Positions 1 to 64,000 of a stretch of DNA of 64,000 bases are shown in pieces. The stretch spans positions 3,238,841 through 3,302,840 of the forward strand of contig NC_049996.1 in assembly GCF_000003815.2 (NCBI RefSeq). The letters run 5' to 3'. Position numbers and translations under genes: made by a program. This stretch comes from Branchiostoma floridae (lineage: Eukaryota > Chordata > Leptocardii > Amphioxiformes > Branchiostomatidae). The notes beneath the pieces were generated by a model. That model made no database searches, was not told where the DNA came from, and saw only the letters and a program-made list of their open reading frames with translations. How positions within the stretch are numbered: the stretch's first letter is position 1; each line of letters starts with the position of its first letter.

Positions 1-317
1 ACAAGATTCTCAAGGAACTCGGGGAAAACATATTTAAGAAGATACGTACTTGAGGTAAGTACAACATGTTGAACGTGTTTTAAACAGCTGTGTTCACATT
101 GTGTACAATTGTACGTAAACCTAAGGTCAACAAGTCTTTGTGTCGGATCATTTCTCGTTTTATATGTCTAGTATGACAATGTTTGGAAAAGGTTGTGACA
201 TTTGTAGGTTGTGAAGTTTTTTGTGTCATAATTTCATCCCTCTAAAGCTAAAAACAGTCGTTAAAATAGATTAGACGGTAGATAAGAAAATGTTAACAGT
301 TCCAAAGTCTATTATGA

Positions 318-460
318 TCGGTCGACCTTGTGTAAATTTACTGTGACATCGGCTTTTACTGTTTTCCTAGGTTGACCTGGTGTGTAATTTTATTGTGACA
401 CCGGTTCCTTTTTTGCTCGGTTGACCTGGTGTGTAATGTTACTGTGACACCGGTTCTTTC
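318..460. repeat. Tandem repeat, about 3 copies of a 50-60 bp unit
   Basis: Three copies of GGTYGACCTKGTGT followed by ACTGTGACAYCGG-like text, separated by T-rich spacers. Each copy holds a TGACC/TGACCT half-site. Origin unknown. Confidence 0.8.
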
Positions 461-484
461 AAATTTTCCATGATTCTTTCCCGA

Positions 485-645
485 TACCCTGGGATCCAGC
501 CGGGATTGGGCAGCTAGGGCAGTTTAGCGATAACTCCTTCAGGCTTAAACTCCCCCGGAGCACTTATGTGAGTTCTGCGGGCTGACTGCCTTGGATCCCC
601 GAACAAAAGTCGCTAGCTACCCGGTCCTGTCTGGCTCCCAGGGTA
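485..645. mobile_element. Foldback MITE, 161 bp, hAT-like duplication
   Basis: Ends TACCCTGGGATCCAGCC and (reverse complement of the right end) TACCCTGGGAGCCAGAC, flanked by the direct repeat CTTTCCCGA (476-484 and 646-654). Terminal inverted repeats with an 8-9 bp target duplication fit a nonautonomous hAT element. No ORF. Confidence 0.8.
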
Positions 646-1441
646 CTTTCCCGACAACCCGTATAGAACTAACACATGTTCAAAATTCATACAACAATGT
701 TTAAAAATCATTTTCCCCTGAGCCCTTTCTTTATATAAAGTCATATATTTTGTGATCTGCAAAGACCGACAAAAAGATGGCGGTAGGTGTTAAGATTCCA
801 ACAAAACGATGCCTTCGCCCACGTACATAATTTAGGAAACAGCTCAGGTAGAATTCGTGGGCGACGCTTACTACATTCCTGGTGAAATTTTAAACTCCTC
901 CGCTCAACTTTGTTTTTATACAGAAGCTTGTCAACTCTACCAAAGGGACAACAGGCACTCCAAACTTGTTGAACACTCGCCATTTGGTATGTAAAATATA
1001 TCTTCACAAGATTCTTTTAGAATCAAATCTCGAAGGCATAACAGCACTGCTCTGGAACAAAGCCTTACTTTGACAAAGAATCTATCAAATTTGTACCAAA
1101 AACACGGTAGTCATTAAAGTGCACTCTATGTTTATCGTATATTGTACTGTGTTTGTTAATGATAGAAATATCATATTTAGTTCATAAAGAAAGTAGATTC
1201 TATCACTTAAGACATATGAGAGACTGGGTAGCCAAAACATTAAATGATTGATTTATTTTCTTCATGCGTTTTGACAAACCGACTATTACTAAACCAATAC
1301 AAGCCCGAAAATTTTTACCATTTCTAAGAAGCGAGAAGAAGCGAATTTGCATACATGTACTATAGTAGATCGTTGATACATTAATACATAATATATTTTG
1401 TCCCTTGTGCGACCTGCACGTAGCCCTGTTGGGCAAAAAGT

Positions 1442-2180
1442 NNNNNNNNNNNNNNNNNNNNNNNNNNNNNNNNNNNNNNNNNNNNNNNNNNNNNNNNNNN
1501 NNNNNNNNNNNNNNNNNNNNNNNNNNNNNNNNNNNNNNNNNNNNNNNNNNNNNNNNNNNNNNNNNNNNNNNNNNNNNNNNNNNNNNNNNNNNNNNNNNNN
1601 NNNNNNNNNNNNNNNNNNNNNNNNNNNNNNNNNNNNNNNNNNNNNNNNNNNNNNNNNNNNNNNNNNNNNNNNNNNNNNNNNNNNNNNNNNNNNNNNNNNN
1701 NNNNNNNNNNNNNNNNNNNNNNNNNNNNNNNNNNNNNNNNNNNNNNNNNNNNNNNNNNNNNNNNNNNNNNNNNNNNNNNNNNNNNNNNNNNNNNNNNNNN
1801 NNNNNNNNNNNNNNNNNNNNNNNNNNNNNNNNNNNNNNNNNNNNNNNNNNNNNNNNNNNNNNNNNNNNNNNNNNNNNNNNNNNNNNNNNNNNNNNNNNNN
1901 NNNNNNNNNNNNNNNNNNNNNNNNNNNNNNNNNNNNNNNNNNNNNNNNNNNNNNNNNNNNNNNNNNNNNNNNNNNNNNNNNNNNNNNNNNNNNNNNNNNN
2001 NNNNNNNNNNNNNNNNNNNNNNNNNNNNNNNNNNNNNNNNNNNNNNNNNNNNNNNNNNNNNNNNNNNNNNNNNNNNNNNNNNNNNNNNNNNNNNNNNNNN
2101 NNNNNNNNNNNNNNNNNNNNNNNNNNNNNNNNNNNNNNNNNNNNNNNNNNNNNNNNNNNNNNNNNNNNNNNNNNNNNNNN
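1442..2180. other. Assembly gap (739 N)
   Basis: Unknown sequence immediately 5' of the miR-34 cluster. More hairpins or a promoter may be inside. ORFs called across it are artefacts. Confidence 1.
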
Positions 2181-2207
2181 AATTCTTCAGTATGAATTGA
2201 GGTGTGG

Positions 2208-2278
2208 TTGTGAGGCAGTGTGATTAGCTTGCCGTCTGATTATGACGTCGCGGCAGCTACTCGCCCTGCCCTCTCAAA
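2208..2278 (+). ncRNA. mir-34: miR-34-family precursor hairpin 1
   Basis: 5' arm starting about 2213 carries the family seed GGCAGTG and the downstream ATTAGCTTGCCG core; the 3' arm at 2251-2272 pairs with it (GCCG/CGGC, TTAGC/GCTA, GAGG/CCTC) across a loop of about 16 nt. The first nucleotide is A where the other copies have T. The hairpin sits 28 nt after the 739-nt N gap. Confidence 0.8.
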
Positions 2279-3321
2279 CACACCTGTGCCACATCGTACC
2301 AGTGTTCGAGTATTTGGAGTTAATTTGCATATTGGGATGCACTTTTAACTGGTACTTTACCATCTTGTATCTCAGTGGAACCCTAAACTCCAGAAAGGTG
2401 TCTTATTCCCCGATATAGGATACGTTTAGGAAGCAAAAAATGCATACTACTTCACAGTATTACGGTTAAAGTACCCACTAGTCCCGCGTGCATCAAAAAG
2501 TATTCAGTATTCTACTTAACTCCACAAGTAAATTCTTAGAAATCTCAGCAGGTAAAAATCACCGGGAGGACTCAGTTGGCCGGTCGGCGACAGAAGCATC
2601 CAGTGCCGAGGAAATCTAGCCTACAGCCCGAGGTAAGACCGTAGGGCGGTGCCTACAAAAGTGGGGCTTACTGCATGTCCTAGGTATGTGCAAGGAGGTT
2701 GAAAGAGGGTATATGTTTGTGTGTATGCTACAACGTGGTTACTTCAATGTCTTTGGTTTGTGTGTGTTTTCATGACAGCTGTTGAGATGGCTGTGATAAG
2801 AGCGGTAGGAAATTGAATATGAAGCAGCTGGTACAATGTTTCGTAAACTATTGTTGAAATTCTATTGTACACTATTGTTGAAATGTCGTTTTTATGGAAA
2901 ACAGGTGGTTTATGTTCTGTGTCTCGGGATAGTCGTAAATGCGTCGTAATTGTGTCGTATGTCTGTCTTGTTACGGAAAAATCTGTCGTATTACAATTTA
3001 CATCCTTGTCAATGGTTGGTTCTGTCACTTTCTGCTTGAAATGCGTCTACTAATTTTGGAACGGTCCTGATACAAGCTCGTTCACACTTCCGAGTACGCT
3101 TGCGCGGCGACGGGATTTGTGGGTAGTATGTCAAAGGTCAAGGCCCCTGACTTGTAAACAATTCTCGACTCGACCATTGTCCAATTTGTAAAACAACCTG
3201 TTTGCTTATAAAAGAATAAAAAGACAAACGAATTTGAGTGAGATGACAGTTAAAAAGGATCACGGAATGCAGATGACACAAGATTCAACCTCTCCGGACC
3301 AAGCGACGACCCCTAACTCTG

Positions 3322-3400
3322 TGTTGTGGTGTGGCAGTGTGAATAGCTGGCCGCGGTGATGTTTGCCGCGACGGCCTCTCTTCACACTACCTTACTACGG
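3322..3400 (+). ncRNA. mir-34: miR-34-family precursor hairpin 2
   Basis: Mature-like arm from 3332 begins TGGCAGTGTGAATAGCTGGC, matching the miR-34 pattern TGGCAGTGT-N-TAGCTGG. The 3' arm (about 3371-3393, with TTCACACTACC) pairs with it, with a CCGCGG/CCGCG-type extension near the loop. Same strand and orientation as its neighbours. Confidence 0.88.
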
Positions 3401-3971
3401 CACGGAATAACGGCGAACAACAACTCATCGGAACATCCAAGAGGAAAATGACTTCAACATTGTTTTGCACATCTTTTACTAACTTACACATGTCACAAGT
3501 ATGAAGTTCGCATCATTTACCAGAAAAGTCACCGGAGCATCAAACAGGAAAATAATCTTCAACATTTACGTAATGTATGCATAGGTTTGCACATCTTTTA
3601 CCTACTTACACATGTCATAAGTTTAAAATTCCTACCATTTACCACTTAAGAATTATGACACTTTCGAATTGATTATGCAAAGTTATTGGAGCATCCAATA
3701 ATAACGGGGAGCAGATTGATATTGTATTTTTTTCATTCATTTATGTACAATTAGTATAATATACGTTGTAGGTATTTACGTTACATATACAGTATGTAAA
3801 CATGTAAAATATACATTTTACGCATGCAAAATAACTGTGTTGAGATACTGATAATAACTCTACTTGAATCATACAATTTTGAAACCTATGCTTTTTATTC
3901 CTTGTCATAATATAGACATTATGATATATCAAATTAAGAGGTTAGAATTTCCTTTGGTATATCCAAACCTC

Positions 3972-4048
3972 GTGCAGCCATCTGGCAGTGTTGTTAGCTG
4001 GCCGCTAGGAGTCGCTCTTTAGGCCCTCTATCAACGCTGCCCTACGGA
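3972..4048 (+). ncRNA. mir-34: miR-34-family precursor hairpin 3
   Basis: 5' arm from 3983 begins TGGCAGTGTTGTTAGCTGGC, the closest of the set to canonical miR-34 (TTAGCTGG core). The 3' arm GGCCCTCTATCAACGCTGCC (4022-4041) pairs with it across a loop of about 17 nt. Confidence 0.9.
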
Positions 4049-4721
4049 AGCGCGACACGTCATCATGTAAATATTTTAAAGCCAATATTGGACCAATGAG
4101 GTTCCACCTAAGATAAAACCTCCATGGTTAAACATAAGAAACAAGTAGTATGTAATCTTTATTGACACATCAAAACTACCGCGACTTTCGCAAGTATAGT
4201 CTATATATACATACAGACAATTGGATACAAATGGATGGACAAAACGTTATATGAAAATATCAGCATGTTGAGTTTAAAATATCGTTTACATTACTGGTTC
4301 TAAGGCCAAATATTGTTTGACATATTTATATATTTGTACACAGTCAAGGGTTATCTCCTTCTAGAATGTTATCAAATTCATCTATGCGATGGAATGTATC
4401 GAATTCTTTTGAACAAGCCGCAAGAAAGTTGAACAGTTTTGTGCGTTTATCATCGTATCTTGAACAATCCATTATAAAGGGATATATGTTCGTTTTCAAT
4501 CTATATAGCTAATTTGGACAGGATGGACAAAAACCTCCGGTAAATTAGAATTTTATGATATCTACCAATTTCAACGTGTAGTTTGTGACTACAGATTTTT
4601 ACCTTAAGAATTTTCAAAATTATGTATATACAAAAGGTAAATTCGAAATGTATCTCTTCTTTTGTGGTCTTAGTTTAAACTTGTTTGAAGCACAATCTTC
4701 AAAGAAATAAGGGCTGGTTAC

Positions 4722-4801
4722 CTGTGTGTTGCTGTGGCAGTGTGGATAGCTGGCCGTTTCTAATATAACAGCCACTGTACACACTCCCGTAATAACACAC
4801 G
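4722..4801 (+). ncRNA. mir-34: miR-34-family precursor hairpin 4
   Basis: 5' arm from 4735 begins TGGCAGTGTGGATAGCTGGC; 3' arm 4769-4790 contains CCACTGTACACACTCCCG. The lower stem extends with TGTGTGTT at the 5' side against AATAACACAC at the 3' side, a strong Drosha-type stem. Confidence 0.9.
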
Positions 4802-5307
4802 GACTTACAAAGCGGAGAGGGAAATGAAGAAAACTTCTTAATACGCAAAGGTGACACAGACGAAACATATCGATAACGTCTGGCCGTTTCTAAAATCATA
4901 TCCAGTTGCTTGAATTACTGTTTTTGGTGTAGTTTACTAGTATTACCTGAATGTCAAACCTTCATTGACGTTACTTTTCACTGTTTGATAGCTCATTTGA
5001 ATAGCCTTTATGAAATAGGAACAACACAAATAAAGAAGCCTTCGTAAATTTTATTTACTATTACATAATTCTTCTTATGTGTTTTATGATAATGTAAATA
5101 TATTATTTCATATTTTTGTATTGTACACCTTAGAAGTTGAGCTGTCATCCTGAGAATATTAGAATGACTAACAAATTTGCTGGTTGACTTCGAGCTCAGT
5201 TCACAATCACCGAATGTAGTGGGCACTTCTACCTGCACATGTAATTACACCTAGAAATCGTACTTTGCCGAGAGTGGATCAATAAAAGATGCAGAAATTT
5301 GACGTTT

Positions 5308-5470
5308 TGCTGCAGTGCCATAACAAGCCGCTAGCGGGCCCAAACCTATATTATAGAAAGTCCCACGTCAAGACCTACCCACATATCAAATATCAAGACA
5401 ATCCACCAAGGCTTTCTTGAGTTATCGTGTTGACAAAAACACACACACAGACTAACACACAAAACGCACA
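5308..5470. repeat. Dispersed repeat with AC-rich tail, copy A
   Basis: Shares AAGACCTACCCACATATCAA, TATCAAGACAATCCA and TTATCGTGTT with 61450-61620, followed by an (AC)n-like tail. This looks like the conserved 3' tail of a retroposon. Family not identified. Confidence 0.7.
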
Positions 5471-5627
5471 AACGCTAGCGCTCACAAAAACATGGTCTTC
5501 TTGACCCGGAGGGCATTAGAAACTCAGCCGTGGAAGACAATCATTTGTCAGCGAATTTTCCTGATTTGGACGCCTAGAACGTCTGTAGAAGTCGCCATTT
5601 ACAGAAAGTGAATCAGCAAAGAATCGA

Positions 5628-5709
5628 GCCCGCCAGTTTGGCAGTGCGCGCCTACAGCTGACCCGGTATGACCTCACGGGCCACTGTACACACTCCCAGC
5701 CGGGCGGGC
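5628..5709 (+). ncRNA. mir-34: Divergent miR-34-family hairpin 5
   Basis: Seed TGGCAGTG at 5639, but the arm continues CGCGCCTACAGCTG, which pairs with the 3' arm (5681-5698, CCACTGTACACACTCCC, identical to that of hairpin 4) only if a 4-nt CGCC bulge is left unpaired. The lower stem is strong (GCCCGCC at 5628 against GGCGGGC at 5703). The bulge in the mature arm may alter Dicer products or mean decay. Confidence 0.65.
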
Positions 5710-6057
5710 CAATACACGACCAGGACTCCTTCACAAGGACGAGTATATAATTCAAACGTGCCAAAAAACGGTAAGTTCAAATCACACAATATTGTGCAAT
5801 GTTACGAGGTGCATTGAACGAAGGATTGCTCCAGTACTAGTCTTTTGGTTCCAGATATAGCATAGGGGGCAATGATGCTATGAACTTCTGCCTGTTCTCT
5901 CTCTCCGGACCTCGTTTTAGTTACTCCAACAAGGACGTCCTTGACTCTACATAGCGCCTTCACAGCAAATATGCAATTAACAGTAAGCAACAGACAATTA
6001 TACACATACAGAGGTTATCACATACAGGATTTGCGGCTGGCCTAGCTAGACCCCTTA

Positions 6058-6568
6058 GGCCGCAGCAAGTAAATTTTATGGAGGACATCCTCTGCAGACT
6101 GCAAAATTAATGAGATGAGATGGATGAAAAAAAACGAGATGGGTAAAAAAAAACAAAATGCCTAAATTAGACATCATAAACGTCGTAACATGATTTGATG
6201 TGACAAAACGTGACATCACAACTAACAAAGTGTTCATTCCTGGATGAAAGAAGTGAAGTAGTATAGTAAAAGTAATACTAGCGTAGTACACTGGTATCAC
6301 CTACCAAGCTGGCAACTACAGTCATGGCTTCCATATTGGTGGCACTTTTACAACTATCCAACAAGTTTCACTTCTGCAACTACAGTCATGGCTACCTCCC
6401 TAGTGCTACTTCTACAAGTATGATTGCTAGTATTAGGCTACAACACCTTTGCCTATTTCGGTCTATCTGAAAATCCCCGAAGAGGGAAAACGTTCTTGCT
6501 TATTTCTGAAATCAGGCAAAAATTAATGAGCGCGCTGATGTCATCCATAAAACTAACTTGCTGTGGCC
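6058..6568. mobile_element. PIF/Harbinger-type MITE, copy A
   Basis: Ends GGCCGCAGCAAGTAAATTTT and, at the right, TAACTTGCTGTGGCC, flanked by TTA (6055-6057 and 6569-6571). A 3-bp TWA duplication is the PIF/Harbinger hallmark. The interior shares blocks (CATGGCTTCCATATTGG, TGGCACTTTTACAACTATCC) in inverse orientation with the copy at 56139-56681. No transposase ORF. Confidence 0.85.
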
Positions 6569-6571
6569 TTA

Positions 6572-8860
6572 TCAGAACAAATTGGGTACGGTATGTACTC
6601 CTGTGCGTGTTTTGACTTCTTCGAGCGCTTGTAGCAAATTATCCGTCTCAAAGTCAAGGTCATACCGTCCCGATTTGAACTTCAAAGTGTTCAGTGAAGT
6701 TCAAGGCCACAGACGAGAGCCTTGAGATAATAAATGAATCTAATTAAATCTACGTTGTCCAATATGAAGTTTTCAACGCGAACTTGAAACCGCCGCTAAA
6801 ATTTTTCCTTGTACAGTAAAATCTTACATGGCAGTTTCTACGAACTTAGAACAGTCGCCAAACCACGAATACATAATGTTTTACATACCAAGAAAATAAA
6901 TCCACTCTAACATTTTAGCTTTTACAGTAAAATCTCGAAGTGTGTAGCCTCTGTTGCCATCCTAATGTGTAGAGGTATAAATGAGGCCTCTTGTATTTGG
7001 TGACAGCAAAACGTTGAAAAGAAGCCGGAAGACAATTGAAATAATGTAAACAGCACTAGAAATATAACATTTTCGAGAAAATGCAGGACATTTTCCTCCC
7101 AGTAATTTGCCTTTTGCGAAACCAACAAATGTAGGCTTTACCGTATCGTTAACATGTAATAATCAACGTAGGTTTTGCTATATAGCAAACCTGTGATATT
7201 TGCTGTAACAGTTTATATTTCTGTCATTTTTGCTGTAATAGCTAACACTTGGTTCATACATGTATTTGCTGTAACAGATTAAATGTTGAAGTCACTGATA
7301 CCGAAGACCTGATTGGTTCATGGCAGATTGAGAAGAAAAGAAGAGTGAAGAACACACCAACAAAAACAATATGTCTTTCTTTGGGGGAACATAAAAGTCA
7401 CCCGATGTAAGATCCTGTTTATATAAAGAAAGAGGAAGTAAAACCGCATTGACATCATCGGGTATTCCCCTTGTTGGAAACAATGTAGACTGTGATCTCA
7501 TTCAAAAGGAAGCTATCATAATCCGGTATGGACGACGGCCAGAAAAGGGGCAGGGGGACTCTGTGGTACAACTGTAAACTTTATTGCAAAATCAACATGG
7601 CAATATTGCATTGCATAATGTTTGCCTCGTTCAGTATTGCAGGGATAAAGATTTAAAATACTAACAGCCAACGTGAAAAGTTTATAAATTTGGCATGAAC
7701 AATTAATGGAGTGTTCAAAGAGATGGACATGGGCATGGACATGGCTAAAGTTCTTATGATTAAGGAGTTCTTGCTTGTGTCTGTTAGTATTGATTAAGGA
7801 GGTTTAGTCCCACACGACGGCCGAGGTTACAAAGCGCGTACGGCTTACTGCGTTGGAGGTTTATGCGCGGTATAAGCGCAGTACGTCGTTAGTCGGGGAA
7901 GAATCGAAAGCAATGGTTTAAATACATAAAGCCGTGGTCACAAAGCTCGCAGAACATGTTTCCACCTTGTACTTGCAATTAGCCTCCGGGCATGAACATG
8001 CAAAATAAACTGTATCAGTATTTCTTTTATTACTTGAAGTATCACTCTTTGCATTACCTTAGTTGTTTTGTAGACCAATGGATTGTTAACTGTCTGTAAT
8101 TTCTTTTTAGTTATCAATAAAATGACTTAGAAAACGACTATTCGTGCGTATTGAAGAAAAGTAGTTCCCCCTTCATAAAGTTTTGTTCACGTAAAATGCT
8201 ACGTATACTACCAGTTGAACTACAGGTTCTTCAATTCACGTAAAATGTGACATGCCTAAAAAGCGATCTACTTGTTCTAACAGATTTGTTTTTATTCTTG
8301 ACGGTACCAAATTGGACACACATAAATACATAATCATAAAATGTGTAGAATTTGATGATGTCAAAAATTATTATGGACTTCAAAAAGGCTTTGGCAGCCA
8401 CAAAAACAAGACCTACGTCGACGCTAGCCCCCAAACGAAACGTTCAACGCTCCATTTAAGGACCTACAGTTAATACCCCGGACACTGTAAACGTGTGGAC
8501 CGCTAAAAACATCGTTTGATCCCGTTAATGTCTGGTAACATGAACTCCTGAGGAGGGCAGACGGAATGGCGCCAGTTGGAAAGGTCATGACCTGAACACA
8601 CGGGGGCAGTCTACCCGACCATACCTCTAGTCAAGTGGCGGGAAACTGTCCGAGCAGGTGGACGGGAAAAATTCCATCGGGATTCCATCGGGAGCTTCTC
8701 CCTATGTCGACGGGGCTGGGAGTGTAGCCCGCCCGCCAAGGTCATTAGCGCTCCCCGGTGAATTGTTACGGGGTTGTGCTGAGAAAAGCCAGGCTAACAC
8801 TAACAGAAACAGGCCAATGTTAAGGTTAACCTCCGACCCAAACCTCTGTTTGTAGAATAG
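6572..8860. other. Intergenic, no gene seen
   Basis: Short ORFs only. Contains three spaced TTTGCTGTAAYAG repeats at 7195-7280 and GC-richer patches at 7800-7900 and 8500-8850, without splice-supported exons. Confidence 0.5.
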
Positions 8861-8869
8861 GTGACGTTT

Positions 8870-9152
8870 GTTTATTTTTCATTCATTTGTTCGTTCCAAA
8901 AATCACATGTTCATTCATTCACTTTCATTCCATTTTCGTTCGTTCAAAAAGTCACCCATTCATTTCTTCATTCTTTCCTTCCTTTTTGTTCGTTCAAAAA
9001 TTCACCCACCCATCTATCCATCCATCCATTCCTTTTTTTTCGTTTAAAATGTCACCCATTCATTCATTCCTTTATTCACTCACTCATTTCTACCTTCCTT
9101 CCTTCCTTCCTTCATTCATTCATTTACTCACTCACTCACTCATTCATTCGTG
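8870..9152. repeat. Degenerate CATT/CCTT microsatellite with higher-order unit
   Basis: Long (CATT)n, (CTTC)n and (ACTC)n runs. A larger unit of about 60 bp recurs four times, starting TCGTTCAAAAAGTCACCCA or near variants. The Ser/His/Phe-rich ORFs across it are translation of the repeat. Confidence 0.9.
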
Positions 9153-9829
9153 TGTATTGAAAACAATCTGGCATCTAGTCTGTGTAACACAAACTCCGCT
9201 GTCCCTGCGTGGGCCGGCGGATGTTTGGCGGGCTGCTATAAGCGAGATTTAATCAGGCTATCTGGCATCCAGGTTTTTATAAAGTTCTATGTTGAGTAGA
9301 CAATTCTATCCACGTTTCAGCCACCTGTTTTAAACTCTCTATGGACCAATTTGGTGAAACAAGAATGCCCGGATGTACAGACGATACTAGCGGCTGGGTG
9401 GTCCAAACTCTTAATATGTACTTCAAAGCCTAGTCGGAACCCTCAAAAACACATTCTCCCTACCACAGACACTGGTGATATCACGTTCCAGTGTCGTTAG
9501 TAGCACTGTGAGGGGGTGGGCGGTAGGAAAGTCGAGAGAGTGGGGGCTAATTTTGGGCGCGAATGTTTGTGGTGAGAGTAGACCCGCCGACACCAGAGGT
9601 CAGGCCCGGGCGGACCTCCCAAGTGTGTGGGAAAAATCGTGTGTGGAGTTAGCCTCTACCAGGCTCCACAGGACGCTGGAAAAATGGTGAAAATCGCAAA
9701 ATAGACAGGTTAGAACACACCTTGCCAAGGAGTACATTAGCAAAAAGTTAAATTCTCCAAGCTGATCCTACGGTAGCATAAGACAGTATCAAAAGTTGGT
9801 AGAAAAGTGAAGCCGGTCTAGGAGTGTGT

Positions 9830-10050
9830 ATGCTACCGGTGACCGCCTGACTCCCTTTGACCGGCTATACTCCTTTGTCAGCTTTTATACTAATAACTTA
9901 TGGCACCGTAGGATCTGCTTGGATATTACAAAAATTGTACTGTACACTCTTTTGTCAGCTAACTCCTCTGGCATGTTGTTATCTGTCTATTTAGCCAATT
10001 TCTACTATTTTTTCAGCGACCTGAGGATCCGATGGAGCCTGGTAGAAGCT
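9830..10050. repeat. Dispersed repeat, copy A
   Basis: Shares TTTTTCAGCGACCTG then GAGCCTGGTAGA, and the CCGGCTATACTCCT type opening, with 48770-48875. Unclassified family. The flanks (9153-9829 and 10051-11761) show no gene. Confidence 0.55.
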
Positions 10051-11769
10051 AGTTAGGGTTGGTATTTATCGTTTGGGTGTTATTATAGCGAATGAAACTC
10101 CTGACACAGGTACATGTATTGTACATTTTTTAACAACTTGTCTTGTACAGGTCACAAACAAAGATATTGTTTTACAAACATACATGTACAACACATATTG
10201 GTACGGGTTTTGCGTAGTCTTTCATATAGGTTCGGCTTCTACTTGACTCTTGGTAATAGCGTCAGCAAAAATGTAGGATTGTATTATAACGTTATAGTCG
10301 TTGTGTCGAAACGAAAGAGGAATATTCATTTTTCAATGCTTCTCATATATCTAGATATATAAATCATCGATGTGGTTTACTGTCAATATATCAACTAAAT
10401 GAGATATTTCTATCATTAAAATATGTAGTACAATCTTCGATTAAGTGCACTTCATCTTTTACCACATTCGAGGAACAAAATTGTCAGCTTCTTTAAATAT
10501 GGACAAGAATATAGGTTAGGATGGTTATGGATATACTTTTGGCCAAATATACGAAATTATTTTCATAGGAGAAAATGTTTCCTTGTTATCTGTCGATTTT
10601 TCTGATTTTCAAGCAATGATGTAATTAGCGTTCAACCAATGAGAGAGTACCTGCTCGTCACCTGTCAAATATTTGCATTTCTGTGTTTTTATTTTGCATA
10701 TTGGGCTTGGGATCCGTCTATTCGTAGCCGGAGCACTCAAATGCAACGTGGAACGTAAAGGCGCCTGAATGTAGAGTTAAGCGAAACCAACTTGTTGAAA
10801 TACAAAGCCGCTGTCTTCCTGAATTTAGCGAATTCTAAGAACGTTGCCAGCCCCCTCATTCGACATGATTCGTACAGAGGTCGTCGAATTTTGCATAAGT
10901 ACCTTCTTCTACTTCTATAGTGTATTGTGGAAATGACGGAGCTTTACTGTCAATTTTAATCATCGATTCAACCAATGTGAGAGGGGCAATCAGTTGTTCA
11001 ACCAATGAGAGAGCGGCTGCGTGTCAAGAAACATGTAGTTTATGTTTGAATTTTGCATCACTAAGGTTTAACTTGTAAACGTCTATACGTAATTTATGAA
11101 TTTAGGATACTTACCCCCGTTATGTGTCTTTATATGAATGAGAAAATGTTGTTCAAATGACTTCAAGTGATCATACCAAATCTTAGCCAATCACGAACTA
11201 TTTCGTGCTTAATTACGTCATATTATGTTCAAATTTCCCGCCACGATTACGTAATGTCCACAGGTACATCTGTGTGAGCCTCGTCTGATACTTTTGTCAA
11301 AACAAAAAGTGCAGTTTTCTCATAATTCCACGAAAGTTTTTCAAGAAATATTGTGCCGAAATGCTTCGGTAATAACATGGGCAAAGCAGCTGCAAAATGA
11401 GCAAACATATGCCATAGAGACAAGAAAAATATCCGAAAATGGATACAAAAGGAAGAATATATAATTTTTGCATCCATATAATGAAATAAACATGGTCGTA
11501 CCAATCAAAACAGAAAGGTTTATTGTGCAAACATTAGTCGCTATTTTTTTTCTATTTGTAAATATTGTCATGTCTTAATATTTAGTGTCGGAGAATATGT
11601 CACTGCATCAATTGTTATGTATTTTCATTGCGTAAAATAACTCATACAGTCTTTGAACTGCATTAGTTGACTGCAATGTTGTATTAGTGACTTGTAAATA
11701 AACCGATTTAAATTCATGAAAAAATGGCAAGAGACTCAGGGATCTTGACGATCTCTTCTACCTCCCGAT

Positions 11770-12150
11770 TAGGAGTGGGTACCAGTGCGGTGTAAGGAAA
11801 AAACGGACCTGAAAAAAAAATCGGTGGACCGGATGCTGGACCTCAGTATTAAAATATGATCAGTCATTCACACGTTTTTGGGCTTACTGGTCGAAGAAAA
11901 TAACAAGAGCGAAGTAAAGTAGAGTCTATAGTCATTTCTAACAAGCTTTTAAAGCCAATCGTACAGAGACAGTTAGCCTTGTAGGATTTTAAAACGCCAG
12001 TGGGAGTCGAATACTCCTAAAGTCAGATTTCTTTGTAGTGAAATGGACAATTGTATGAGTATCGTCCATTCACAAGTTTCACATACTGAATCAGGTCCAT
12101 GTTCAGGTCCGTACCTGGACCTGAATTTTCTGTACCGGTACCCACCCCTA
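11770..12150. mobile_element. Nonautonomous hAT-like element, 381 bp
   Basis: Ends TAGGAGTGGGTACC and GGTACCCACCCCTA are inverted repeats, flanked by CTCCCGAT (11762-11769) and CTCTCGAT (12151-12158), an 8-bp duplication with one mismatch. The interior is shared with the fragment at 59844-60475 (GGACCGGAT, CATTCACAAGTTT, AATCAGGTCCA). Confidence 0.8.
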
Positions 12151-12158
12151 CTCTCGAT

Positions 12159-13542
12159 ATCTGCTTGGACAAGACAGTTCAGACGGTGTCAGCGGTAACG
12201 TGAACTCGTGCGACCGGAAGCCACGCAGACAGGTCCCGCTAAATACAGGAGAAAAACAACGAGCAGGGAATAGCAATGGCCAAATATAAAACGTGTTGAG
12301 ATATAGACGGATAGAACAACATTACAACACTTTTAAGCGTCAATCTTAGGGCGAGGGAAGGGCCGTTTGATATCATATCAATATATTTTTGATAGTTATT
12401 TATTTGCAAAATCTAGACCGTAGCATAAAAGTTCTTGTTTATTATGAATAAGCCAAATCTTCAAGTGCCCAACAGTTATAACTAATAGAGAGATAAAACA
12501 AGCTTAAACTTACCCAAATCTCGTAACTGTAACATCTGGTCGGATGTGCCAGGTAACCTATGGCACAACCCGTCTCCGTTCAAGGTCGGACAGTGAGCTC
12601 GAATACTAATTGGCTCTTTCAATTCTCGTGCAAAACTTGTGAAGTTCCAATTGCATTTTTTTCTTTCATGATGATGTATATGATGTGTATTCATTTTCAA
12701 AATCATGCAAATGTGTTATGTAACATTTCCTATAATTAATCTGGGAAAAAAAGTACAATATTTGAGACGACAAAAACACACAAAGCGTACCAAAAATCAT
12801 CCAAGAGTAAAACGTGTGCATATTTCTTGATAGATGTAGGTAATTTTTCAGTCGTTTCCACAAACAGCTCGACCCGTATGGGAAAGATGACCCTAGTATT
12901 ACGTTATTTGTTTTGACATTTTTTATCAAACATTTAAACTGTAATACAATATGACAAAGAGGTAGCGCACTCAAGTACAAGACTTATTTTGACGCTACCC
13001 CCCTTTGACATTTCTACGGTCACTGAAGCAGCTTCGGGAACGAAAGGTATGACATGAAATAGAACAAATCCGGCATAGAGAACGTAAAGTAATTAGTCAT
13101 AAGGATAATTTGTTTACCTATGTCTAAATGAATTTTTATTTTTTTTGTTTTTTCTGGGCCCCTGTTTGGAAATGTGACCAAGGTATAGAATCAAAATATT
13201 TTGATGGCGTGTTTGATAACAACAAAGCTTTAAATCCCATTTCCTGTGGATAAGCCCACACTATCGTAAGAGCTGTCACACAGGGAAATGTTGTTGACTC
13301 CGAATCCCTACAGACGGCGGCAGGTGGACATTGTTCTGCGGGCGCCCCTCGCCCTGCCCCCCGCCCACATTGTTGTTAAACCGCCCACACAGACTACTTG
13401 ATATCGGGGTCGGGACGCCAAGAGTGGTTCAAAGTTTGTAAGGTCAACAACTTTTGGGGGAAAAAAACATGTTGCGATATTTGTGCAACCTTCGTCAAAA
13501 TGAATGATTTGAAATGTACGATTCAAACATTATGTCTTGAAC
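12159..13542. other. Intergenic, no gene seen
   Basis: AT-rich with short chance ORFs. A GC patch at 13310-13390 has no splice context that I can support. Confidence 0.45.
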
Positions 13543-13613
13543 TAGCCTGGTTACCAAACCCCAGCCCGATCTCAAGTATATATCTTGAGGTTGGGGTATG
13601 GAATCCAGGCTAG
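13543..13613. mobile_element. 71-bp palindromic MITE with perfect 8-bp duplication
   Basis: TAGCCTGG ... CCAGGCTAG palindrome (inner arms CCAAACCCCA / TTGGGGTATGG) flanked by TCTTGAAC at 13535-13542 and 13614-13621. A very short hAT-type MITE. Confidence 0.85.
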
Positions 13614-13621
13614 TCTTGAAC

Positions 13622-14900
13622 GGAAGATGTAAAATAATTTCTCTGAAAGCGTTTTTCATCGCGATCTACAAGTGAAGTGATCAGATAGAAAAACGTAACT
13701 ATTCATACTAATACTAATGTTGGTCACTTTCTAATTGTAATTTCATTCCAAACTATTGTAATTTCATCTCTTAGTTATACAATACTCAACCTTCCTGTCC
13801 TAAAACGAAGAAACAAACTTGAGAGGTCTATCTACTTCACTGGACCTAGGTGTTGAAAAGGCGAATATCGCAATGTAATGATCTTGACGTTTAGCAAATT
13901 TTGCAAGATATTACAGACCTATAGATTGTACTACAGTATATGAAACTGTAAACTATGGAAACATAATTATTGAAAGTATCCAGTAATTGGTCGATAAATT
14001 TCACAGATTTCCATACTTAACGTTAAATTAAAGAATGTCTAGTACTTAGAAGGATCCTGACATAATGTTTAACATGGTCTAAAGACCCATACATTATACT
14101 TATCTCCAAGCAGATGTTGCAGTACTTCTGACAGTCATCCTGAAAGTGTCACTATGTATGGTGATTTAAGTTTTAAAAAGTGTCATGTTAGCCTGTACTA
14201 GCCAGTGTGTGTGTGGATATACATGTATACGGTTTGTGCATGTGCCACATGTGTGCAATTTTTGCTATAACATGAGAAGCTGTGGATGGATCCTTATACA
14301 GGTGGGCAGGTATCTGAAGGCACCTGTGTAATATACATTGTTATGTTTTGTCTGCTTTCTTAAGGTTTCCTCACTGGCTAAATTGTCATTTTGACTTTGG
14401 ATTTATTTTCTCACTAATGGAGTAAGAAATAACTGCAGTCGTACCTAAGATATTGATAGCTGGACATAAAAGATTTCTAACATTTATGATTTCTGGACCA
14501 TATGGATAATGCCATCAAGTTTTGATACCCCTAACATCCTATTTTCTGAGCAAAAATCCAACTTGAGAGTATATCTATTAATTGTCCCTGTTACAATTCA
14601 GACAAAGTCAAAGATTACTACAGAATAATTGATTTTGCTTAATCAACAATTAAAAAACAGAATAATTACTTTTGTTACATCAACAATTATCTAATAACCG
14701 CAGGACAATTGTAGATAAGCGAATGTACATTTGATAATTGTGATTTGTTATATCAAATATCCCCCTCACAACAATGTACAGTCCCTAACCACCCTATCAA
14801 AAACAGGATGTACTGTCTTAATTACACTCAGACCCTTTTACACACCATGATGTCACCAGCCTGGAAAAGTTGGGGACTATTCTGAGTGATGACTCCATCC
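13622..14900. other. Intergenic, no gene seen
   Basis: AT-rich, no ORF of note. Probably the region upstream of the TATA promoter at 14993. Confidence 0.4.
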
Positions 14901-14992
14901 GCCTCTTCTGATTGGTTGAGACAAATCCGGCGACATTAGGTCATCGCTTTAGAATCTCCCGACACCGACCCATCCCACTAGACGACCACAAG

Positions 14993-15000
14993 TATATAAA
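14993..15000 (+). promoter_or_regulatory. TATA box of a putative pri-miR-34 promoter
   Basis: TATATAAA, preceded by a region richer in GC than its surroundings and by a CCAAT-type site in reverse (GATTGG at about 14910). A TATA box at this place predicts initiation near 15025-15030. The next supported feature on this strand is the miR-34 hairpin at 17105. Confidence 0.55.
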
Positions 15001-15026
15001 TATAGCGATATACTCAATGATATTCC

Positions 15027-15107
15027 ATTTATTGGACGACTTGAACCAAGTGAAGAGCTAAAAGTGGCGACGGCCCTGCAGAAGAGACAGAAGCTAGCAG
15101 TATATTT
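15027..15107 (+). ncRNA. Putative noncoding first exon of the miR-34 host transcript
   Basis: Starts about 30 bp after the TATA box (start approximate) and ends at a consensus donor TATATTT|GTAAGT at 15108. The segment has no useful ATG ORF: the only ATG nearby (15017) precedes the predicted start and gives 14 codons. The layout TATA, short noncoding exon, intron with miR-34 resembles vertebrate MIR34A, but that is analogy. Confidence 0.4.
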
Positions 15108-17104
15108 GTAAGTACCAAAATACGGCATCCCTGCTATATCCTTCTTGGTGTTTTGCCAGTACTAACATTATTATTGTTTATCCTAATGTTTTTGCTCATT
15201 TATCTCATTGCATCAAATATTGTTGCAAAATATCAGTCGGAAACATACAAAGTCATGTGTGATATAAGATTCGTGATTTTGAATATGATTCGTATTGCCA
15301 GATAATTATTTTTGTGAATTGCTGGAAACCACAAGTATTTTGAACCCGGAACCATATATACAACTGATCTTTACAGACAAAAAGACCGATGAGTGTATTC
15401 GTTCCAATTGTCGTGAAAGGCCGTACTGAAGCTTTTAATCAAATTGTTTCACAAAATAATTGTTTGTTAGGTCGACACACAATTTTATATCATTGGCTCT
15501 TGAACATTTCAAAGTAATAGTTCAGCAGGTGGACAAATTAAAAACAGAGGCATGAAATGTTGCTTTGGACTTTCATGATATTGACTTCCTGAAACTGTAA
15601 AATTTGTGCCAAGAATCTGTTTCCATATTGAGCTTTGAGTTCAGCATTATATTTTGAGATTCGAGAATAAAGAAATCAAATTGGAGTGACCTTGAATTCA
15701 AACTGAATGTCACAAAATCTTTACTTTTGATATTTGTGATCTTGAAGAGACATGAGAAAAGCCGTTCATTCAAAAACACAGCTTCACAACCAAACACCTG
15801 TTTTGATAATGCTACATGCAAGCTAAAATTCTGCACAATCAACTGCTTTATTCAGTCTCGTGGTTTAGAACTGGGTTGACAGGAAATATCGTGGGTTGAA
15901 CGGAAGCGACCGTTTGTTTACTAGTAACAGACTGAAATAGTTGAATAAACAATGGTTGTGAAGGGGAAGTTGTTCACAACATAGGTGAAAAGTGTACTCT
16001 CCAAGCAGAGGTCTGGGGGAAAATTGTGACTCTCATGTGCCCTGTTTTCTTTCTGCCCTCCCATATGTAATGTTAGCTGCTATACATGTACAACCTCTAC
16101 TTGGTGAGTAGAAAAGTATAGGAATACAACATTACAAAACAGCAACAAAGACCAAGACGTAAGTCTGCTCAGACCACAAATATTCTATCATTTGAAAACA
16201 CTGTATACCTTTATATAGGTATAGATTTTCCCTGTTTTAACATCGGCATTCAAATATTCAAGTTCAACACCAAAGTTTTGGCCGCCAACAAATCATGTTA
16301 CTTTTTTGGCTATCAATTTGTCCAAACCGTAGAGCTATACACAGCTCTGTATAGTGTCCCTGCTTCAATTGATGACAAGGTTAGTTAAAGGCCAGTCAAG
16401 TCGTTACTATATGGCCAGCAAATTCCTTTTAGTAGCAAAGAGCCTACAAAAATGATAAGTCAAACCAAGGACACCACAGCTGACTACAAATGAGAGAAGT
16501 CTACGTGCACTTGACACAGCCGCATCTAAACTTGGACCCTAATCTACATACCACCAGTCCCATATTCTTACTACAAGGTTAGAGTGATTAGACGGACTGT
16601 CGACAGCCAGATTAAGTAAGCTCATATTAGAGATTAACTGGGATTATTTAGGGTCACAAAAGGCATTTCCTAATCAATTATGGTCAACTTATCACTGCAA
16701 ATATGGACTTTTGGTGTCAATATTTGGATACATCTTTTGTAGATATATTAGTTACACATTGGCGCATATCAACACCTTATAACACTGAACAGGCTTTGCC
16801 AGGGCTGTCTCTTAAGGACAGAAATTTGGTTCTTGGGGCAAAAAGATCCCTGTCTGAAAAAAAAACAACAACATAAACTTCATAACACAAAATTGTATTT
16901 TCATACAGCTTAAAATTACAGATTTCTCAAAGAATAACATAAGCTCCTCAAGAAATTGCCAGGGTGAAAAAATTCTATGCTGTAAAAAGTACTTGTTTTT
17001 TCTGACAATTTTGTACTGGAGGGATATTCTTTTCATCTGTTCTTTCTTTGCCTTACAGATACAAGAAATTACAGCCGGGGCTAGTTGATGTATTTCTTCT
17101 TCTT
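15108..17104 (+). other. Probable first intron or body of the pri-miR-34 transcript
   Basis: No coding exon seen. A repeat-like fragment at 16797-16860 (AGGGCTGTCTCTTAAGGACA) is shared with 55458-55500. Assignment as intron depends on the donor at 15108 being used. Confidence 0.35.
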
Positions 17105-17178
17105 TGTTCTGTGGCAGTGTATTTAGCTGGGTAAGGAAGCTTTCAGTCTTTTACCCACTATATACACTACCTATAGAA
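17105..17178 (+). ncRNA. mir-34: miR-34-family precursor hairpin 6 (isolated)
   Basis: 5' arm from 17112 begins TGGCAGTGTATTTAGCTGGG; 3' arm 17151-17172 (TTACCCACTATATACACTAC) pairs almost completely across a loop near AAGCTTTCAGTC. It is 11.4 kb from the cluster and 2 kb downstream of a TATA promoter and candidate first exon, so it may have its own transcript. Confidence 0.92.
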
Positions 17179-19335
17179 ATAAGAAGCCTGTCTTCGAACA
17201 ATTCAAACCTTAAGTTTGCAATACAAAACATCGATTGATTTCAATGAGCTTGGACACAATTTAATGATCACCACTTGAAGGATTCGTGAAAGGGAGTTTT
17301 TGCACAATGTTAGTTTCAAAGCCAGTCATATTATGCTAATGTTATCTGTCTTGAATATGTAGAATTAACAGTACTTTATAAAGTCTACATTACAAAATGT
17401 TTTGTGACGTGTATTTGTGACGTGCCTACGATGGTACCCAGGCTACATACCATCTGCTTGGAGATAACCGTTCTACTAATAAAGCAGTGACAACAAGCAA
17501 CCACCACAAAAACTACGAGTCCTTGAAAGGTGTAAAATATACTTGCTTTACTCTTGTTGTTGCTGTACAAAAGGCACATATTACAGAAAGGACTATACAA
17601 TACAAACATGGCGTAAAAACAATTACAAGAGGTGATATACAAAACGTCAGCAAGTTTTACCGTACAGCAAAAGTTTTCATTTCTCTTATAACAAACAAAG
17701 CTACATTAAACTCTATCTATATTATAATACAAGTTTTTTTTCACTATCCCGTCCACCCCTATGCAAGGTGTTTGGTATCATCTGGTTACAAAGCTTAACT
17801 AGGCATCTGGAAGAGTCCATCACTGTTGATAGGGGGTATTATACATCATATCCTAATGCATACCTATTAGAACTGTACAAAATTTACAGGCACCTGATAA
17901 AAGAAAATTTGGTCAGACTTGGATTTCTTTTACTATTGTGAATACACAAAATGATAAGGATGTACAGTATCTTCATTGACTGATGTGCTATAATAAAACA
18001 AGTTACAGTAGACTACACTAGTATGTTTAGTTGTACTTCTTTACCCTGTGTATGATTTGAGAAATTTACTACCATCCAATTTGAGTAGAAACAATAAAAT
18101 CTATGGACATTTTTTTTCTGACATTACATCATTAAAAGAGAATACGTTTACCAATTGGCAGTTTAACTGGGTAGTACATATTAATACATGTACATACAAA
18201 AGTACATGTACTGGGAAACATACAATTTTGGCAAGACAACTGAATTGTATATGGTCTTAAATGCGTCTATGAACTATCAATTCTTATGAGAATATATCGT
18301 TGAAGCTTAAAATATATAAACAATAACTACACATGGCACCATAGACTTTCAGCGACATCAAGTTGAATTTGATTTCAACAGTTTGAATAACAAAAGTGAA
18401 AACTATATTGATTTGTATCAAATCATAAATTCGATTAGGACTGTTTTAACTATCATGTTACAACATCATAATTCATCTTGAGAAGAAAATAACTCAAAAC
18501 AAATACACACTATGAATGCTAACCAAAAACAAAAGTACAATTTCTGAGAACTTTTAGATTGAAGGAAAAGTTAAACTATTGGAAGTACGTTTAAACTTAA
18601 CTTAAACAATTAAGAGGTATAAATTGCACACTCATATAATTCATTAAAGCAAATATTATTAACTGCTATCTTAAAGATATTGCAGATTTTATTTGTACAA
18701 TATCATATTAGCATAAACAATACAAAAAACACTTAATAGATGTCTGTATTCTCTTTGAACACAATTTTAAAACAAAGTGAATACTGATTTGCATATTAAA
18801 CACACTTCATTAGAATATATGTTACCCAACATTGCATAAAGAAAGGTGTTGACAAATTCGATGTTAAAATCAGAACTTTACAAATTTACAATACTTAAAC
18901 TAAAATCAGCAAAAATGCTAGCCTAATATATGTTTGTAGCAAATATTAATTTTGGTACCACTTGCTTTATGGTGAGATTATCTATATGGTACAATAACAA
19001 AACTGTCACAAGTTAAGATAAACAAAAATTAGAGAAAAACTGTTTGTGGGAAATGTAGAGCATGGCAAGACTTTGTATTTTTCACTTCATTGTAAAGTAC
19101 TTACCAGAAAAAAATCTACAAAAGTATAGAATTTTAAACAGTCAAGACATAGTGTACAAAATTGGCAAATGTTTGGCAACTACTTCCTGACAAGGCAGGA
19201 AATAAATTTATGAAATTCACTACAATAACTATATTGTACTAAATAAAATAATATATAAGTATACATAATACAAGCTCTGAATCACGCTCTAAGTTGATTT
19301 AAAATTCTAATTCAGGACTCAATAAAAGGGTTCGT
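17179..19335. other. AT-rich region, probably the 3' UTR or 3' flank of NCKAP5
   Basis: Low-complexity A/T-rich sequence without exons or repeats I can name. It is the expected place for the NCKAP5 3' UTR on the minus strand. A candidate poly(A) signal (AATAAA on the minus strand) is at 18688-18693. Unproven. Confidence 0.3.
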
Positions 19336-19435
19336 NNNNNNNNNNNNNNNNNNNNNNNNNNNNNNNNNNNNNNNNNNNNNNNNNNNNNNNNNNNNNNNNN
19401 NNNNNNNNNNNNNNNNNNNNNNNNNNNNNNNNNNN
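19336..19435. other. Assembly gap (100 N)
   Basis: Standard-length gap, size unknown. Confidence 1.
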
Positions 19436-19509
19436 TCGCGATCGGAGCTGGTCCTAGGGCCAGCTCCGATCGGGGTCTCTCCGAGGAGAATCGACGATTC
19501 TACTAAGTA
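19436..19509. repeat. 74-bp palindromic island between two gaps
   Basis: Consists of three adjacent palindromes: ATCGGAGCTGG with CCAGCTCCGAT around CCTAGG, then TCTCCGAGGAGA, then GAATCGACGATTC. Probably a fragment of a foldback element that broke the assembly; its placement here is uncertain. Confidence 0.7.
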
Positions 19510-19609
19510 NNNNNNNNNNNNNNNNNNNNNNNNNNNNNNNNNNNNNNNNNNNNNNNNNNNNNNNNNNNNNNNNNNNNNNNNNNNNNNNNNNNNNNNNNNN
19601 NNNNNNNNN
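19510..19609. other. Assembly gap (100 N)
   Basis: Second standard gap, in the 3' flank of NCKAP5. Confidence 1.
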
Positions 19610-19672
19610 TGGCATGGCTTTATGTTAGCTTACGTATCTTACTTTCTGGATGTCGAACCTTTTTCGTCGTTC

Positions 19673-19948
19673 CTACGTATCGTTGGAAGATAAGCTCGGA
19701 TTAGACGAAAAGCTGTCGTACAGAGAGTCACTAAAGGAAAGGCACTCTGTCGAACTAGCGGGCGAACTGCCCGGTCGCTCCGCCCCTCCGTCGACCCCTA
19801 CCTCCCCCTCCTCGGGGTGGGAATGGTTTCTCCCGCTGATTTTGTTGTTGTGATCATCCTTGCTGGTTTTGGGAGAGTCGGCCTTGTTGGGGACGTTGCT
19901 GTTGTCTTGGTCACTTTGGAGAGGGGTGTGCTGTCGTGTGTCTTCATC
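19673..19948 (-). CDS. NCKAP5: NCKAP5 last coding exon and stop (residues 1561-1651)
   Basis: 276 nt to TAG at 19673-19675, acceptor TATTTCTGACAG|GATGAA, phase 0, matching the previous exon. Encodes DEDTRQHTPLQSDQDNSNVP and a polar Asn/Lys/Ser stretch, then PEEGEVGVDGGAERPGSSPA and a Ser-rich end, SFSDSLYDSFSSNPSLSSND plus Thr. Open for 91 codons. The 3' UTR runs left into the N gaps. One or more small exons between 25481 and 19948 cannot be excluded, but none is needed for the frame. Confidence 0.8.
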   Translation of the reverse strand, partial: DEDTRQHTPLQSDQDNSNVPNKADSPKTSKDDHNNKISGRNHSHPEEGEVGVDGGAERPGSSPASSTECLSFSDSLYDSFSSNPSLSSNDT

Positions 19949-20055
19949 CTGTCAGAAATACAAGAAAAAAGACAACTTTACTATCACTAGTTTGATCTAT
20001 TTTCATTTATCTATTCAGTTTTAGCACATTTGTGGAAGGATTGACATAACAGGTG

Positions 20056-20580
20056 ACCATCACCTTTTCAAGATGTCAACCAGGAGACCAGACTATAAGG
20101 TTTGATCCGGGAAGTACCCCAGGCCTACAATTTCTGATAAGTGTGACAGGTTCTTTAAAATGCTCGAGGTGTGGTTCTCCCAAAACAGAGGGCCTCCATT
20201 TAATGTCCTATTCAAGGGACGGCCCTTGTCGGAGCTAGGTACTCATATTTTGCCTGAGTGAAGTGAGGAAAGTTGTGTAAAGACACTGCCTTTCGCAAGG
20301 GCACGAGGGCTAATCTTCCACTGGTCGTGACAGAGAAGACAGATGCTATGTATTTACAGCTAGGTTCATGGTACCGGGAAGATCCCCAGCTCTTTTTAAC
20401 AAGTACAACGAACAGTCGACCTCAGCTTAACGTTCTGTCTTTAAGCTAATGATTAGGACTAAACCCTTTCTGGTAACATGCATGTTGGGTGAGCAACACA
20501 GCTGGGACCGAACTCACTGGTTATTGTTCCAGAGGCAGGGCCACTAACCACTGAACTATCCATGCTACATATGCTTTCCA
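20056..20580. repeat. SINE-like dispersed repeat
   Basis: Shares GTGAGGAAAGTTGTGTAA followed by a TGCCTTTCSCAAGG-like block with 56120-56138 plus 56685-56710, and ends with a tRNA-like tail (CACTAACCACTGAACTATCC). Likely tRNA-derived; family not named. Confidence 0.55.
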
Positions 20581-20995
20581 TGAAAGGAGAATTTACTTCT
20601 CAGTTCCTCCAGAATTTCCTGATATAAGAATAAGAGTGGAGCATTGGTATATCCGCCCGCATCTGTAGCATATTGTACATTTACATACGAGACTGTGTAA
20701 AATCTGTGAAGTTTGTTCTCAGGAATGTTAACTTCTGCTTCCTTCCCCTATGGCCAAGAATTACATCCTGTCTTTGAACTATCATCATCACAACAGGTTG
20801 ATTTTTGCACCTGTTTATAATGACTGCCATGTTATACAAATAAGTAGAGAGCAAATAAGTGCTCTAAAGTATGGTATTAATTATGATAATTCACTTCCAA
20901 GAATTCTCTACAACTTTCACATTTTTACGACAATTCCTGTTCTACTAGACATATTTGTGGCCTTTGTACATATACATGATGATTAGACTGACTAG

Positions 20996-21143
20996 TACTG
21001 TAAATGCATTTAATTTCGCGTGGACTTCATTTTGTGTTAGCGGGAAAATTGAGTTTTTGCGGTGGTTTTAAGTTCGCGGTGAAGTGGTCACCCCAAAAAC
21101 CGCGAACATAAAACCACCCTGAACATTTCTGCATTTACCTGTA
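20996..21143. mobile_element. Palindromic MITE, TACTGTAAATGCA family, copy A
   Basis: TACTGTAAATGCATTTAA at the left and TGCATTTACCTGTA at the right, with an inner palindrome (TTCGCGGT / ACCGCGAA). Same family as 59751-59843. Confidence 0.75.
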
Positions 21144-22091
21144 TCCTAGCCTAGCTACAACCCACGTCAACACGTTTCAAAACATTCTTGAAGTATTCCC
21201 CCCACCCACGTTTCCGGCCACATTGTTAGTCAATACAAAACACTGGTACAGTCAAGTGGATACCACAAAATGCCCTCAGACTGACGTAGTTTCTGTTGAC
21301 TTCCTCTTTAATCCGGCTCTATGGTGGCATGTGGGCACATGTTGTGTGAAGGGGATTCCCCTTCAGTCGTGGTAGGATCCTGATACAGAGTTGTGTTGTT
21401 CAAATCTAGAGCCTCCGAAACGCTATTTAATGCATTTTGAGGCATAAATTTTGCTGGTAGACTAAGCTGTAATAGTTCAATGTCATCTGTTTTGCTAAAA
21501 AAAAATACAAAAGGGAGACAGTTTTTTAATAATACCTTTACATATCGATTTTTGTTCGTCACAGAGGACGGTATGGGCAAAATATATTTCCTTCCCTAGC
21601 TGCAAAATTCCGTCAAAGGACAGAAAGAGGGGCACTGGCTACAACCCTGTTCTGATATCAATGTAAGGACAATTTTGCTTTTCAGCTCATCATGTTAAAG
21701 GCATACTACGGGATTTTTGAACAAAACAAAAAGTAGCTTTTCCTACTTTTTCTTTACATTGTTAGCTCAATCAACCCTATAGCATTGCATACCAATATTC
21801 ATGGAGAGATGCTGCGACATCAATGCACCACATTATGATGTATAAAAATTGTGATCTTCCAAGAAACAGATGGGCACAGGCTGGTTACTGCCTCTGTGTG
21901 TTGTTGTTTCTTGCTTATCAGCCTGGCTTCCCAGTGGGGGGCCAGTTGACAGTTCCTCTGAGTACAGTAGACTAGCTTTCTGTAGAAGGTTTCTTGCAGT
22001 TTTGAAGGGAATATGACCTTAGCTTGTTGATATCCTACAAAATAGACTAATAAGTTCATGATTATATGCTATTTTAGAATGATTAGATATA

Positions 22092-23193
22092 ACGTAAGGT
22101 TACCAGTTTACGTGCAGGACCAGTTTACGGTCACTTCAATGGGCGGTGCAGACTTCAAGGTGAATTGTGAAAAATAAAATTCTCTTCAGTAGGCAAGAAG
22201 TACGTCTATAGGATCTATGTGCATGTATCTTATTTATGATATATGTTTGCATCAAGCAAAGCAGCCGACTAAACATTTGAAAAGCCTGCCAACAATTTAA
22301 ATTGACGATTTATGATCGTAGAACACTGTTACAGATGGCCCGCTTTGATCGTAATTCTCAACCGCTAACTTCGTCCCCTCTTTCTAAATCCTACAAACTC
22401 TATATCAATTGCAAAATCGTCTGAAACCAAACCTGCAGTTCTTATCTCAAGAATTCATGGTGATTTTATGTATGTTATCCAAAAGAAGTCTTAAAAACTA
22501 ACACGAAAACAAATGACTGTCGTCGCCGAGCCGGTAGTTTTCGAACGCCATGTTGTACCACGTGACTATGCAGTTCATAGCTTGTGCATTGGAGGGCAGG
22601 GCAAAATCGCTAAGGGGCGCTGTTTTAGCCAAATTCATGTGGGGAGGGCACGGCATGAGGAAGCCAACGTATACTGAACGCGTTTCAAGGCCAATAACTA
22701 TCTATACTCTTGATAAAAAACATATAAATGCGTCGTCGACGTCATGAGTACCATTTGGCAAGTTGTGGAACAGTATGGTGCTAGGAGTGGCGTTCTGTTG
22801 GGGCGAAGATGACCGACCGGTACGTTTAGCGGCGATGCAAAGTGCACGGCATGGCGTCGATGTAAACAATCATCCACCGTGTTATCTCAGTGAACTACTT
22901 GGGGAACTTTTTATGGGAAATGATCAATTACATGACCTTTAGAAAAATAACCACAGGGAGAAACACCCAACTGACCGTAAATTGGTCACCCTGAAAGAAT
23001 TTTTGGCTGCAGGCTTGTTTATTGAAGCAGCTCGCACGGCGATAAATCCAACTCAGAAGAAATATTATACCACACAGAAGTTGAGGCAGACCGACTAAGA
23101 TATCTTCCAAAATGAGAGTTTTTAATTTCTGCCTGCGCGATTTCCGTAAAACTGCGTTGTTAACAAATCGACCGTAAACTGGTAACCTTACGT
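22092..23193. mobile_element. 1.1-kb Tc1/mariner-type nonautonomous element
   Basis: Perfect terminal inverted repeat starting ACGTAAGGTTACCAGTTTAC, flanked on both sides by TA (22090-22091, 23194-23195). Subterminal ACCAGTTTACGGTCAC / GACCGTAAATTGGTCAC form a second inverted pair. No intact transposase: the longest ORFs inside are under 100 codons. It lies in the last NCKAP5 intron. Confidence 0.85.
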
Positions 23194-24124
23194 TAGGTGT
23201 TTCCAAAGAAGATCTCCATTGTGTTCTTTATCTGCAGTCTGCCATGCATGTGCTAACTGATTACCCCACCCCGGGGGACCTACCGGTGGCAAGCAAGACC
23301 TGGAGGGTCTAACTTGGGGGGACACAAGGTTACAGGGTGCCTAGAGCGGAATGTTTGTAGGCTAATCCTTTACGTTGCAAACGTGAAATAATGACACAAA
23401 AGTGTCAAAAAGTGACAAAAAGTAGTAGTAAATCTGATATTTCTTAATTCTAGAATATTTCAAATTTGAGTGCAAAAAACTGCGTAGTATGCCTTTAAAT
23501 ACAGTCATGTTATGCCTGATACATTTAATATCTCGTTTTCTGAACCTTTTTGAGATATCCTCCAAAAATGTCTCTTTTAGGTTAACCTATTGTATATCTT
23601 TTGAAGTTTTCTTTCGGCTGAGGACTTGATAATTGTCTTATTCAATTTTTCTGAAAGTATCTTGAGAAAAACTGCTAGCAGCTTTATAAAATACTCAATA
23701 TTACAGGACGTTCTAAATACCGGATGGTCTCTGGATGGAGGCCAACCATAATGTGTGAAAAAAAATGAAAAGAAAAACCGTTTATTGCCAGTTAACAAAA
23801 TGTAGATTTCATAGCATGTGTTTAAAACCTGTCTCGTTCATTTCCTTCATTGTTGGCCTTTATTCAGAGAAATATCTAATGTCCATTTAACATTTCTAAG
23901 ACATATTCAACTGATACAAAGTTTGGCAGAAATCAAGCCAACTTCCTCTTTTATTCGGGGAATCCCATTTTGTATGAGCTGTATTAATCTCCTCTGGTAT
24001 GCCCGGTGAAAAAGCGGAAGCTAACATTCCAAGTCGTTGAGATAATGCGGTCAACGCAGGTGTGGGGTGGGGTCGTATGTGGGCGGGGGCAGAAGGCATT
24101 TTCAGGTATGATGTCACACGAGTT

Positions 24125-24352
24125 ACACACCACGTGATTGCGTTGGCGGTTAAATCAATGCTTTGCATGTCGGAACAGGGTGGTACGATATTCGGCGGTG
24201 TTTTCAGGTAACGTCATGGAAAGAATTGACTTTGGTTGGTTGGAACTGGAAAGATGTCAGACATCACGTAATTGCGTTGGCGGTTTGTTTTGTGTGTCGC
24301 GACAGGGTGGTACGATATCCGGTGGTGATGTAGCGGGGCAGTACGATATTTA
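24125..24352. repeat. Local tandem duplication, unit about 130 bp
   Basis: CACGTRATTGCGTTGGCGGT and CAGGGTGGTACGATAT occur twice (24131/24265 and 24177/24303), with a third short GCAGTACGATATT. Within an NCKAP5 intron. Confidence 0.75.
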
Positions 24353-25091
24353 GCGGTGGGGTAGGGTAGAAAATGGAGGACAGTACAACACATGCATTTT
24401 TTATCTGCTCCATTTCCAGCATACTGATGAATAAGATACAAAAAAAGATTTAGCCTAAATTTGATTGTCCTTTCAAACTTAACTTAAAAGTTTGTATACA
24501 AGTCTTCAAGGACTGAAATAAAAAAGATATTTTTTCACTTAAACTCAATTTTATTGTCCTTTCAATCTGCTTAACTCTAAAAAACTTGACAGTTTGAACA
24601 GTAATCAAAACTGGTCTGAGCACTACTGTGAAAAAGATTAATGAACAAATACATGCAGTGGTGGTCAGAACATATTGTAAGTTTAAATTCATTCTTATTT
24701 TTAATACCTTCCCTGTACGGGCGGTACGTTTTGGGTGTCGTTTGTTGTTTATTGTTTATTTCACCACAACATCACCACAAAGCTTTGTGTCTGTGTGCAT
24801 GTGTCTGTTTGCATCTGTGTGTGCGTTTGAGTGTGTGAGTCTATTGCCAGCAAGCATACTTGAGAATGGATCCTTATGATATTTGGAAGGTGGGCAGGGG
24901 TCAGAAGAGGTCAAGTTTGATAATATCCCTATAGTAGTTTTCCACAGTACTACAACAGAACTTCCTGTTTTGATATCTCGTATTATGGAAAGCTGTGGAC
25001 ATGGTTTTTGAGTGGAAGGTAGCTCTTTGTATAGGTAGTTCTATTTCTAAATGCTGTTAGCCAGATTGAATAGAGACATACGATACATTAA

Positions 25092-25443
25092 AGGCAACCT
25101 ATGCAATATCACATTGTTAAAAGTGGAAATATTCTGAATAAGGCAGTCTGTATAATATTGACAATTCTTTTTAATACACTATTTTAGCACATTTACATCA
25201 TTATTTCATAAATTGGGCCGTTAAAAACAGCGTGGGAATGAGTTGCACAAGGATTCCAGATTTTAGGGGGGTACAATAATAAGGAATATCCTCGTGCAAC
25301 TTGTCTCTGGGCCGTTTTTAACTGCTCAAAGTATGAAATGATGATGTAAATGTGAGAATACAGTGCAGTAGATGTCAATATCATAACGATTGCCTTATTC
25401 AGAATATTTCCACTTTGATGCTGTAATATTGCTTAGGTTGCCT
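25092..25443. mobile_element. 352-bp foldback element with TTAA target duplication
   Basis: Long inverted arms starting AGGCAACCTATGCAATAT (left) and, at the right, GCTTAGGTTGCCT; arms of about 150 bp including GGAAATATTCTGAATAAGGC and its complement. TTAA flanks both ends (25088-25091, 25444-25447), the piggyBac/Kolobok signature. It lies 33 bp from the donor of the 25481-25650 exon. Confidence 0.85.
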
Positions 25444-25480
25444 TTAAAGAAGTTTTAAAAATCTTACTTATCACTCTGAC

Positions 25481-25650
25481 CTTTTCCTCCCTGTCCACAC
25501 TGCTGATTGACAGCTCCTCCAGGAAGTCGAAACACGCGACGGCCTCCTTCTCCGGCTCCCCGAACCTGGCGAACATGTTCCTGGCACGGAACTCCACAAT
25601 CGACACGTACCCCGCCTGGGAGTCGCGAATCACCTGGTTCCGCTTTACAC
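25481..25650 (-). CDS. NCKAP5: NCKAP5 exon with compact C-terminal module (residues 1504-1560)
   Basis: 170 nt, acceptor CGTCCCCTAG|GTGTAA, donor GAAAAG|GTCAGA. The first two bases complete a Ser codon, then VKRNQVIRDSQAGYVSIVEF, RARNMFARFGEPEKEAVACF and DFLEELSISSVDREEK. Unlike the rest of the C-terminal region this is rich in hydrophobic and aromatic residues and looks folded or a binding motif. I see a loose resemblance to the EEKECLxFFEET-type motif of SARG/PROSER2 proteins (EKEAVACFDFLEEL here), from memory and unverified. Codon use is strongly GC-biased. A foldback transposon lies 33 bp past the donor. Confidence 0.87.
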
Positions 25651-25929
25651 CTAGGGGACGACATTACACTAATTATAGTAACAGTTACTCTCAGTCATTT
25701 ATAATATTACTGTATAGGGCATTTTCTTTCTTCATCAACATCTATTCAAACCAAAAACTACATTCTCATTGTTTCTGTAAACTAGAAAAATTCTGATATT
25801 CTATATGACTTTTGTATGCTTTATGATGTACATGTATGATTAAAATTGTCGACAGAACCATCTTTTTGTATACTTTTAGTAATTAAGTACTGCAATTTAG
25901 CCAGCTGGTTTAATGATACTGTATTTTCA

Positions 25930-26150
25930 AGTTCCTTGTAGTGCATATAGAGCACATACACGTATATAGTGCAGCAAATTTCCTTGCTGTTTCTGTAGCA
26001 GGGTATATATTTACAGAGGGGTTGCTAGCCATTCCCTTTAACGTGCTCAAGGCACCTCATCGAGCACGGGACCATCATTTCATGTCCCCTCCAAATGACG
26101 GGTGCAGCCCCAACCGAGATGCCTTCTCAAGAATTTGAATCAGAGTCTTC
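25930..26150. repeat. Possible dispersed repeat
   Basis: GC-richer block with GCTCAAGGCACCTCATCGAG and GACGGGTGCAGCCCCAACCG, out of character with the intron. No second copy in the window, so weak. Confidence 0.3.
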
Positions 26151-26224
26151 TAGTTACTAACTAACTGAACCAGCTCAATCTAGTTCATTTTACCCCAAAG
26201 GATAATAGACATTGGTTGCGATTC

Positions 26225-26650
26225 AATCACAATCACAGATGTCTACCATTCTAAGAACTATGCTGCAATACCAACATCAGTCTCTAGAGGGCTCTCTCGA
26301 GTTGTTCAGCATCAACTTTGTACACATTTTCTGTCCATTGAAATAAATGCTATACCATTTCTCCTGGCAAGATGAAACAATCACAGAGGTCTACAATTCT
26401 AAGAACTATACTGCAATACCAACATCAGTCTCTAGAGGGCTCCCTTGAGTGGTCAGCACCAATTTCGTACACCTTTTCTGTCCATTAAAATAGATGCTAT
26501 ACTCATTTCTCCTAGAAGGATGACACAATTACAGTGTACCATTCTGAGAACTATACAGTAATACCATCATCAGTCTCTAGGGGGCTCTCTTGAGTGGTCA
26601 GCATCAAGTACACCCTTTCTGTCCATCAAAGTTCATGCTATACTCACTTC
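26225..26650. repeat. Tandem repeat, 3 units of about 148 bp, touching a splice donor
   Basis: Units start near 26231, 26379 and 26526. Each contains CATCAGTCTCTAG, TTTTCTGTCCATY and ATGCTATAC. The last unit ends in the donor and final codons of the 26648-26756 exon (CTATACTCACTTCTTCTTGC); the two other units carry decayed versions of that junction (CTATACTCATTTCTCC, CTATACCATTTCTCCTGGC). Confidence 0.85.
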
Positions 26651-26756
26651 TTCTTGCCAGACGCAGCTTAGTAAACAAGTGGTGATCTCTTTCATCATCA
26701 GAGTCCGTTGACGAGTCATCGCTGCCAATCAGAGAGTCCAAAAGATTTGCTCTCTC
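26648..26756 (-). CDS. NCKAP5: NCKAP5 acidic exon (residues 1468-1504)
   Basis: 109 nt, acceptor CATTTCTTCAG|GAGAGA, donor AGAAGAA|GTGAGT leaving one base. Encodes ERANLLDSLIGSDDSSTDSD then DERDHHLFTKLRLARR. LLDSLIGSDD echoes SSLIGKDE in the previous exon. A Ser/Asp cluster (SDDSSTDSDDE) is a typical casein-kinase-2 type patch. The donor region is overlapped by a tandem repeat (26225-26650). Confidence 0.85.
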
Positions 26757-27175
26757 CTGAAGAAATGCCAATCAAAGCTTCAATCTGAGATTAAACTTAA
26801 GAATATGATTTTAATTTGTAACATTACAGTAAATTCATTTATGTGTGCAGCACTTAAACTTTGAGGCACAATGAAAATCAAGAGTTGCAGAAGTAACATA
26901 ACGAAGCATATTATGAGTTGCAGTTATGACAACATGGTATTACATGTACATGTAACATAATAAAGCATAATGCATATTTCTGCCGAGAAGTCACTGCAAA
27001 AATCTCCAACTTAATTAAACGGGCATTCAACCCCAGAGGCAGGGGCTCTTTAACATGATTTGTACCAAGACCTCCTAACCAAAGTAAAGAAACTGAAAAA
27101 AGAAATGGTATTATGTGACCATGTATCAAAGTCATCTGGACTAGCCAAAACTATCATACAATGAACCGTCCAGAG

Positions 27176-27499
27176 CAGGGATAAACAAGTCCACTAGCCC
27201 TATTGTCCAGGGCAAGTGAAAGTGCTGTTCGGGCAAGTGCATGTCCTACCCCACTTGTCCGATCGGGCAAGTAAGATTTTTCCATTGATTTTAGTGCAAT
27301 TTTGATATACTTGTTGCTTTTTACAGTCATGACATCAAGCAATTGTCTACAGAGAATTCCATTGCTGGAAGTGAAAATGCATATACTAGTAACAGTGACA
27401 TTTGAATTTTGGGCAAGTGAAAAATTGGTTCGGGCAAGTACATTTTTTATGTGCTTGCCCGATAGGACAAGTGGATTTTAGAAAACTTGTTCAACCCTG
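27176..27499. mobile_element. CAGGG-ended foldback element with 5-bp duplication
   Basis: Left end CAGGGATAAACAAGTCCACT, right end (reverse complement) CAGGGTTGAACAAGTTTTC; repeated CGGGCAAGT inside. Flanked by CAGAG on both sides (27171-27175, 27500-27504). A related fragment is at 37815-37885. Confidence 0.75.
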
Positions 27500-27711
27500 C
27501 AGAGAGGAAGATGAAGGGGGCAGGCAACGTAAAATAGGAGGACGATAACAGGAAATGGACTGGAATACACAAAGTAATAACGAAAAACAGAAAACCAAGA
27601 AGGGTGGAGAAAACAAGTTGCAAGGTTTTCTGTGGTGCCCAAAAGTCAAATAGTTGAAACCCGTGGATAGACTATGAGATGAGATCAGAAAAAAAGAAAA
27701 CAGTGACTTAC

Positions 27712-27910
27712 CTTAGCGCTGAGCGACTCTGGTTCCGACACCTCGTCCTTCCCAATCAGGCTGGAGATGCCCTCGCCCGAAGACTCCCGCCCGTCCATCC
27801 CATTTGTTCCGTACGCGGAATCGTACAGGCCTTTCCTCTGTACCACTTCCGCAGGTTCCTCATCTGCGAAACCTGGAAACTTCTCTCCTTCTTTGAAGAT
27901 AGGTCTGTAC
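27712..27910 (-). CDS. NCKAP5: NCKAP5 exon (residues 1401-1467)
   Basis: 199 nt, acceptor CATCCAG|GTACAG, donor GCTAAG|GTAAGT, phases 2 in and 0 out. Encodes YRPIFKEGEKFPGFADEEPA then EVVQRKGLYDSAYGTNGMDG and SSGEGISSLIGKDEVSEPES, ending LSAK. Codons are GC-rich and the frame is open; flanking introns are AT-rich and repeat-filled. Confidence 0.87.
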
Positions 27911-27946
27911 CTGGATGGAAGAAAGACATCAACCTCTGACCTCCAA

Positions 27947-28285
27947 ACCTTTAGCCAGCTCGAAATTTTTTTCCGTCAGCCAATTACAATCGTCGCGAAA
28001 ACCGCGAAAATTAATTAGAAGGACTGAACTGTGACCTTGAAAAACGGGTTTTAATGAGATTATCGTATGCGAAAGGGCGCCGACACACATTGTCAACAAT
28101 CATAACTTACAATAGCAAGACAAACAGTGTGTGGCTTTTACGGCCGTGGACAGCGTCCCCAAGCAGCCTGTAGCTTCCACCAAGGATTTTTGTCCGTCAA
28201 GGTTGACGGATTGGTTTTAAAATTTTTCCGTCAGACACAGCACATTTCCGTCAATTGACGGAAAAACGGACGCTGGCTAGAGCCC
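27947..28285. mobile_element. TCCGTCA-rich foldback element
   Basis: TTAGCCAGCTCGAAATTTTT at the left and, reading the right end in reverse complement, CTAGCCAGCGTCCGTTTTTC. Inner TCCGTCAATTGACGGA palindrome. Exact ends and duplication unclear. Confidence 0.6.
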
Positions 28286-28445
28286 TGGTCCTGCTATAGA
28301 TAATGATTTTGTCTACTTTATTTGAGTTTATTGCACGGATAAATGGGAAGAGGACTTCAAATAGAGCAAGTTGGTGCTACATTTTTGGGAAGGATGTTGT
28401 TTCCATGAACAGATTCTTTGTAACTTGCATAAAGTGATTCACAAG

Positions 28446-28910
28446 CAGGGATCGAAATACTTTTTTTTTGCTACATTCAAAATTGCAAGTTGGCAAAAAT
28501 TTCACCTGCAATTTGAAAAAGTTACATGCAAAATACTACTAGTCTATACTGCAATGATCTAGCCAGCATCCATCATTCTGTCTTTTGGAGGAATTTTTCT
28601 GCTCAGGACAGATGAGAATTTTGCCCATTCTTTTGACAGACAGAAATCGGCGCATAAAAATGTAGACAGAACTTGAAATTTTGGAAAGATATCCACATAA
28701 TCAGCATGTTTCAAGCACAAACAAGGAAGGAAAAAGAAAGACGTCCATATGTCGTTCTGTCTGAGAGTCTAAGGGTGTCTAACTACTCAGTATTTTTACT
28801 ATAGGCCATGTATTTTCAACATGCAAGATTGCAAGTTCAGAATATCTTTACGTGCAAATCTCAAACATTACTTGCAAATTGCAAGTTAAGTATGTGTATT
28901 TCGAACCCTG
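28446..28910. mobile_element. CAGGG-ended foldback element, 465 bp
   Basis: Left CAGGGATCGAAATAC, right (reverse complement) CAGGGTTCGAAATACACA; subterminal TTGCAAGT repeats on both arms. Flanked by ACAAG on both sides (28441-28445, 28911-28915). Same end and duplication length as the element at 27176. Confidence 0.8.
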
Positions 28911-29325
28911 ACAAGTTTGTAGAGACAATGCCAGTGGGGAAAATGTACACGTCAAGCATCCTTACTTAATGCTAAAAATTTCATTTTAAATTTTGAGAAG
29001 GGAGAAGAAAACATCATAACTTGAAATCATCCATGCCAAGATGTGTTCAAAATTGGTGGAGAAGAGATGCATACAGTATTTGAGTTTTTCTATTTTACGT
29101 TTCTGTCAAATAGATTTGTTTAAGAGATTCCGAGCGAGCTCGCCGGAGTGAGAGTGTGCGAGTGAGTGAAGACCAATAGGGGGTGCATATTATCTTAATC
29201 GGAGTGCATACTTCAATCGAGAAAATACAGTAATAATATTGTACTATAACTCAGGAACTCTTCGAAAATCAGGGTGAAATCCCTTAGAGAGGCTTGCAAC
29301 CAAGGTAAAAGAAATAAATAAATAC

Positions 29326-29693
29326 CTCACGTGACCGTCTTTCTCTTCTAACTCCGCGATCTCCCCATCCGAGAACCCCGCCCACATGTCTCTCGACCGT
29401 TCCGACGGCCTCGCCGTACAGCCTCGCTCCCACGTCTGCGACGACCGCGGCGCTACCCTCGACCTCTGACCTTTCGTGTCGTCAAACCCGTCCATCCACC
29501 TACGTCTCTGCAGAGGCGAGCCATTGGCCAGCTTTCCGGAGTTGGCATGGAAACCGGAATTTTTGTTGGGAAACGCGGAATTCTGTGTGGAGGTAGAGTT
29601 GGTTGTGGGCATGCCCAGGAGCCAGTTCTCAGATAAGCCTTGGTGACTGGTTCTATCCAGGTCTAACCGGAGTGCAGTCGAAGGCTTGTTTAC
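29326..29693 (-). CDS. NCKAP5: NCKAP5 exon (residues 1279-1401)
   Basis: 368 nt, acceptor TTCCTGTACACAG|GTAAAC, donor GTGAG|GTATTT leaving a split Arg codon. Encodes VNKPSTALRLDLDRTSHQG onward: an Asn/Ser-rich middle (PTTNSTSTQNSAFPNKNSG), a basic RRRWMDGF and an acidic tail SDGEIAELEEKDGHV. GC-rich codon use compared with the surrounding intron supports coding. The first 70 bp of the exon plus its acceptor are duplicated upstream (see 29784-29883). Confidence 0.87.
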
Positions 29694-29783
29694 CTGTGTA
29701 CAGGAAACAAAACATCATTTATTATTCTTATCATTTTTTGATATAGTCAAACTGCGGGGTTGAATGGTAGAGTGGCTATGCTA

Positions 29784-29883
29784 GTTTTCGGATAGGCCTT
29801 GGTGGCTGGTTCTATCCAGGTCTAACCGGAGTGCAGTCGAAGGCTTGTTTACCTGTGTACAGGAAACAAAACATCATTTCTCA
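29784..29883 (-). pseudogene. Tandem copy of a NCKAP5 exon start with decoy acceptor
   Basis: About 100 bp nearly identical to 29625-29725, offset by about 159 bp: the acceptor GTGTACACAG-like tract, the first 70 bp of the 29326-29693 exon, and some flanking intron. In the exon frame the differences I can read are silent (Ser AGT/AGC, Leu TTA/CTA, Ser TCT/TCC, Glu GAG/GAA) until a Trp TGG to TAG stop. The copy lies upstream of the true exon in the transcript, so its AG could compete as an acceptor, and use of it would end translation. Confidence 0.85.
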
Positions 29884-29929
29884 AAAGCTGTGGGGCTGAA
29901 TGGTCGTGTGACTATGTTATAGAAGTATA

Positions 29930-30128
29930 TGGTAATATTGGAAACCCCAGTAGTGATTGAACTATGCTGCAGTGCAAAGAATGGACACTAGGGGTTTCTC
30001 CTGTGTTTACTACTGGTAAGGAAAAGAAATTTCATCATCACATGTATCATCATGGTAATATTGGAAATCCCAGTGGTGAACCAACAAAACTGCAGCTATA
30101 GCAATAGCCACTAGGGGTCTCCCCTGAC
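29930..30128. repeat. Local intronic tandem duplication abutting an exon
   Basis: GGTAATATTGGAAAYCCCAG ... CACTAGGGGT occurs at 29931-29996 and 30055-30118. The second copy ends directly at the donor of the 30129-30284 exon. Confidence 0.75.
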
Positions 30129-30284
30129 CTTGCGTGAGAGCTCCTCCTTAGTTTTGCTGGGGCTCCAGTCAGGCAGTCTGACAGGGGTGGAGTTGTTGCT
30201 CCTCTGCTTCCACCTCTCCACAAAGTTGATAGGCTCCTTATCCAGAGGTCCATCATCATCATCCGAATCCATCAGCAATGTGCT
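30129..30284 (-). CDS. NCKAP5: NCKAP5 exon with acidic patch (residues 1227-1278)
   Basis: 156 nt, phase 0/0, acceptor CCCCCCTCTAG, donor AAG|GTCAGG. Encodes STLLMDSDDDDGPLDKEP then INFVERWKQRSNNSTPVRLP and DWSPSKTKEELSRK. The run of Asp followed by a basic, Trp-containing helix-like stretch recurs in pattern in the next exons (DSDDE, EEKDGH). No family assignment beyond the gene itself. Confidence 0.85.
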
Positions 30285-30991
30285 CTAGAGGGGGGGTGGG
30301 GGAATTGTCAATATATTGGTCAAACCTGCCCAATGTCTGTAACAAGACCACAGTATGTCCAAGGCCAAATTAAAGATGGCCAAGGCTAACACAGGAAATC
30401 AAGCTGCAGTACCTAGGCTGACCACCAGAAGGCCCAAAATCAGACCGAACCGTAGGGCTAACAACACCAACACATGCACGAAATATCCTTACAATTGCTC
30501 GAAATATTCTGGAGATAGAGTGCCAGAAATGCAACATGCAAACACACATGCCTAGTAAAACTATAACTCCATTTTCATGGAGGTGATAAACTTAAAACAG
30601 AACTTAAGAAAGTATTAGTAATTTGCCATGTATATCTTTCTAAACACCTGTACACATCAGTCTAAATGACTCAAAGCATCAAGAAACAGCAATATTCAAA
30701 CAATATGGCATGATGGTATTTATCATGACTACTCGACAGTATAGATCTATAATGTTGCAATGCCAACTTCAGTCTCTAGAGGGCACTTCATGTTCAAAGA
30801 GCTGCTTTTTGTGGATATACTCAAGAAGCGGCAGTCTACCTATAAAATAGTATAATTTGATTTTGTTCTGACACCAGAATACTATTTAAGAAAGAAGGGT
30901 GAGATATTATGAATACAAGACCAAGTACACTCCTATAACTACTGTAACAGTTACTGTTACTAACAATAGTTCGAGAGAGACCCAGACATAC

Positions 30992-31103
30992 CAGTGTGAG
31001 GTCAGCCTGTCCCTCTCTCTTCTCAAACAGACTCAGGTCTAGCGACTCTCCAGACAGGAGAGACTCCTGGGACTTGGACAGGCCTTCTCTGGCTGGAGGG
31101 GAA
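30992..31103 (-). CDS. NCKAP5: NCKAP5 exon (residues 1189-1226)
   Basis: 112 nt. The acceptor TTCCCCCAG|TTCCC is chosen over the next AG (CCTCCAG) because only it keeps the frame open; the alternative meets TGA. Encodes SPPAREGLSKSQESLLSGES then LDLSLFEKREGQADLTL. Donor CTG|GTATGT, phase 0. A short Ser/Leu segment with a possible amphipathic strand; no known domain. Confidence 0.85.
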
Positions 31104-31384
31104 CTGGGGGAATATACATGTTGTACATCTATCAGATAACTGAATATTGGACAATTGGCTCACAGCACTGGAAATTTGTTGTCTAATCTCCATGCAGTTA
31201 AAACAGAAATTACAAAAAATTGCAAATTACAGTCACTCATGCAACTTGAATTGACTGTCTGTAATACAAACACAAATTAAAGTTTAGCTGGAGAATACTG
31301 TTAAAATGTTAACTCCAAACTGTTCATTGGTCACAATGACTGGATAACAGGCAAATTAAAGTTTTCCTTTGTAGAAACAAGCAA

Positions 31385-31745
31385 AGTTGTTTTCCAGTGG
31401 ACACATGAGCAGACAGACAGACAAACACACACACAAACACACAATATACATTATACAAGTTAACACACATATATGAACACAAACGTGATACAATACACAC
31501 ATACACACATGTACACACACAAACATACGCAATACACAAACAAACAGAAGCACACACGTACAGTGCCAGATATGCAAACACACACACACACACATACTCT
31601 GACACACATACATACATGCACACATGTATAAACACACACACATACACACATACATGTAAATACAAACATAATTATAGACATACACACAGTCACAATAATT
31701 ACAAACACACAGTGTCACACACACACATACTCAAACTCACAAAAA
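31385..31745. repeat. (AC)n-rich imperfect microsatellite
   Basis: 360 bp of ACACACAT-type sequence in the NCKAP5 intron next to the giant exon. The Cys/Val-rich reverse-frame ORFs are repeat translation. Confidence 0.9.
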
Positions 31746-31842
31746 CATAATGCACTCACAACGCGGTTTGCACAATTAGCCAATTGACCAATAACATGTA
31801 CGTTATTGCACAGTAATTACAAATGATTGTGTATTACATTAC

Positions 31843-34455
31843 CTGGGTTCCTTGCCCCTATGGTCCTTCCCCATGTCCAACATGAACTCTCCCTCCAGCT
31901 CCGAACACTTGTCCAACTCTGGCGAAGACCGCTCCTTCTCGTGATCATCTTCCAACACCGTGAAGGAATTACTTCTCACGAACCCACTCTCGCCGACTCT
32001 ACGCGCCGTCGCGTTCGTGGGGGTCACGTCTTCGCTAGCGTCGGACTGCGTTAGATCGGACGCGGGAGCAAACAAGCTCCCCATCGATAACGGTTTGGTG
32101 CTCTCTTCGGGTGAGCTATCCGAGCTTGAACCTGAATCGGTCTTGATTGTGGTTATATCGGGTAGGTCTAGCTTTAACCGTTCTTGGAAGGTTCGTAGTT
32201 CGAGATCGCTAGTCGAACTGTTCAATGACGCCGTACCTTCGTGTATACACAACTCGTTATGTATAAAAGCTAGCTCTTGGTCTTTTCTACTACCAATTTG
32301 CGGAGAGCTAGTTTCGTTTCTAACTTTTATGAATGGTTTGGAAGAGTTCGAGACCTGGTCTAAAGCAACCAGGGAGGATTTTGGCACGGTTTCGCTCTCG
32401 GTGACGTTGTATTGGCTCTTGTCCTGAGTTCCCGTCGCGCCGGTACCGTTACTTGTTGACAAGTTGTTGAGTTGTAGAGGCGGACCCGCATATGGCTTTG
32501 GCACTGGAGTCTTGAACGGTTTCGGCCCTTGCAAGCCAGAGAAGTTAGCGTTTATGGTCTTGGTTTGCGTTTTTGCGAATCCTTCCGTACTACATTGGAG
32601 AGATTCTTCGTCTATGTACAATTCTTGTCTATTCACATAGTTCGGTTTCGGAACTCTATTTTGATGAAAAGCGACAGGCTCTGGCTTGGAACCTCTCTCA
32701 GCGTTTTCGTTATTCAGTACGCAATGATTCTGACAATTTTCACTTCCATCGACTACAAAATCACTGCGGGACGACTTGGTGGCTTTATTTACATAGCCTT
32801 CGGGGGCGTAGTTTTTCCAGTTAGGTTCTCTGTGATATTTCTGTATGGGGGATCCGTTTCTATGGAGCATCAAAGCACTACCATCCCTCTCTTCCATGCC
32901 AACTAGTGATTGGTTGATCAGACAATCTCCCAGAATGCCATTGCTGGATTCTGATTGGCCAGTGTGGTTGCTAGGCGTATCCCTTACTGGAGGGGAATGC
33001 TTGGGACTTCTGGCACAGCTGGAGGCACTTGCCCCTTCTGCTTCGCAACTCAAAGATCCAAAGTCGTCTTCAACTAGGGTTTTTAAACTCAGATTGTCTT
33101 CAGTTCTTGGCTTGAACGGACTTCTTACTCCGTCTTCAACTGACCTGCGACCGTCGACGTCAGAGTTACCGAATCTGCAGGAATTCTGGGAAGACGCTTG
33201 CTTACCCTCGTTTGTCTTCTTTTCGTTCTTCTCCATTTCTTGGAATCGTCTAACTAGGTTGCTAACGAGAACGGGCCTGTAGCCGCCGCCCGTTCCATTC
33301 TCAACTGTCAAGTCTTTGCAAGGCAGGCTGGGAGATGTCCCATCATGCTCTGCTTTGCTAAGCATGCTGGGAAATGGCGACCTACCCCTACTAGGGTCAG
33401 ATGTTCTGTTTTTAACAAAAGCTGGAGAACTGTGGAGAAGTGATTGTGGTTTGTGTGATGATTGTTCACTGTTTTCTACCATTGCACATTTTTCCTCTGT
33501 GTCCCTCTTTTGACAGTCTCTCTTTGTCCAAGTATTATTGCTCAGTTTAGTCGCTGACGGCCTTTTCACAACAGAACCATTTTCTAACTCTGACAGCCCG
33601 TTCGTCATCGGAAGTCTGGGATCATCCCTTTTCTTCTCTTTCCTTCCGTCCTTTTCCTTTTGGTGGATGTTGTCTTCCCAAGACATATCGATCCCGTTCT
33701 GAGCAAGAAACTGTCTTGCTTCTGGATGCAACTTCTTGTAGAATTCGCTTTCCGTCCCTTTCTTGCCCGTTTCCTTGTCTAAAGGCTCTACGTCTTCTCT
33801 TCTCTTCCACAGCAGTTCGGGTCCGTTTTCAGTCTGGCCTAGAGAGACTTCCGTGTACGGCAAGCCGTTCTTTTTCTTCGCTCCCCTTCCGGGGCTGTAC
33901 GGGCGCGGGAACAACATGTGACTGTTCACCATCAGTCTACCGCCATGTTCACCATTCATGGTGGTCACATGACCATTCTCATTCCCAGGGTGGCTGGTGA
34001 CACTCATCTCTGTCCCAGGGGAAGACGGACCAACTTTTTCAGTCGGCATACCTCCGCTGCCTTCGCTCCCCGGGGAGTATAAATCGTCTGGTTTAACCAC
34101 TTGAAGGTCGTCGTCGAATACCGACCCGTTTGAAAGTTTTGCACCCGTAAGCTTTCCCGTCGGACTTATACATGGACTGTAATTGTCCCAAGAAAGCGTA
34201 TCATCATTATAGGAGCCACTGGAATGACCCCTACCCTCTCTGCCCTGACCCTTGCCCTCTGAACCTTGAACTCTGATCTGTGGAGGATGACATTTGACCG
34301 ACAGCCTGTTGTGGGGGTGGTAGTCGTAGTTCTGTCCCTCGGATTCGAACAGGCCGCTCTTTCTGGAGGATCCGGGAGAGTAAATACCCTCGTTGGAGCC
34401 CCGCATGTCCTGTTTACTGGTGTAGGGAACCAGCATAGACTCTCCTAAACCATTA
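31843..34455 (-). CDS. NCKAP5: NCKAP5 giant disordered exon (residues 318-1189)
   Basis: 2613 nt with no internal stop, acceptor TTCCTTGCAG|TAATGG, donor CCCAG|GTAATG; the split codons at both ends rebuild Ser. It starts NGLGESMLVPYTSKQDMRG and then SNEGIYSPG (residues 338-346), a motif shared with vertebrate NCKAP5. The rest is Ser/Asn/Gly/Lys rich and low in hydrophobics. It has SPG repeats (YSPGSSRKS, YSPGSEGSG, YSPGRGAKK), a basic-acidic stretch (EKDGRKEKKRDD) and PxxP-rich text near residue 960 (GPKPFKTPVPKPYAGPP) that could be an Nck SH3 site. It ends in an acidic ELDKCSELEGEFMLDMGKD. A single huge exon for this region is also the vertebrate arrangement as I remember it. I did not find the vertebrate ASWFGFRKS block, so conservation is motif-level only. 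Confidence 0.93.
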
Positions 34456-34639
34456 CTGCAAGGAACAGAGAACAGCATTAGTAAAGATTTCATATTGAGA
34501 AAGATTTCTGAAATACACCAGCTGCAGAATGTCAATGATAGGTACATGTAGGTAGTCCAAAAGACTTTTTAAGGCTGCAGTAGATACAGTGGTTTGTCAT
34601 CCACAGTGTAACTAGATAGTGCAAAGTATTGGGAGGTGG

Positions 34640-34930
34640 AGCCTCTCCTTCCACTGCCTTTTACCTCCCCAACCAAAGTCAGGTACCCATTTTTAAACAA
34701 TAATGCAACATGTAAAGAGCCTCTCCCAAGCTCAACAAACAAAATCTGTAGGATGGCAGCATTCAACCCAGGACTTCTAACCCTGGTCGCCAGAGAACAA
34801 CGCTCAGCCGCTACGAGTCTTTCCCGAGCCCCTAGCAACATGCCCCGTAGATCAAAGTAGCCGGCTCGGGGAGTTATGCCGCCACGCACAACTCCTTTGG
34901 CCGGCTAGCGCTGTACTCTGATAACCAGGG
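34640..34930. repeat. Dispersed repeat (SINE-like)
   Basis: ACCTCCCCAACCAAAGTCAG recurs in near-identical form at 56070-56090. The tail ends GGCCGGCTAGCGCTGTACTC. Within an NCKAP5 intron. Confidence 0.55.
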
Positions 34931-34967
34931 TAAGGACCTCTGGGTTCTACGAATAATTTCTGTAAGA

Positions 34968-35095
34968 GAATCTACAAGGGGTGTGTCAACAACGATTTAT
35001 GCTGAATTCAGAAGAACTCTCTACAAATTGTGCTGAATTTAAGGAAGGCAATCACAAAAAATCTATCGCCTTGCTACGAATCAGAAGAAGAATCA
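34968..35095. repeat. Dispersed repeat, inverse of 60050-60165
   Basis: AACGATTTATGCTGAATTCA and TAAGGAAGGCAATCAC then CGCCTTGCTACGA match the reverse complement of 60050-60165. Confidence 0.65.
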
Positions 35096-35234
35096 AATGA
35101 ATATCAAAACAGGCTACCCATGCCTTCCAGAAAAGGGGCATCCAGGCCCTCCTGTAAAACTGTGCAAACTTGACTTAAGGGCATGTTTAGTATACATTAG
35201 TTTCTATATAATAACAAAATTGAAGATGACCCAC

Positions 35235-35398
35235 CTGTTACTGGCCACCTGCGCTCGTAGCTGGTTGATCCTCTCGATGATCTTGTCTTCCTTAAACTGC
35301 TGCCGAGCATGCTGGGAAGGGTCGCTCTGGCTGCGGCTGTACGTGGGGTGGTGTCGCTGGACGGAGTAGATGAGTGGAGGGGGTGGGGTGGACCGACA
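35235..35398 (-). CDS. NCKAP5: NCKAP5 exon with second short helix (residues 264-318)
   Basis: 164 nt, enters phase 0 after a long C-rich acceptor (CTCCCCCACCCCCCAG) and leaves with two bases of a split Ser codon (AACAG|GTGGGT). Encodes CRSTPPPPLIYSVQRHHPTY, then SRSQSDPSQHARQQFKEDK and IIERINQLRAQVASN. The last part is an amphipathic basic/acidic helix, likely a second short coiled coil, like the vertebrate ILEGLRKLQKRK segment in the same order. The PPPP run is a candidate SH3/WW contact. Confidence 0.85.
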
Positions 35399-36063
35399 CT
35401 GGGGGGTGGGGGAGTAGAGGGTTATGGTCATGAACAATGCCTGTTCATATAAACTAGATTTTAACACTCCCTGAGTAGTCTTCTTGGGCAGGTTTTACTG
35501 TATAAGCTTTTGGCAGGGCAATACTACTTCCCACCAATATGTGGTGCTGCAGTATACACAGCCCCTAACATGACTAAGCTTTTATCCCCCCTCAATACAG
35601 TTGATTTGGATACAAGCTTGGTCATGTTTGGGCCTTCATTTCTACTGCAGACCCACCTAGCAGTGCAAAGTAGAACTGCAATTAGAAAGATAGCAATATG
35701 GGCTTAGCAACAGACACATTGACAGCATTGACAGGTAAATCCCTTGGGTTGTAGGGCCAAAATCTCTGACTCATTGCTAACGGACAAATGCGGTTGCTCG
35801 AATATTGCTAATTTTGTATTCGCTTTAGAACCACTACTTGCAATACCATTGTTTATAATATCTATTTCAAATCCATTCCTAGTATGCTGCGAAAACATTG
35901 TTGTTGTTTTTTAGTTGCCAAACTATGGAAAACACATTCATGTCATAAAGATTTTTTTTTGGACAGAAGGGAAGGAAGGACAGACAAACAATTCTTAGAA
36001 AGAGCCCTGGTTTGTATTGATTATGAAACATAATTTAAAAAATTTTGAAATTTTGAAACTTAC

Positions 36064-36264
36064 ATTTCTGGTGTTGTGGTTGGAGCTGTGAGCCGAGTAG
36101 TCGGAGGCCATACTTGAGAGTGAGCTGTGTGGGGAGGTCTCCCCGGCGCTACCGTTGGGCACGGAACCGGACTTACGGGAACTCACGAACGTGCTCGGGG
36201 AGTAGGATGTGGCTCGCTGGTGCTGACTGACGGGCAGGCCGGAGTGAGGGCTCGGAGAGAAACG
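36064..36264 (-). CDS. NCKAP5: NCKAP5 Ser-rich exon (residues 197-263)
   Basis: 201 nt, phase 0/0, acceptor TTCGTTACAG, donor AAT|GTAAGT. Encodes RFSPSPHSGLPVSQHQRATS and then a run of short Ser/Pro motifs (SYSPSTFVSS, GETSPHSSLSS), ending SSNHNTRN. The vertebrate family has a comparable Ser-rich stretch (SSSSELSLSSTCSE type) here. Predicted disordered, with many possible SP phosphosites. Confidence 0.85.
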
Positions 36265-37019
36265 CTGTAACGAAAATATTGGCAAGATGAACAATACTGC
36301 CATATTTTTTCAATGGACAAATCTATGGGAAAAGTAAAATGTGAAAACTCAAATGAAGTATCATGCATTCTTTCTTCACAATCATGAACACATTTTGGAT
36401 CAGTTAAATTGCATCTACAATGATGTTTTATTTTAATTGATGCTCAAAATTCAGATTACGAATGCCTGAGCAAGTACTTAGAGTGACCGACGGAGATAGC
36501 TAAGGCAGTGCAGTACATTATTTTCATTCACAAAACAAGGTAACAGTAAGTTTTAAAGCACATGAAAACAACAGGTTTGAGGTCCTCTTCCCGTCTATTT
36601 GAGATAAAACCCGCAAATTCAGTACGCACATAAACTTTGGCAATAACTTGAAGCAGCTTTTGGATTTTGAAAATTTTGAGTACTATGAGAAAATACGGTA
36701 GTCTTTTTTGACCAATAAATTGGCTTGCTAATTTAGAAGAATTTTTTGTTTATTTGGAACTTGTCATATCCGTATTTTTACATTTCATCTGATAATTTCA
36801 TAATATCATACATTAAATAAGTACTAGCAAACTATAATTGTTACAGTCTACTACTATGCATGTTGAAACTAAGCACTTTGTAAGACAAAATGAGCAGACT
36901 AGCTAGAATTCTGCTGCAGTTCCAAAGAAACCTGCCAGAAGGCCCATTACAAAACTATAGGGCAGAGAGGCTATCTAATAATAGTAAAATTTCACCTTAG
37001 TACAACATAAAACCCAAAC
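36265..37019. other. NCKAP5 intron, nothing else seen
   Basis: AT-rich intronic sequence. Confidence 0.6.
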
Positions 37020-37118
37020 CTGTGGCTGTACCGGCAGGCTGTGGTTACTGCTGTCCAGACTCGCTGTGTCCGCCTTGCTCTCACCTCCAAACGACCTCTG
37101 CCGTAACCGTTTGGCAGA
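37020..37118 (-). CDS. NCKAP5: NCKAP5 linker exon (residues 164-196)
   Basis: 99 nt, phase 0/0. Begins SAKRLRQRSFGGESK and ends SLPVQPQ. The acceptor is GACTCTGCAG; the donor CAG|GTTTGG is a weak GTTTG type. The basic opening (KRLRQR) next to a Ser could be a phosphorylation or microtubule-contact patch, which is inference only. No stop in frame. Confidence 0.8.
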
Positions 37119-38022
37119 CTGCAGAGTCAAGGTCACAACAAAGGAACGGAAAAGCCATTAGGATAATTATTAACACTACTGGGATTTCACATTCAAGATA
37201 CCTTATTGTGAGGTGTATACAGCATGTAACGGTAATATCCCCTTCAACGAAAAATGTTTGTAATTTAAAAATTCCAAAAAGGCAAAAAAAGACTAAAATT
37301 CGAAACAGGTCAATACAGTTACATGACGGTTCTCTGATTTTAATAACATTGAATTTCCCATTTGCAAAATACAGACAGTATTTCAATTTGTCATTGTCAA
37401 TATTTAACAAGAAGTAAAAAGGTTCACCAACTGTCAAAATCGGTTGAATGAGTTCAAATGAAATTCTAAGTCAACATGGCAGTTGGAAAGTAAACACAAC
37501 AGAAATATATCTTTTTATCCTAATGCCAAACACATTACACTGTCAGGTATACTTGAAAAACACTACATATGCTTGCATATATTCCTGTTTAATCATTCTA
37601 TTTTTGGCAGTAGAAATCTCAATGTTGTTTACAAACAGAATTACAGAAAGCTTGAAAACTATATAGAATATTTCAGACTCAGGCATTTCAGAATCTTCTT
37701 GATGATCAATTATTTGGGGGCTATAATTGGTGGCGTAAAACCGTGGTAAAAACAATAACAAAAACTTAATAACAATAACATGCAACCAGCAAATACTGCA
37801 ATGGGGAGGGGGTTGGACATGCACTTGTCAAATTGGCACTTTCAGGCCCCTGGACAATCGGACAAGGGGACTGGTCCAATCCTGCCTGAGTGATCTACTT
37901 GCACAGGTTTGACTGTATCACGTCGTACACAATAAAAATTATGTAGTTACATTACTTAGTAATGCATTGCATTTCTATCTATACTGCACAGTTAAAAAAT
38001 CAAACTCAGTAACCATGGTTAC
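37119..38022. other. NCKAP5 intron
   Basis: AT-rich; includes a fragment at 37815-37885 related to the CAGGG element (GGACAATCGGACAAGGGGAC). Confidence 0.5.
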
Positions 38023-38145
38023 CTGAAGTATGGAGTCAGATGAGAATCTGCTGGTGCGCCGCTCGAACATGACGCTGAGCTGCTTGTTCTGCTGCTCCAG
38101 ATCGTACACACGGTTCCGCAACTTCAGACACTCCTCGCGAAGGTC
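38023..38145 (-). CDS. NCKAP5: NCKAP5 coiled-coil end exon (residues 123-163)
   Basis: 123 nt, phase 0/0. It encodes DLREECLKLRNRVYDLEQQN then KQLSVMFERRTSRFSSDSIL and a final Gln, collinear with vertebrate DLREECVKLKTRV then FDLEQQN. Acceptor CTGATTGGTTCAG, donor CAG|GTAACC. It closes the conserved coiled coil; downstream sequence becomes Ser-rich and presumably disordered. Confidence 0.94.
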
Positions 38146-38194
38146 CTGAACCAATCAGACAATTGACAAGAAAACGTCTTTTTGAAAAAGGCAT

Positions 38195-38325
38195 TGTGTG
38201 TATGGCGTAACTGGTAGAGTCTTGGACTCAAAATCTAGAGGTTCCAGGTTAAATACTCGCCGTGCCTTTACACAACCTTGAATCCCTGGTACTGACGCCC
38301 TGACACCCACCGAGCCTTTTTGGCT
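38195..38325 (+). repeat. tRNA-derived SINE-like fragment
   Basis: GGCGTAACTGGTAGAGTCTT resembles an A box and GAGGTTCCAGGTTAAAT a decayed B box, in correct order and spacing. No cloverleaf good enough for a tRNA gene. Confidence 0.5.
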
Positions 38326-38396
38326 AATCTGTCGATTTTAAGTGTGCCAAAACACACATGGAATTGGTGTGCCAATGTCCACATGTACATGTCAAC

Positions 38397-38845
38397 ACAT
38401 TCTCAACTAAAACGAGAAATTCTCCATACGATATCTGCAGATTGCAGTCACCTATCTGCAGACTGCATATACCTATCTGCACACTGCTGTCACCTATCTG
38501 CACATTGCAGTCACCTATCTGCACACTGCAGTCACCTATCTGCACATTGCAGTCACCTATCTGCAGGTGCAGATAGGTATCTGCATATAGCAGATACCTG
38601 ACTGCAGACTACAGTCACCTATCTGCACACCACAGTAAATTTATAAGACTGCATACACCTATCTGTAGATTGCAGTTACATATCTGCAATCTCCATACAC
38701 TCAGGTGAATGCAATCAGTTCAGGCTGTAGGCTGTATATGTACATCAAAAGTATGTTAAATTGTCAAGTTAATGTTTACTTACGAAAATAAGAGAACAAA
38801 GAGCCCTGTTAACCTGCATCAGATCTGTCATACCTGACTTCTAAT
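38397..38845 (+). repeat. 21-bp-unit minisatellite element, left copy
   Basis: Units like CACCTATCTGCACAYTGCAG plus T (21 bp) repeated about 8-10 times, with a central palindrome ACCTATCTGCA-GG-TGCAGATAGGT. Flanks ACATTCTCAACTAAAACGAG and CCCTGTTAACCTGCATCAG are shared, inverted, with 53158-53561. Confidence 0.9.
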
Positions 38846-40635
38846 TACAGTTACTGACGAGCAGCCAAAGTGACTTCTGGTGGAAATCTCTGTAATGGCT
38901 TTCCTGTATTTTGTTTGCTATGCTCGTTTCAAAGGGGTTATTGTAATTTGGACACCTAAGGTCTCATTGATGAGTTTTTTCTTCCCATAGACTTCTATGT
39001 TATAATTCGTGGTTTACTTGGGCGCGTTCATAATGAAGCTATGTGAAATTTCAGCAGATTTTTCATTCTTTGTTGAGCACATTTTTTTATGATTAGTAAA
39101 TCCCCACAGAAGGCTCTTTTTCCCTGCTATTGTAGAACCGCACCACTCAGAACCCAGGTGGCTAGCACTGTATACCTCCGACCAGCTGGCGCGCGGCTGC
39201 AAAACTTTACCTGCTAATTTATTCAGTTACAAAGAAGCTCACCAATCTAACTTTTGACATTAGTTCCGCTGGCAAAGGGGGATTTATTTCTCACCGCTAA
39301 ACACACGAGTCCATGCAGGCGTTTATTTTTTGGCTCTTTGAAAGTTTGAGGTCATTTTAAGTGTTTAGGCAGACCCTTAGTCTTACAAATAAAGGCAATT
39401 TTTGAGGGGCGACATGAAAACCCTTGTTATATGTTCCTTAATGTCTTGTGAACAATTGGCCTTCTTGGTGTGCATATTGCCCCTCATTTATGCCAAAAAT
39501 ATTCATTATGAAAGAATTCCAAGTGTCTATACATATAGAAAATGCCTGGGTAGGGTCTGCCTGGGTTTATTTAATGTCATATTATTTTACAAACACATAT
39601 GCTGCGGAATGCTGCAAAAATTCAGGTGTTTATACAATATATTCTTTGATACATAATCTGTTGAAAATAACACTCCCTTCTCGAGTCAAGTCCCTTTGAA
39701 AAGATGAATAGAAAGCAAAAGAGATTGGAACAGATATGAAAGTTGTGTTAACATCCATAACATTACAGCATTGTAAAATGATGTGGAATACTTCATTGTT
39801 GCTTTCTTTTCAGAGAATTAAGTGCTCTAAAAGAAAGATTTTGTTTCTTCCAAGATCCAATCTGATTTGGACAGGCTAGAGGATATATTCATCACGCCCC
39901 TGTTACTCCTGTCATCATTAATTGGCCATGAAATGGCTTAAGTCAACAATGTTCTCTGGGGGTGGGGTATCTTGAAATCTGTCTCAGAGGCAGCATGATA
40001 TATTCCCAGCACCAGCACTGTAACTGTTTGTACTATACAATATAAACACTGTCTCTATTAAGAAATGTAAGCTGACACACTTATGTGTAGTAGGTCGAAA
40101 TTCAAAGTTCCTTCATCAAGTTCACTACAAGTTAGTGCACAAGCCATATCCAATAATTCAAAATTTTTGTTGTGCCTTATGATAGTTTTCAAATTCCAAG
40201 GAACACAATACACATATACCATAATACCCTCATTGTTTAGAATAGATGGGCAGCAGATGTTCGGGCATGCAGGGCACTGACATACTGGACAGGATGTATC
40301 AGGTGTCCTTGCTTCCAGATCTATAGTTCAAGCAGATGTTGGGAAAATATATGATGTTTTCTGACCAGAAGAGGTTCCTCTGATAGCCACTTTTGCTGCT
40401 CAAAAAACAGTACGATCTTTTACCCCAAGATCAGTTCTAGCTTCTGTCTTGTCCAAGATTGCATAGAAGCTGAAAGTATATGGGAAAAAGGCTTCCCACA
40501 GAGAGATTCTATCTATTCTCCAGAAACTGTAGACTAGCACTAGAAAATTCTGAAGAAGTTTCATTACATTCTCCTCTGTCTCTGAGGTGTTTGGAATCTA
40601 AAAAAAATGCAAGAGTTAACTTGATATTCAACATA

Positions 40636-40834
40636 ACGCTAGTTCACCTTTATCCGTTGTACCTAAAAACAGGATACCTAGGGATATCACGTTGATGGAC
40701 GGTAGTTTCAAATTGCATTTTTTTTTCAATATAATGCAGTTTGAGACCACCGTCCATCGACTTGATATCCTGAAATACCCTGGTGTTAAATACAACGGAT
40801 AAAGGTTACCCCGCGAATAAAGGTGAACTAGCGT
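40636..40834. mobile_element. 199-bp palindromic MITE, TA duplication
   Basis: Ends ACGCTAGTTCACCTTTAT at both termini (inverted), flanked by TA (40634-40635, 40835-40836). Inner arms GATGGACGGT / ACCGTCCATC. Tc1/mariner type. Repeat-free intron lies on either side (38846-40633, 40837-43780). Confidence 0.85.
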
Positions 40835-43784
40835 TAATACCTTCCAGGTAAATATGCAACCTGTAAATTTGCTCATGGCAAAGTTGCGGCTAACATCATC
40901 ATATTTTTCTAAGTAAGTAAAAGATGACTTTTTGACATTGCTGGACAAGGTTAGAATAAATCTTGAAATTTGTCAAAGCAATTTAGAAGGTACTCAAGGG
41001 GCTATGTCTCCAGTACATTCCAGATGTGGTCAGATCCACATGGATTGTCCCAGGCAGGCCAGGGAAATGCTGCCCTGCCTGATCCCTTAGGGGGTAATAC
41101 AGACCAGGCGCTTGGTCAAACAGACTCACACAACTTCTTTGTCTTTGTGGCCTGTAGCATGTACATGACTGGCCCAGACACAGAGGAGCTAGCTCCAGGA
41201 CAATGATATGAGTAGAGTTGATCTATCCTTTACAATTTGATTCTGGTATCTACTGGACAAACAGACTCATGCCCGTAGCCAGAATTTTGATTGGGGGCGT
41301 TCTTTTCAGTACTTGTGGGACCATGGAGGGCCTCTGAAACACTATTTCCTGCATTTTGACTGATAGACTAAATTTTGCTGATAGACTCGCTTAGATTGAA
41401 TGAAATGTCTATCAGTGAAAAATGCCAGTCAGTCCGGCTTTGAAAAATAAATCTCGGACTGTAAAAAGCAGACCTTTGAGCGTGAAAAAGTGGACCATTT
41501 CGGCATGTGTGTGGGGTTCTTCCGAAGTGTTAACATGTGTGTAATACAACAGTACTCCTTCTCTGGGTTGAGGAGCCATGAGGACCAGATTAGTCATGCT
41601 TGGCCTCACATTACAGGAACTAGGATTTAGATGTACCATTGAATCTTGAGAGAAAAGACAAGTACTCTACTCTGCAAGTATTTGACGCATGCTATGATTA
41701 AAGATAAACTTTCATAAAAAAACTGTAACTATTTTGCTATTACAGAAGGAATTTGTAAATATCTAACAATAACAGTGAATATTGCCTTGAAATGTGTTTG
41801 AGACAATCCCTGTATTTGCTACTTCCTTAGATTCTCACAAACTGGTCAGGCAACTGTTGAGCATTTTATTCATCATTGTCCTGGCCTCATGTTCCTCAGG
41901 GGATTTAGAAGAGGACTTTCACCTCTTTTTGACCCTTCTTGAAAGACAGGAAGAGAGTAGAAAAATCCTCTTCTGGCTCCTGGAAATCGCACAATTTGCA
42001 TGGGCCCACACTATTACCACTATATAGGCCAAATGGTTTGATTGGTGGCACTTGAACACCACTGTCCTGTTACACTACTCCCCCTTTTCTTTTTTAAATT
42101 CATCCTCGACTCTCCAAGTCTGATATTCCTAATGGCTATCCGGCATACTTTGCCATTTCTCATAGGGTCAGTGCAATCACTGAAACACTAAGAGGTGAGT
42201 AGAAACAGTTTCCTAACTCCCGGGATTTGAACTGGTGGCATTGAACTGCTAAGTGCTACTTGGATTAAGTTCAAAATTCATTAAACTATAACCCTGTTCA
42301 GGTCACATAACTCATTATAGAAAAGTAGGACACTTTCACAGTCTTATACTGCTTCCAGAAAAGAAGTCAAACCCCAAAAGCTTAGACTGTACATGTAGCT
42401 CTCAGCAGTCCATATTACCTGTATTTCTAGAATAGCCACGGTTTTTACTTGTCACCATTGTTATCTATTCCAAAGTCTTTTATTTTCAGTATGTTTACTA
42501 TATATTCTGTATGTGTCATGCTGCAATTAGCCCCCAGGAAAGAACTTGCAAATAAAACTAAATCTACCACTGGTGATTGTTTAGATTTGGCAGTAGACCC
42601 TCGTGGCACAGGACATCAGGTTATCTTGCTGACATCTAGGATCTAATCTCTAACTCTAAGCAGATGTTGGGCTAGACAAATGTTATATGTCTTCTTCATG
42701 AGTCTTCTGGAAGTTTCTCTGTAAACCACTACTCCAACTTGGAAAGAAGGGCTGACAGAAAACCTAGCTGCAGGTCAAAAAACATTGCCATCTTATTATA
42801 ATCTTTCTCCTATTATTGAAGATAAATTTAGCTCCTTTCTGCTCCAGGACTGCATACATGGCATAGGAGCTATACAAAGGATGGATACTGGATAACAAGT
42901 CATTTAATAAGTCAAGTCAAAGTTAATTGTAAAACTGGTACAAAGTATTAAAGGCAAACATAGGACTGGTCAGTATTGTATAAGACAATTAACTAAACAT
43001 GAAAAAGAGTTCCACATACCATAGAGGGAATATTCATAATGTAGAGTCTAAAGATTAGGGAACTTATTATAAAAAGAATACTAGAAAATTCTTACAAATT
43101 GTACAAGTATGAAGTGCAAGGGCTACATATTACACAGGAGGCACAAACATTCATCATTCCAAAGGAAAATTTCTTTTTTGATGAGGTGTTAAGAATCCAT
43201 CTAAAAGTCAGCTTTAATTTACTAATTTTAGGGTTTGAGTTATAATCTGTGGAAATCTGTTAAAACCATTTTGCCTTCAATTTTTGTCCAAAGTGATGGA
43301 TAAAAGGTAAATTCTATATATTAATTCTATTCAAGGTGCACTGAGCAGCTCTCATGTAGTATCTTTTTCTTCAATCAGTGTGAAAGGGAGAAATCACCAC
43401 CAGCCTTCCCCTAGAACAAAGACCCTGGTGTTTCCCTACATGGTGGCCATATCTGAGGTCACAGAGAGGTGACCACAGCATGTGACCGTATCATATGTCC
43501 TGTGCCCTCAATTTGTTCAAACAAGGAGCCTTGGTTCAGACATGTGTCTGACTCAGATAACTTGTACAGTATTTTTTGTAAAAGGACATTTTTGTTTTAA
43601 GAAGTATTTCCTTTCACAAAACAATAAATAGTCTATCTGCACAAATGCATTTTTACTCTGTACATCATCTGAGCAGAACTCCTTGAGGTTGCCCTGAGCT
43701 TTTGGTACCCTAGGGGCCAGGCGCCAGTATCAGGCAGCTACATGTAGGACAGTTTATTGGCCCAACAGGACAGTCAGCCCTCCT

Positions 43785-44335
43785 GTGTGAAAATTTGCCC
43801 GTCCCGGACTAGTCCGAACCGGCATGAACCGTCAGTTCGAACCATGCAATAGTCCGGGGGTCGGACGGGTCGGTCGGACGGGACGGACGCTCGACAGTTC
43901 GCAGAACGGTTCGGACGGCCATAAAGGGTCCAGATTGGCCGCTTGGACTAGCCCGGACTACGTCCCGGACTGGTCCCGGACGGCATGGTTCGAACGCTTT
44001 CGGGCGGCGGCCTGGAGCGGGCCGTTCGAACGGTTCGAGCCGGTACGGCTCCGCCCGGGCCGGACGGCCGAACGGGCGGTTCCCATAGCAACAAAGCGAT
44101 ACGAACCGTCTGGGGGCGTGCAGAGCACCGCGGGGCGCCGGTTCGGACGTCTGCGGACGTCTGCGAACCACCAATTTACATGGCAACTGTACCTTCCAAA
44201 CACCCGTGAAATGCGTAAAATCGTGCTGTTGTGAGGTGGAAATCGCTGCCCAAACAGTTCGGACGGTCTGAACCGCCGGAATGCCGTCACAAAATAGAAA
44301 GAATTTGAATGCAATTCATCCCTCTGCCGCCAGCG
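43785..44335. repeat. GC-rich TTCGGACGG-repeat block, left end
   Basis: Starts CCTGTGTGAAAATTTGCCCG, then about 500 bp of short TTCGGACGG / CCGAACCG variants. All six frames look open because of the composition. The start is mirrored at 50290-50315. Confidence 0.75.
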
Positions 44336-45443
44336 CTCCTATAGACAAAATATTAATGACGGCTTGAAGTTACAGAATGACACCAGCCGCAAGACAATCA
44401 ATGTAAATCACATGTGCCCTCACTTTGACGTTATGTGCGTGCGGAGTCCCAGGAAACATTTGATTGCCCGCACAAACCATGTGCAAAGCGTAAGTAATGG
44501 ATTTCTGATGTCTTTCCGACTGAAGCGTGGTTACCAAACATGTGGTGGAGACACTATCACTGATATATGATATACATTCAAGTCCATAATCTAGAAGATT
44601 CATTTATAAACATCATTGAATGCCCTAATATATTCATGCCAACGCTAGGCACGTTACGCACCCAGCGGCGGCGAGGGTTCAGTGACCCCATCTCAAACGT
44701 AAACAAGAAGACGATCCTATGAAGAAGCCAAACATTTTGTTGGTGTGTGTTCAACTTTATTGTATTTTGTTGAAAGAAAGTTGTATCTAAATATTGAATG
44801 GTAATATATGTTAATCTAGTGCCACAAAATATTATTCTTCGTGTCTAAAATAAGACTAGTTTTGATATAGGTGCTGGCCCCCATACGTGAATTGAACTCT
44901 CCCACACTTGATTGAAGCCTCCCGGTCCTTTGGGACAGCCGCCCGACAAGTGCGCACATGTCTATAACTCGTTGTTTGTTGTTTATTTTACGTTCCATGT
45001 GTTAATTTTTGGCACAGTTTGCGCATCCATTGACAGGAATACCACTAAGAATGATGTCGTCATTATACCCATTTCCTTTGTGTTTCTTGCCTTTTTTCAC
45101 GAGCAAGTTATTCAAAGACGGGAAAATTCGATCCAGATATCAATTTGCGAGCCAGTGGCTAGGCCACACCCACACAGCGCGAAACTTTAGGTATAGAGGC
45201 ATGCCGCTGTCCATCATCGCGTGGCGACCGACAAAATAATTAGCAACCATATCTCCGCTAGCTGGGTGTCATGCTGTCCGTATTATAAAACGTCTGCACA
45301 ATTATTATTGGAATCTTTCGTCAGTAAATTTACTTTGCGCACTTGTAAGCGACTTTTGACAAGACTGGCCGGTGTTCCCGTAAAGCAAAACTGGTCTCCG
45401 GGGACAGCCGCCTACCAGACCGATTCGTAGGGCAGGAATCAAA

Positions 45444-45523
45444 ATGTCACACTACAACGGGTCTCCAATTTCTGGAAGGGTGGCAAAATCACCAACGTCC
45501 GGCCGCACCTTTGAGCTTCGGCC
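45444..45523 (+). CDS. Candidate first coding exon, unknown gene
   Basis: ATG in fair context (ATCAAAATGT), 26 codons starting MSHYNGSPISGRVAKSPTSG and ending TFELRP, then a consensus donor CC|GTAAGT. Local sequence is GC-richer than the host intron. I could not find a second exon or recognise the protein; it may be chance or the start of a nested plus-strand gene. Confidence 0.3.
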
Positions 45524-46211
45524 GTAAGTCTAGAATCTACTTAAATTATTCAGCAAAGCAAATAGGATGTAAAATCTGCTTGTCTCTAGTGTATAGTTAT
45601 TGTGCATGTGATTTCATTAACTTTTGTAAAATCAACGATATTCAGAAGGCTTCAGAAGTACCACGAGTGTTATCATACAATGTTGATTGAATGAGTAGAG
45701 ATTAAAAGACGTCACCCTAGAGGATTATTGTTAACCTACGCCGTAGACGTTTCAACTTTCACATCGCTTGATAGATTTTTATGCCCGTCAAAGGCACATG
45801 TGTGAATAGCAGGCGAAATCTTTACTTGCGGCACAAGTAAATTAACGCTTTTTGAAAAGTTGGTAAGGAGGAACAATATTAAACGGGGCGGGGGAGGATT
45901 ATTGTCGAGGAAATTCCGCTCGTGAGGACATGGATATAACATCCTTGGGAGGAAGTTACTAGTATGCCATGGTGAGTAGAAGTAATTCTATGGAACGTTG
46001 GTATTAATATTTTTCAGTTGTAGTTGTACTCTACTCTCTCTACTCTATATGAAGCATGGATATGGACACCTGACGTGCTAATTCAGATTACGCTTAGTCT
46101 ACAGTTTAGTCTTTGTTCTGTGCGTTTAGTTGTTACACAACATTGGGCATGTACACAACCAAGATACGCTACTGAAGTACAGAGAAGAAAACAACTTCGC
46201 TGGAATTTCAC

Positions 46212-46350
46212 AGGTTTTATCCCCAGGGGCAGGCAGGCGAGTTTCTAAAGCTTGACTCCCTGCTGACAATAATCCCGATAGCTCGTCCGAACGGTTCAAA
46301 CGGTTCGGGATTTACTGTGGCGTGTCCAGAGATCCGCCTGGCTCCGACAT
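46212..46350 (+). repeat. Direct repeat copy 1 inside the GC-rich block
   Basis: TTATCCCCAGGGGCAG, CCTGCTGACAATAATC, AACGGTTCGGGA and GAGATCCGCCTG recur in the same order at 47099-47230. Confidence 0.85.
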
Positions 46351-47098
46351 GTCCGACCCGTGAGAACGTTGCCCCCAACCAGGGAGGTTTTATCAAACCC
46401 GGGACATTGAGGAAACAACTTCGTTACCTTCGTCATGGATTTAAAATTACCTCCGATCAGTGGTGTATGCGGAAATTGTAAGACAATCATAATCACATCA
46501 TTATCTTCGCCGAGAAGGTTATATTTATGATATAATTTGCAACGGTACGTGGAAACATGACTTCCACTTTGCTGCAACAAGTGAAAATTACGTCATCATA
46601 CCACTGTGTTTCCACAGCCCACAGGAGTCCCAGTAAGTGCGGAAAAAATACATGGATACTTCAGTTAGCCAGGATTTTGACTGTGCTGTTGATAATTTCA
46701 CATCTAAGACTAACACACTTGGTAACACAGCTAAACGATGTAAAACAGTTTCTTACCAGTTCAGCCTTGAACAAGAAGGGATGTTTGTATTCCAGTCCGT
46801 TCGTATTCCACGGAAGTTTCGGCAGTCGGTTGGAACAGCACCAGAACATAATTCCACACAAATTGTTTGTGTTGCTAGTCCTTTTCCATCTCTCCATGGC
46901 AGTTTGAATTTGATGCATCCTGACCCGAAACGACAACGTACAAACCCCTCACGCGACACCTCTTCCAACTTATCCATGATAGTCTGTACATTTAGCCTTA
47001 GTATAAGACTAAAAAGCGGAAAAATAACACAGGACATCAGGAACGGTTTACTGATGAGTTTTCAATTTGAAATGACCGCGACGCACGCGCAATGCTCA

Positions 47099-47230
47099 TG
47101 TTATCCCCAGGGGCAGACAGGGGAGTCTTTCAAGCTTGACACCCTGCTGACAATAATCGTGATAGCCGGTCCGAACGTTCAGAACGGTTCGGGAGGCACT
47201 GTTGCGTGTCCTGAGATCCGCCTGTCCCTG
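47099..47230 (+). repeat. Direct repeat copy 2
   Basis: Second copy of the 46212-46350 repeat, about 887 bp downstream. The 205-codon ORF at 46637-47254 ends inside it and matches no family I know. Confidence 0.85.
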
Positions 47231-48769
47231 GCCCGATCCAGGGCAGTTCTCTAAGTCTAACCTTTCATATTACGAAGGATGAAGCGTCCAAATTTCTCAG
47301 GGGAACATGACACCGACCCCTAGATTGTGCGTCACCATCCCCAACCCCTATCAATTTACGACGCACGGGTAGTGCATAGTCTCTCCTTCTGTAAGTGTAA
47401 CGTGCTGGATGCAGCCATCCACGGCGTTTCTTGATCCAGTCGTCGCTTCGACTAACGAGTAATATATTTTCGAATTTTTATTGTACGTTTGTGCTCTTAA
47501 AGCTAAGTACAGGTCAAAATGATAAAGTAGTTCTAACGCTTCTAACAACAATATGCATATAAAATGGTGGCGTTAGATGTTCGGCTAACCGTTACCCGTG
47601 TCCTGTTTTGGATGCCGTACTCCAGCGTGACACAGCACTGTACTTGTTTTTAGTCCCACTTTCTTGATATAATGTCAAGGGGAATATCACTGGTCAAACT
47701 CGACACGTTTTCAGAGAGTCGATTGAAGTCTCGCTGCTGCAGGTCGTCCAACAGGTGATGCAACCAGGTACTGCTCACAAGTTCCTTTCCGGCCAAAGCA
47801 TGCGCTTTGACTCCAAACGATGGTGGAAATTTTGGTAAGTGAGAAACATTCAAAATATTGCACTTCACAAATCATGTTAGGTATTGTCCACAAGGCGAGA
47901 TAATGCCGGACGCCATGAAAGGCAATAAAGGTGCTAAATACATTTTCAACATTATCTCCCGTATTATTGCACATTTGGACAGAATCGTCGCTTGGTACAA
48001 TGACAGTCAATCGAAACGTAGCGCAACTCAATGTCGTCTTATTTGTAAAGAGCCAGAGACAATTATTCAATCATAGGGTAGAAAGATTATATTTAGTTCT
48101 ACAGAAAACAATGGTGGTCTGTAACTTTTCCCCGCCCGTTTTAACGCCGTGCGAGCATGATCAATCCCGAGTCGTGTGGTGAAGACCTCAGGTGCCAGGG
48201 TGACCTACAATAGCATTGTCGTTTATTCTTCTTATAGTACTTTATTACACTGCGCTTGGAAGACAACGATTTTATTGGCGTGGGCAATGTAGTTAGCAAA
48301 TCAAACACGACAGCAGAACGGACAATATAGCGTTCGTGTGATTTAGAAACGAAACACGGCGTGCCGAATTCTTATTCGCCATGCCACTGCGACTATTCAA
48401 GCGGTATCTGCTGTTACGTGTTTAAGACTTTTTTCTCATTTATCGCTAGAGAAAAATAAAGAGACAAACAGGACTAAAACATATTCATTCTTCATGAGAA
48501 CAGACTTCGTAACAATGACTTGTTCATACCTATATATATTCACATGTCTGTTTAGTTATAGACCTTACGAAAGTCGCTTTACTTTTGTCGTGTCAATAAA
48601 GATTTTATATGCTGCATGCACGGCATTTGGTAGTGTACGAGATACGATACAAAGACTGGTACTTCGTGGCAGATTACCCTTTAATAATGGTCGAGAGGAT
48701 AAACATGTAGGTGTGATCCGCACACTCAACGCTGCATGGGCGTGATGGGCAATCCAAACTGTGCAGGTC

Positions 48770-48875
48770 GCGTACTGTTCCCTGGCCGGCTACACTCCTC
48801 TGGCCGGCTTACTCTTCTATTCATTCTATTTCTACGGTTTTCCAGCGACCTGGAGTCTGGTAGAGACCAAGGACA
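48770..48875. repeat. Dispersed repeat, copy B
   Basis: Related to 9830-10050 (CCAGCGACCTGGAGTCTGGT; CCGGCTACACTCCTCTGGCC). Confidence 0.5.
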
Positions 48876-49399
48876 TTCTATCAGATAACGTCCTTGTAGA
48901 GACTAACATTTTCCTGCAAGGAGAGAGCAGGTCGACTTCATTAGACCGCCCGGCGGTACCATAAACAGGTATTTGTAGCAGTTCTCCCACTCGGACGTAT
49001 TTTCCCGTCCATAATTCATAAAACTCGGACAGGGCCCACAACCTAAATTATGTCACAAAATGTGGCAATATGTAACTGCGAAAATTTTGGCAATGCCTGA
49101 ATCACTTGAATTTATCGTAAAATTTCTCCGTTTGTCACATTTCTGCGTATGTTTAAAACTTCTTATTGACGACCAGGGGGCTCAAGTACGTGGTTGAACA
49201 ACGTGTTTTGGCTCGCCATATTCAGATGAATTTCCAAGAAACTTGAAAGTGGGACATAGGATTTCAGTTTCTTACAACCAATCATGTTGCTCATTATTTG
49301 CAGTGAAAATCGATGTCTCCGGCTCATTTCGTACCAATCGTAGCGATTGGCTAGCCAGTAAATAGATTGTCACACACTGTACACATCAAACGGCTACCG

Positions 49400-49460
49400 C
49401 CAGCATGGCGCCATGGCAACGGCCAATGTGTGGTGGGAAGACTACCAGAGCGCCGCTCAC
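49400..49460 (+). promoter_or_regulatory. CpG-rich patch with RFX X-box half and candidate start codon
   Basis: CGCCATGGCAACGG contains the RFX/X-box half-site. The overlapping ATG at 49413 opens MATANVWWEDYQSAAH, followed by a consensus-like donor CAC|GTGAGC at 49461; unspliced, the frame runs 61 codons. Protein not recognised. Confidence 0.25.
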
Positions 49461-49989
49461 GTGAGCCTCACAGGCGGGATGTCAATCAACCCGCTGTTTA
49501 TTTCAGCCGATGCGGCCTGGAACTGGGATCGCCGTGTTTGTCAATATCATCTTGCGCACTGGACAGTCGGCTTTCCGAGCAACGCTCGCGCATGCTGAAA
49601 AACTGCACTGAGTAGCGGAGTAGATTCTTCAAAGGGGGACTCAACACTGTAAGCTGGAAATTGGAAAATGAACAGCATTTTATAAGTGTATGTAAACTTT
49701 ACTAGAAGACCCATCAGATTGTATTATACTCTACTCTTTACTTCAGATAGCCGTGCGTGGTGACTATATTAATGAACGAATATGTACAAGAAAATACGTC
49801 ACCCATTCATTAGTCGCGGCCAAAATATTAATATAGAAGAAAAGTTGTAGATTTGAGGGTAGAAAAATATCTCTTTTTTATTTTCATAGTATTGTTCAGG
49901 CGATAGTACAACGTTATTACTATTAGTGTTCGCCCGCTCTGGCTGTTGCCACGTAATACTGGACGTAATGTATGCCCCTAACAATGTCT

Positions 49990-50325
49990 AATAGTCTCAC
50001 TTGCGGACTTTAGCGCTCTTCTGGTCGCTGCGTTTAGTGTACGGAAGGGGGCGCTGTCGCACGGCTTCCGACAATTTAGGGACTTAGACAAAATTTGGCC
50101 ACGCAGCGGCAATTTTTTTCTAAGTGTTTTACGGCGCCCGAAGCGTCCGGCGGTCCTGAACTGCCGAACGTGCTGAACCACTTAATGACGGTTCACCGCG
50201 TGGGCGTTCGGACTGGCAGCCTCGCGGGCCGGACGGCTTTGACGTAGGCGGACGAGGTGGACTGCCCTCGGACCGGTTCGAACCGCCCGGGGCGAATTGA
50301 TTTTCACACAGGCTGTTTAAGTTTT
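49990..50325. repeat. GC-rich repeat block, right end
   Basis: CCGGACGG / TTCGAACCG variants ending GGGGCGAATTGATTTTCACA then CAGG, the inverse of the start at 43785. Confidence 0.7.
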
Positions 50326-50485
50326 AAGACCTGGGGAGTTTATGCCCGATAAGGTCCACTGATAGCCCCTGGGCTTCCTTTATACCTTGCAAGTAGATCA
50401 GTAATAGTCGATAAAGGAAGACTTTTTCCAAATCAGAACACTTGTTGTAGGTCTGATTCTTGGCCCTTGAACCCCCCCCCCCCAC

Positions 50486-51028
50486 NNNNNNNNNNNNNNN
50501 NNNNNNNNNNNNNNNNNNNNNNNNNNNNNNNNNNNNNNNNNNNNNNNNNNNNNNNNNNNNNNNNNNNNNNNNNNNNNNNNNNNNNNNNNNNNNNNNNNNN
50601 NNNNNNNNNNNNNNNNNNNNNNNNNNNNNNNNNNNNNNNNNNNNNNNNNNNNNNNNNNNNNNNNNNNNNNNNNNNNNNNNNNNNNNNNNNNNNNNNNNNN
50701 NNNNNNNNNNNNNNNNNNNNNNNNNNNNNNNNNNNNNNNNNNNNNNNNNNNNNNNNNNNNNNNNNNNNNNNNNNNNNNNNNNNNNNNNNNNNNNNNNNNN
50801 NNNNNNNNNNNNNNNNNNNNNNNNNNNNNNNNNNNNNNNNNNNNNNNNNNNNNNNNNNNNNNNNNNNNNNNNNNNNNNNNNNNNNNNNNNNNNNNNNNNN
50901 NNNNNNNNNNNNNNNNNNNNNNNNNNNNNNNNNNNNNNNNNNNNNNNNNNNNNNNNNNNNNNNNNNNNNNNNNNNNNNNNNNNNNNNNNNNNNNNNNNNN
51001 NNNNNNNNNNNNNNNNNNNNNNNNNNNN
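50486..51028. other. Assembly gap (543 N) after a poly-C run
   Basis: Preceded by an uninterrupted C run at about 50470-50484, which probably stopped sequencing. ORFs across it are artefacts. Confidence 1.
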
Positions 51029-51039
51029 TTACTTGTAAT

Positions 51040-51480
51040 GATAGTCTGAAAGCTGTGAAATATTGACCCTCTAAAATGCTATTTCCTGCTGGTAGAAAGC
51101 TAAGTTGAATGGTATTTGCTAAACTTGAATGGTATTTTTATCAGAAATTCTCATATATATAGTTTTAGCGTTATTGAGAGTAATGCCCCCAAACATATTT
51201 TTTCACGAGCTTTTGCAAGGTAAGTTCAGGAAAATTTTGAAATCTGGACGCCATTGATTAGTACTACGGTACTTTGAAGGACCAATTTTGCTGGCAGACC
51301 TAGCTTACATTTCTGTTAGAGGGTGCCGGGAGAGCAACGGAGCGTCGAAAGCCGTCATATGGGCCATCCAGGAAAAAATTGAAATATTGACCATCTGAAA
51401 CATTTATTTCCTGCATTTGAAGGGCACATTTTGCTCGTAAACTAAATTAATTTTGATGATGAAACTTCTATTAGTTAAAA
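51040..51480. repeat. Degenerate dispersed repeat
   Basis: TATTTCCTGCATTTGAAGGG / CTATTTCCTGCTGGTAGAAA type segments recur here twice, and at 41335-41400 and 21420-21470. Unclassified. The rest of 51480-53157 shows nothing further. Confidence 0.5.
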
Positions 51481-53157
51481 ACATTTTTGGGGCGACGCTT
51501 CCGCAACATATTTTCGTCATGTCCAGTGCTTAAGGGACACAACTTGCATTTTCACTGTTAAAGTTTCCCACTAGACAAGTTAAGTTTGATAAAAGAAATT
51601 TTGATTATGCTTCACGTACAATTCATATGAATCACGCTCGCAATACTCAGAAAGTTTCACAGTGACATGACAAGAGACACAAAACAATGACCCCTTGTAG
51701 ACTCTCTTTCTGTGCATGATTTCTCCACTAAAGTTTCCATGTGGAAACTGACATGCAGCCAGTGAAAAGTTGGGGATTTTATCACAGGCAGATCAATTAT
51801 ACATGGTTTGGCTCAACCAAGGATGTGCACCACAGGAAGGGATTAAAGCCAGGAAAAAAGTTTAAGTACATCCTATCTAAGTTAAATTAACTCCTGGTTT
51901 AAACACATGACAAGAATACTTTTAAAGAAAAACATGATTTTTGGTGACCTTTTCCTGATTTGTTTGCTTTCCTTACATGTAGGTGACTTGGAATGTCTAA
52001 TGTTCCCCAGTGGTTTCCCCTGTGACCTGGTCTGAACTGTATCATATTTCCCGGTTGTATTGGTTGAAGCAGACCTGGACAGTCAACACAAAACAGATGG
52101 CTGCTGCAGTACAAAGATCCATCTACTGTGGTGTAGATAGTTGGACAGTCTTCAGCCAGACTGACAAATATGACAAACAGTAAAAGATCAGACTTATAAT
52201 GGTCACTTCAGCCTATTTAGAGCCAGACCAAAGATACTAATGAAAATAGCAGGTTTCTTGTTCCTCTATGGTACAAGGTGTGCATACATGTACATGTGTA
52301 CATGCTGTTATTAAAAGGGCAACTTTATGTGAATGAGGACAAAAGGGGCTTAAGGTCAACTCTTCAAGAAGAAAACAATAAGGTAGTTTTGTGATGACTT
52401 TTGAGTCTACTACTAGTAGACTCAGTACTAGTACATCCACAAGCCTGAAAGTTTTCTGCAAGTCTGTCAGAGGCTAAGTGAGATCCCATTATCACTCATA
52501 TGGGACTGATACAAATCAATCAGCCATGCCCTGTTACACACTAATCCTTAAGTAAATCCAAGCAGCAGCTAAACCAGCAGGGGTGTCAGCTACTGGTGAA
52601 TGACAAGACTTCAAGCCAGTGGAGATAGGGGGGAGAGTCCACATAGCTATAGGACTTTTGTGAATTATGATAAACCTTTTGAATGAAATTTTTTTTAAAC
52701 TGTGGACAATTTAAAGAATGTGCCATACTTGTTGAAAAGAGTAAGGGTAGTTCCCGGTGTAAGTGGTTCAAAACCTAAAGTCCTATGGCCTCACCTGGGC
52801 AATTGCTGTCATATTGAGGTCACTTGAGTTAGCGCAGAATGGCAGCCATTGCAGACCCATGCGACAGTTCTATTGAAACCAATTATTAATCTGTTCATTT
52901 ATCCATGGTTATTAGGCATTACCGACTCCTGAAAATATCCCATGGGACTGAGAGAGATGCCATTAAATGGTTCTTATTAATTACTGAACATTGTTATATG
53001 AGGCAGTGTTTGCGTCAAAATTACAATAAGCCCTTTGAAATCAGCCTAGCCTAGCAAAATATAGGAAATAGCATGATAACAAAGAAATTTTCCGGTCTTG
53101 AGCCTTCAGCACGTGAGCTGCTGATCGAGTAACTGTACTAATTACACTGTGATGAGA

Positions 53158-53561
53158 TGTCAGGTATGACAGACCTGATGCAGGTTAACAGGGCTCATAC
53201 ATTTCAAACTAGTATACAGACTATATCCATAGAAACTGCACTCTGATTGCTTTCACCTGTATGGAGATTGCAGATAGGTAACTGCAGTCTACAGATAGGT
53301 GTATGCAGTCTTAGCACATTTACTATAGTGTGCAGATAGTTGACTGCAGTCTGCAGTGAGGTATCTGCTATATGCAGATACCTATCTGCACCTGCAGATA
53401 GGTGACTGCAATGTGCAGATAGGTGACTGCAGTGTGCAGATAGGTGACTGCAGTGTGCAGATAGGTGACAGCAGTGTGCAGATAGGTATATGCAGTCTGC
53501 AGATAGGTGACTGCAATCTGCAGATATCGTATGGAGAATTTCTCGTTTTAGTTGAGAATGT
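53158..53561 (-). repeat. 21-bp-unit minisatellite element, right (inverted) copy
   Basis: Reverse-complement counterpart of 38397-38845, including both flanks and the central palindrome, with small length differences. Confidence 0.9.
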
Positions 53562-56039
53562 GACCATAGAATCATAGAATTTCAAAAACATCACTGACTC
53601 AAGCATGTAAAAGAACCCACCACATTCAACGACAAGAATAGTCCTTTCCTGTGTGAGTTGATCAAACCAAAACCGTATACAGGCTACAGATTGAATCTTC
53701 ACAAAGATGAAGGCGGTAGCCGACAGAAAGAAGAGAAAGACAATTCCGATGCTTTAGATGGTCAGAAATCACAACGTCTTTCCATTAAGCCAGAATGAAA
53801 TCATGGCAGTCAAGCCACAAAAGCTAGACTAGCTGAAAATAGTACCAAACACAGACAAGTAGAAATCAGCTATCTGTATATGGGCACGGAAGTACATAAA
53901 AGTACAAACTTTAAGGGACAATTGTTCTTTTTATGGGTGGGGCTTTAAGTATACCTTATGTGAGATTTGTTGCTAGGTTATTATTGCTAACCCAAAAAAG
54001 GCCAGACAATAAAACAGCTGTCTACTCCAAATTATAGACTATCTTTGGGTCACATTTGGTTTGAGAAAAAAACAACTGTTCCTAAGAAAAACATCTTTAG
54101 GAATGGCAAAATAGAGTTCACTGCATCAGGTTTGCAAATTTAACCACCGATCACAATGGCCTCTTCAAATATAGCTCTAAGAGAAGCCTTGCAGAATTTA
54201 TATGTAAAAAGTGTTTGGATGGGAATGGGTTATTACGGATTGGCTACAGTGGTCAGTGTGAATGGTCACACAATGGTTCTATTGTGGCCACTTCATGGCC
54301 GTCCCTCTCTTGACCCGTTGGACCGAAGACTGACCTCGCATAGATGGAACAATATGGTAAAACATGGCCTGCTTGGGCAAGAACACTAGATGGCCTATAC
54401 AATACACTTAGCTGTTACCAATTTGTAATATTATTCAACTGTGAGTTCTGCAGTTCAGTTAGTTACTGTACAGTATTGTAACAGACTGAATCAGATGTGG
54501 TCTGTGTTGTCAAGACTGTCATTCTCGTATAGGACTGTTTACCCAAAACTGTATAGCAGATGCAGAATCACTACTTCAATTAAGCCACGATATTGACCAA
54601 CCAAGGCCTTATATAAGAATAGAGGAGCATATCATCAAAGTAACAGAAATACAAGAAAAGGTACAATGTTTGGAATTTTGACATGCTCAGACTTCAGGAT
54701 TTTCTTGAATCATAAAGATTTTAAAGAAATATACAAGTATACAAAAATGATTAAATATGAATAAGAAAAATTACAACACATTCACGTAAGAATTGTATTA
54801 TAATATTTTGTCTATCATTCTGAGGACTCCTTTAAGATAAACTATCAAATTTCACAAAACAGATATGTTATTCTCTTACGATCATTTGATGCCAACTACT
54901 AGTAAATAATATCTAAAACTGATAGTGTTTATTAGTAGTATTAAATAGTTCTATATACATTGTTGTAACATTAGTGTTAGCAAAGATATAGTTAATCAAT
55001 AACATACCAGAAAAGCTCAAGTCACAGTAGTTTAAGAAACAGATCCAAAATTGAATGCTCGTCAACAAGAGCTGTGTTCCCACATGGCGACATCTATCAA
55101 CTGATGTCTGACAGCCTCTTTTCTTACTAAACAGCTGGCCAATGAGAACGGTTCCCATGGCTGTTGCTAAGCAACCATTCTCTGCCCCAGAATGGATATT
55201 TGAATAACCTCTCTTTGCCAGGACAGTGGAATGGACTGACAAAAGAAACTCGAGGAGACCAAATATTTGACATCGGAAGAAAAAAACTCAATAAAAGGGA
55301 AACAGAAAACAAAAGGAACTTTTCTCTAAAATACAAATGATAAATTTTGTCATACTCACACAGGTTTAAGTTTATACTCTAAATAGGATGTTAATGCTTC
55401 AAAAATAGCCAATTAGGAAAAAGAGTCTGAAGTTCAAGACAGCTTCAATTTGAGTATTAAGGGCTATCTCCAGGACCCGGCTCTCTGTCCCAGGACAGAA
55501 ATTTGCTTCTTCAACTTGGATAACTTTGGAACAGGAAAAAAATTTACCCTGCCTGTCCAAAGAATCTGACATGAAATTGATAGAATAATAATTGTTTTTA
55601 AAAATATTACATGACTCCCATAAGTCAGCTTAAAATAACAGTCTGTGACAGGAAAAATGAACAACATGGGCTCCCAAAAAAATGAGTGGACGGAAAAAAA
55701 TTTAAGGCTAGAGACAGATCCTGTTATTTGCATTTTTCACCATGAAGTGGAAACTGTCAGTTATTTTAAACCCAAACAAAACACTGCTCTGCAAGGTCAA
55801 CGTTGTTTCAGATTTAGATTGTGATTTCAGTGGGTAGTCTAAGTTAATACACAGCTAAGAGTCCTCTCATTTCAACAAACAAGGTACAGATCAACAACTT
55901 GTGAGGCTTTCTTGGAGTGATTCCCCATAAACATTATAAACAAAATGATTATAAAGCTCTAAATGTGTAAGAAAAAAAAAGGTAAAAAAGGTAAAGGTAG
56001 TTCCATCTATATTATTAGGCTTTTTGATGTCTTAAGGAC
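53562..56039. other. NCKAP5 intron, little seen
   Basis: No exon supported. A foldback-like fragment at 55458-55725 (CCAGGACAGAAATTT; AAATTTAAGGCTAGAGACAG) may be a decayed element. Confidence 0.4.
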
Positions 56040-56138
56040 ACTGAGCCCTCTTCTTCCACCTCCTTCAACCTCCCCAACCAAAGTCAGGGGTAACCCAGTT
56101 CACACCTTGGTAGGCTAAGGGTGAGGAAAGTTGTGTAA

Positions 56139-56681
56139 GGCCACAGCAAGTAAATTTTATGGATGACATCAGCGCGCTCATTAATTTTCGCCTGATTTAT
56201 GAAAAAAATTTTTTTTTCTTCTGCAGGGATGGTCAACACAACGATCAAGTACCAAAATGAGCAAATACATTGTGTTGTAGCCTAATAATTGTACTTGTAG
56301 AAGTGACACTTGCGAGGTACCCAGGGCTGTAGTTGTAGAAATGAAACTTATTGGATAGTTGTAAAAGTGACACCAATATGGAAGCTATGAGTGTGGTTAC
56401 CAACTATGTTAGTGATGCCAGTCTACCACACTAGTGTCACTTTTCCACACCAGTACATGTCTTAGATACAGGAATGAATGCCTTGTTGGCTCTGATACCC
56501 TGTTTTGTCCCTTTAGATTTGATTCTTTTTACATCTGATTATTCAGTCATCATTTATGGTGCCTATTTTTGAAAATGTAGCCATCTTGTTTTTTTTTCAC
56601 CCATCTTGTTTTTTTTTGCCCTATCACACTATTTTTGCAGTATGCAGAGGATGTCATCCATAAAGTTTACTTGCTGTGGCC
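56139..56681. mobile_element. PIF/Harbinger-type MITE, copy B, nested in a SINE-like repeat
   Basis: Ends GGCCACAGCAAGTAAATTTT and its inverse TTACTTGCTGTGGCC, flanked by TAA (56136-56138, 56682-56684). It interrupts the SINE-like repeat seen whole at 20056-20580 (GAGGAAAGTTGTGTAA | TGCCTTTCCCAAGGACA), which proves insertion and gives its orientation. Confidence 0.88.
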
Positions 56682-56841
56682 TAATATGCCTTTCCCAAGG
56701 ACATAATGTCTAACTATAAACACCAGGAACAGAACCCAGAACCTCTTGATCTTGTGTCCGCTAGCCAAGCAATTCAAACATTCAACACCACAAAAATGTG
56801 TAGGCTAGTGAGAAGTGACCATAACGTGTAATGATTCCTAC

Positions 56842-56880
56842 CTTTTGTGCCATCAGAGCTTGTACCACCTGGTTGGCTAC
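56842..56880 (-). CDS. NCKAP5: NCKAP5 13-codon micro-exon (residues 110-122)
   Basis: 39 nt encoding exactly VANQVVQALMAQK, phase 0 on both sides, acceptor TATGTACAG, donor AAAAG|GTAGGA. Vertebrate NCKAP5 has VANQVVQALLTQK at the same place, directly after the ERCLDE of the previous exon. The junctions are therefore fixed by homology despite the small size. It is separated from the next exon by the largest intron in the window (18.7 kb). Confidence 0.93.
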
Positions 56881-57245
56881 CTGTACATAAAGAGAAAAGA
56901 CAGATTTTAGAATTATACTACTTATAGGGGTCATTATATTGAAGAAAGGAGGCATCAGAGGGTCCTTCAAAATGAGCATGATGTAAGAGTATGTTCAAAA
57001 TTAGGACAAACCCCTGCTGGGTCATTACAGTCATTACCATGATTACATAGCTACCTGTCACATAATTGACAGTAAATATATCAAGGAAAATCAGATGGCC
57101 AACCAGCAGTGTCTCTGCAATCAATTGCAAAATAACCTCTTCGACCTTTAACCTATGACCTCTAGGCTCTTTGCCACAGCATCATCAGTAGCATGGTCTA
57201 CAACCTTTGTTTAAAGCTGTGACCTTGAAGCAAGTTCTATGACCT

Positions 57246-57350
57246 TCAAGCACCCTCTGGTTTTCGTGCTCTAGACCCAAAGCAGAGTTCTTATCCCACA
57301 CTCTCCATTTTCCATATCAGTAAGACAGTTTTCTTCCTCTTTAGTTATAA
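57246..57350 (-). pseudogene. Older, decayed third copy of the same exon fragment
   Basis: Plus-strand text CAAGCACCCTCTGGTTTTCG, then CAAAGCAGAGTTCTTATC and ACAGTTTTCTTCCTCTTTAG align with the exon copies at 57394-57505 and 57568-57690 but with many substitutions and small deletions. No frame or donor is kept. It shows that the local duplication happened at least twice, at different times. Confidence 0.6.
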
Positions 57351-57393
57351 ACCTTGATCTTTAACCCATGACCTTTAACCTGTGATGACCTAC

Positions 57394-57505
57394 CTCATCC
57401 AAGCACCTCTCAAACTGTTCCCTCTGGTTCTCGTTCTCCAGCACCAGAGCAGAGTTCTCGGCCTCCAGACTCTTCAGCCGCTGCATCAGGAGCACACTTT
57501 TCTTC
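57394..57505 (-). pseudogene. Tandem partial copy of the NCKAP5 core coiled-coil exon with intact donor
   Basis: About 100 bp matching the last part of the 57568-57804 exon (from the LLMQRLKSLEAEN codons to LDE) with only a few differences: one Y-to-F change, one synonymous Asn codon and one synonymous Ala codon among those I read. The donor GAG|GTAGGT is preserved. Reading back on the minus strand, the frame is open through K-K-S-V-L-L but reaches a TGA about 20 nt upstream, and no good pyrimidine tract with AG precedes it. I infer a nonfunctional exon fragment with a decoy donor, although use as an alternative exon is not excluded. Flanking intron is duplicated too (repeated ACCTTTAACCTRTGA). 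Confidence 0.8.
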
Positions 57506-57567
57506 CTCTTTATTCATTGACCTTTAACCTATGACAGCTAACCTATGAACTGTAATCTGTGACCTAC

Positions 57568-57804
57568 CTCATCCAAGCACCTCTCATACTGTTCCCTCTG
57601 GTTCTCATTCTCCAGCACCAGAGCAGAGTTCTCCGCCTCCAGACTCTTCAGCCGCTGCATGAGTAGCACGGTTTTCTCGCGCTCCTCCTCGGCGCTGGAC
57701 AGGTGCACGTCCGACAGAGACTCGTAGTTGTTGACCTTCTTGACAAGGTCGTCGTTCTCCAGCTCCAGGTTGCTGACGTGGGTGCGGATGGAGTCCATCT
57801 GGTT
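57568..57804 (-). CDS. NCKAP5: NCKAP5 core coiled-coil exon (residues 31-109)
   Basis: 237 nt, phase 0 at both ends, acceptor ...CTCAAACAG, donor GATGAG|GTAGGT. It encodes NQMDSIRTHVSNLELEND, an acidic Ser patch (LSSAEEERE), then the diagnostic NCKAP5 stretch KSLEAENSALVLENENQREQ followed by YERCLDE. This is the most conserved part of the family and the main reason for the gene call. Immediately 3' in the intron lie partial copies of the end of this exon (see the pseudogene entries at 57394-57505 and 57246-57350). Confidence 0.95.
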
Positions 57805-59750
57805 CTGTTTGAGGTTACAAAAAGAGAGATTATTCAGGATTTGTTTGAAGGAAAATATCTTTTAGTATCCCCTTCCACTTAGATAATTGCTGAGCTACTT
57901 TTTGTAGGACCCATGATATTATAATTAGAATTATACTAAAAGTCGTGAGGTTATAAAACTATGATCTAAAAGGCAAAACAGCAAAATGTACAAAAACTGT
58001 CCAACTTTGAAATTCGTTTGATCACAGCTTCTAGTGCATGGGAAGGGGGTGCACCTGACCCGAATAACCTCCACAACTGTATCAAAGACACCAAACACCT
58101 TAAAGTTTGTTTTAGTCTAATGACACTACTCTACAAGACATTGACCTTAGTAACAGCTTTTGCTTTAGTATATATGCTGCAATTAACCTAAGGCTGATTT
58201 TAATGAGGAACAAGCAAAAAGAACCATGATGGCCTAATGATGGCCTAGAGAAATATTATGTCAAACCTGAAGCACTACTAAAGTACGATGCTTTTTAATA
58301 GCTGATAATGCAGCGACTTGAGCAAGGTTTCACCATTTACATTTGTAGTCAAGCACACAATGTTACCCCTAATCTTCTCAATTAGTGCATTGATTCTTTT
58401 ATGTGCTAAGATTTGGCACCCAAAATATGAGTTTGCTGGCTAGATATCACCATCCGAAATAAAGAACGCAACCTGACCACAATGATACTAAGGCTCTTGA
58501 AACGCTGCCCTCTGGATCCTTGGAGTTTGGTTCATAACAAATGGTGGTTGCTTTAAATGATTGTGTACCACTTGCACCTTAGAAGAAGAAGTCTACATTT
58601 AATTTTTTCATTCTTGACTCATGTCACAGAAAATGGCATACTTTTTTTTCAATTCAATGGCTCAGAGTTAACAACAAAGTATTATATGCCACTGGGAAGT
58701 CAGACATACAAGTGCAAGTTTTCACGAAGGGTGTCAGCCCTTCTTGTACCCAGGTGATTGCCATCAAACCCCAGAGATCATCAATTAGTGCTGCCTCCTA
58801 CATTTCACCTCTCCTGGAGGTCAGTAAACTAAATACTAACATGGCCGCCCCCTGTCACCCAGGGCTTCCTGAGATGGAATACAGGGGCTACACTTGAACT
58901 CTGGGTAAATCTTTGCTTTCCAAGAAGGTGTTGTTGAGACTTGATACAAGATTAGGATTTACATGTCAGACCATGTCACAAGTCAGATTTCCAGTCACTC
59001 TTTAATGAAGCAAATGGCAATTCAATTCAATTGTATACATTACAATAAAAATAAAGACTGAGTGAAATTAGTTGCTGATTTATTTCCATCCAGCTAGCAT
59101 GTATTTATCGGTACCACCAGAAAAAAAAAAGTACTTTCTTAGTGAGGGTTGTTTTTTAGCTGTTTGTTAGTTCGGAAATATGAAAGCTTAAGAAATAATA
59201 ATAATGCTAAAATTCACCTTTGATAGAAGGCTGTGAATATCAATAACCTCAAGATTTCATTATCCAGAATATTTTTGGGGTGGCGGCCAAAATTCTACAT
59301 GTGACTATACAAGTTTAAAATAATATAATAACATGTCAAGAAAAGCATAATTCTTGAAGAATTGTCAGAATTTCAAGAGGTAAGAAAAGAAAAGAATAGA
59401 GAATGGCTCAGTCATGATCGAACAGCCCCTATTATTTTTTCAAATGCATTTTATTAGTGTCTGCTTTAAAAAAAATGCAATTCGTTAGAATTCCTTTTTT
59501 TATTTGTGAAAAATGCCTTTCAAAGTTCTTTTAGATGTATAAATACTACTAACACAAGGAAAAGACTATAAAAAGATGATTGACATGCCCATATCAGCTA
59601 ATCTAAGAACTTAATAAAACAGTACTTTACTGACTGATCACTGAATAGATAGACATAACACATAGCTGCTATCTACTACCTGGTCAATAACTTGGCACTG
59701 AACAACATGTGGGATATTGATATGTCTTAGTGAGTTCAGGAATAACAATT
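57805..59750. other. NCKAP5 intron, nothing else seen
   Basis: AT-rich intron without supported exons or clear repeats. Confidence 0.5.
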
Positions 59751-59843
59751 TACTGTAAAATCATTTAATTTTGCGGTTATCATTTTCACTTTTCACCATA
59801 TGGCAAAATCAAATCACTGCAAACTTAAATGCATTTTACAGTA
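59751..59843. mobile_element. Palindromic MITE, TACTGTAAA family, copy B
   Basis: TACTGTAAAATCATTTAATT at the left and ATGCATTTTACAGTA at the right. It abuts the next element directly. Confidence 0.75.
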
Positions 59844-60475
59844 GGACTGGGTAACAGTAGGATGTACTAGTACAACTGGTACAAAATGTTTGTTCTTGTT
59901 GGACCTGTAGGAAAAAATGGATCGGAAAAAAAAAATCAGTAGACCGGATTGTGGACTGAGTTAGAAATGACCAGATTACATCGAGGGTCTGCATACTCTT
60001 TTCCATAACGTGTAGTCTGCCTATTTTCATTTCCCGTAATTGTAGGGAAAGCTGTCTTATTCATGTAAATCGTAGCAAGGCGACGAAATTTTTGGTAACT
60101 GCCTTCCTTAAATTTTGCGCATTAAGATCTTCTGAATTCAGTGTAAATCGTTGTGGGAGTCTGACCCTCCATGCAGGCCCTCTACATCGGCAGGGGTTTA
60201 CACATTTTGGCGCTTACTGGTTCAAGAAAAGTAAAGTACAGTTAGTATATTAACATGAAGACAGGCCAATTTCAAAATGCCAGTGGAAGTCAGATACTCT
60301 GCCACTTGTAGATTGCTTTGTAGGAAATTGGATCATTGTTTTGAGTACCTCTCATTCACAAGTTTACAAACAATCAGGTCCAGGTTCAGTTCCGGACCAG
60401 GACCTGATCCTCTGGACCGGAACCGTACTTCAAGTACCAATCCTGAATTTTCTATACCCAACCCAAATGTACAGT
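59844..60475. mobile_element. Copy of the hAT-like element of 11770, with internal insertion
   Basis: GGACTGGGTA start and TACCCAACCC end; interior blocks shared with 11770-12150. About 190 bp extra at 59990-60180 contains the repeat also found inverted at 34968-35095. Confidence 0.65.
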
Positions 60476-61449
60476 GTGTGGCATGTCAGACACCCACAGT
60501 ACTGTAAATGATCCTGACTGGTACAGTTTGTATTTTGCTTGCTAGTCAGAATGACCCAACACATAGGGAACAGATGGTATACTATAGTTTTTTTTAAAGA
60601 TTTTGGCAGAAGTGACAAAAAAAAACAGACTGAGTGTAACAATTATTGTGAGCCTGAAAAAAACAATAAAGACACTGGACTTTTTATCTTTACATTACAT
60701 GTATTGCAATCATAATGGATATACACCGTACAACTACAAGCAAAAATTCCTATTGCAACACAAATGAGAGAAACATTGTTTGAAAATGATTCTACATTGT
60801 ATAATGTCTTCATCACTTGGTTCATTGACAGAAGTTCACCCACCAACAACCCCCCCAAATGCTACAGTGGGAAGGTGTGATAACTTGTCTGTCAAACTGT
60901 GAAAACTTGACAATGTATGTTTACAAGAGGTGGTCCTAGTGGCGGAGCACAATCAATTATAGGATAAGTGCTAATTGCTTTTTAAGTACCCATTATTCAA
61001 AACAATGGGGGTCTTCAAGGTATTAGTCCCTTTCCCTGTATCAATTAAGAATAAGTTAATAATCTTTTGACAGGAAAAGTCTTTGCTGATATTCAATCTT
61101 TTAAAATGTCTTGCACTTTCTTACAATTATGACTTCTGTTTGACCAAGATTCAAAAGATACTGTTTGCTCTCCAGACAGTATATTTTGTTTGAATTTTTC
61201 TGAAAGATACACGTTGAAACCCATTTGATTATGATACCCCTAGCCATGCAGTTTGATAGATTATAATCTTTCCCTTCACCAGTTGATCAATATAAGTTTA
61301 GCTCAGTTAAATGACAGAAAGCTTTGACGTGGATCATATCATAACTTATCTCCGTAGTCAAACACAATTTAATTACTAATAGATTAAACAATCTTCTATC
61401 CAATCTGCTGACCATACCATCTCCAAATGAAAAGAGATAAAAAACAGAA

Positions 61450-61620
61450 GTTCTGTTGCAGTATCACAACAAGCTGCTAGATGGCCCCAAAACTATCACC
61501 TTGAGATTTTATGAAGACCTACCCACATATCAAATATCAAGACAATCCATCTGGGCCATCGTAGTTATCGTGTTAACATGAACACACATATAAATACAAA
61601 CACAGACAGACAGACATAAC
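61450..61620. repeat. Dispersed repeat with AC-rich tail, copy B
   Basis: Second copy of the 5308-5470 repeat (AAGACCTACCCACATATCAA). It ends about 50 bp before the donor of the 61673-61763 exon. Confidence 0.7.
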
Positions 61621-61672
61621 CAAGACAGTATTGCACAGTCTATTTTTCATGGAGGTAATAAGATGAACTTAC

Positions 61673-61763
61673 CTCATATGCATCAATGAGATGTCCCCGC
61701 TCGCGCTTCAGTTGGTCCATCTTCTGTTTCAGCTGGACCATCCCTTGCACTTGTTCTTCCATA
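61673..61763 (-). CDS. NCKAP5: NCKAP5 coiled-coil exon (residues 1-30)
   Basis: 91 nt: one nucleotide finishing a split codon, then MEEQVQGMVQLKQ and on to GHLIDAYE. The acceptor is a pyrimidine-rich tract ending ACTGCAG and the donor is GAG|GTAAGT. The residues form heptad-like coiled coil, corresponding to the vertebrate stretch that has a SRMEE-type sequence just before the acidic linker. The split first codon means at least one more coding exon lies upstream, outside the window. However, the exon opens with T|ATG, so a transcript spliced from a noncoding first exon could start translation here. Confidence 0.85.
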
Positions 61764-62455
61764 CTGCAGTAAACAATAAAAAACAACACATCAATAACAA
61801 GACAACAAAACCAATGCGTTTCTTCAAGACCTCAATAACTACCCAATGGCATATCATAATTCATAGTTACAGATTCATCAAAAGGATCTTAATAAGTGTC
61901 AATACACAAACATAACAAATATTAAAAACATAACTCCCAGTCAGGGTGAACCTCTTTCAGAGAGGTAACAAGGCACACTAACCTAAGGTAAATATCAACA
62001 AGGAAACAACAATTAGTAAATGAACGTCAATATTATTCTTTGGATCTTGACTACTATTTTTCACATACAAAAACATAAGTCATGTAGATACACAAATAAT
62101 ACTTCAGCAAGCCAATAGACCCTTAATTACCACATACATGTATAAAATCCAAAGCACAAAGAAAGTACTAGACAGAAATCTGAGTCATCCTCCAACATGA
62201 TTCAACTTGCTGCCATGTGCTTACAATACAAGCTAAACATAACATACAAAGTACATACTCTCCAAAAAAAGGTTGAAATTTCTCTCTACTTACCAAAAGC
62301 CATCTTGTTATCCCTTTAAATCCCATTCAAACTTGTCTTCACAATGCAATATCAAGTTCATATCAAAGCAACCATTGAACTGCATGTAATGCTGTAAAAA
62401 TGTCCAGACTTTGTATATGGAGTCCACAGACAACAGTTACCGACCCGATTTTAGT

Positions 62456-62640
62456 TCCTGAACTGATCTAAAACTGGTCAAGAGCTTAGAGGAATGCAAA
62501 CCACGCTCGATCAACAAGCAAAAAGACGGAAGTGCGACTCCGGCAAACTACCAAAACAGCTGCACGCAGCCTAAGCTATGTCAAGGGAAATATAAACACA
62601 AAAGGCCGCTCTGTCTGTAGTGGTATAAACATAGTTGACT
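62456..62640 (-). promoter_or_regulatory. Possible alternative promoter and 5' exon of NCKAP5
   Basis: GC-richer, non-repetitive segment reading (minus) GTTTTGGTAGTTTGCCGGAG and ending at a donor-like GGGTCG|GTAACT. It lies 0.7 kb upstream of the exon that begins T|ATG. Only composition and a single donor support it. Confidence 0.25.
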
Positions 62641-62654
62641 CATGGTTGAGTTAC

Positions 62655-63140
62655 ATGGGCCATATTGCACACAGAAAACATGGGCAATGCTTTCAACCAA
62701 TCAAAACTTGACAATGATGATTGCATTACATGATCAGCCAATCAAAAATATTTTGAGTAAGAGAGTAACTGTAACAGGAAATTTTGTTGGATAACAGCTT
62801 ATACATGTAAGTGTCAACTGTAACTAATATTGCACACAGAAAACATGGGCAAGGTTTCTAACCAATCAAAACTTGACAATGATGATTGCATTACATGATC
62901 AGCCAATCATAAAGATTGTTTTTATGACTAAGACTTACTAAGAGTAACAGAACTGCATGGAACAGGAAATTTTGTTGGATGACAGCTCAAGTGTCAACTG
63001 TAACTAATATTGCACACCAAAAAATGGGGAAAATTTCAACCAATCAATACTTGACAATGGTGACTTAATTACATGATTAGCCAATCAAAAATGTTGTTAG
63101 CTTCTTATGGCTAAGGGAGGTACAGGACACCTTATTGGAC
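62655..63140. repeat. Tandem repeat, 2.8 copies of about 175 bp, rich in CCAAT boxes
   Basis: Units begin TATTGCACAC at about 62664, 62827 and 63007. Each has two CCAATCA sites (AACCAATCAA and AGCCAATCA), plus GGAAATTTTGTTGGAT and GTGTCAACTGTAACTAA in the first two. Six CCAAT boxes in 430 bp. Confidence 0.88.
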
Positions 63141-64000
63141 ATTACAAAATTATGTAAGCTATCTAGTCAATATATGTTGTCAAGAGTAACTGAGACAGTG
63201 TTGATTTGATTAATATATGGATGACATCCTCCGGAAAGCCCAAAACTGATGCAAGCAAGTGAAACAAATGTTGGGGAAAAAAGTTACATGTATTTTCATT
63301 AAGAAATCTAAGTGGTCAGGAAGGTTGAACAATTGAAAAACACAGTATGCTATACAGAACAAATATAATTGATTCTTCATTTTTGTTCTTTCATATCTTC
63401 TTTTTTGAATTTGTGATTGACTTTAGCAATATACAACATTGTTAATCCATTTTCCGATTTTTTGTTTGCAATTATTAACAGCATATTTTGCTAATTTTGC
63501 AACACACCATGGTTGAAATTTCTTTTTGGACACAGTAAAATTGACATACACAGATGTACAGATGACATCCATATAATCAAATCAACATGGCCTATTTGCA
63601 CACAAAAAAGTCATGTAGAATGAATAGTTGGCTGGCTCACATTTGGCTATTGGGTATTTCCTATCACAGATATCAAGTTAACATTCACCAAATGTTTGAA
63701 CTTCCTGGACAGTGTATCACAATGGTCCTTTTCATTGAGCCTTGGCAAATGAAGACAAATGGCACGCAAGTTTATCAGAAATTCAATCCATGTTGGCATT
63801 TGACACTGACAGTTGAAAACTACTAGATAAAGTACAGTGAATAACATTTAAATTTTACATAGTTATGTTCAAGTTTCCAATGTCAAGTTGACTCTCTGTC
63901 TCACTCCACACTTGCGCTAAAAAAGGCATGTTGACATTTTGTTTTGAAAATGTTTAATTTTACAACTTGGAAGTGAATTTCCGAGTCTTTTACTATTTAA
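63141..64000. other. NCKAP5 upstream intron, nothing else seen
   Basis: AT-rich. I looked for the N-terminal coiled-coil exons here and did not find one. Confidence 0.5.

What the first reader, a model, noticed from the sequence alone, without database searches (positions are those of the whole stretch)
2208..5709. Tandem cluster of at least five miR-34-family hairpins
Five same-strand hairpins in 3.5 kb keep the GGCAGTG seed but differ in the middle of the mature arm (GTGTGATTAGCTTG, GTGTGAATAGCTGG, GTGTTGTTAGCTGG, GTGTGGATAGCTGG and a bulged one). Vertebrate miR-34/449 loci carry one to three copies, so this is a lineage expansion of a regulator of p53 response and multiciliation. The seed is fixed while the 3' supplementary region varies, suggesting dosage or target specialisation. 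miR-34 expansions may already be catalogued for amphioxus in miRBase.
Basis: partly seen in the sequence, partly recalled or inferred. Interest (0 to 1): 0.75.

Follow-up and report, generated by a model that had tools for sequence, protein, structure and literature searches.

The report
Amphioxus miR-34 microRNA gene cluster

Summary
(1) Four of the five hairpins (mature arms from 2213, 3332, 3983, 4735) are good miR-34 precursors: Rfam mir-34/mir-449 hits below the gathering score, fold z -6.4 to -3.3. The fifth (5639) keeps the seed and shares an identical 18-nt stretch of 3' arm with the fourth, but is weak (z -2.0, no Rfam hit). (2) A sixth hairpin, not listed, lies at 17097-17185 on the same strand and N-free stretch. 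It is the second-best mir-34 match among the genome's scored candidates. Its 5' arm equals, 23 of 23 nt, a small RNA sequenced in Branchiostoma belcheri and filed as "novel_mir52". Paralogs show compensatory stem changes; 5 of 6 have CNNC 17-18 nt past the inferred Drosha cut. An inverted copy of hairpins 1-5 (84-95% identical in pieces) sits 3.04 Mb away, most likely a misplaced haplotype; in it the stretch matching the N gap has no further hairpin. A member on C17 matches bbe-miR-34b-3p exactly. Shared transcription, p53/cilia roles and target specialisation are untested; miRBase could not be checked. New member of a known kind.

The parts
2198..2285 (+). hairpin 1, miR-34 precursor; inferred 5p from 2213 (AGGCAGTGTGATTAGCTTGCCGT)
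   Evidence: RF00456 42.9 bits; fold z -6.44; coordinates from model R1, which was built from it
3317..3405 (+). hairpin 2, miR-34/449 precursor; inferred 5p from 3332 (TGGCAGTGTGAATAGCTGGCCGC)
   Evidence: RF00711 34.8 bits; fold z -5.27
3968..4055 (+). hairpin 3, miR-34 precursor; inferred 5p from 3983 (TGGCAGTGTTGTTAGCTGGCCGC), first 19 nt identical to the honeybee miR-34 sequence printed in PMC9863880
   Evidence: RF00456 35.3 bits; fold z -4.69; paper passages
4720..4802 (+). hairpin 4, miR-34 precursor; inferred 5p from 4735 (TGGCAGTGTGGATAGCTGGCCGT)
   Evidence: RF00456 41.3 bits; fold z -3.29
5624..5711 (+). hairpin 5, diverged or decaying miR-34-like hairpin; seed kept, mature arm bulged; 18 nt of its 3' arm identical to hairpin 4
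   Evidence: no Rfam hit; fold z -2.02, 7 of 200 shuffles as stable; arm identities
   Evidence: RF00456 51.5 bits; fold z -6.39; 23 of 23 match to a sequenced small RNA
1442..2180 (.). assembly gap of 739 N; the inverted copy has an unbroken stretch of 738 nt here, without GGCAGTG on that strand and without an R1 hit
1..5748 (+). segment also present, inverted, at C18:201075-207404 (four aligned pieces of 84-95% identity; hairpins 1-5 all kept in order)

Best explanation
This is a same-strand miR-34 microRNA gene cluster in amphioxus (very probably Branchiostoma floridae): four firm hairpins and one weak one within 3.5 kb, and a sixth 11.4 kb further on. It most likely arose by local duplication of a miR-34 hairpin. 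Each hairpin is inferred to be cut by Drosha and Dicer to release a 5' arm with the family seed GGCAGUG, which guides Argonaute to mRNAs with the matching site. Sharing a seed, the copies mostly add dosage; their differing 3' halves could tune targets. Shown: homology, foldable hairpins with compensatory changes, a sequenced identical mature arm for hairpin 6 in a sister species. Inferred: processing of hairpins 1-5, a shared primary transcript, any biological role.
For: Rfam mir-34/mir-449 matches to four of the five and RF00456 51.5 bits for hairpin 6. Fold z-scores -6.44 to -2.02 and -6.39. On 10 distinct aligned rows the stem pairs in 85.7% of cells, 14 of 23 pairs have changes on both sides, and 0 of 500 shuffles reach any of the five measures; sliding the partner by 1-3 columns drops pairing to 30-50%. 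In an alignment of 7 paralogs without allelic pairs 17 of 26 pairs have both-sided changes. CNNC at 17-18 nt after my inferred 3' cut in 5 of 6 hairpins (chance of 5 or more at 16-18 about 1.5e-4). B. belcheri novel_mir52 equals window 17112-17134 in 23 of 23 nt. Between the two assembly copies hairpins 1-5 differ at 4 of 405 aligned sites with no gap columns, the rest at 206 of 2911 with 420 gap columns. Among hairpins 1-4 the 5' arms agree at 18-21 of 22 columns, the 3' arms at 11-15 of 21 (6 pairs), as expected of a family whose 5p is the guide.
Against: No match reaches Rfam's gathering score. Hairpin 5 fails on fold and Rfam. Reads are known to me only for hairpin 6 and only in another species; 18-nt strings of hairpins 1, 2 and 4 were in 0 papers of the library (a hairpin 5 string, in the form of the second copy, was tried only and was in 0), and 0 of the 77 sequences of the B. 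belcheri table match hairpins 1-5 within 3 mismatches (the table lists only differentially expressed RNAs). The constraint signal comes from hairpins 1-2 (2 of 162 against 170 of 1378, p 1e-6); hairpins 3-5 alone show none (2 of 243 against 31 of 1494, p 0.31), because that half is nearly identical throughout; random placement of five blocks gives as few changes 1.7% of the time. The strands opposite hairpins 1-4 also score with the models, so strand rests on the seed. The 11.4 kb to hairpin 6 makes a single transcript uncertain.
Confidence: 0.93

Rival explanations
1. Only some copies are working genes: hairpins 1-4 and 6 are processed, hairpin 5 is a dying duplicate of hairpin 4. (This refines the best explanation and can hold together with it.)
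For: Hairpin 5 has the weakest fold, no Rfam hit, a bulged mature arm, and a C in the window copy where the other copy has T, with a weaker fold (MFE -38.5 against -40.7).
Against: Seed, a basal stem of 11 nt below the mature arm and CNNC at 17 are kept; it differs at only 2 of 82 sites between the two assembly copies.
Confidence: 0.55
2. The second copy at C18:201075-207404 is a real inverted segmental duplication, so the animal has two hairpin 1-5 clusters per haploid genome.
For: Inverted, 3.04 Mb away on the same chromosome. Homology stops sharply at window 5748 inside N-free sequence on both sides. Beyond the break each side has its own sequence: the copy's next 790 nt gave only one other match, of 68 nt, and the window's 6600-9600 only matches of under 140 nt. 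In both calls only 40 candidates were scored and a repeat took nearly all of them, so uniqueness is not firmly shown; repeat-free reruns did not complete.
Against: The copy sits in a 19.5-kb stretch bounded by gaps of exactly 100 N (C18:199716-199815 and 219364-219463), as small contigs joined by scaffolding do. Divergence of 1.5-15% in the spacers with many indels is what two amphioxus haplotypes could show (high heterozygosity recalled, not tested).
Confidence: 0.25
3. The hairpins are chance or repeat-derived inverted repeats rather than microRNA genes.
For: This genome has a palindromic repeat family that scores 30-38 bits with the same Rfam model, so the model alone can be misled.
Against: Five of five repeat loci viewed have no GGCAGTG on either strand; the window hairpins have the seed, compensatory changes and, for hairpin 6, a sequenced mature arm.
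Confidence: 0.03

Closest known systems
mir-34 family (Rfam RF00456), animals
   Same: Seed GGCAGUG on the 5' arm, TAGCTGG or TAGCTTG core in 5 of 6 window hairpins, hairpin of the same length; hairpin 3 shares its first 19 mature nt with honeybee miR-34 (PMC9863880, passages seen)
   Different: Six same-strand members in 15 kb; the four hairpins that match this model score 35-52 bits, under its gathering score of 53.4
Vertebrate mir-449 (RF00711) and mir-34b/c clusters (layout recalled)
   Same: Local cluster of miR-34-seed hairpins
   Different: More copies; no BTG or Geminin-family match found on this chromosome
B. belcheri novel_mir52 (PMC5650284, Table 2)
   Same: Identical over all 23 nt to the 5' arm of hairpin 6
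   Different: Filed there as novel, not as miR-34; its genome position is not given in the section and passages seen
bbe-miR-34b (PMC5650284, Table 2) and its match at C17:3397463-3397534
   Same: miR-34 seed in the C17 hairpin; its 3' arm identical in 22 of 22 nt to bbe-miR-34b-3p
   Different: Other chromosome, one hairpin with a stray 5'-arm copy upstream, 5p diverged after the seed (GGCAGTGATGTCAGTTTG)

Membership tests
mir-34 microRNA family | Seed GGCAGUG at positions 2-8 of the 5p arm | tested here: met
   GGCAGTG in 6 of 6 window hairpins; the 5p start is shown by a sequenced RNA for hairpin 6 only
mir-34 microRNA family | Match to the Rfam covariance model | tested here: inconclusive
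   5 of 6 hit mir-34 or mir-449 at E-value thresholds; 0 of 6 reach gathering; hairpin 5 has no hit
microRNA gene (any) | Stable hairpin with the mature arm paired in the stem | tested here: met
   15-19 of the first 22 mature nt paired; z -6.44, -5.27, -4.69, -3.29, -2.02, -6.39; hairpin 5 marginal
microRNA gene (any) | Small-RNA reads with fixed 5' end | tested here: inconclusive
   met for hairpin 6 through an identical B. belcheri mature RNA; no data for hairpins 1-5, and 0 of 77 table sequences match them
microRNA gene (any) | Conservation of the hairpin structure | tested here: met
   compensatory changes among paralogs; structures were derived from the same sequences
polycistronic miRNA cluster | One primary transcript | not testable with these tools
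   needs RNA-seq; only same strand and proximity are seen
vertebrate miR-34/449 p53 and multiciliation module | Regulation by p53 or the multiciliation programme | not tested
   no expression or binding data; neighbour-family test negative

The most novel reading that the evidence does not exclude
Hairpins 4 and 5 have moved from 5p to 3p output: their 3' arms agree at 19 of 22 columns (18 of them one identical run, GCCACTGTACACACTCCC) while their 5' arms agree at only 12 of 22 and, past the seed, 4 of 14; the six pairs among hairpins 1-4 show the reverse, 18-21 of 22 in the 5' arm and 11-15 of 21 in the 3' arm. If so, part of the cluster is an arm-switched microRNA carried beside miR-34 members that keep the old job, hairpin 6 among them, whose sister-species product rises on a viral mimic (novel_mir52, log2 change 1.30 in PMC5650284).
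Probability: 0.12. Interest if true: 0.6.

Novelty: new member of a known kind. Interest (0 to 1): 0.38.

Why it matters
miR-34 is one of the oldest animal microRNAs (recalled). A paper on chordate microRNA genes left MIR-34 unplaced among the ancestral chordate linkage groups (PMC8789304, passage seen). A chromosome-level placement of six members on C18 and one on C17 in amphioxus gives a concrete outgroup for the vertebrate miR-34a, miR-34b/c and miR-449 loci. It also relabels a published 'novel' poly(I:C)-responsive amphioxus microRNA as miR-34.

Tried and rejected
Vertebrate synteny: Pfam BTG and Geminin over the own genome gave 2 and 1 matches, none on C18; a BTG match on C17 is 5.2 Mb from the C17 mir-34b hairpin, too far to count.

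Gene content near the cluster is therefore not settled.

More copies: RF00456 (63 of 64,851 first-look candidates scored) and RF00711 (57 of 43,838) over the own genome gave 38 and 13 matches. RF00456 rows did not include hairpins 2 and 5, nor RF00711 rows hairpins 2, 5 and 6, so these searches miss members. Of the ten RF00456 loci viewed, five look like a palindromic repeat with no GGCAGTG, three on C6 are undecided, two are the C17 hairpin and hairpin 6. RF00711's C5 and C2 matches (35.6, 30.8, 24.8 bits) were not folded. A second GGCAGTG 0.4 kb upstream of the C17 hairpin does not fold into a miR-34 hairpin (MFE -15.3).

Model R1 finds, above 45 bits, only the 12 sequences it was built from in 177 kb; the other 12 of its 24 matches are their opposite strands. 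That is not independent support. A first alignment had four rows from the other copy in the wrong place or orientation and was dropped and remade.

Literature: ten searches. None of the seven papers that I opened, by passages or single sections (PMC2728532, PMC8789304, PMC8704543, PMC5650284, PMC3763532, PMC2824724, PMC9863880), describes this cluster; the other listed papers were seen as listings only. Supplements, subscription papers and miRBase were not open to me, so this does not show that it is unpublished. I recall, unverified, that miRBase lists several amphioxus mir-34 entries.

The other 31 were then compared: one hit, bbe-miR-2060c-3p with 3 mismatches in L014, irrelevant here.

Full report
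What is there. The seven-base seed is common by chance (10 sites on both strands of 64 kb, 5.84 expected), but the extended mature pattern GGCAGTGTNNNNAGCTNG, drawn from these hairpins, has five exact matches with none expected in 100 shuffles. Rfam places hairpins 1, 3 and 4 in mir-34 and hairpin 2 in mir-449, all under the gathering score. Fold z-scores are -6.44, -5.27, -4.69, -3.29 and -2.02 for hairpins 1-5 and -6.39 for hairpin 6. Hairpin 5 is therefore the doubtful one: no Rfam hit, and 7 of 200 shuffles fold as well.

The sixth hairpin. Searching the whole genome with the mir-34 model (63 of 64,851 first-look candidates scored) returned window 17106-17179 as its second-best match (51.5 bits), just behind C17:3397463-3397534 (51.9 bits) and ahead of the three listed hairpins that it reported. 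Its 5' arm, 17112-17134, is identical in 23 of 23 nt to 'novel_mir52', a mature small RNA sequenced in Branchiostoma belcheri, listed as up 1.30 log2 after poly(I:C) (PMC5650284, section 7 with Table 2 read in full; match). The table does not name it miR-34. The same table's bbe-miR-34b-3p is identical in 22 of 22 nt to the 3' arm of the C17 hairpin. None of the table's 77 sequences matches hairpins 1-5 within three mismatches; the table lists only differentially expressed RNAs. The two exact matches, with a genome of 513.4 Mb, make amphioxus safe; B. floridae is inferred from its recalled assembly size.

Structure evidence. An alignment of six window hairpins, five from the second copy and the C17 hairpin (12 rows, 10 distinct) has a consensus stem that pairs in 85.7% of cells; 14 of 23 pairs change on both sides, and 0 of 500 shuffles reach any of the five measures; slid controls pair at 30-50%. 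Related rows inflate such counts, so I also folded 7 paralogs without allelic pairs (hairpins 1-4 and 6, the second copy's hairpin 5 in place of the window's, and C17): 17 of 26 pairs keep pairing through changes on both sides. The structure in both cases was derived from these sequences. CNNC, a motif known from other animals' microRNA processing (recalled), sits 17-18 nt after my inferred 3' cut in 5 of 6 hairpins; hairpin 4 lacks it (chance of 5 or more at 16-18 about 1.5e-4, with the cut sites estimated by me).

The second copy and the gap. The assembly holds an inverted copy of window 1-5748 at C18:201075-207404 in four aligned pieces of 94.5, 88.8, 83.9 and 94.0% identity, with all five hairpins in order. 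It has an unbroken stretch of 738 nt where the window has 739 N, with no GGCAGTG on that strand and no R1 hit, so the gap probably hides no further member. Homology continues left of the window (97.7% over 1.57 kb and 76% over 1.08 kb) and ends sharply at 5748, before hairpin 6. The copy lies in a 19.5-kb stretch between two gaps of exactly 100 N, which fits a misplaced second haplotype better than a true duplication. The break inside continuous sequence, and flanks beyond it that gave no long match elsewhere (40 candidates scored in each, nearly all a repeat, so not conclusive), keep the duplication open. Either way it is a comparison: hairpins differ at 4 of 405 sites without gap columns, the rest at 206 of 2911 with 420 gap columns. 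The contrast is strong for hairpins 1-2 (p 1e-6) and absent for 3-5 (p 0.31); placing five blocks at random gives as few changes in 1.7% of trials.

How it works. The best reading is a microRNA gene cluster made by local duplication. Processing to 5p guides with the GGCAGUG seed is inferred for hairpins 1-5 and supported for hairpin 6 by the sister-species RNA. Whether one transcript carries all six is unknown; hairpins 1-6 do lie on one N-free stretch, 2181-19335.

An oddity. Hairpins 4 and 5 agree at 19 of 22 columns in the 3' arm but at 12 of 22 in the 5' arm, 4 of 14 past the seed. Among hairpins 1-4 the 5' arm is the conserved one: 18-21 of 22 against 11-15 of 21 in the 3' arm, over six pairs. 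A recent copy with a damaged 5' arm explains this; selection on the 3' arm is the bolder reading.

Known or new. miR-34 clusters are known in vertebrates and the family is ancient (recalled). Hairpin 3's first 19 mature nt equal honeybee miR-34 (PMC9863880, passages). Clusters in amphioxus were reported in general in 2009 (PMC2728532; section 7 and passages seen); the one mention of miR-34 in its main text does not describe this locus, and its cluster figure and supplements were not open to me. Ten searches of the held library led to no paper that, in the parts I opened, describes this cluster. I file it as a new member of a known kind, with the caveat that miRBase or MirGeneDB may already list several of these hairpins.

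Noticed in passing
window 17097-17185: Sixth miR-34 hairpin outside the given range; its 5' arm is identical to B. belcheri 'novel_mir52', which belongs to the miR-34 family by seed.
   Followed up: yes
C18:201075-207404 (L010 1075-7404), inverse of window 1-5748: Inverted copy (84-95% identical in four pieces) carrying hairpins 1-5, 3.04 Mb away, in a 19.5-kb stretch bounded by 100-N gaps; likely a misplaced haplotype, possibly an inversion-breakpoint duplication.
   Followed up: partly
L024, L025, L026, L032, L033 (C4, C17, C7, C19, C6): Palindromic repeat family (roughly AGTTAGCTGG ... CCAGCTAACT) that scores 30-38 bits with the mir-34 model; B. belcheri 'novel_mir48' matches copies with 2-3 mismatches (L024, L032, L033, L050, L051, L058; L032 and L051 are one place), so it may come from this repeat.
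   Followed up: partly
C6:23311230, 23331448, 23758694, 23786823 (L029, L031, L030; the last not fetched): Related hairpins on C6 at 26-35 bits to mir-34; two of the three viewed have GGCAGTG on the matched strand. Undecided between a diverged family and a repeat.
   Followed up: no
L018 1116: A second GGCAGTGATG 0.4 kb upstream of the C17 mir-34b hairpin resembles its 5' arm only and does not fold as a miR-34 hairpin.
   Followed up: yes
window 31839-34568 (-): 909-codon open frame with no Pfam match at E up to 1; probably a large exon of an unidentified gene.
   Followed up: partly
window 38521 and 53345 regions: Stretches with repeated TGCAGATAGGT-like units that fold very stably (-51.7 and -48.0 kcal/mol per 88 nt).
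   Followed up: no
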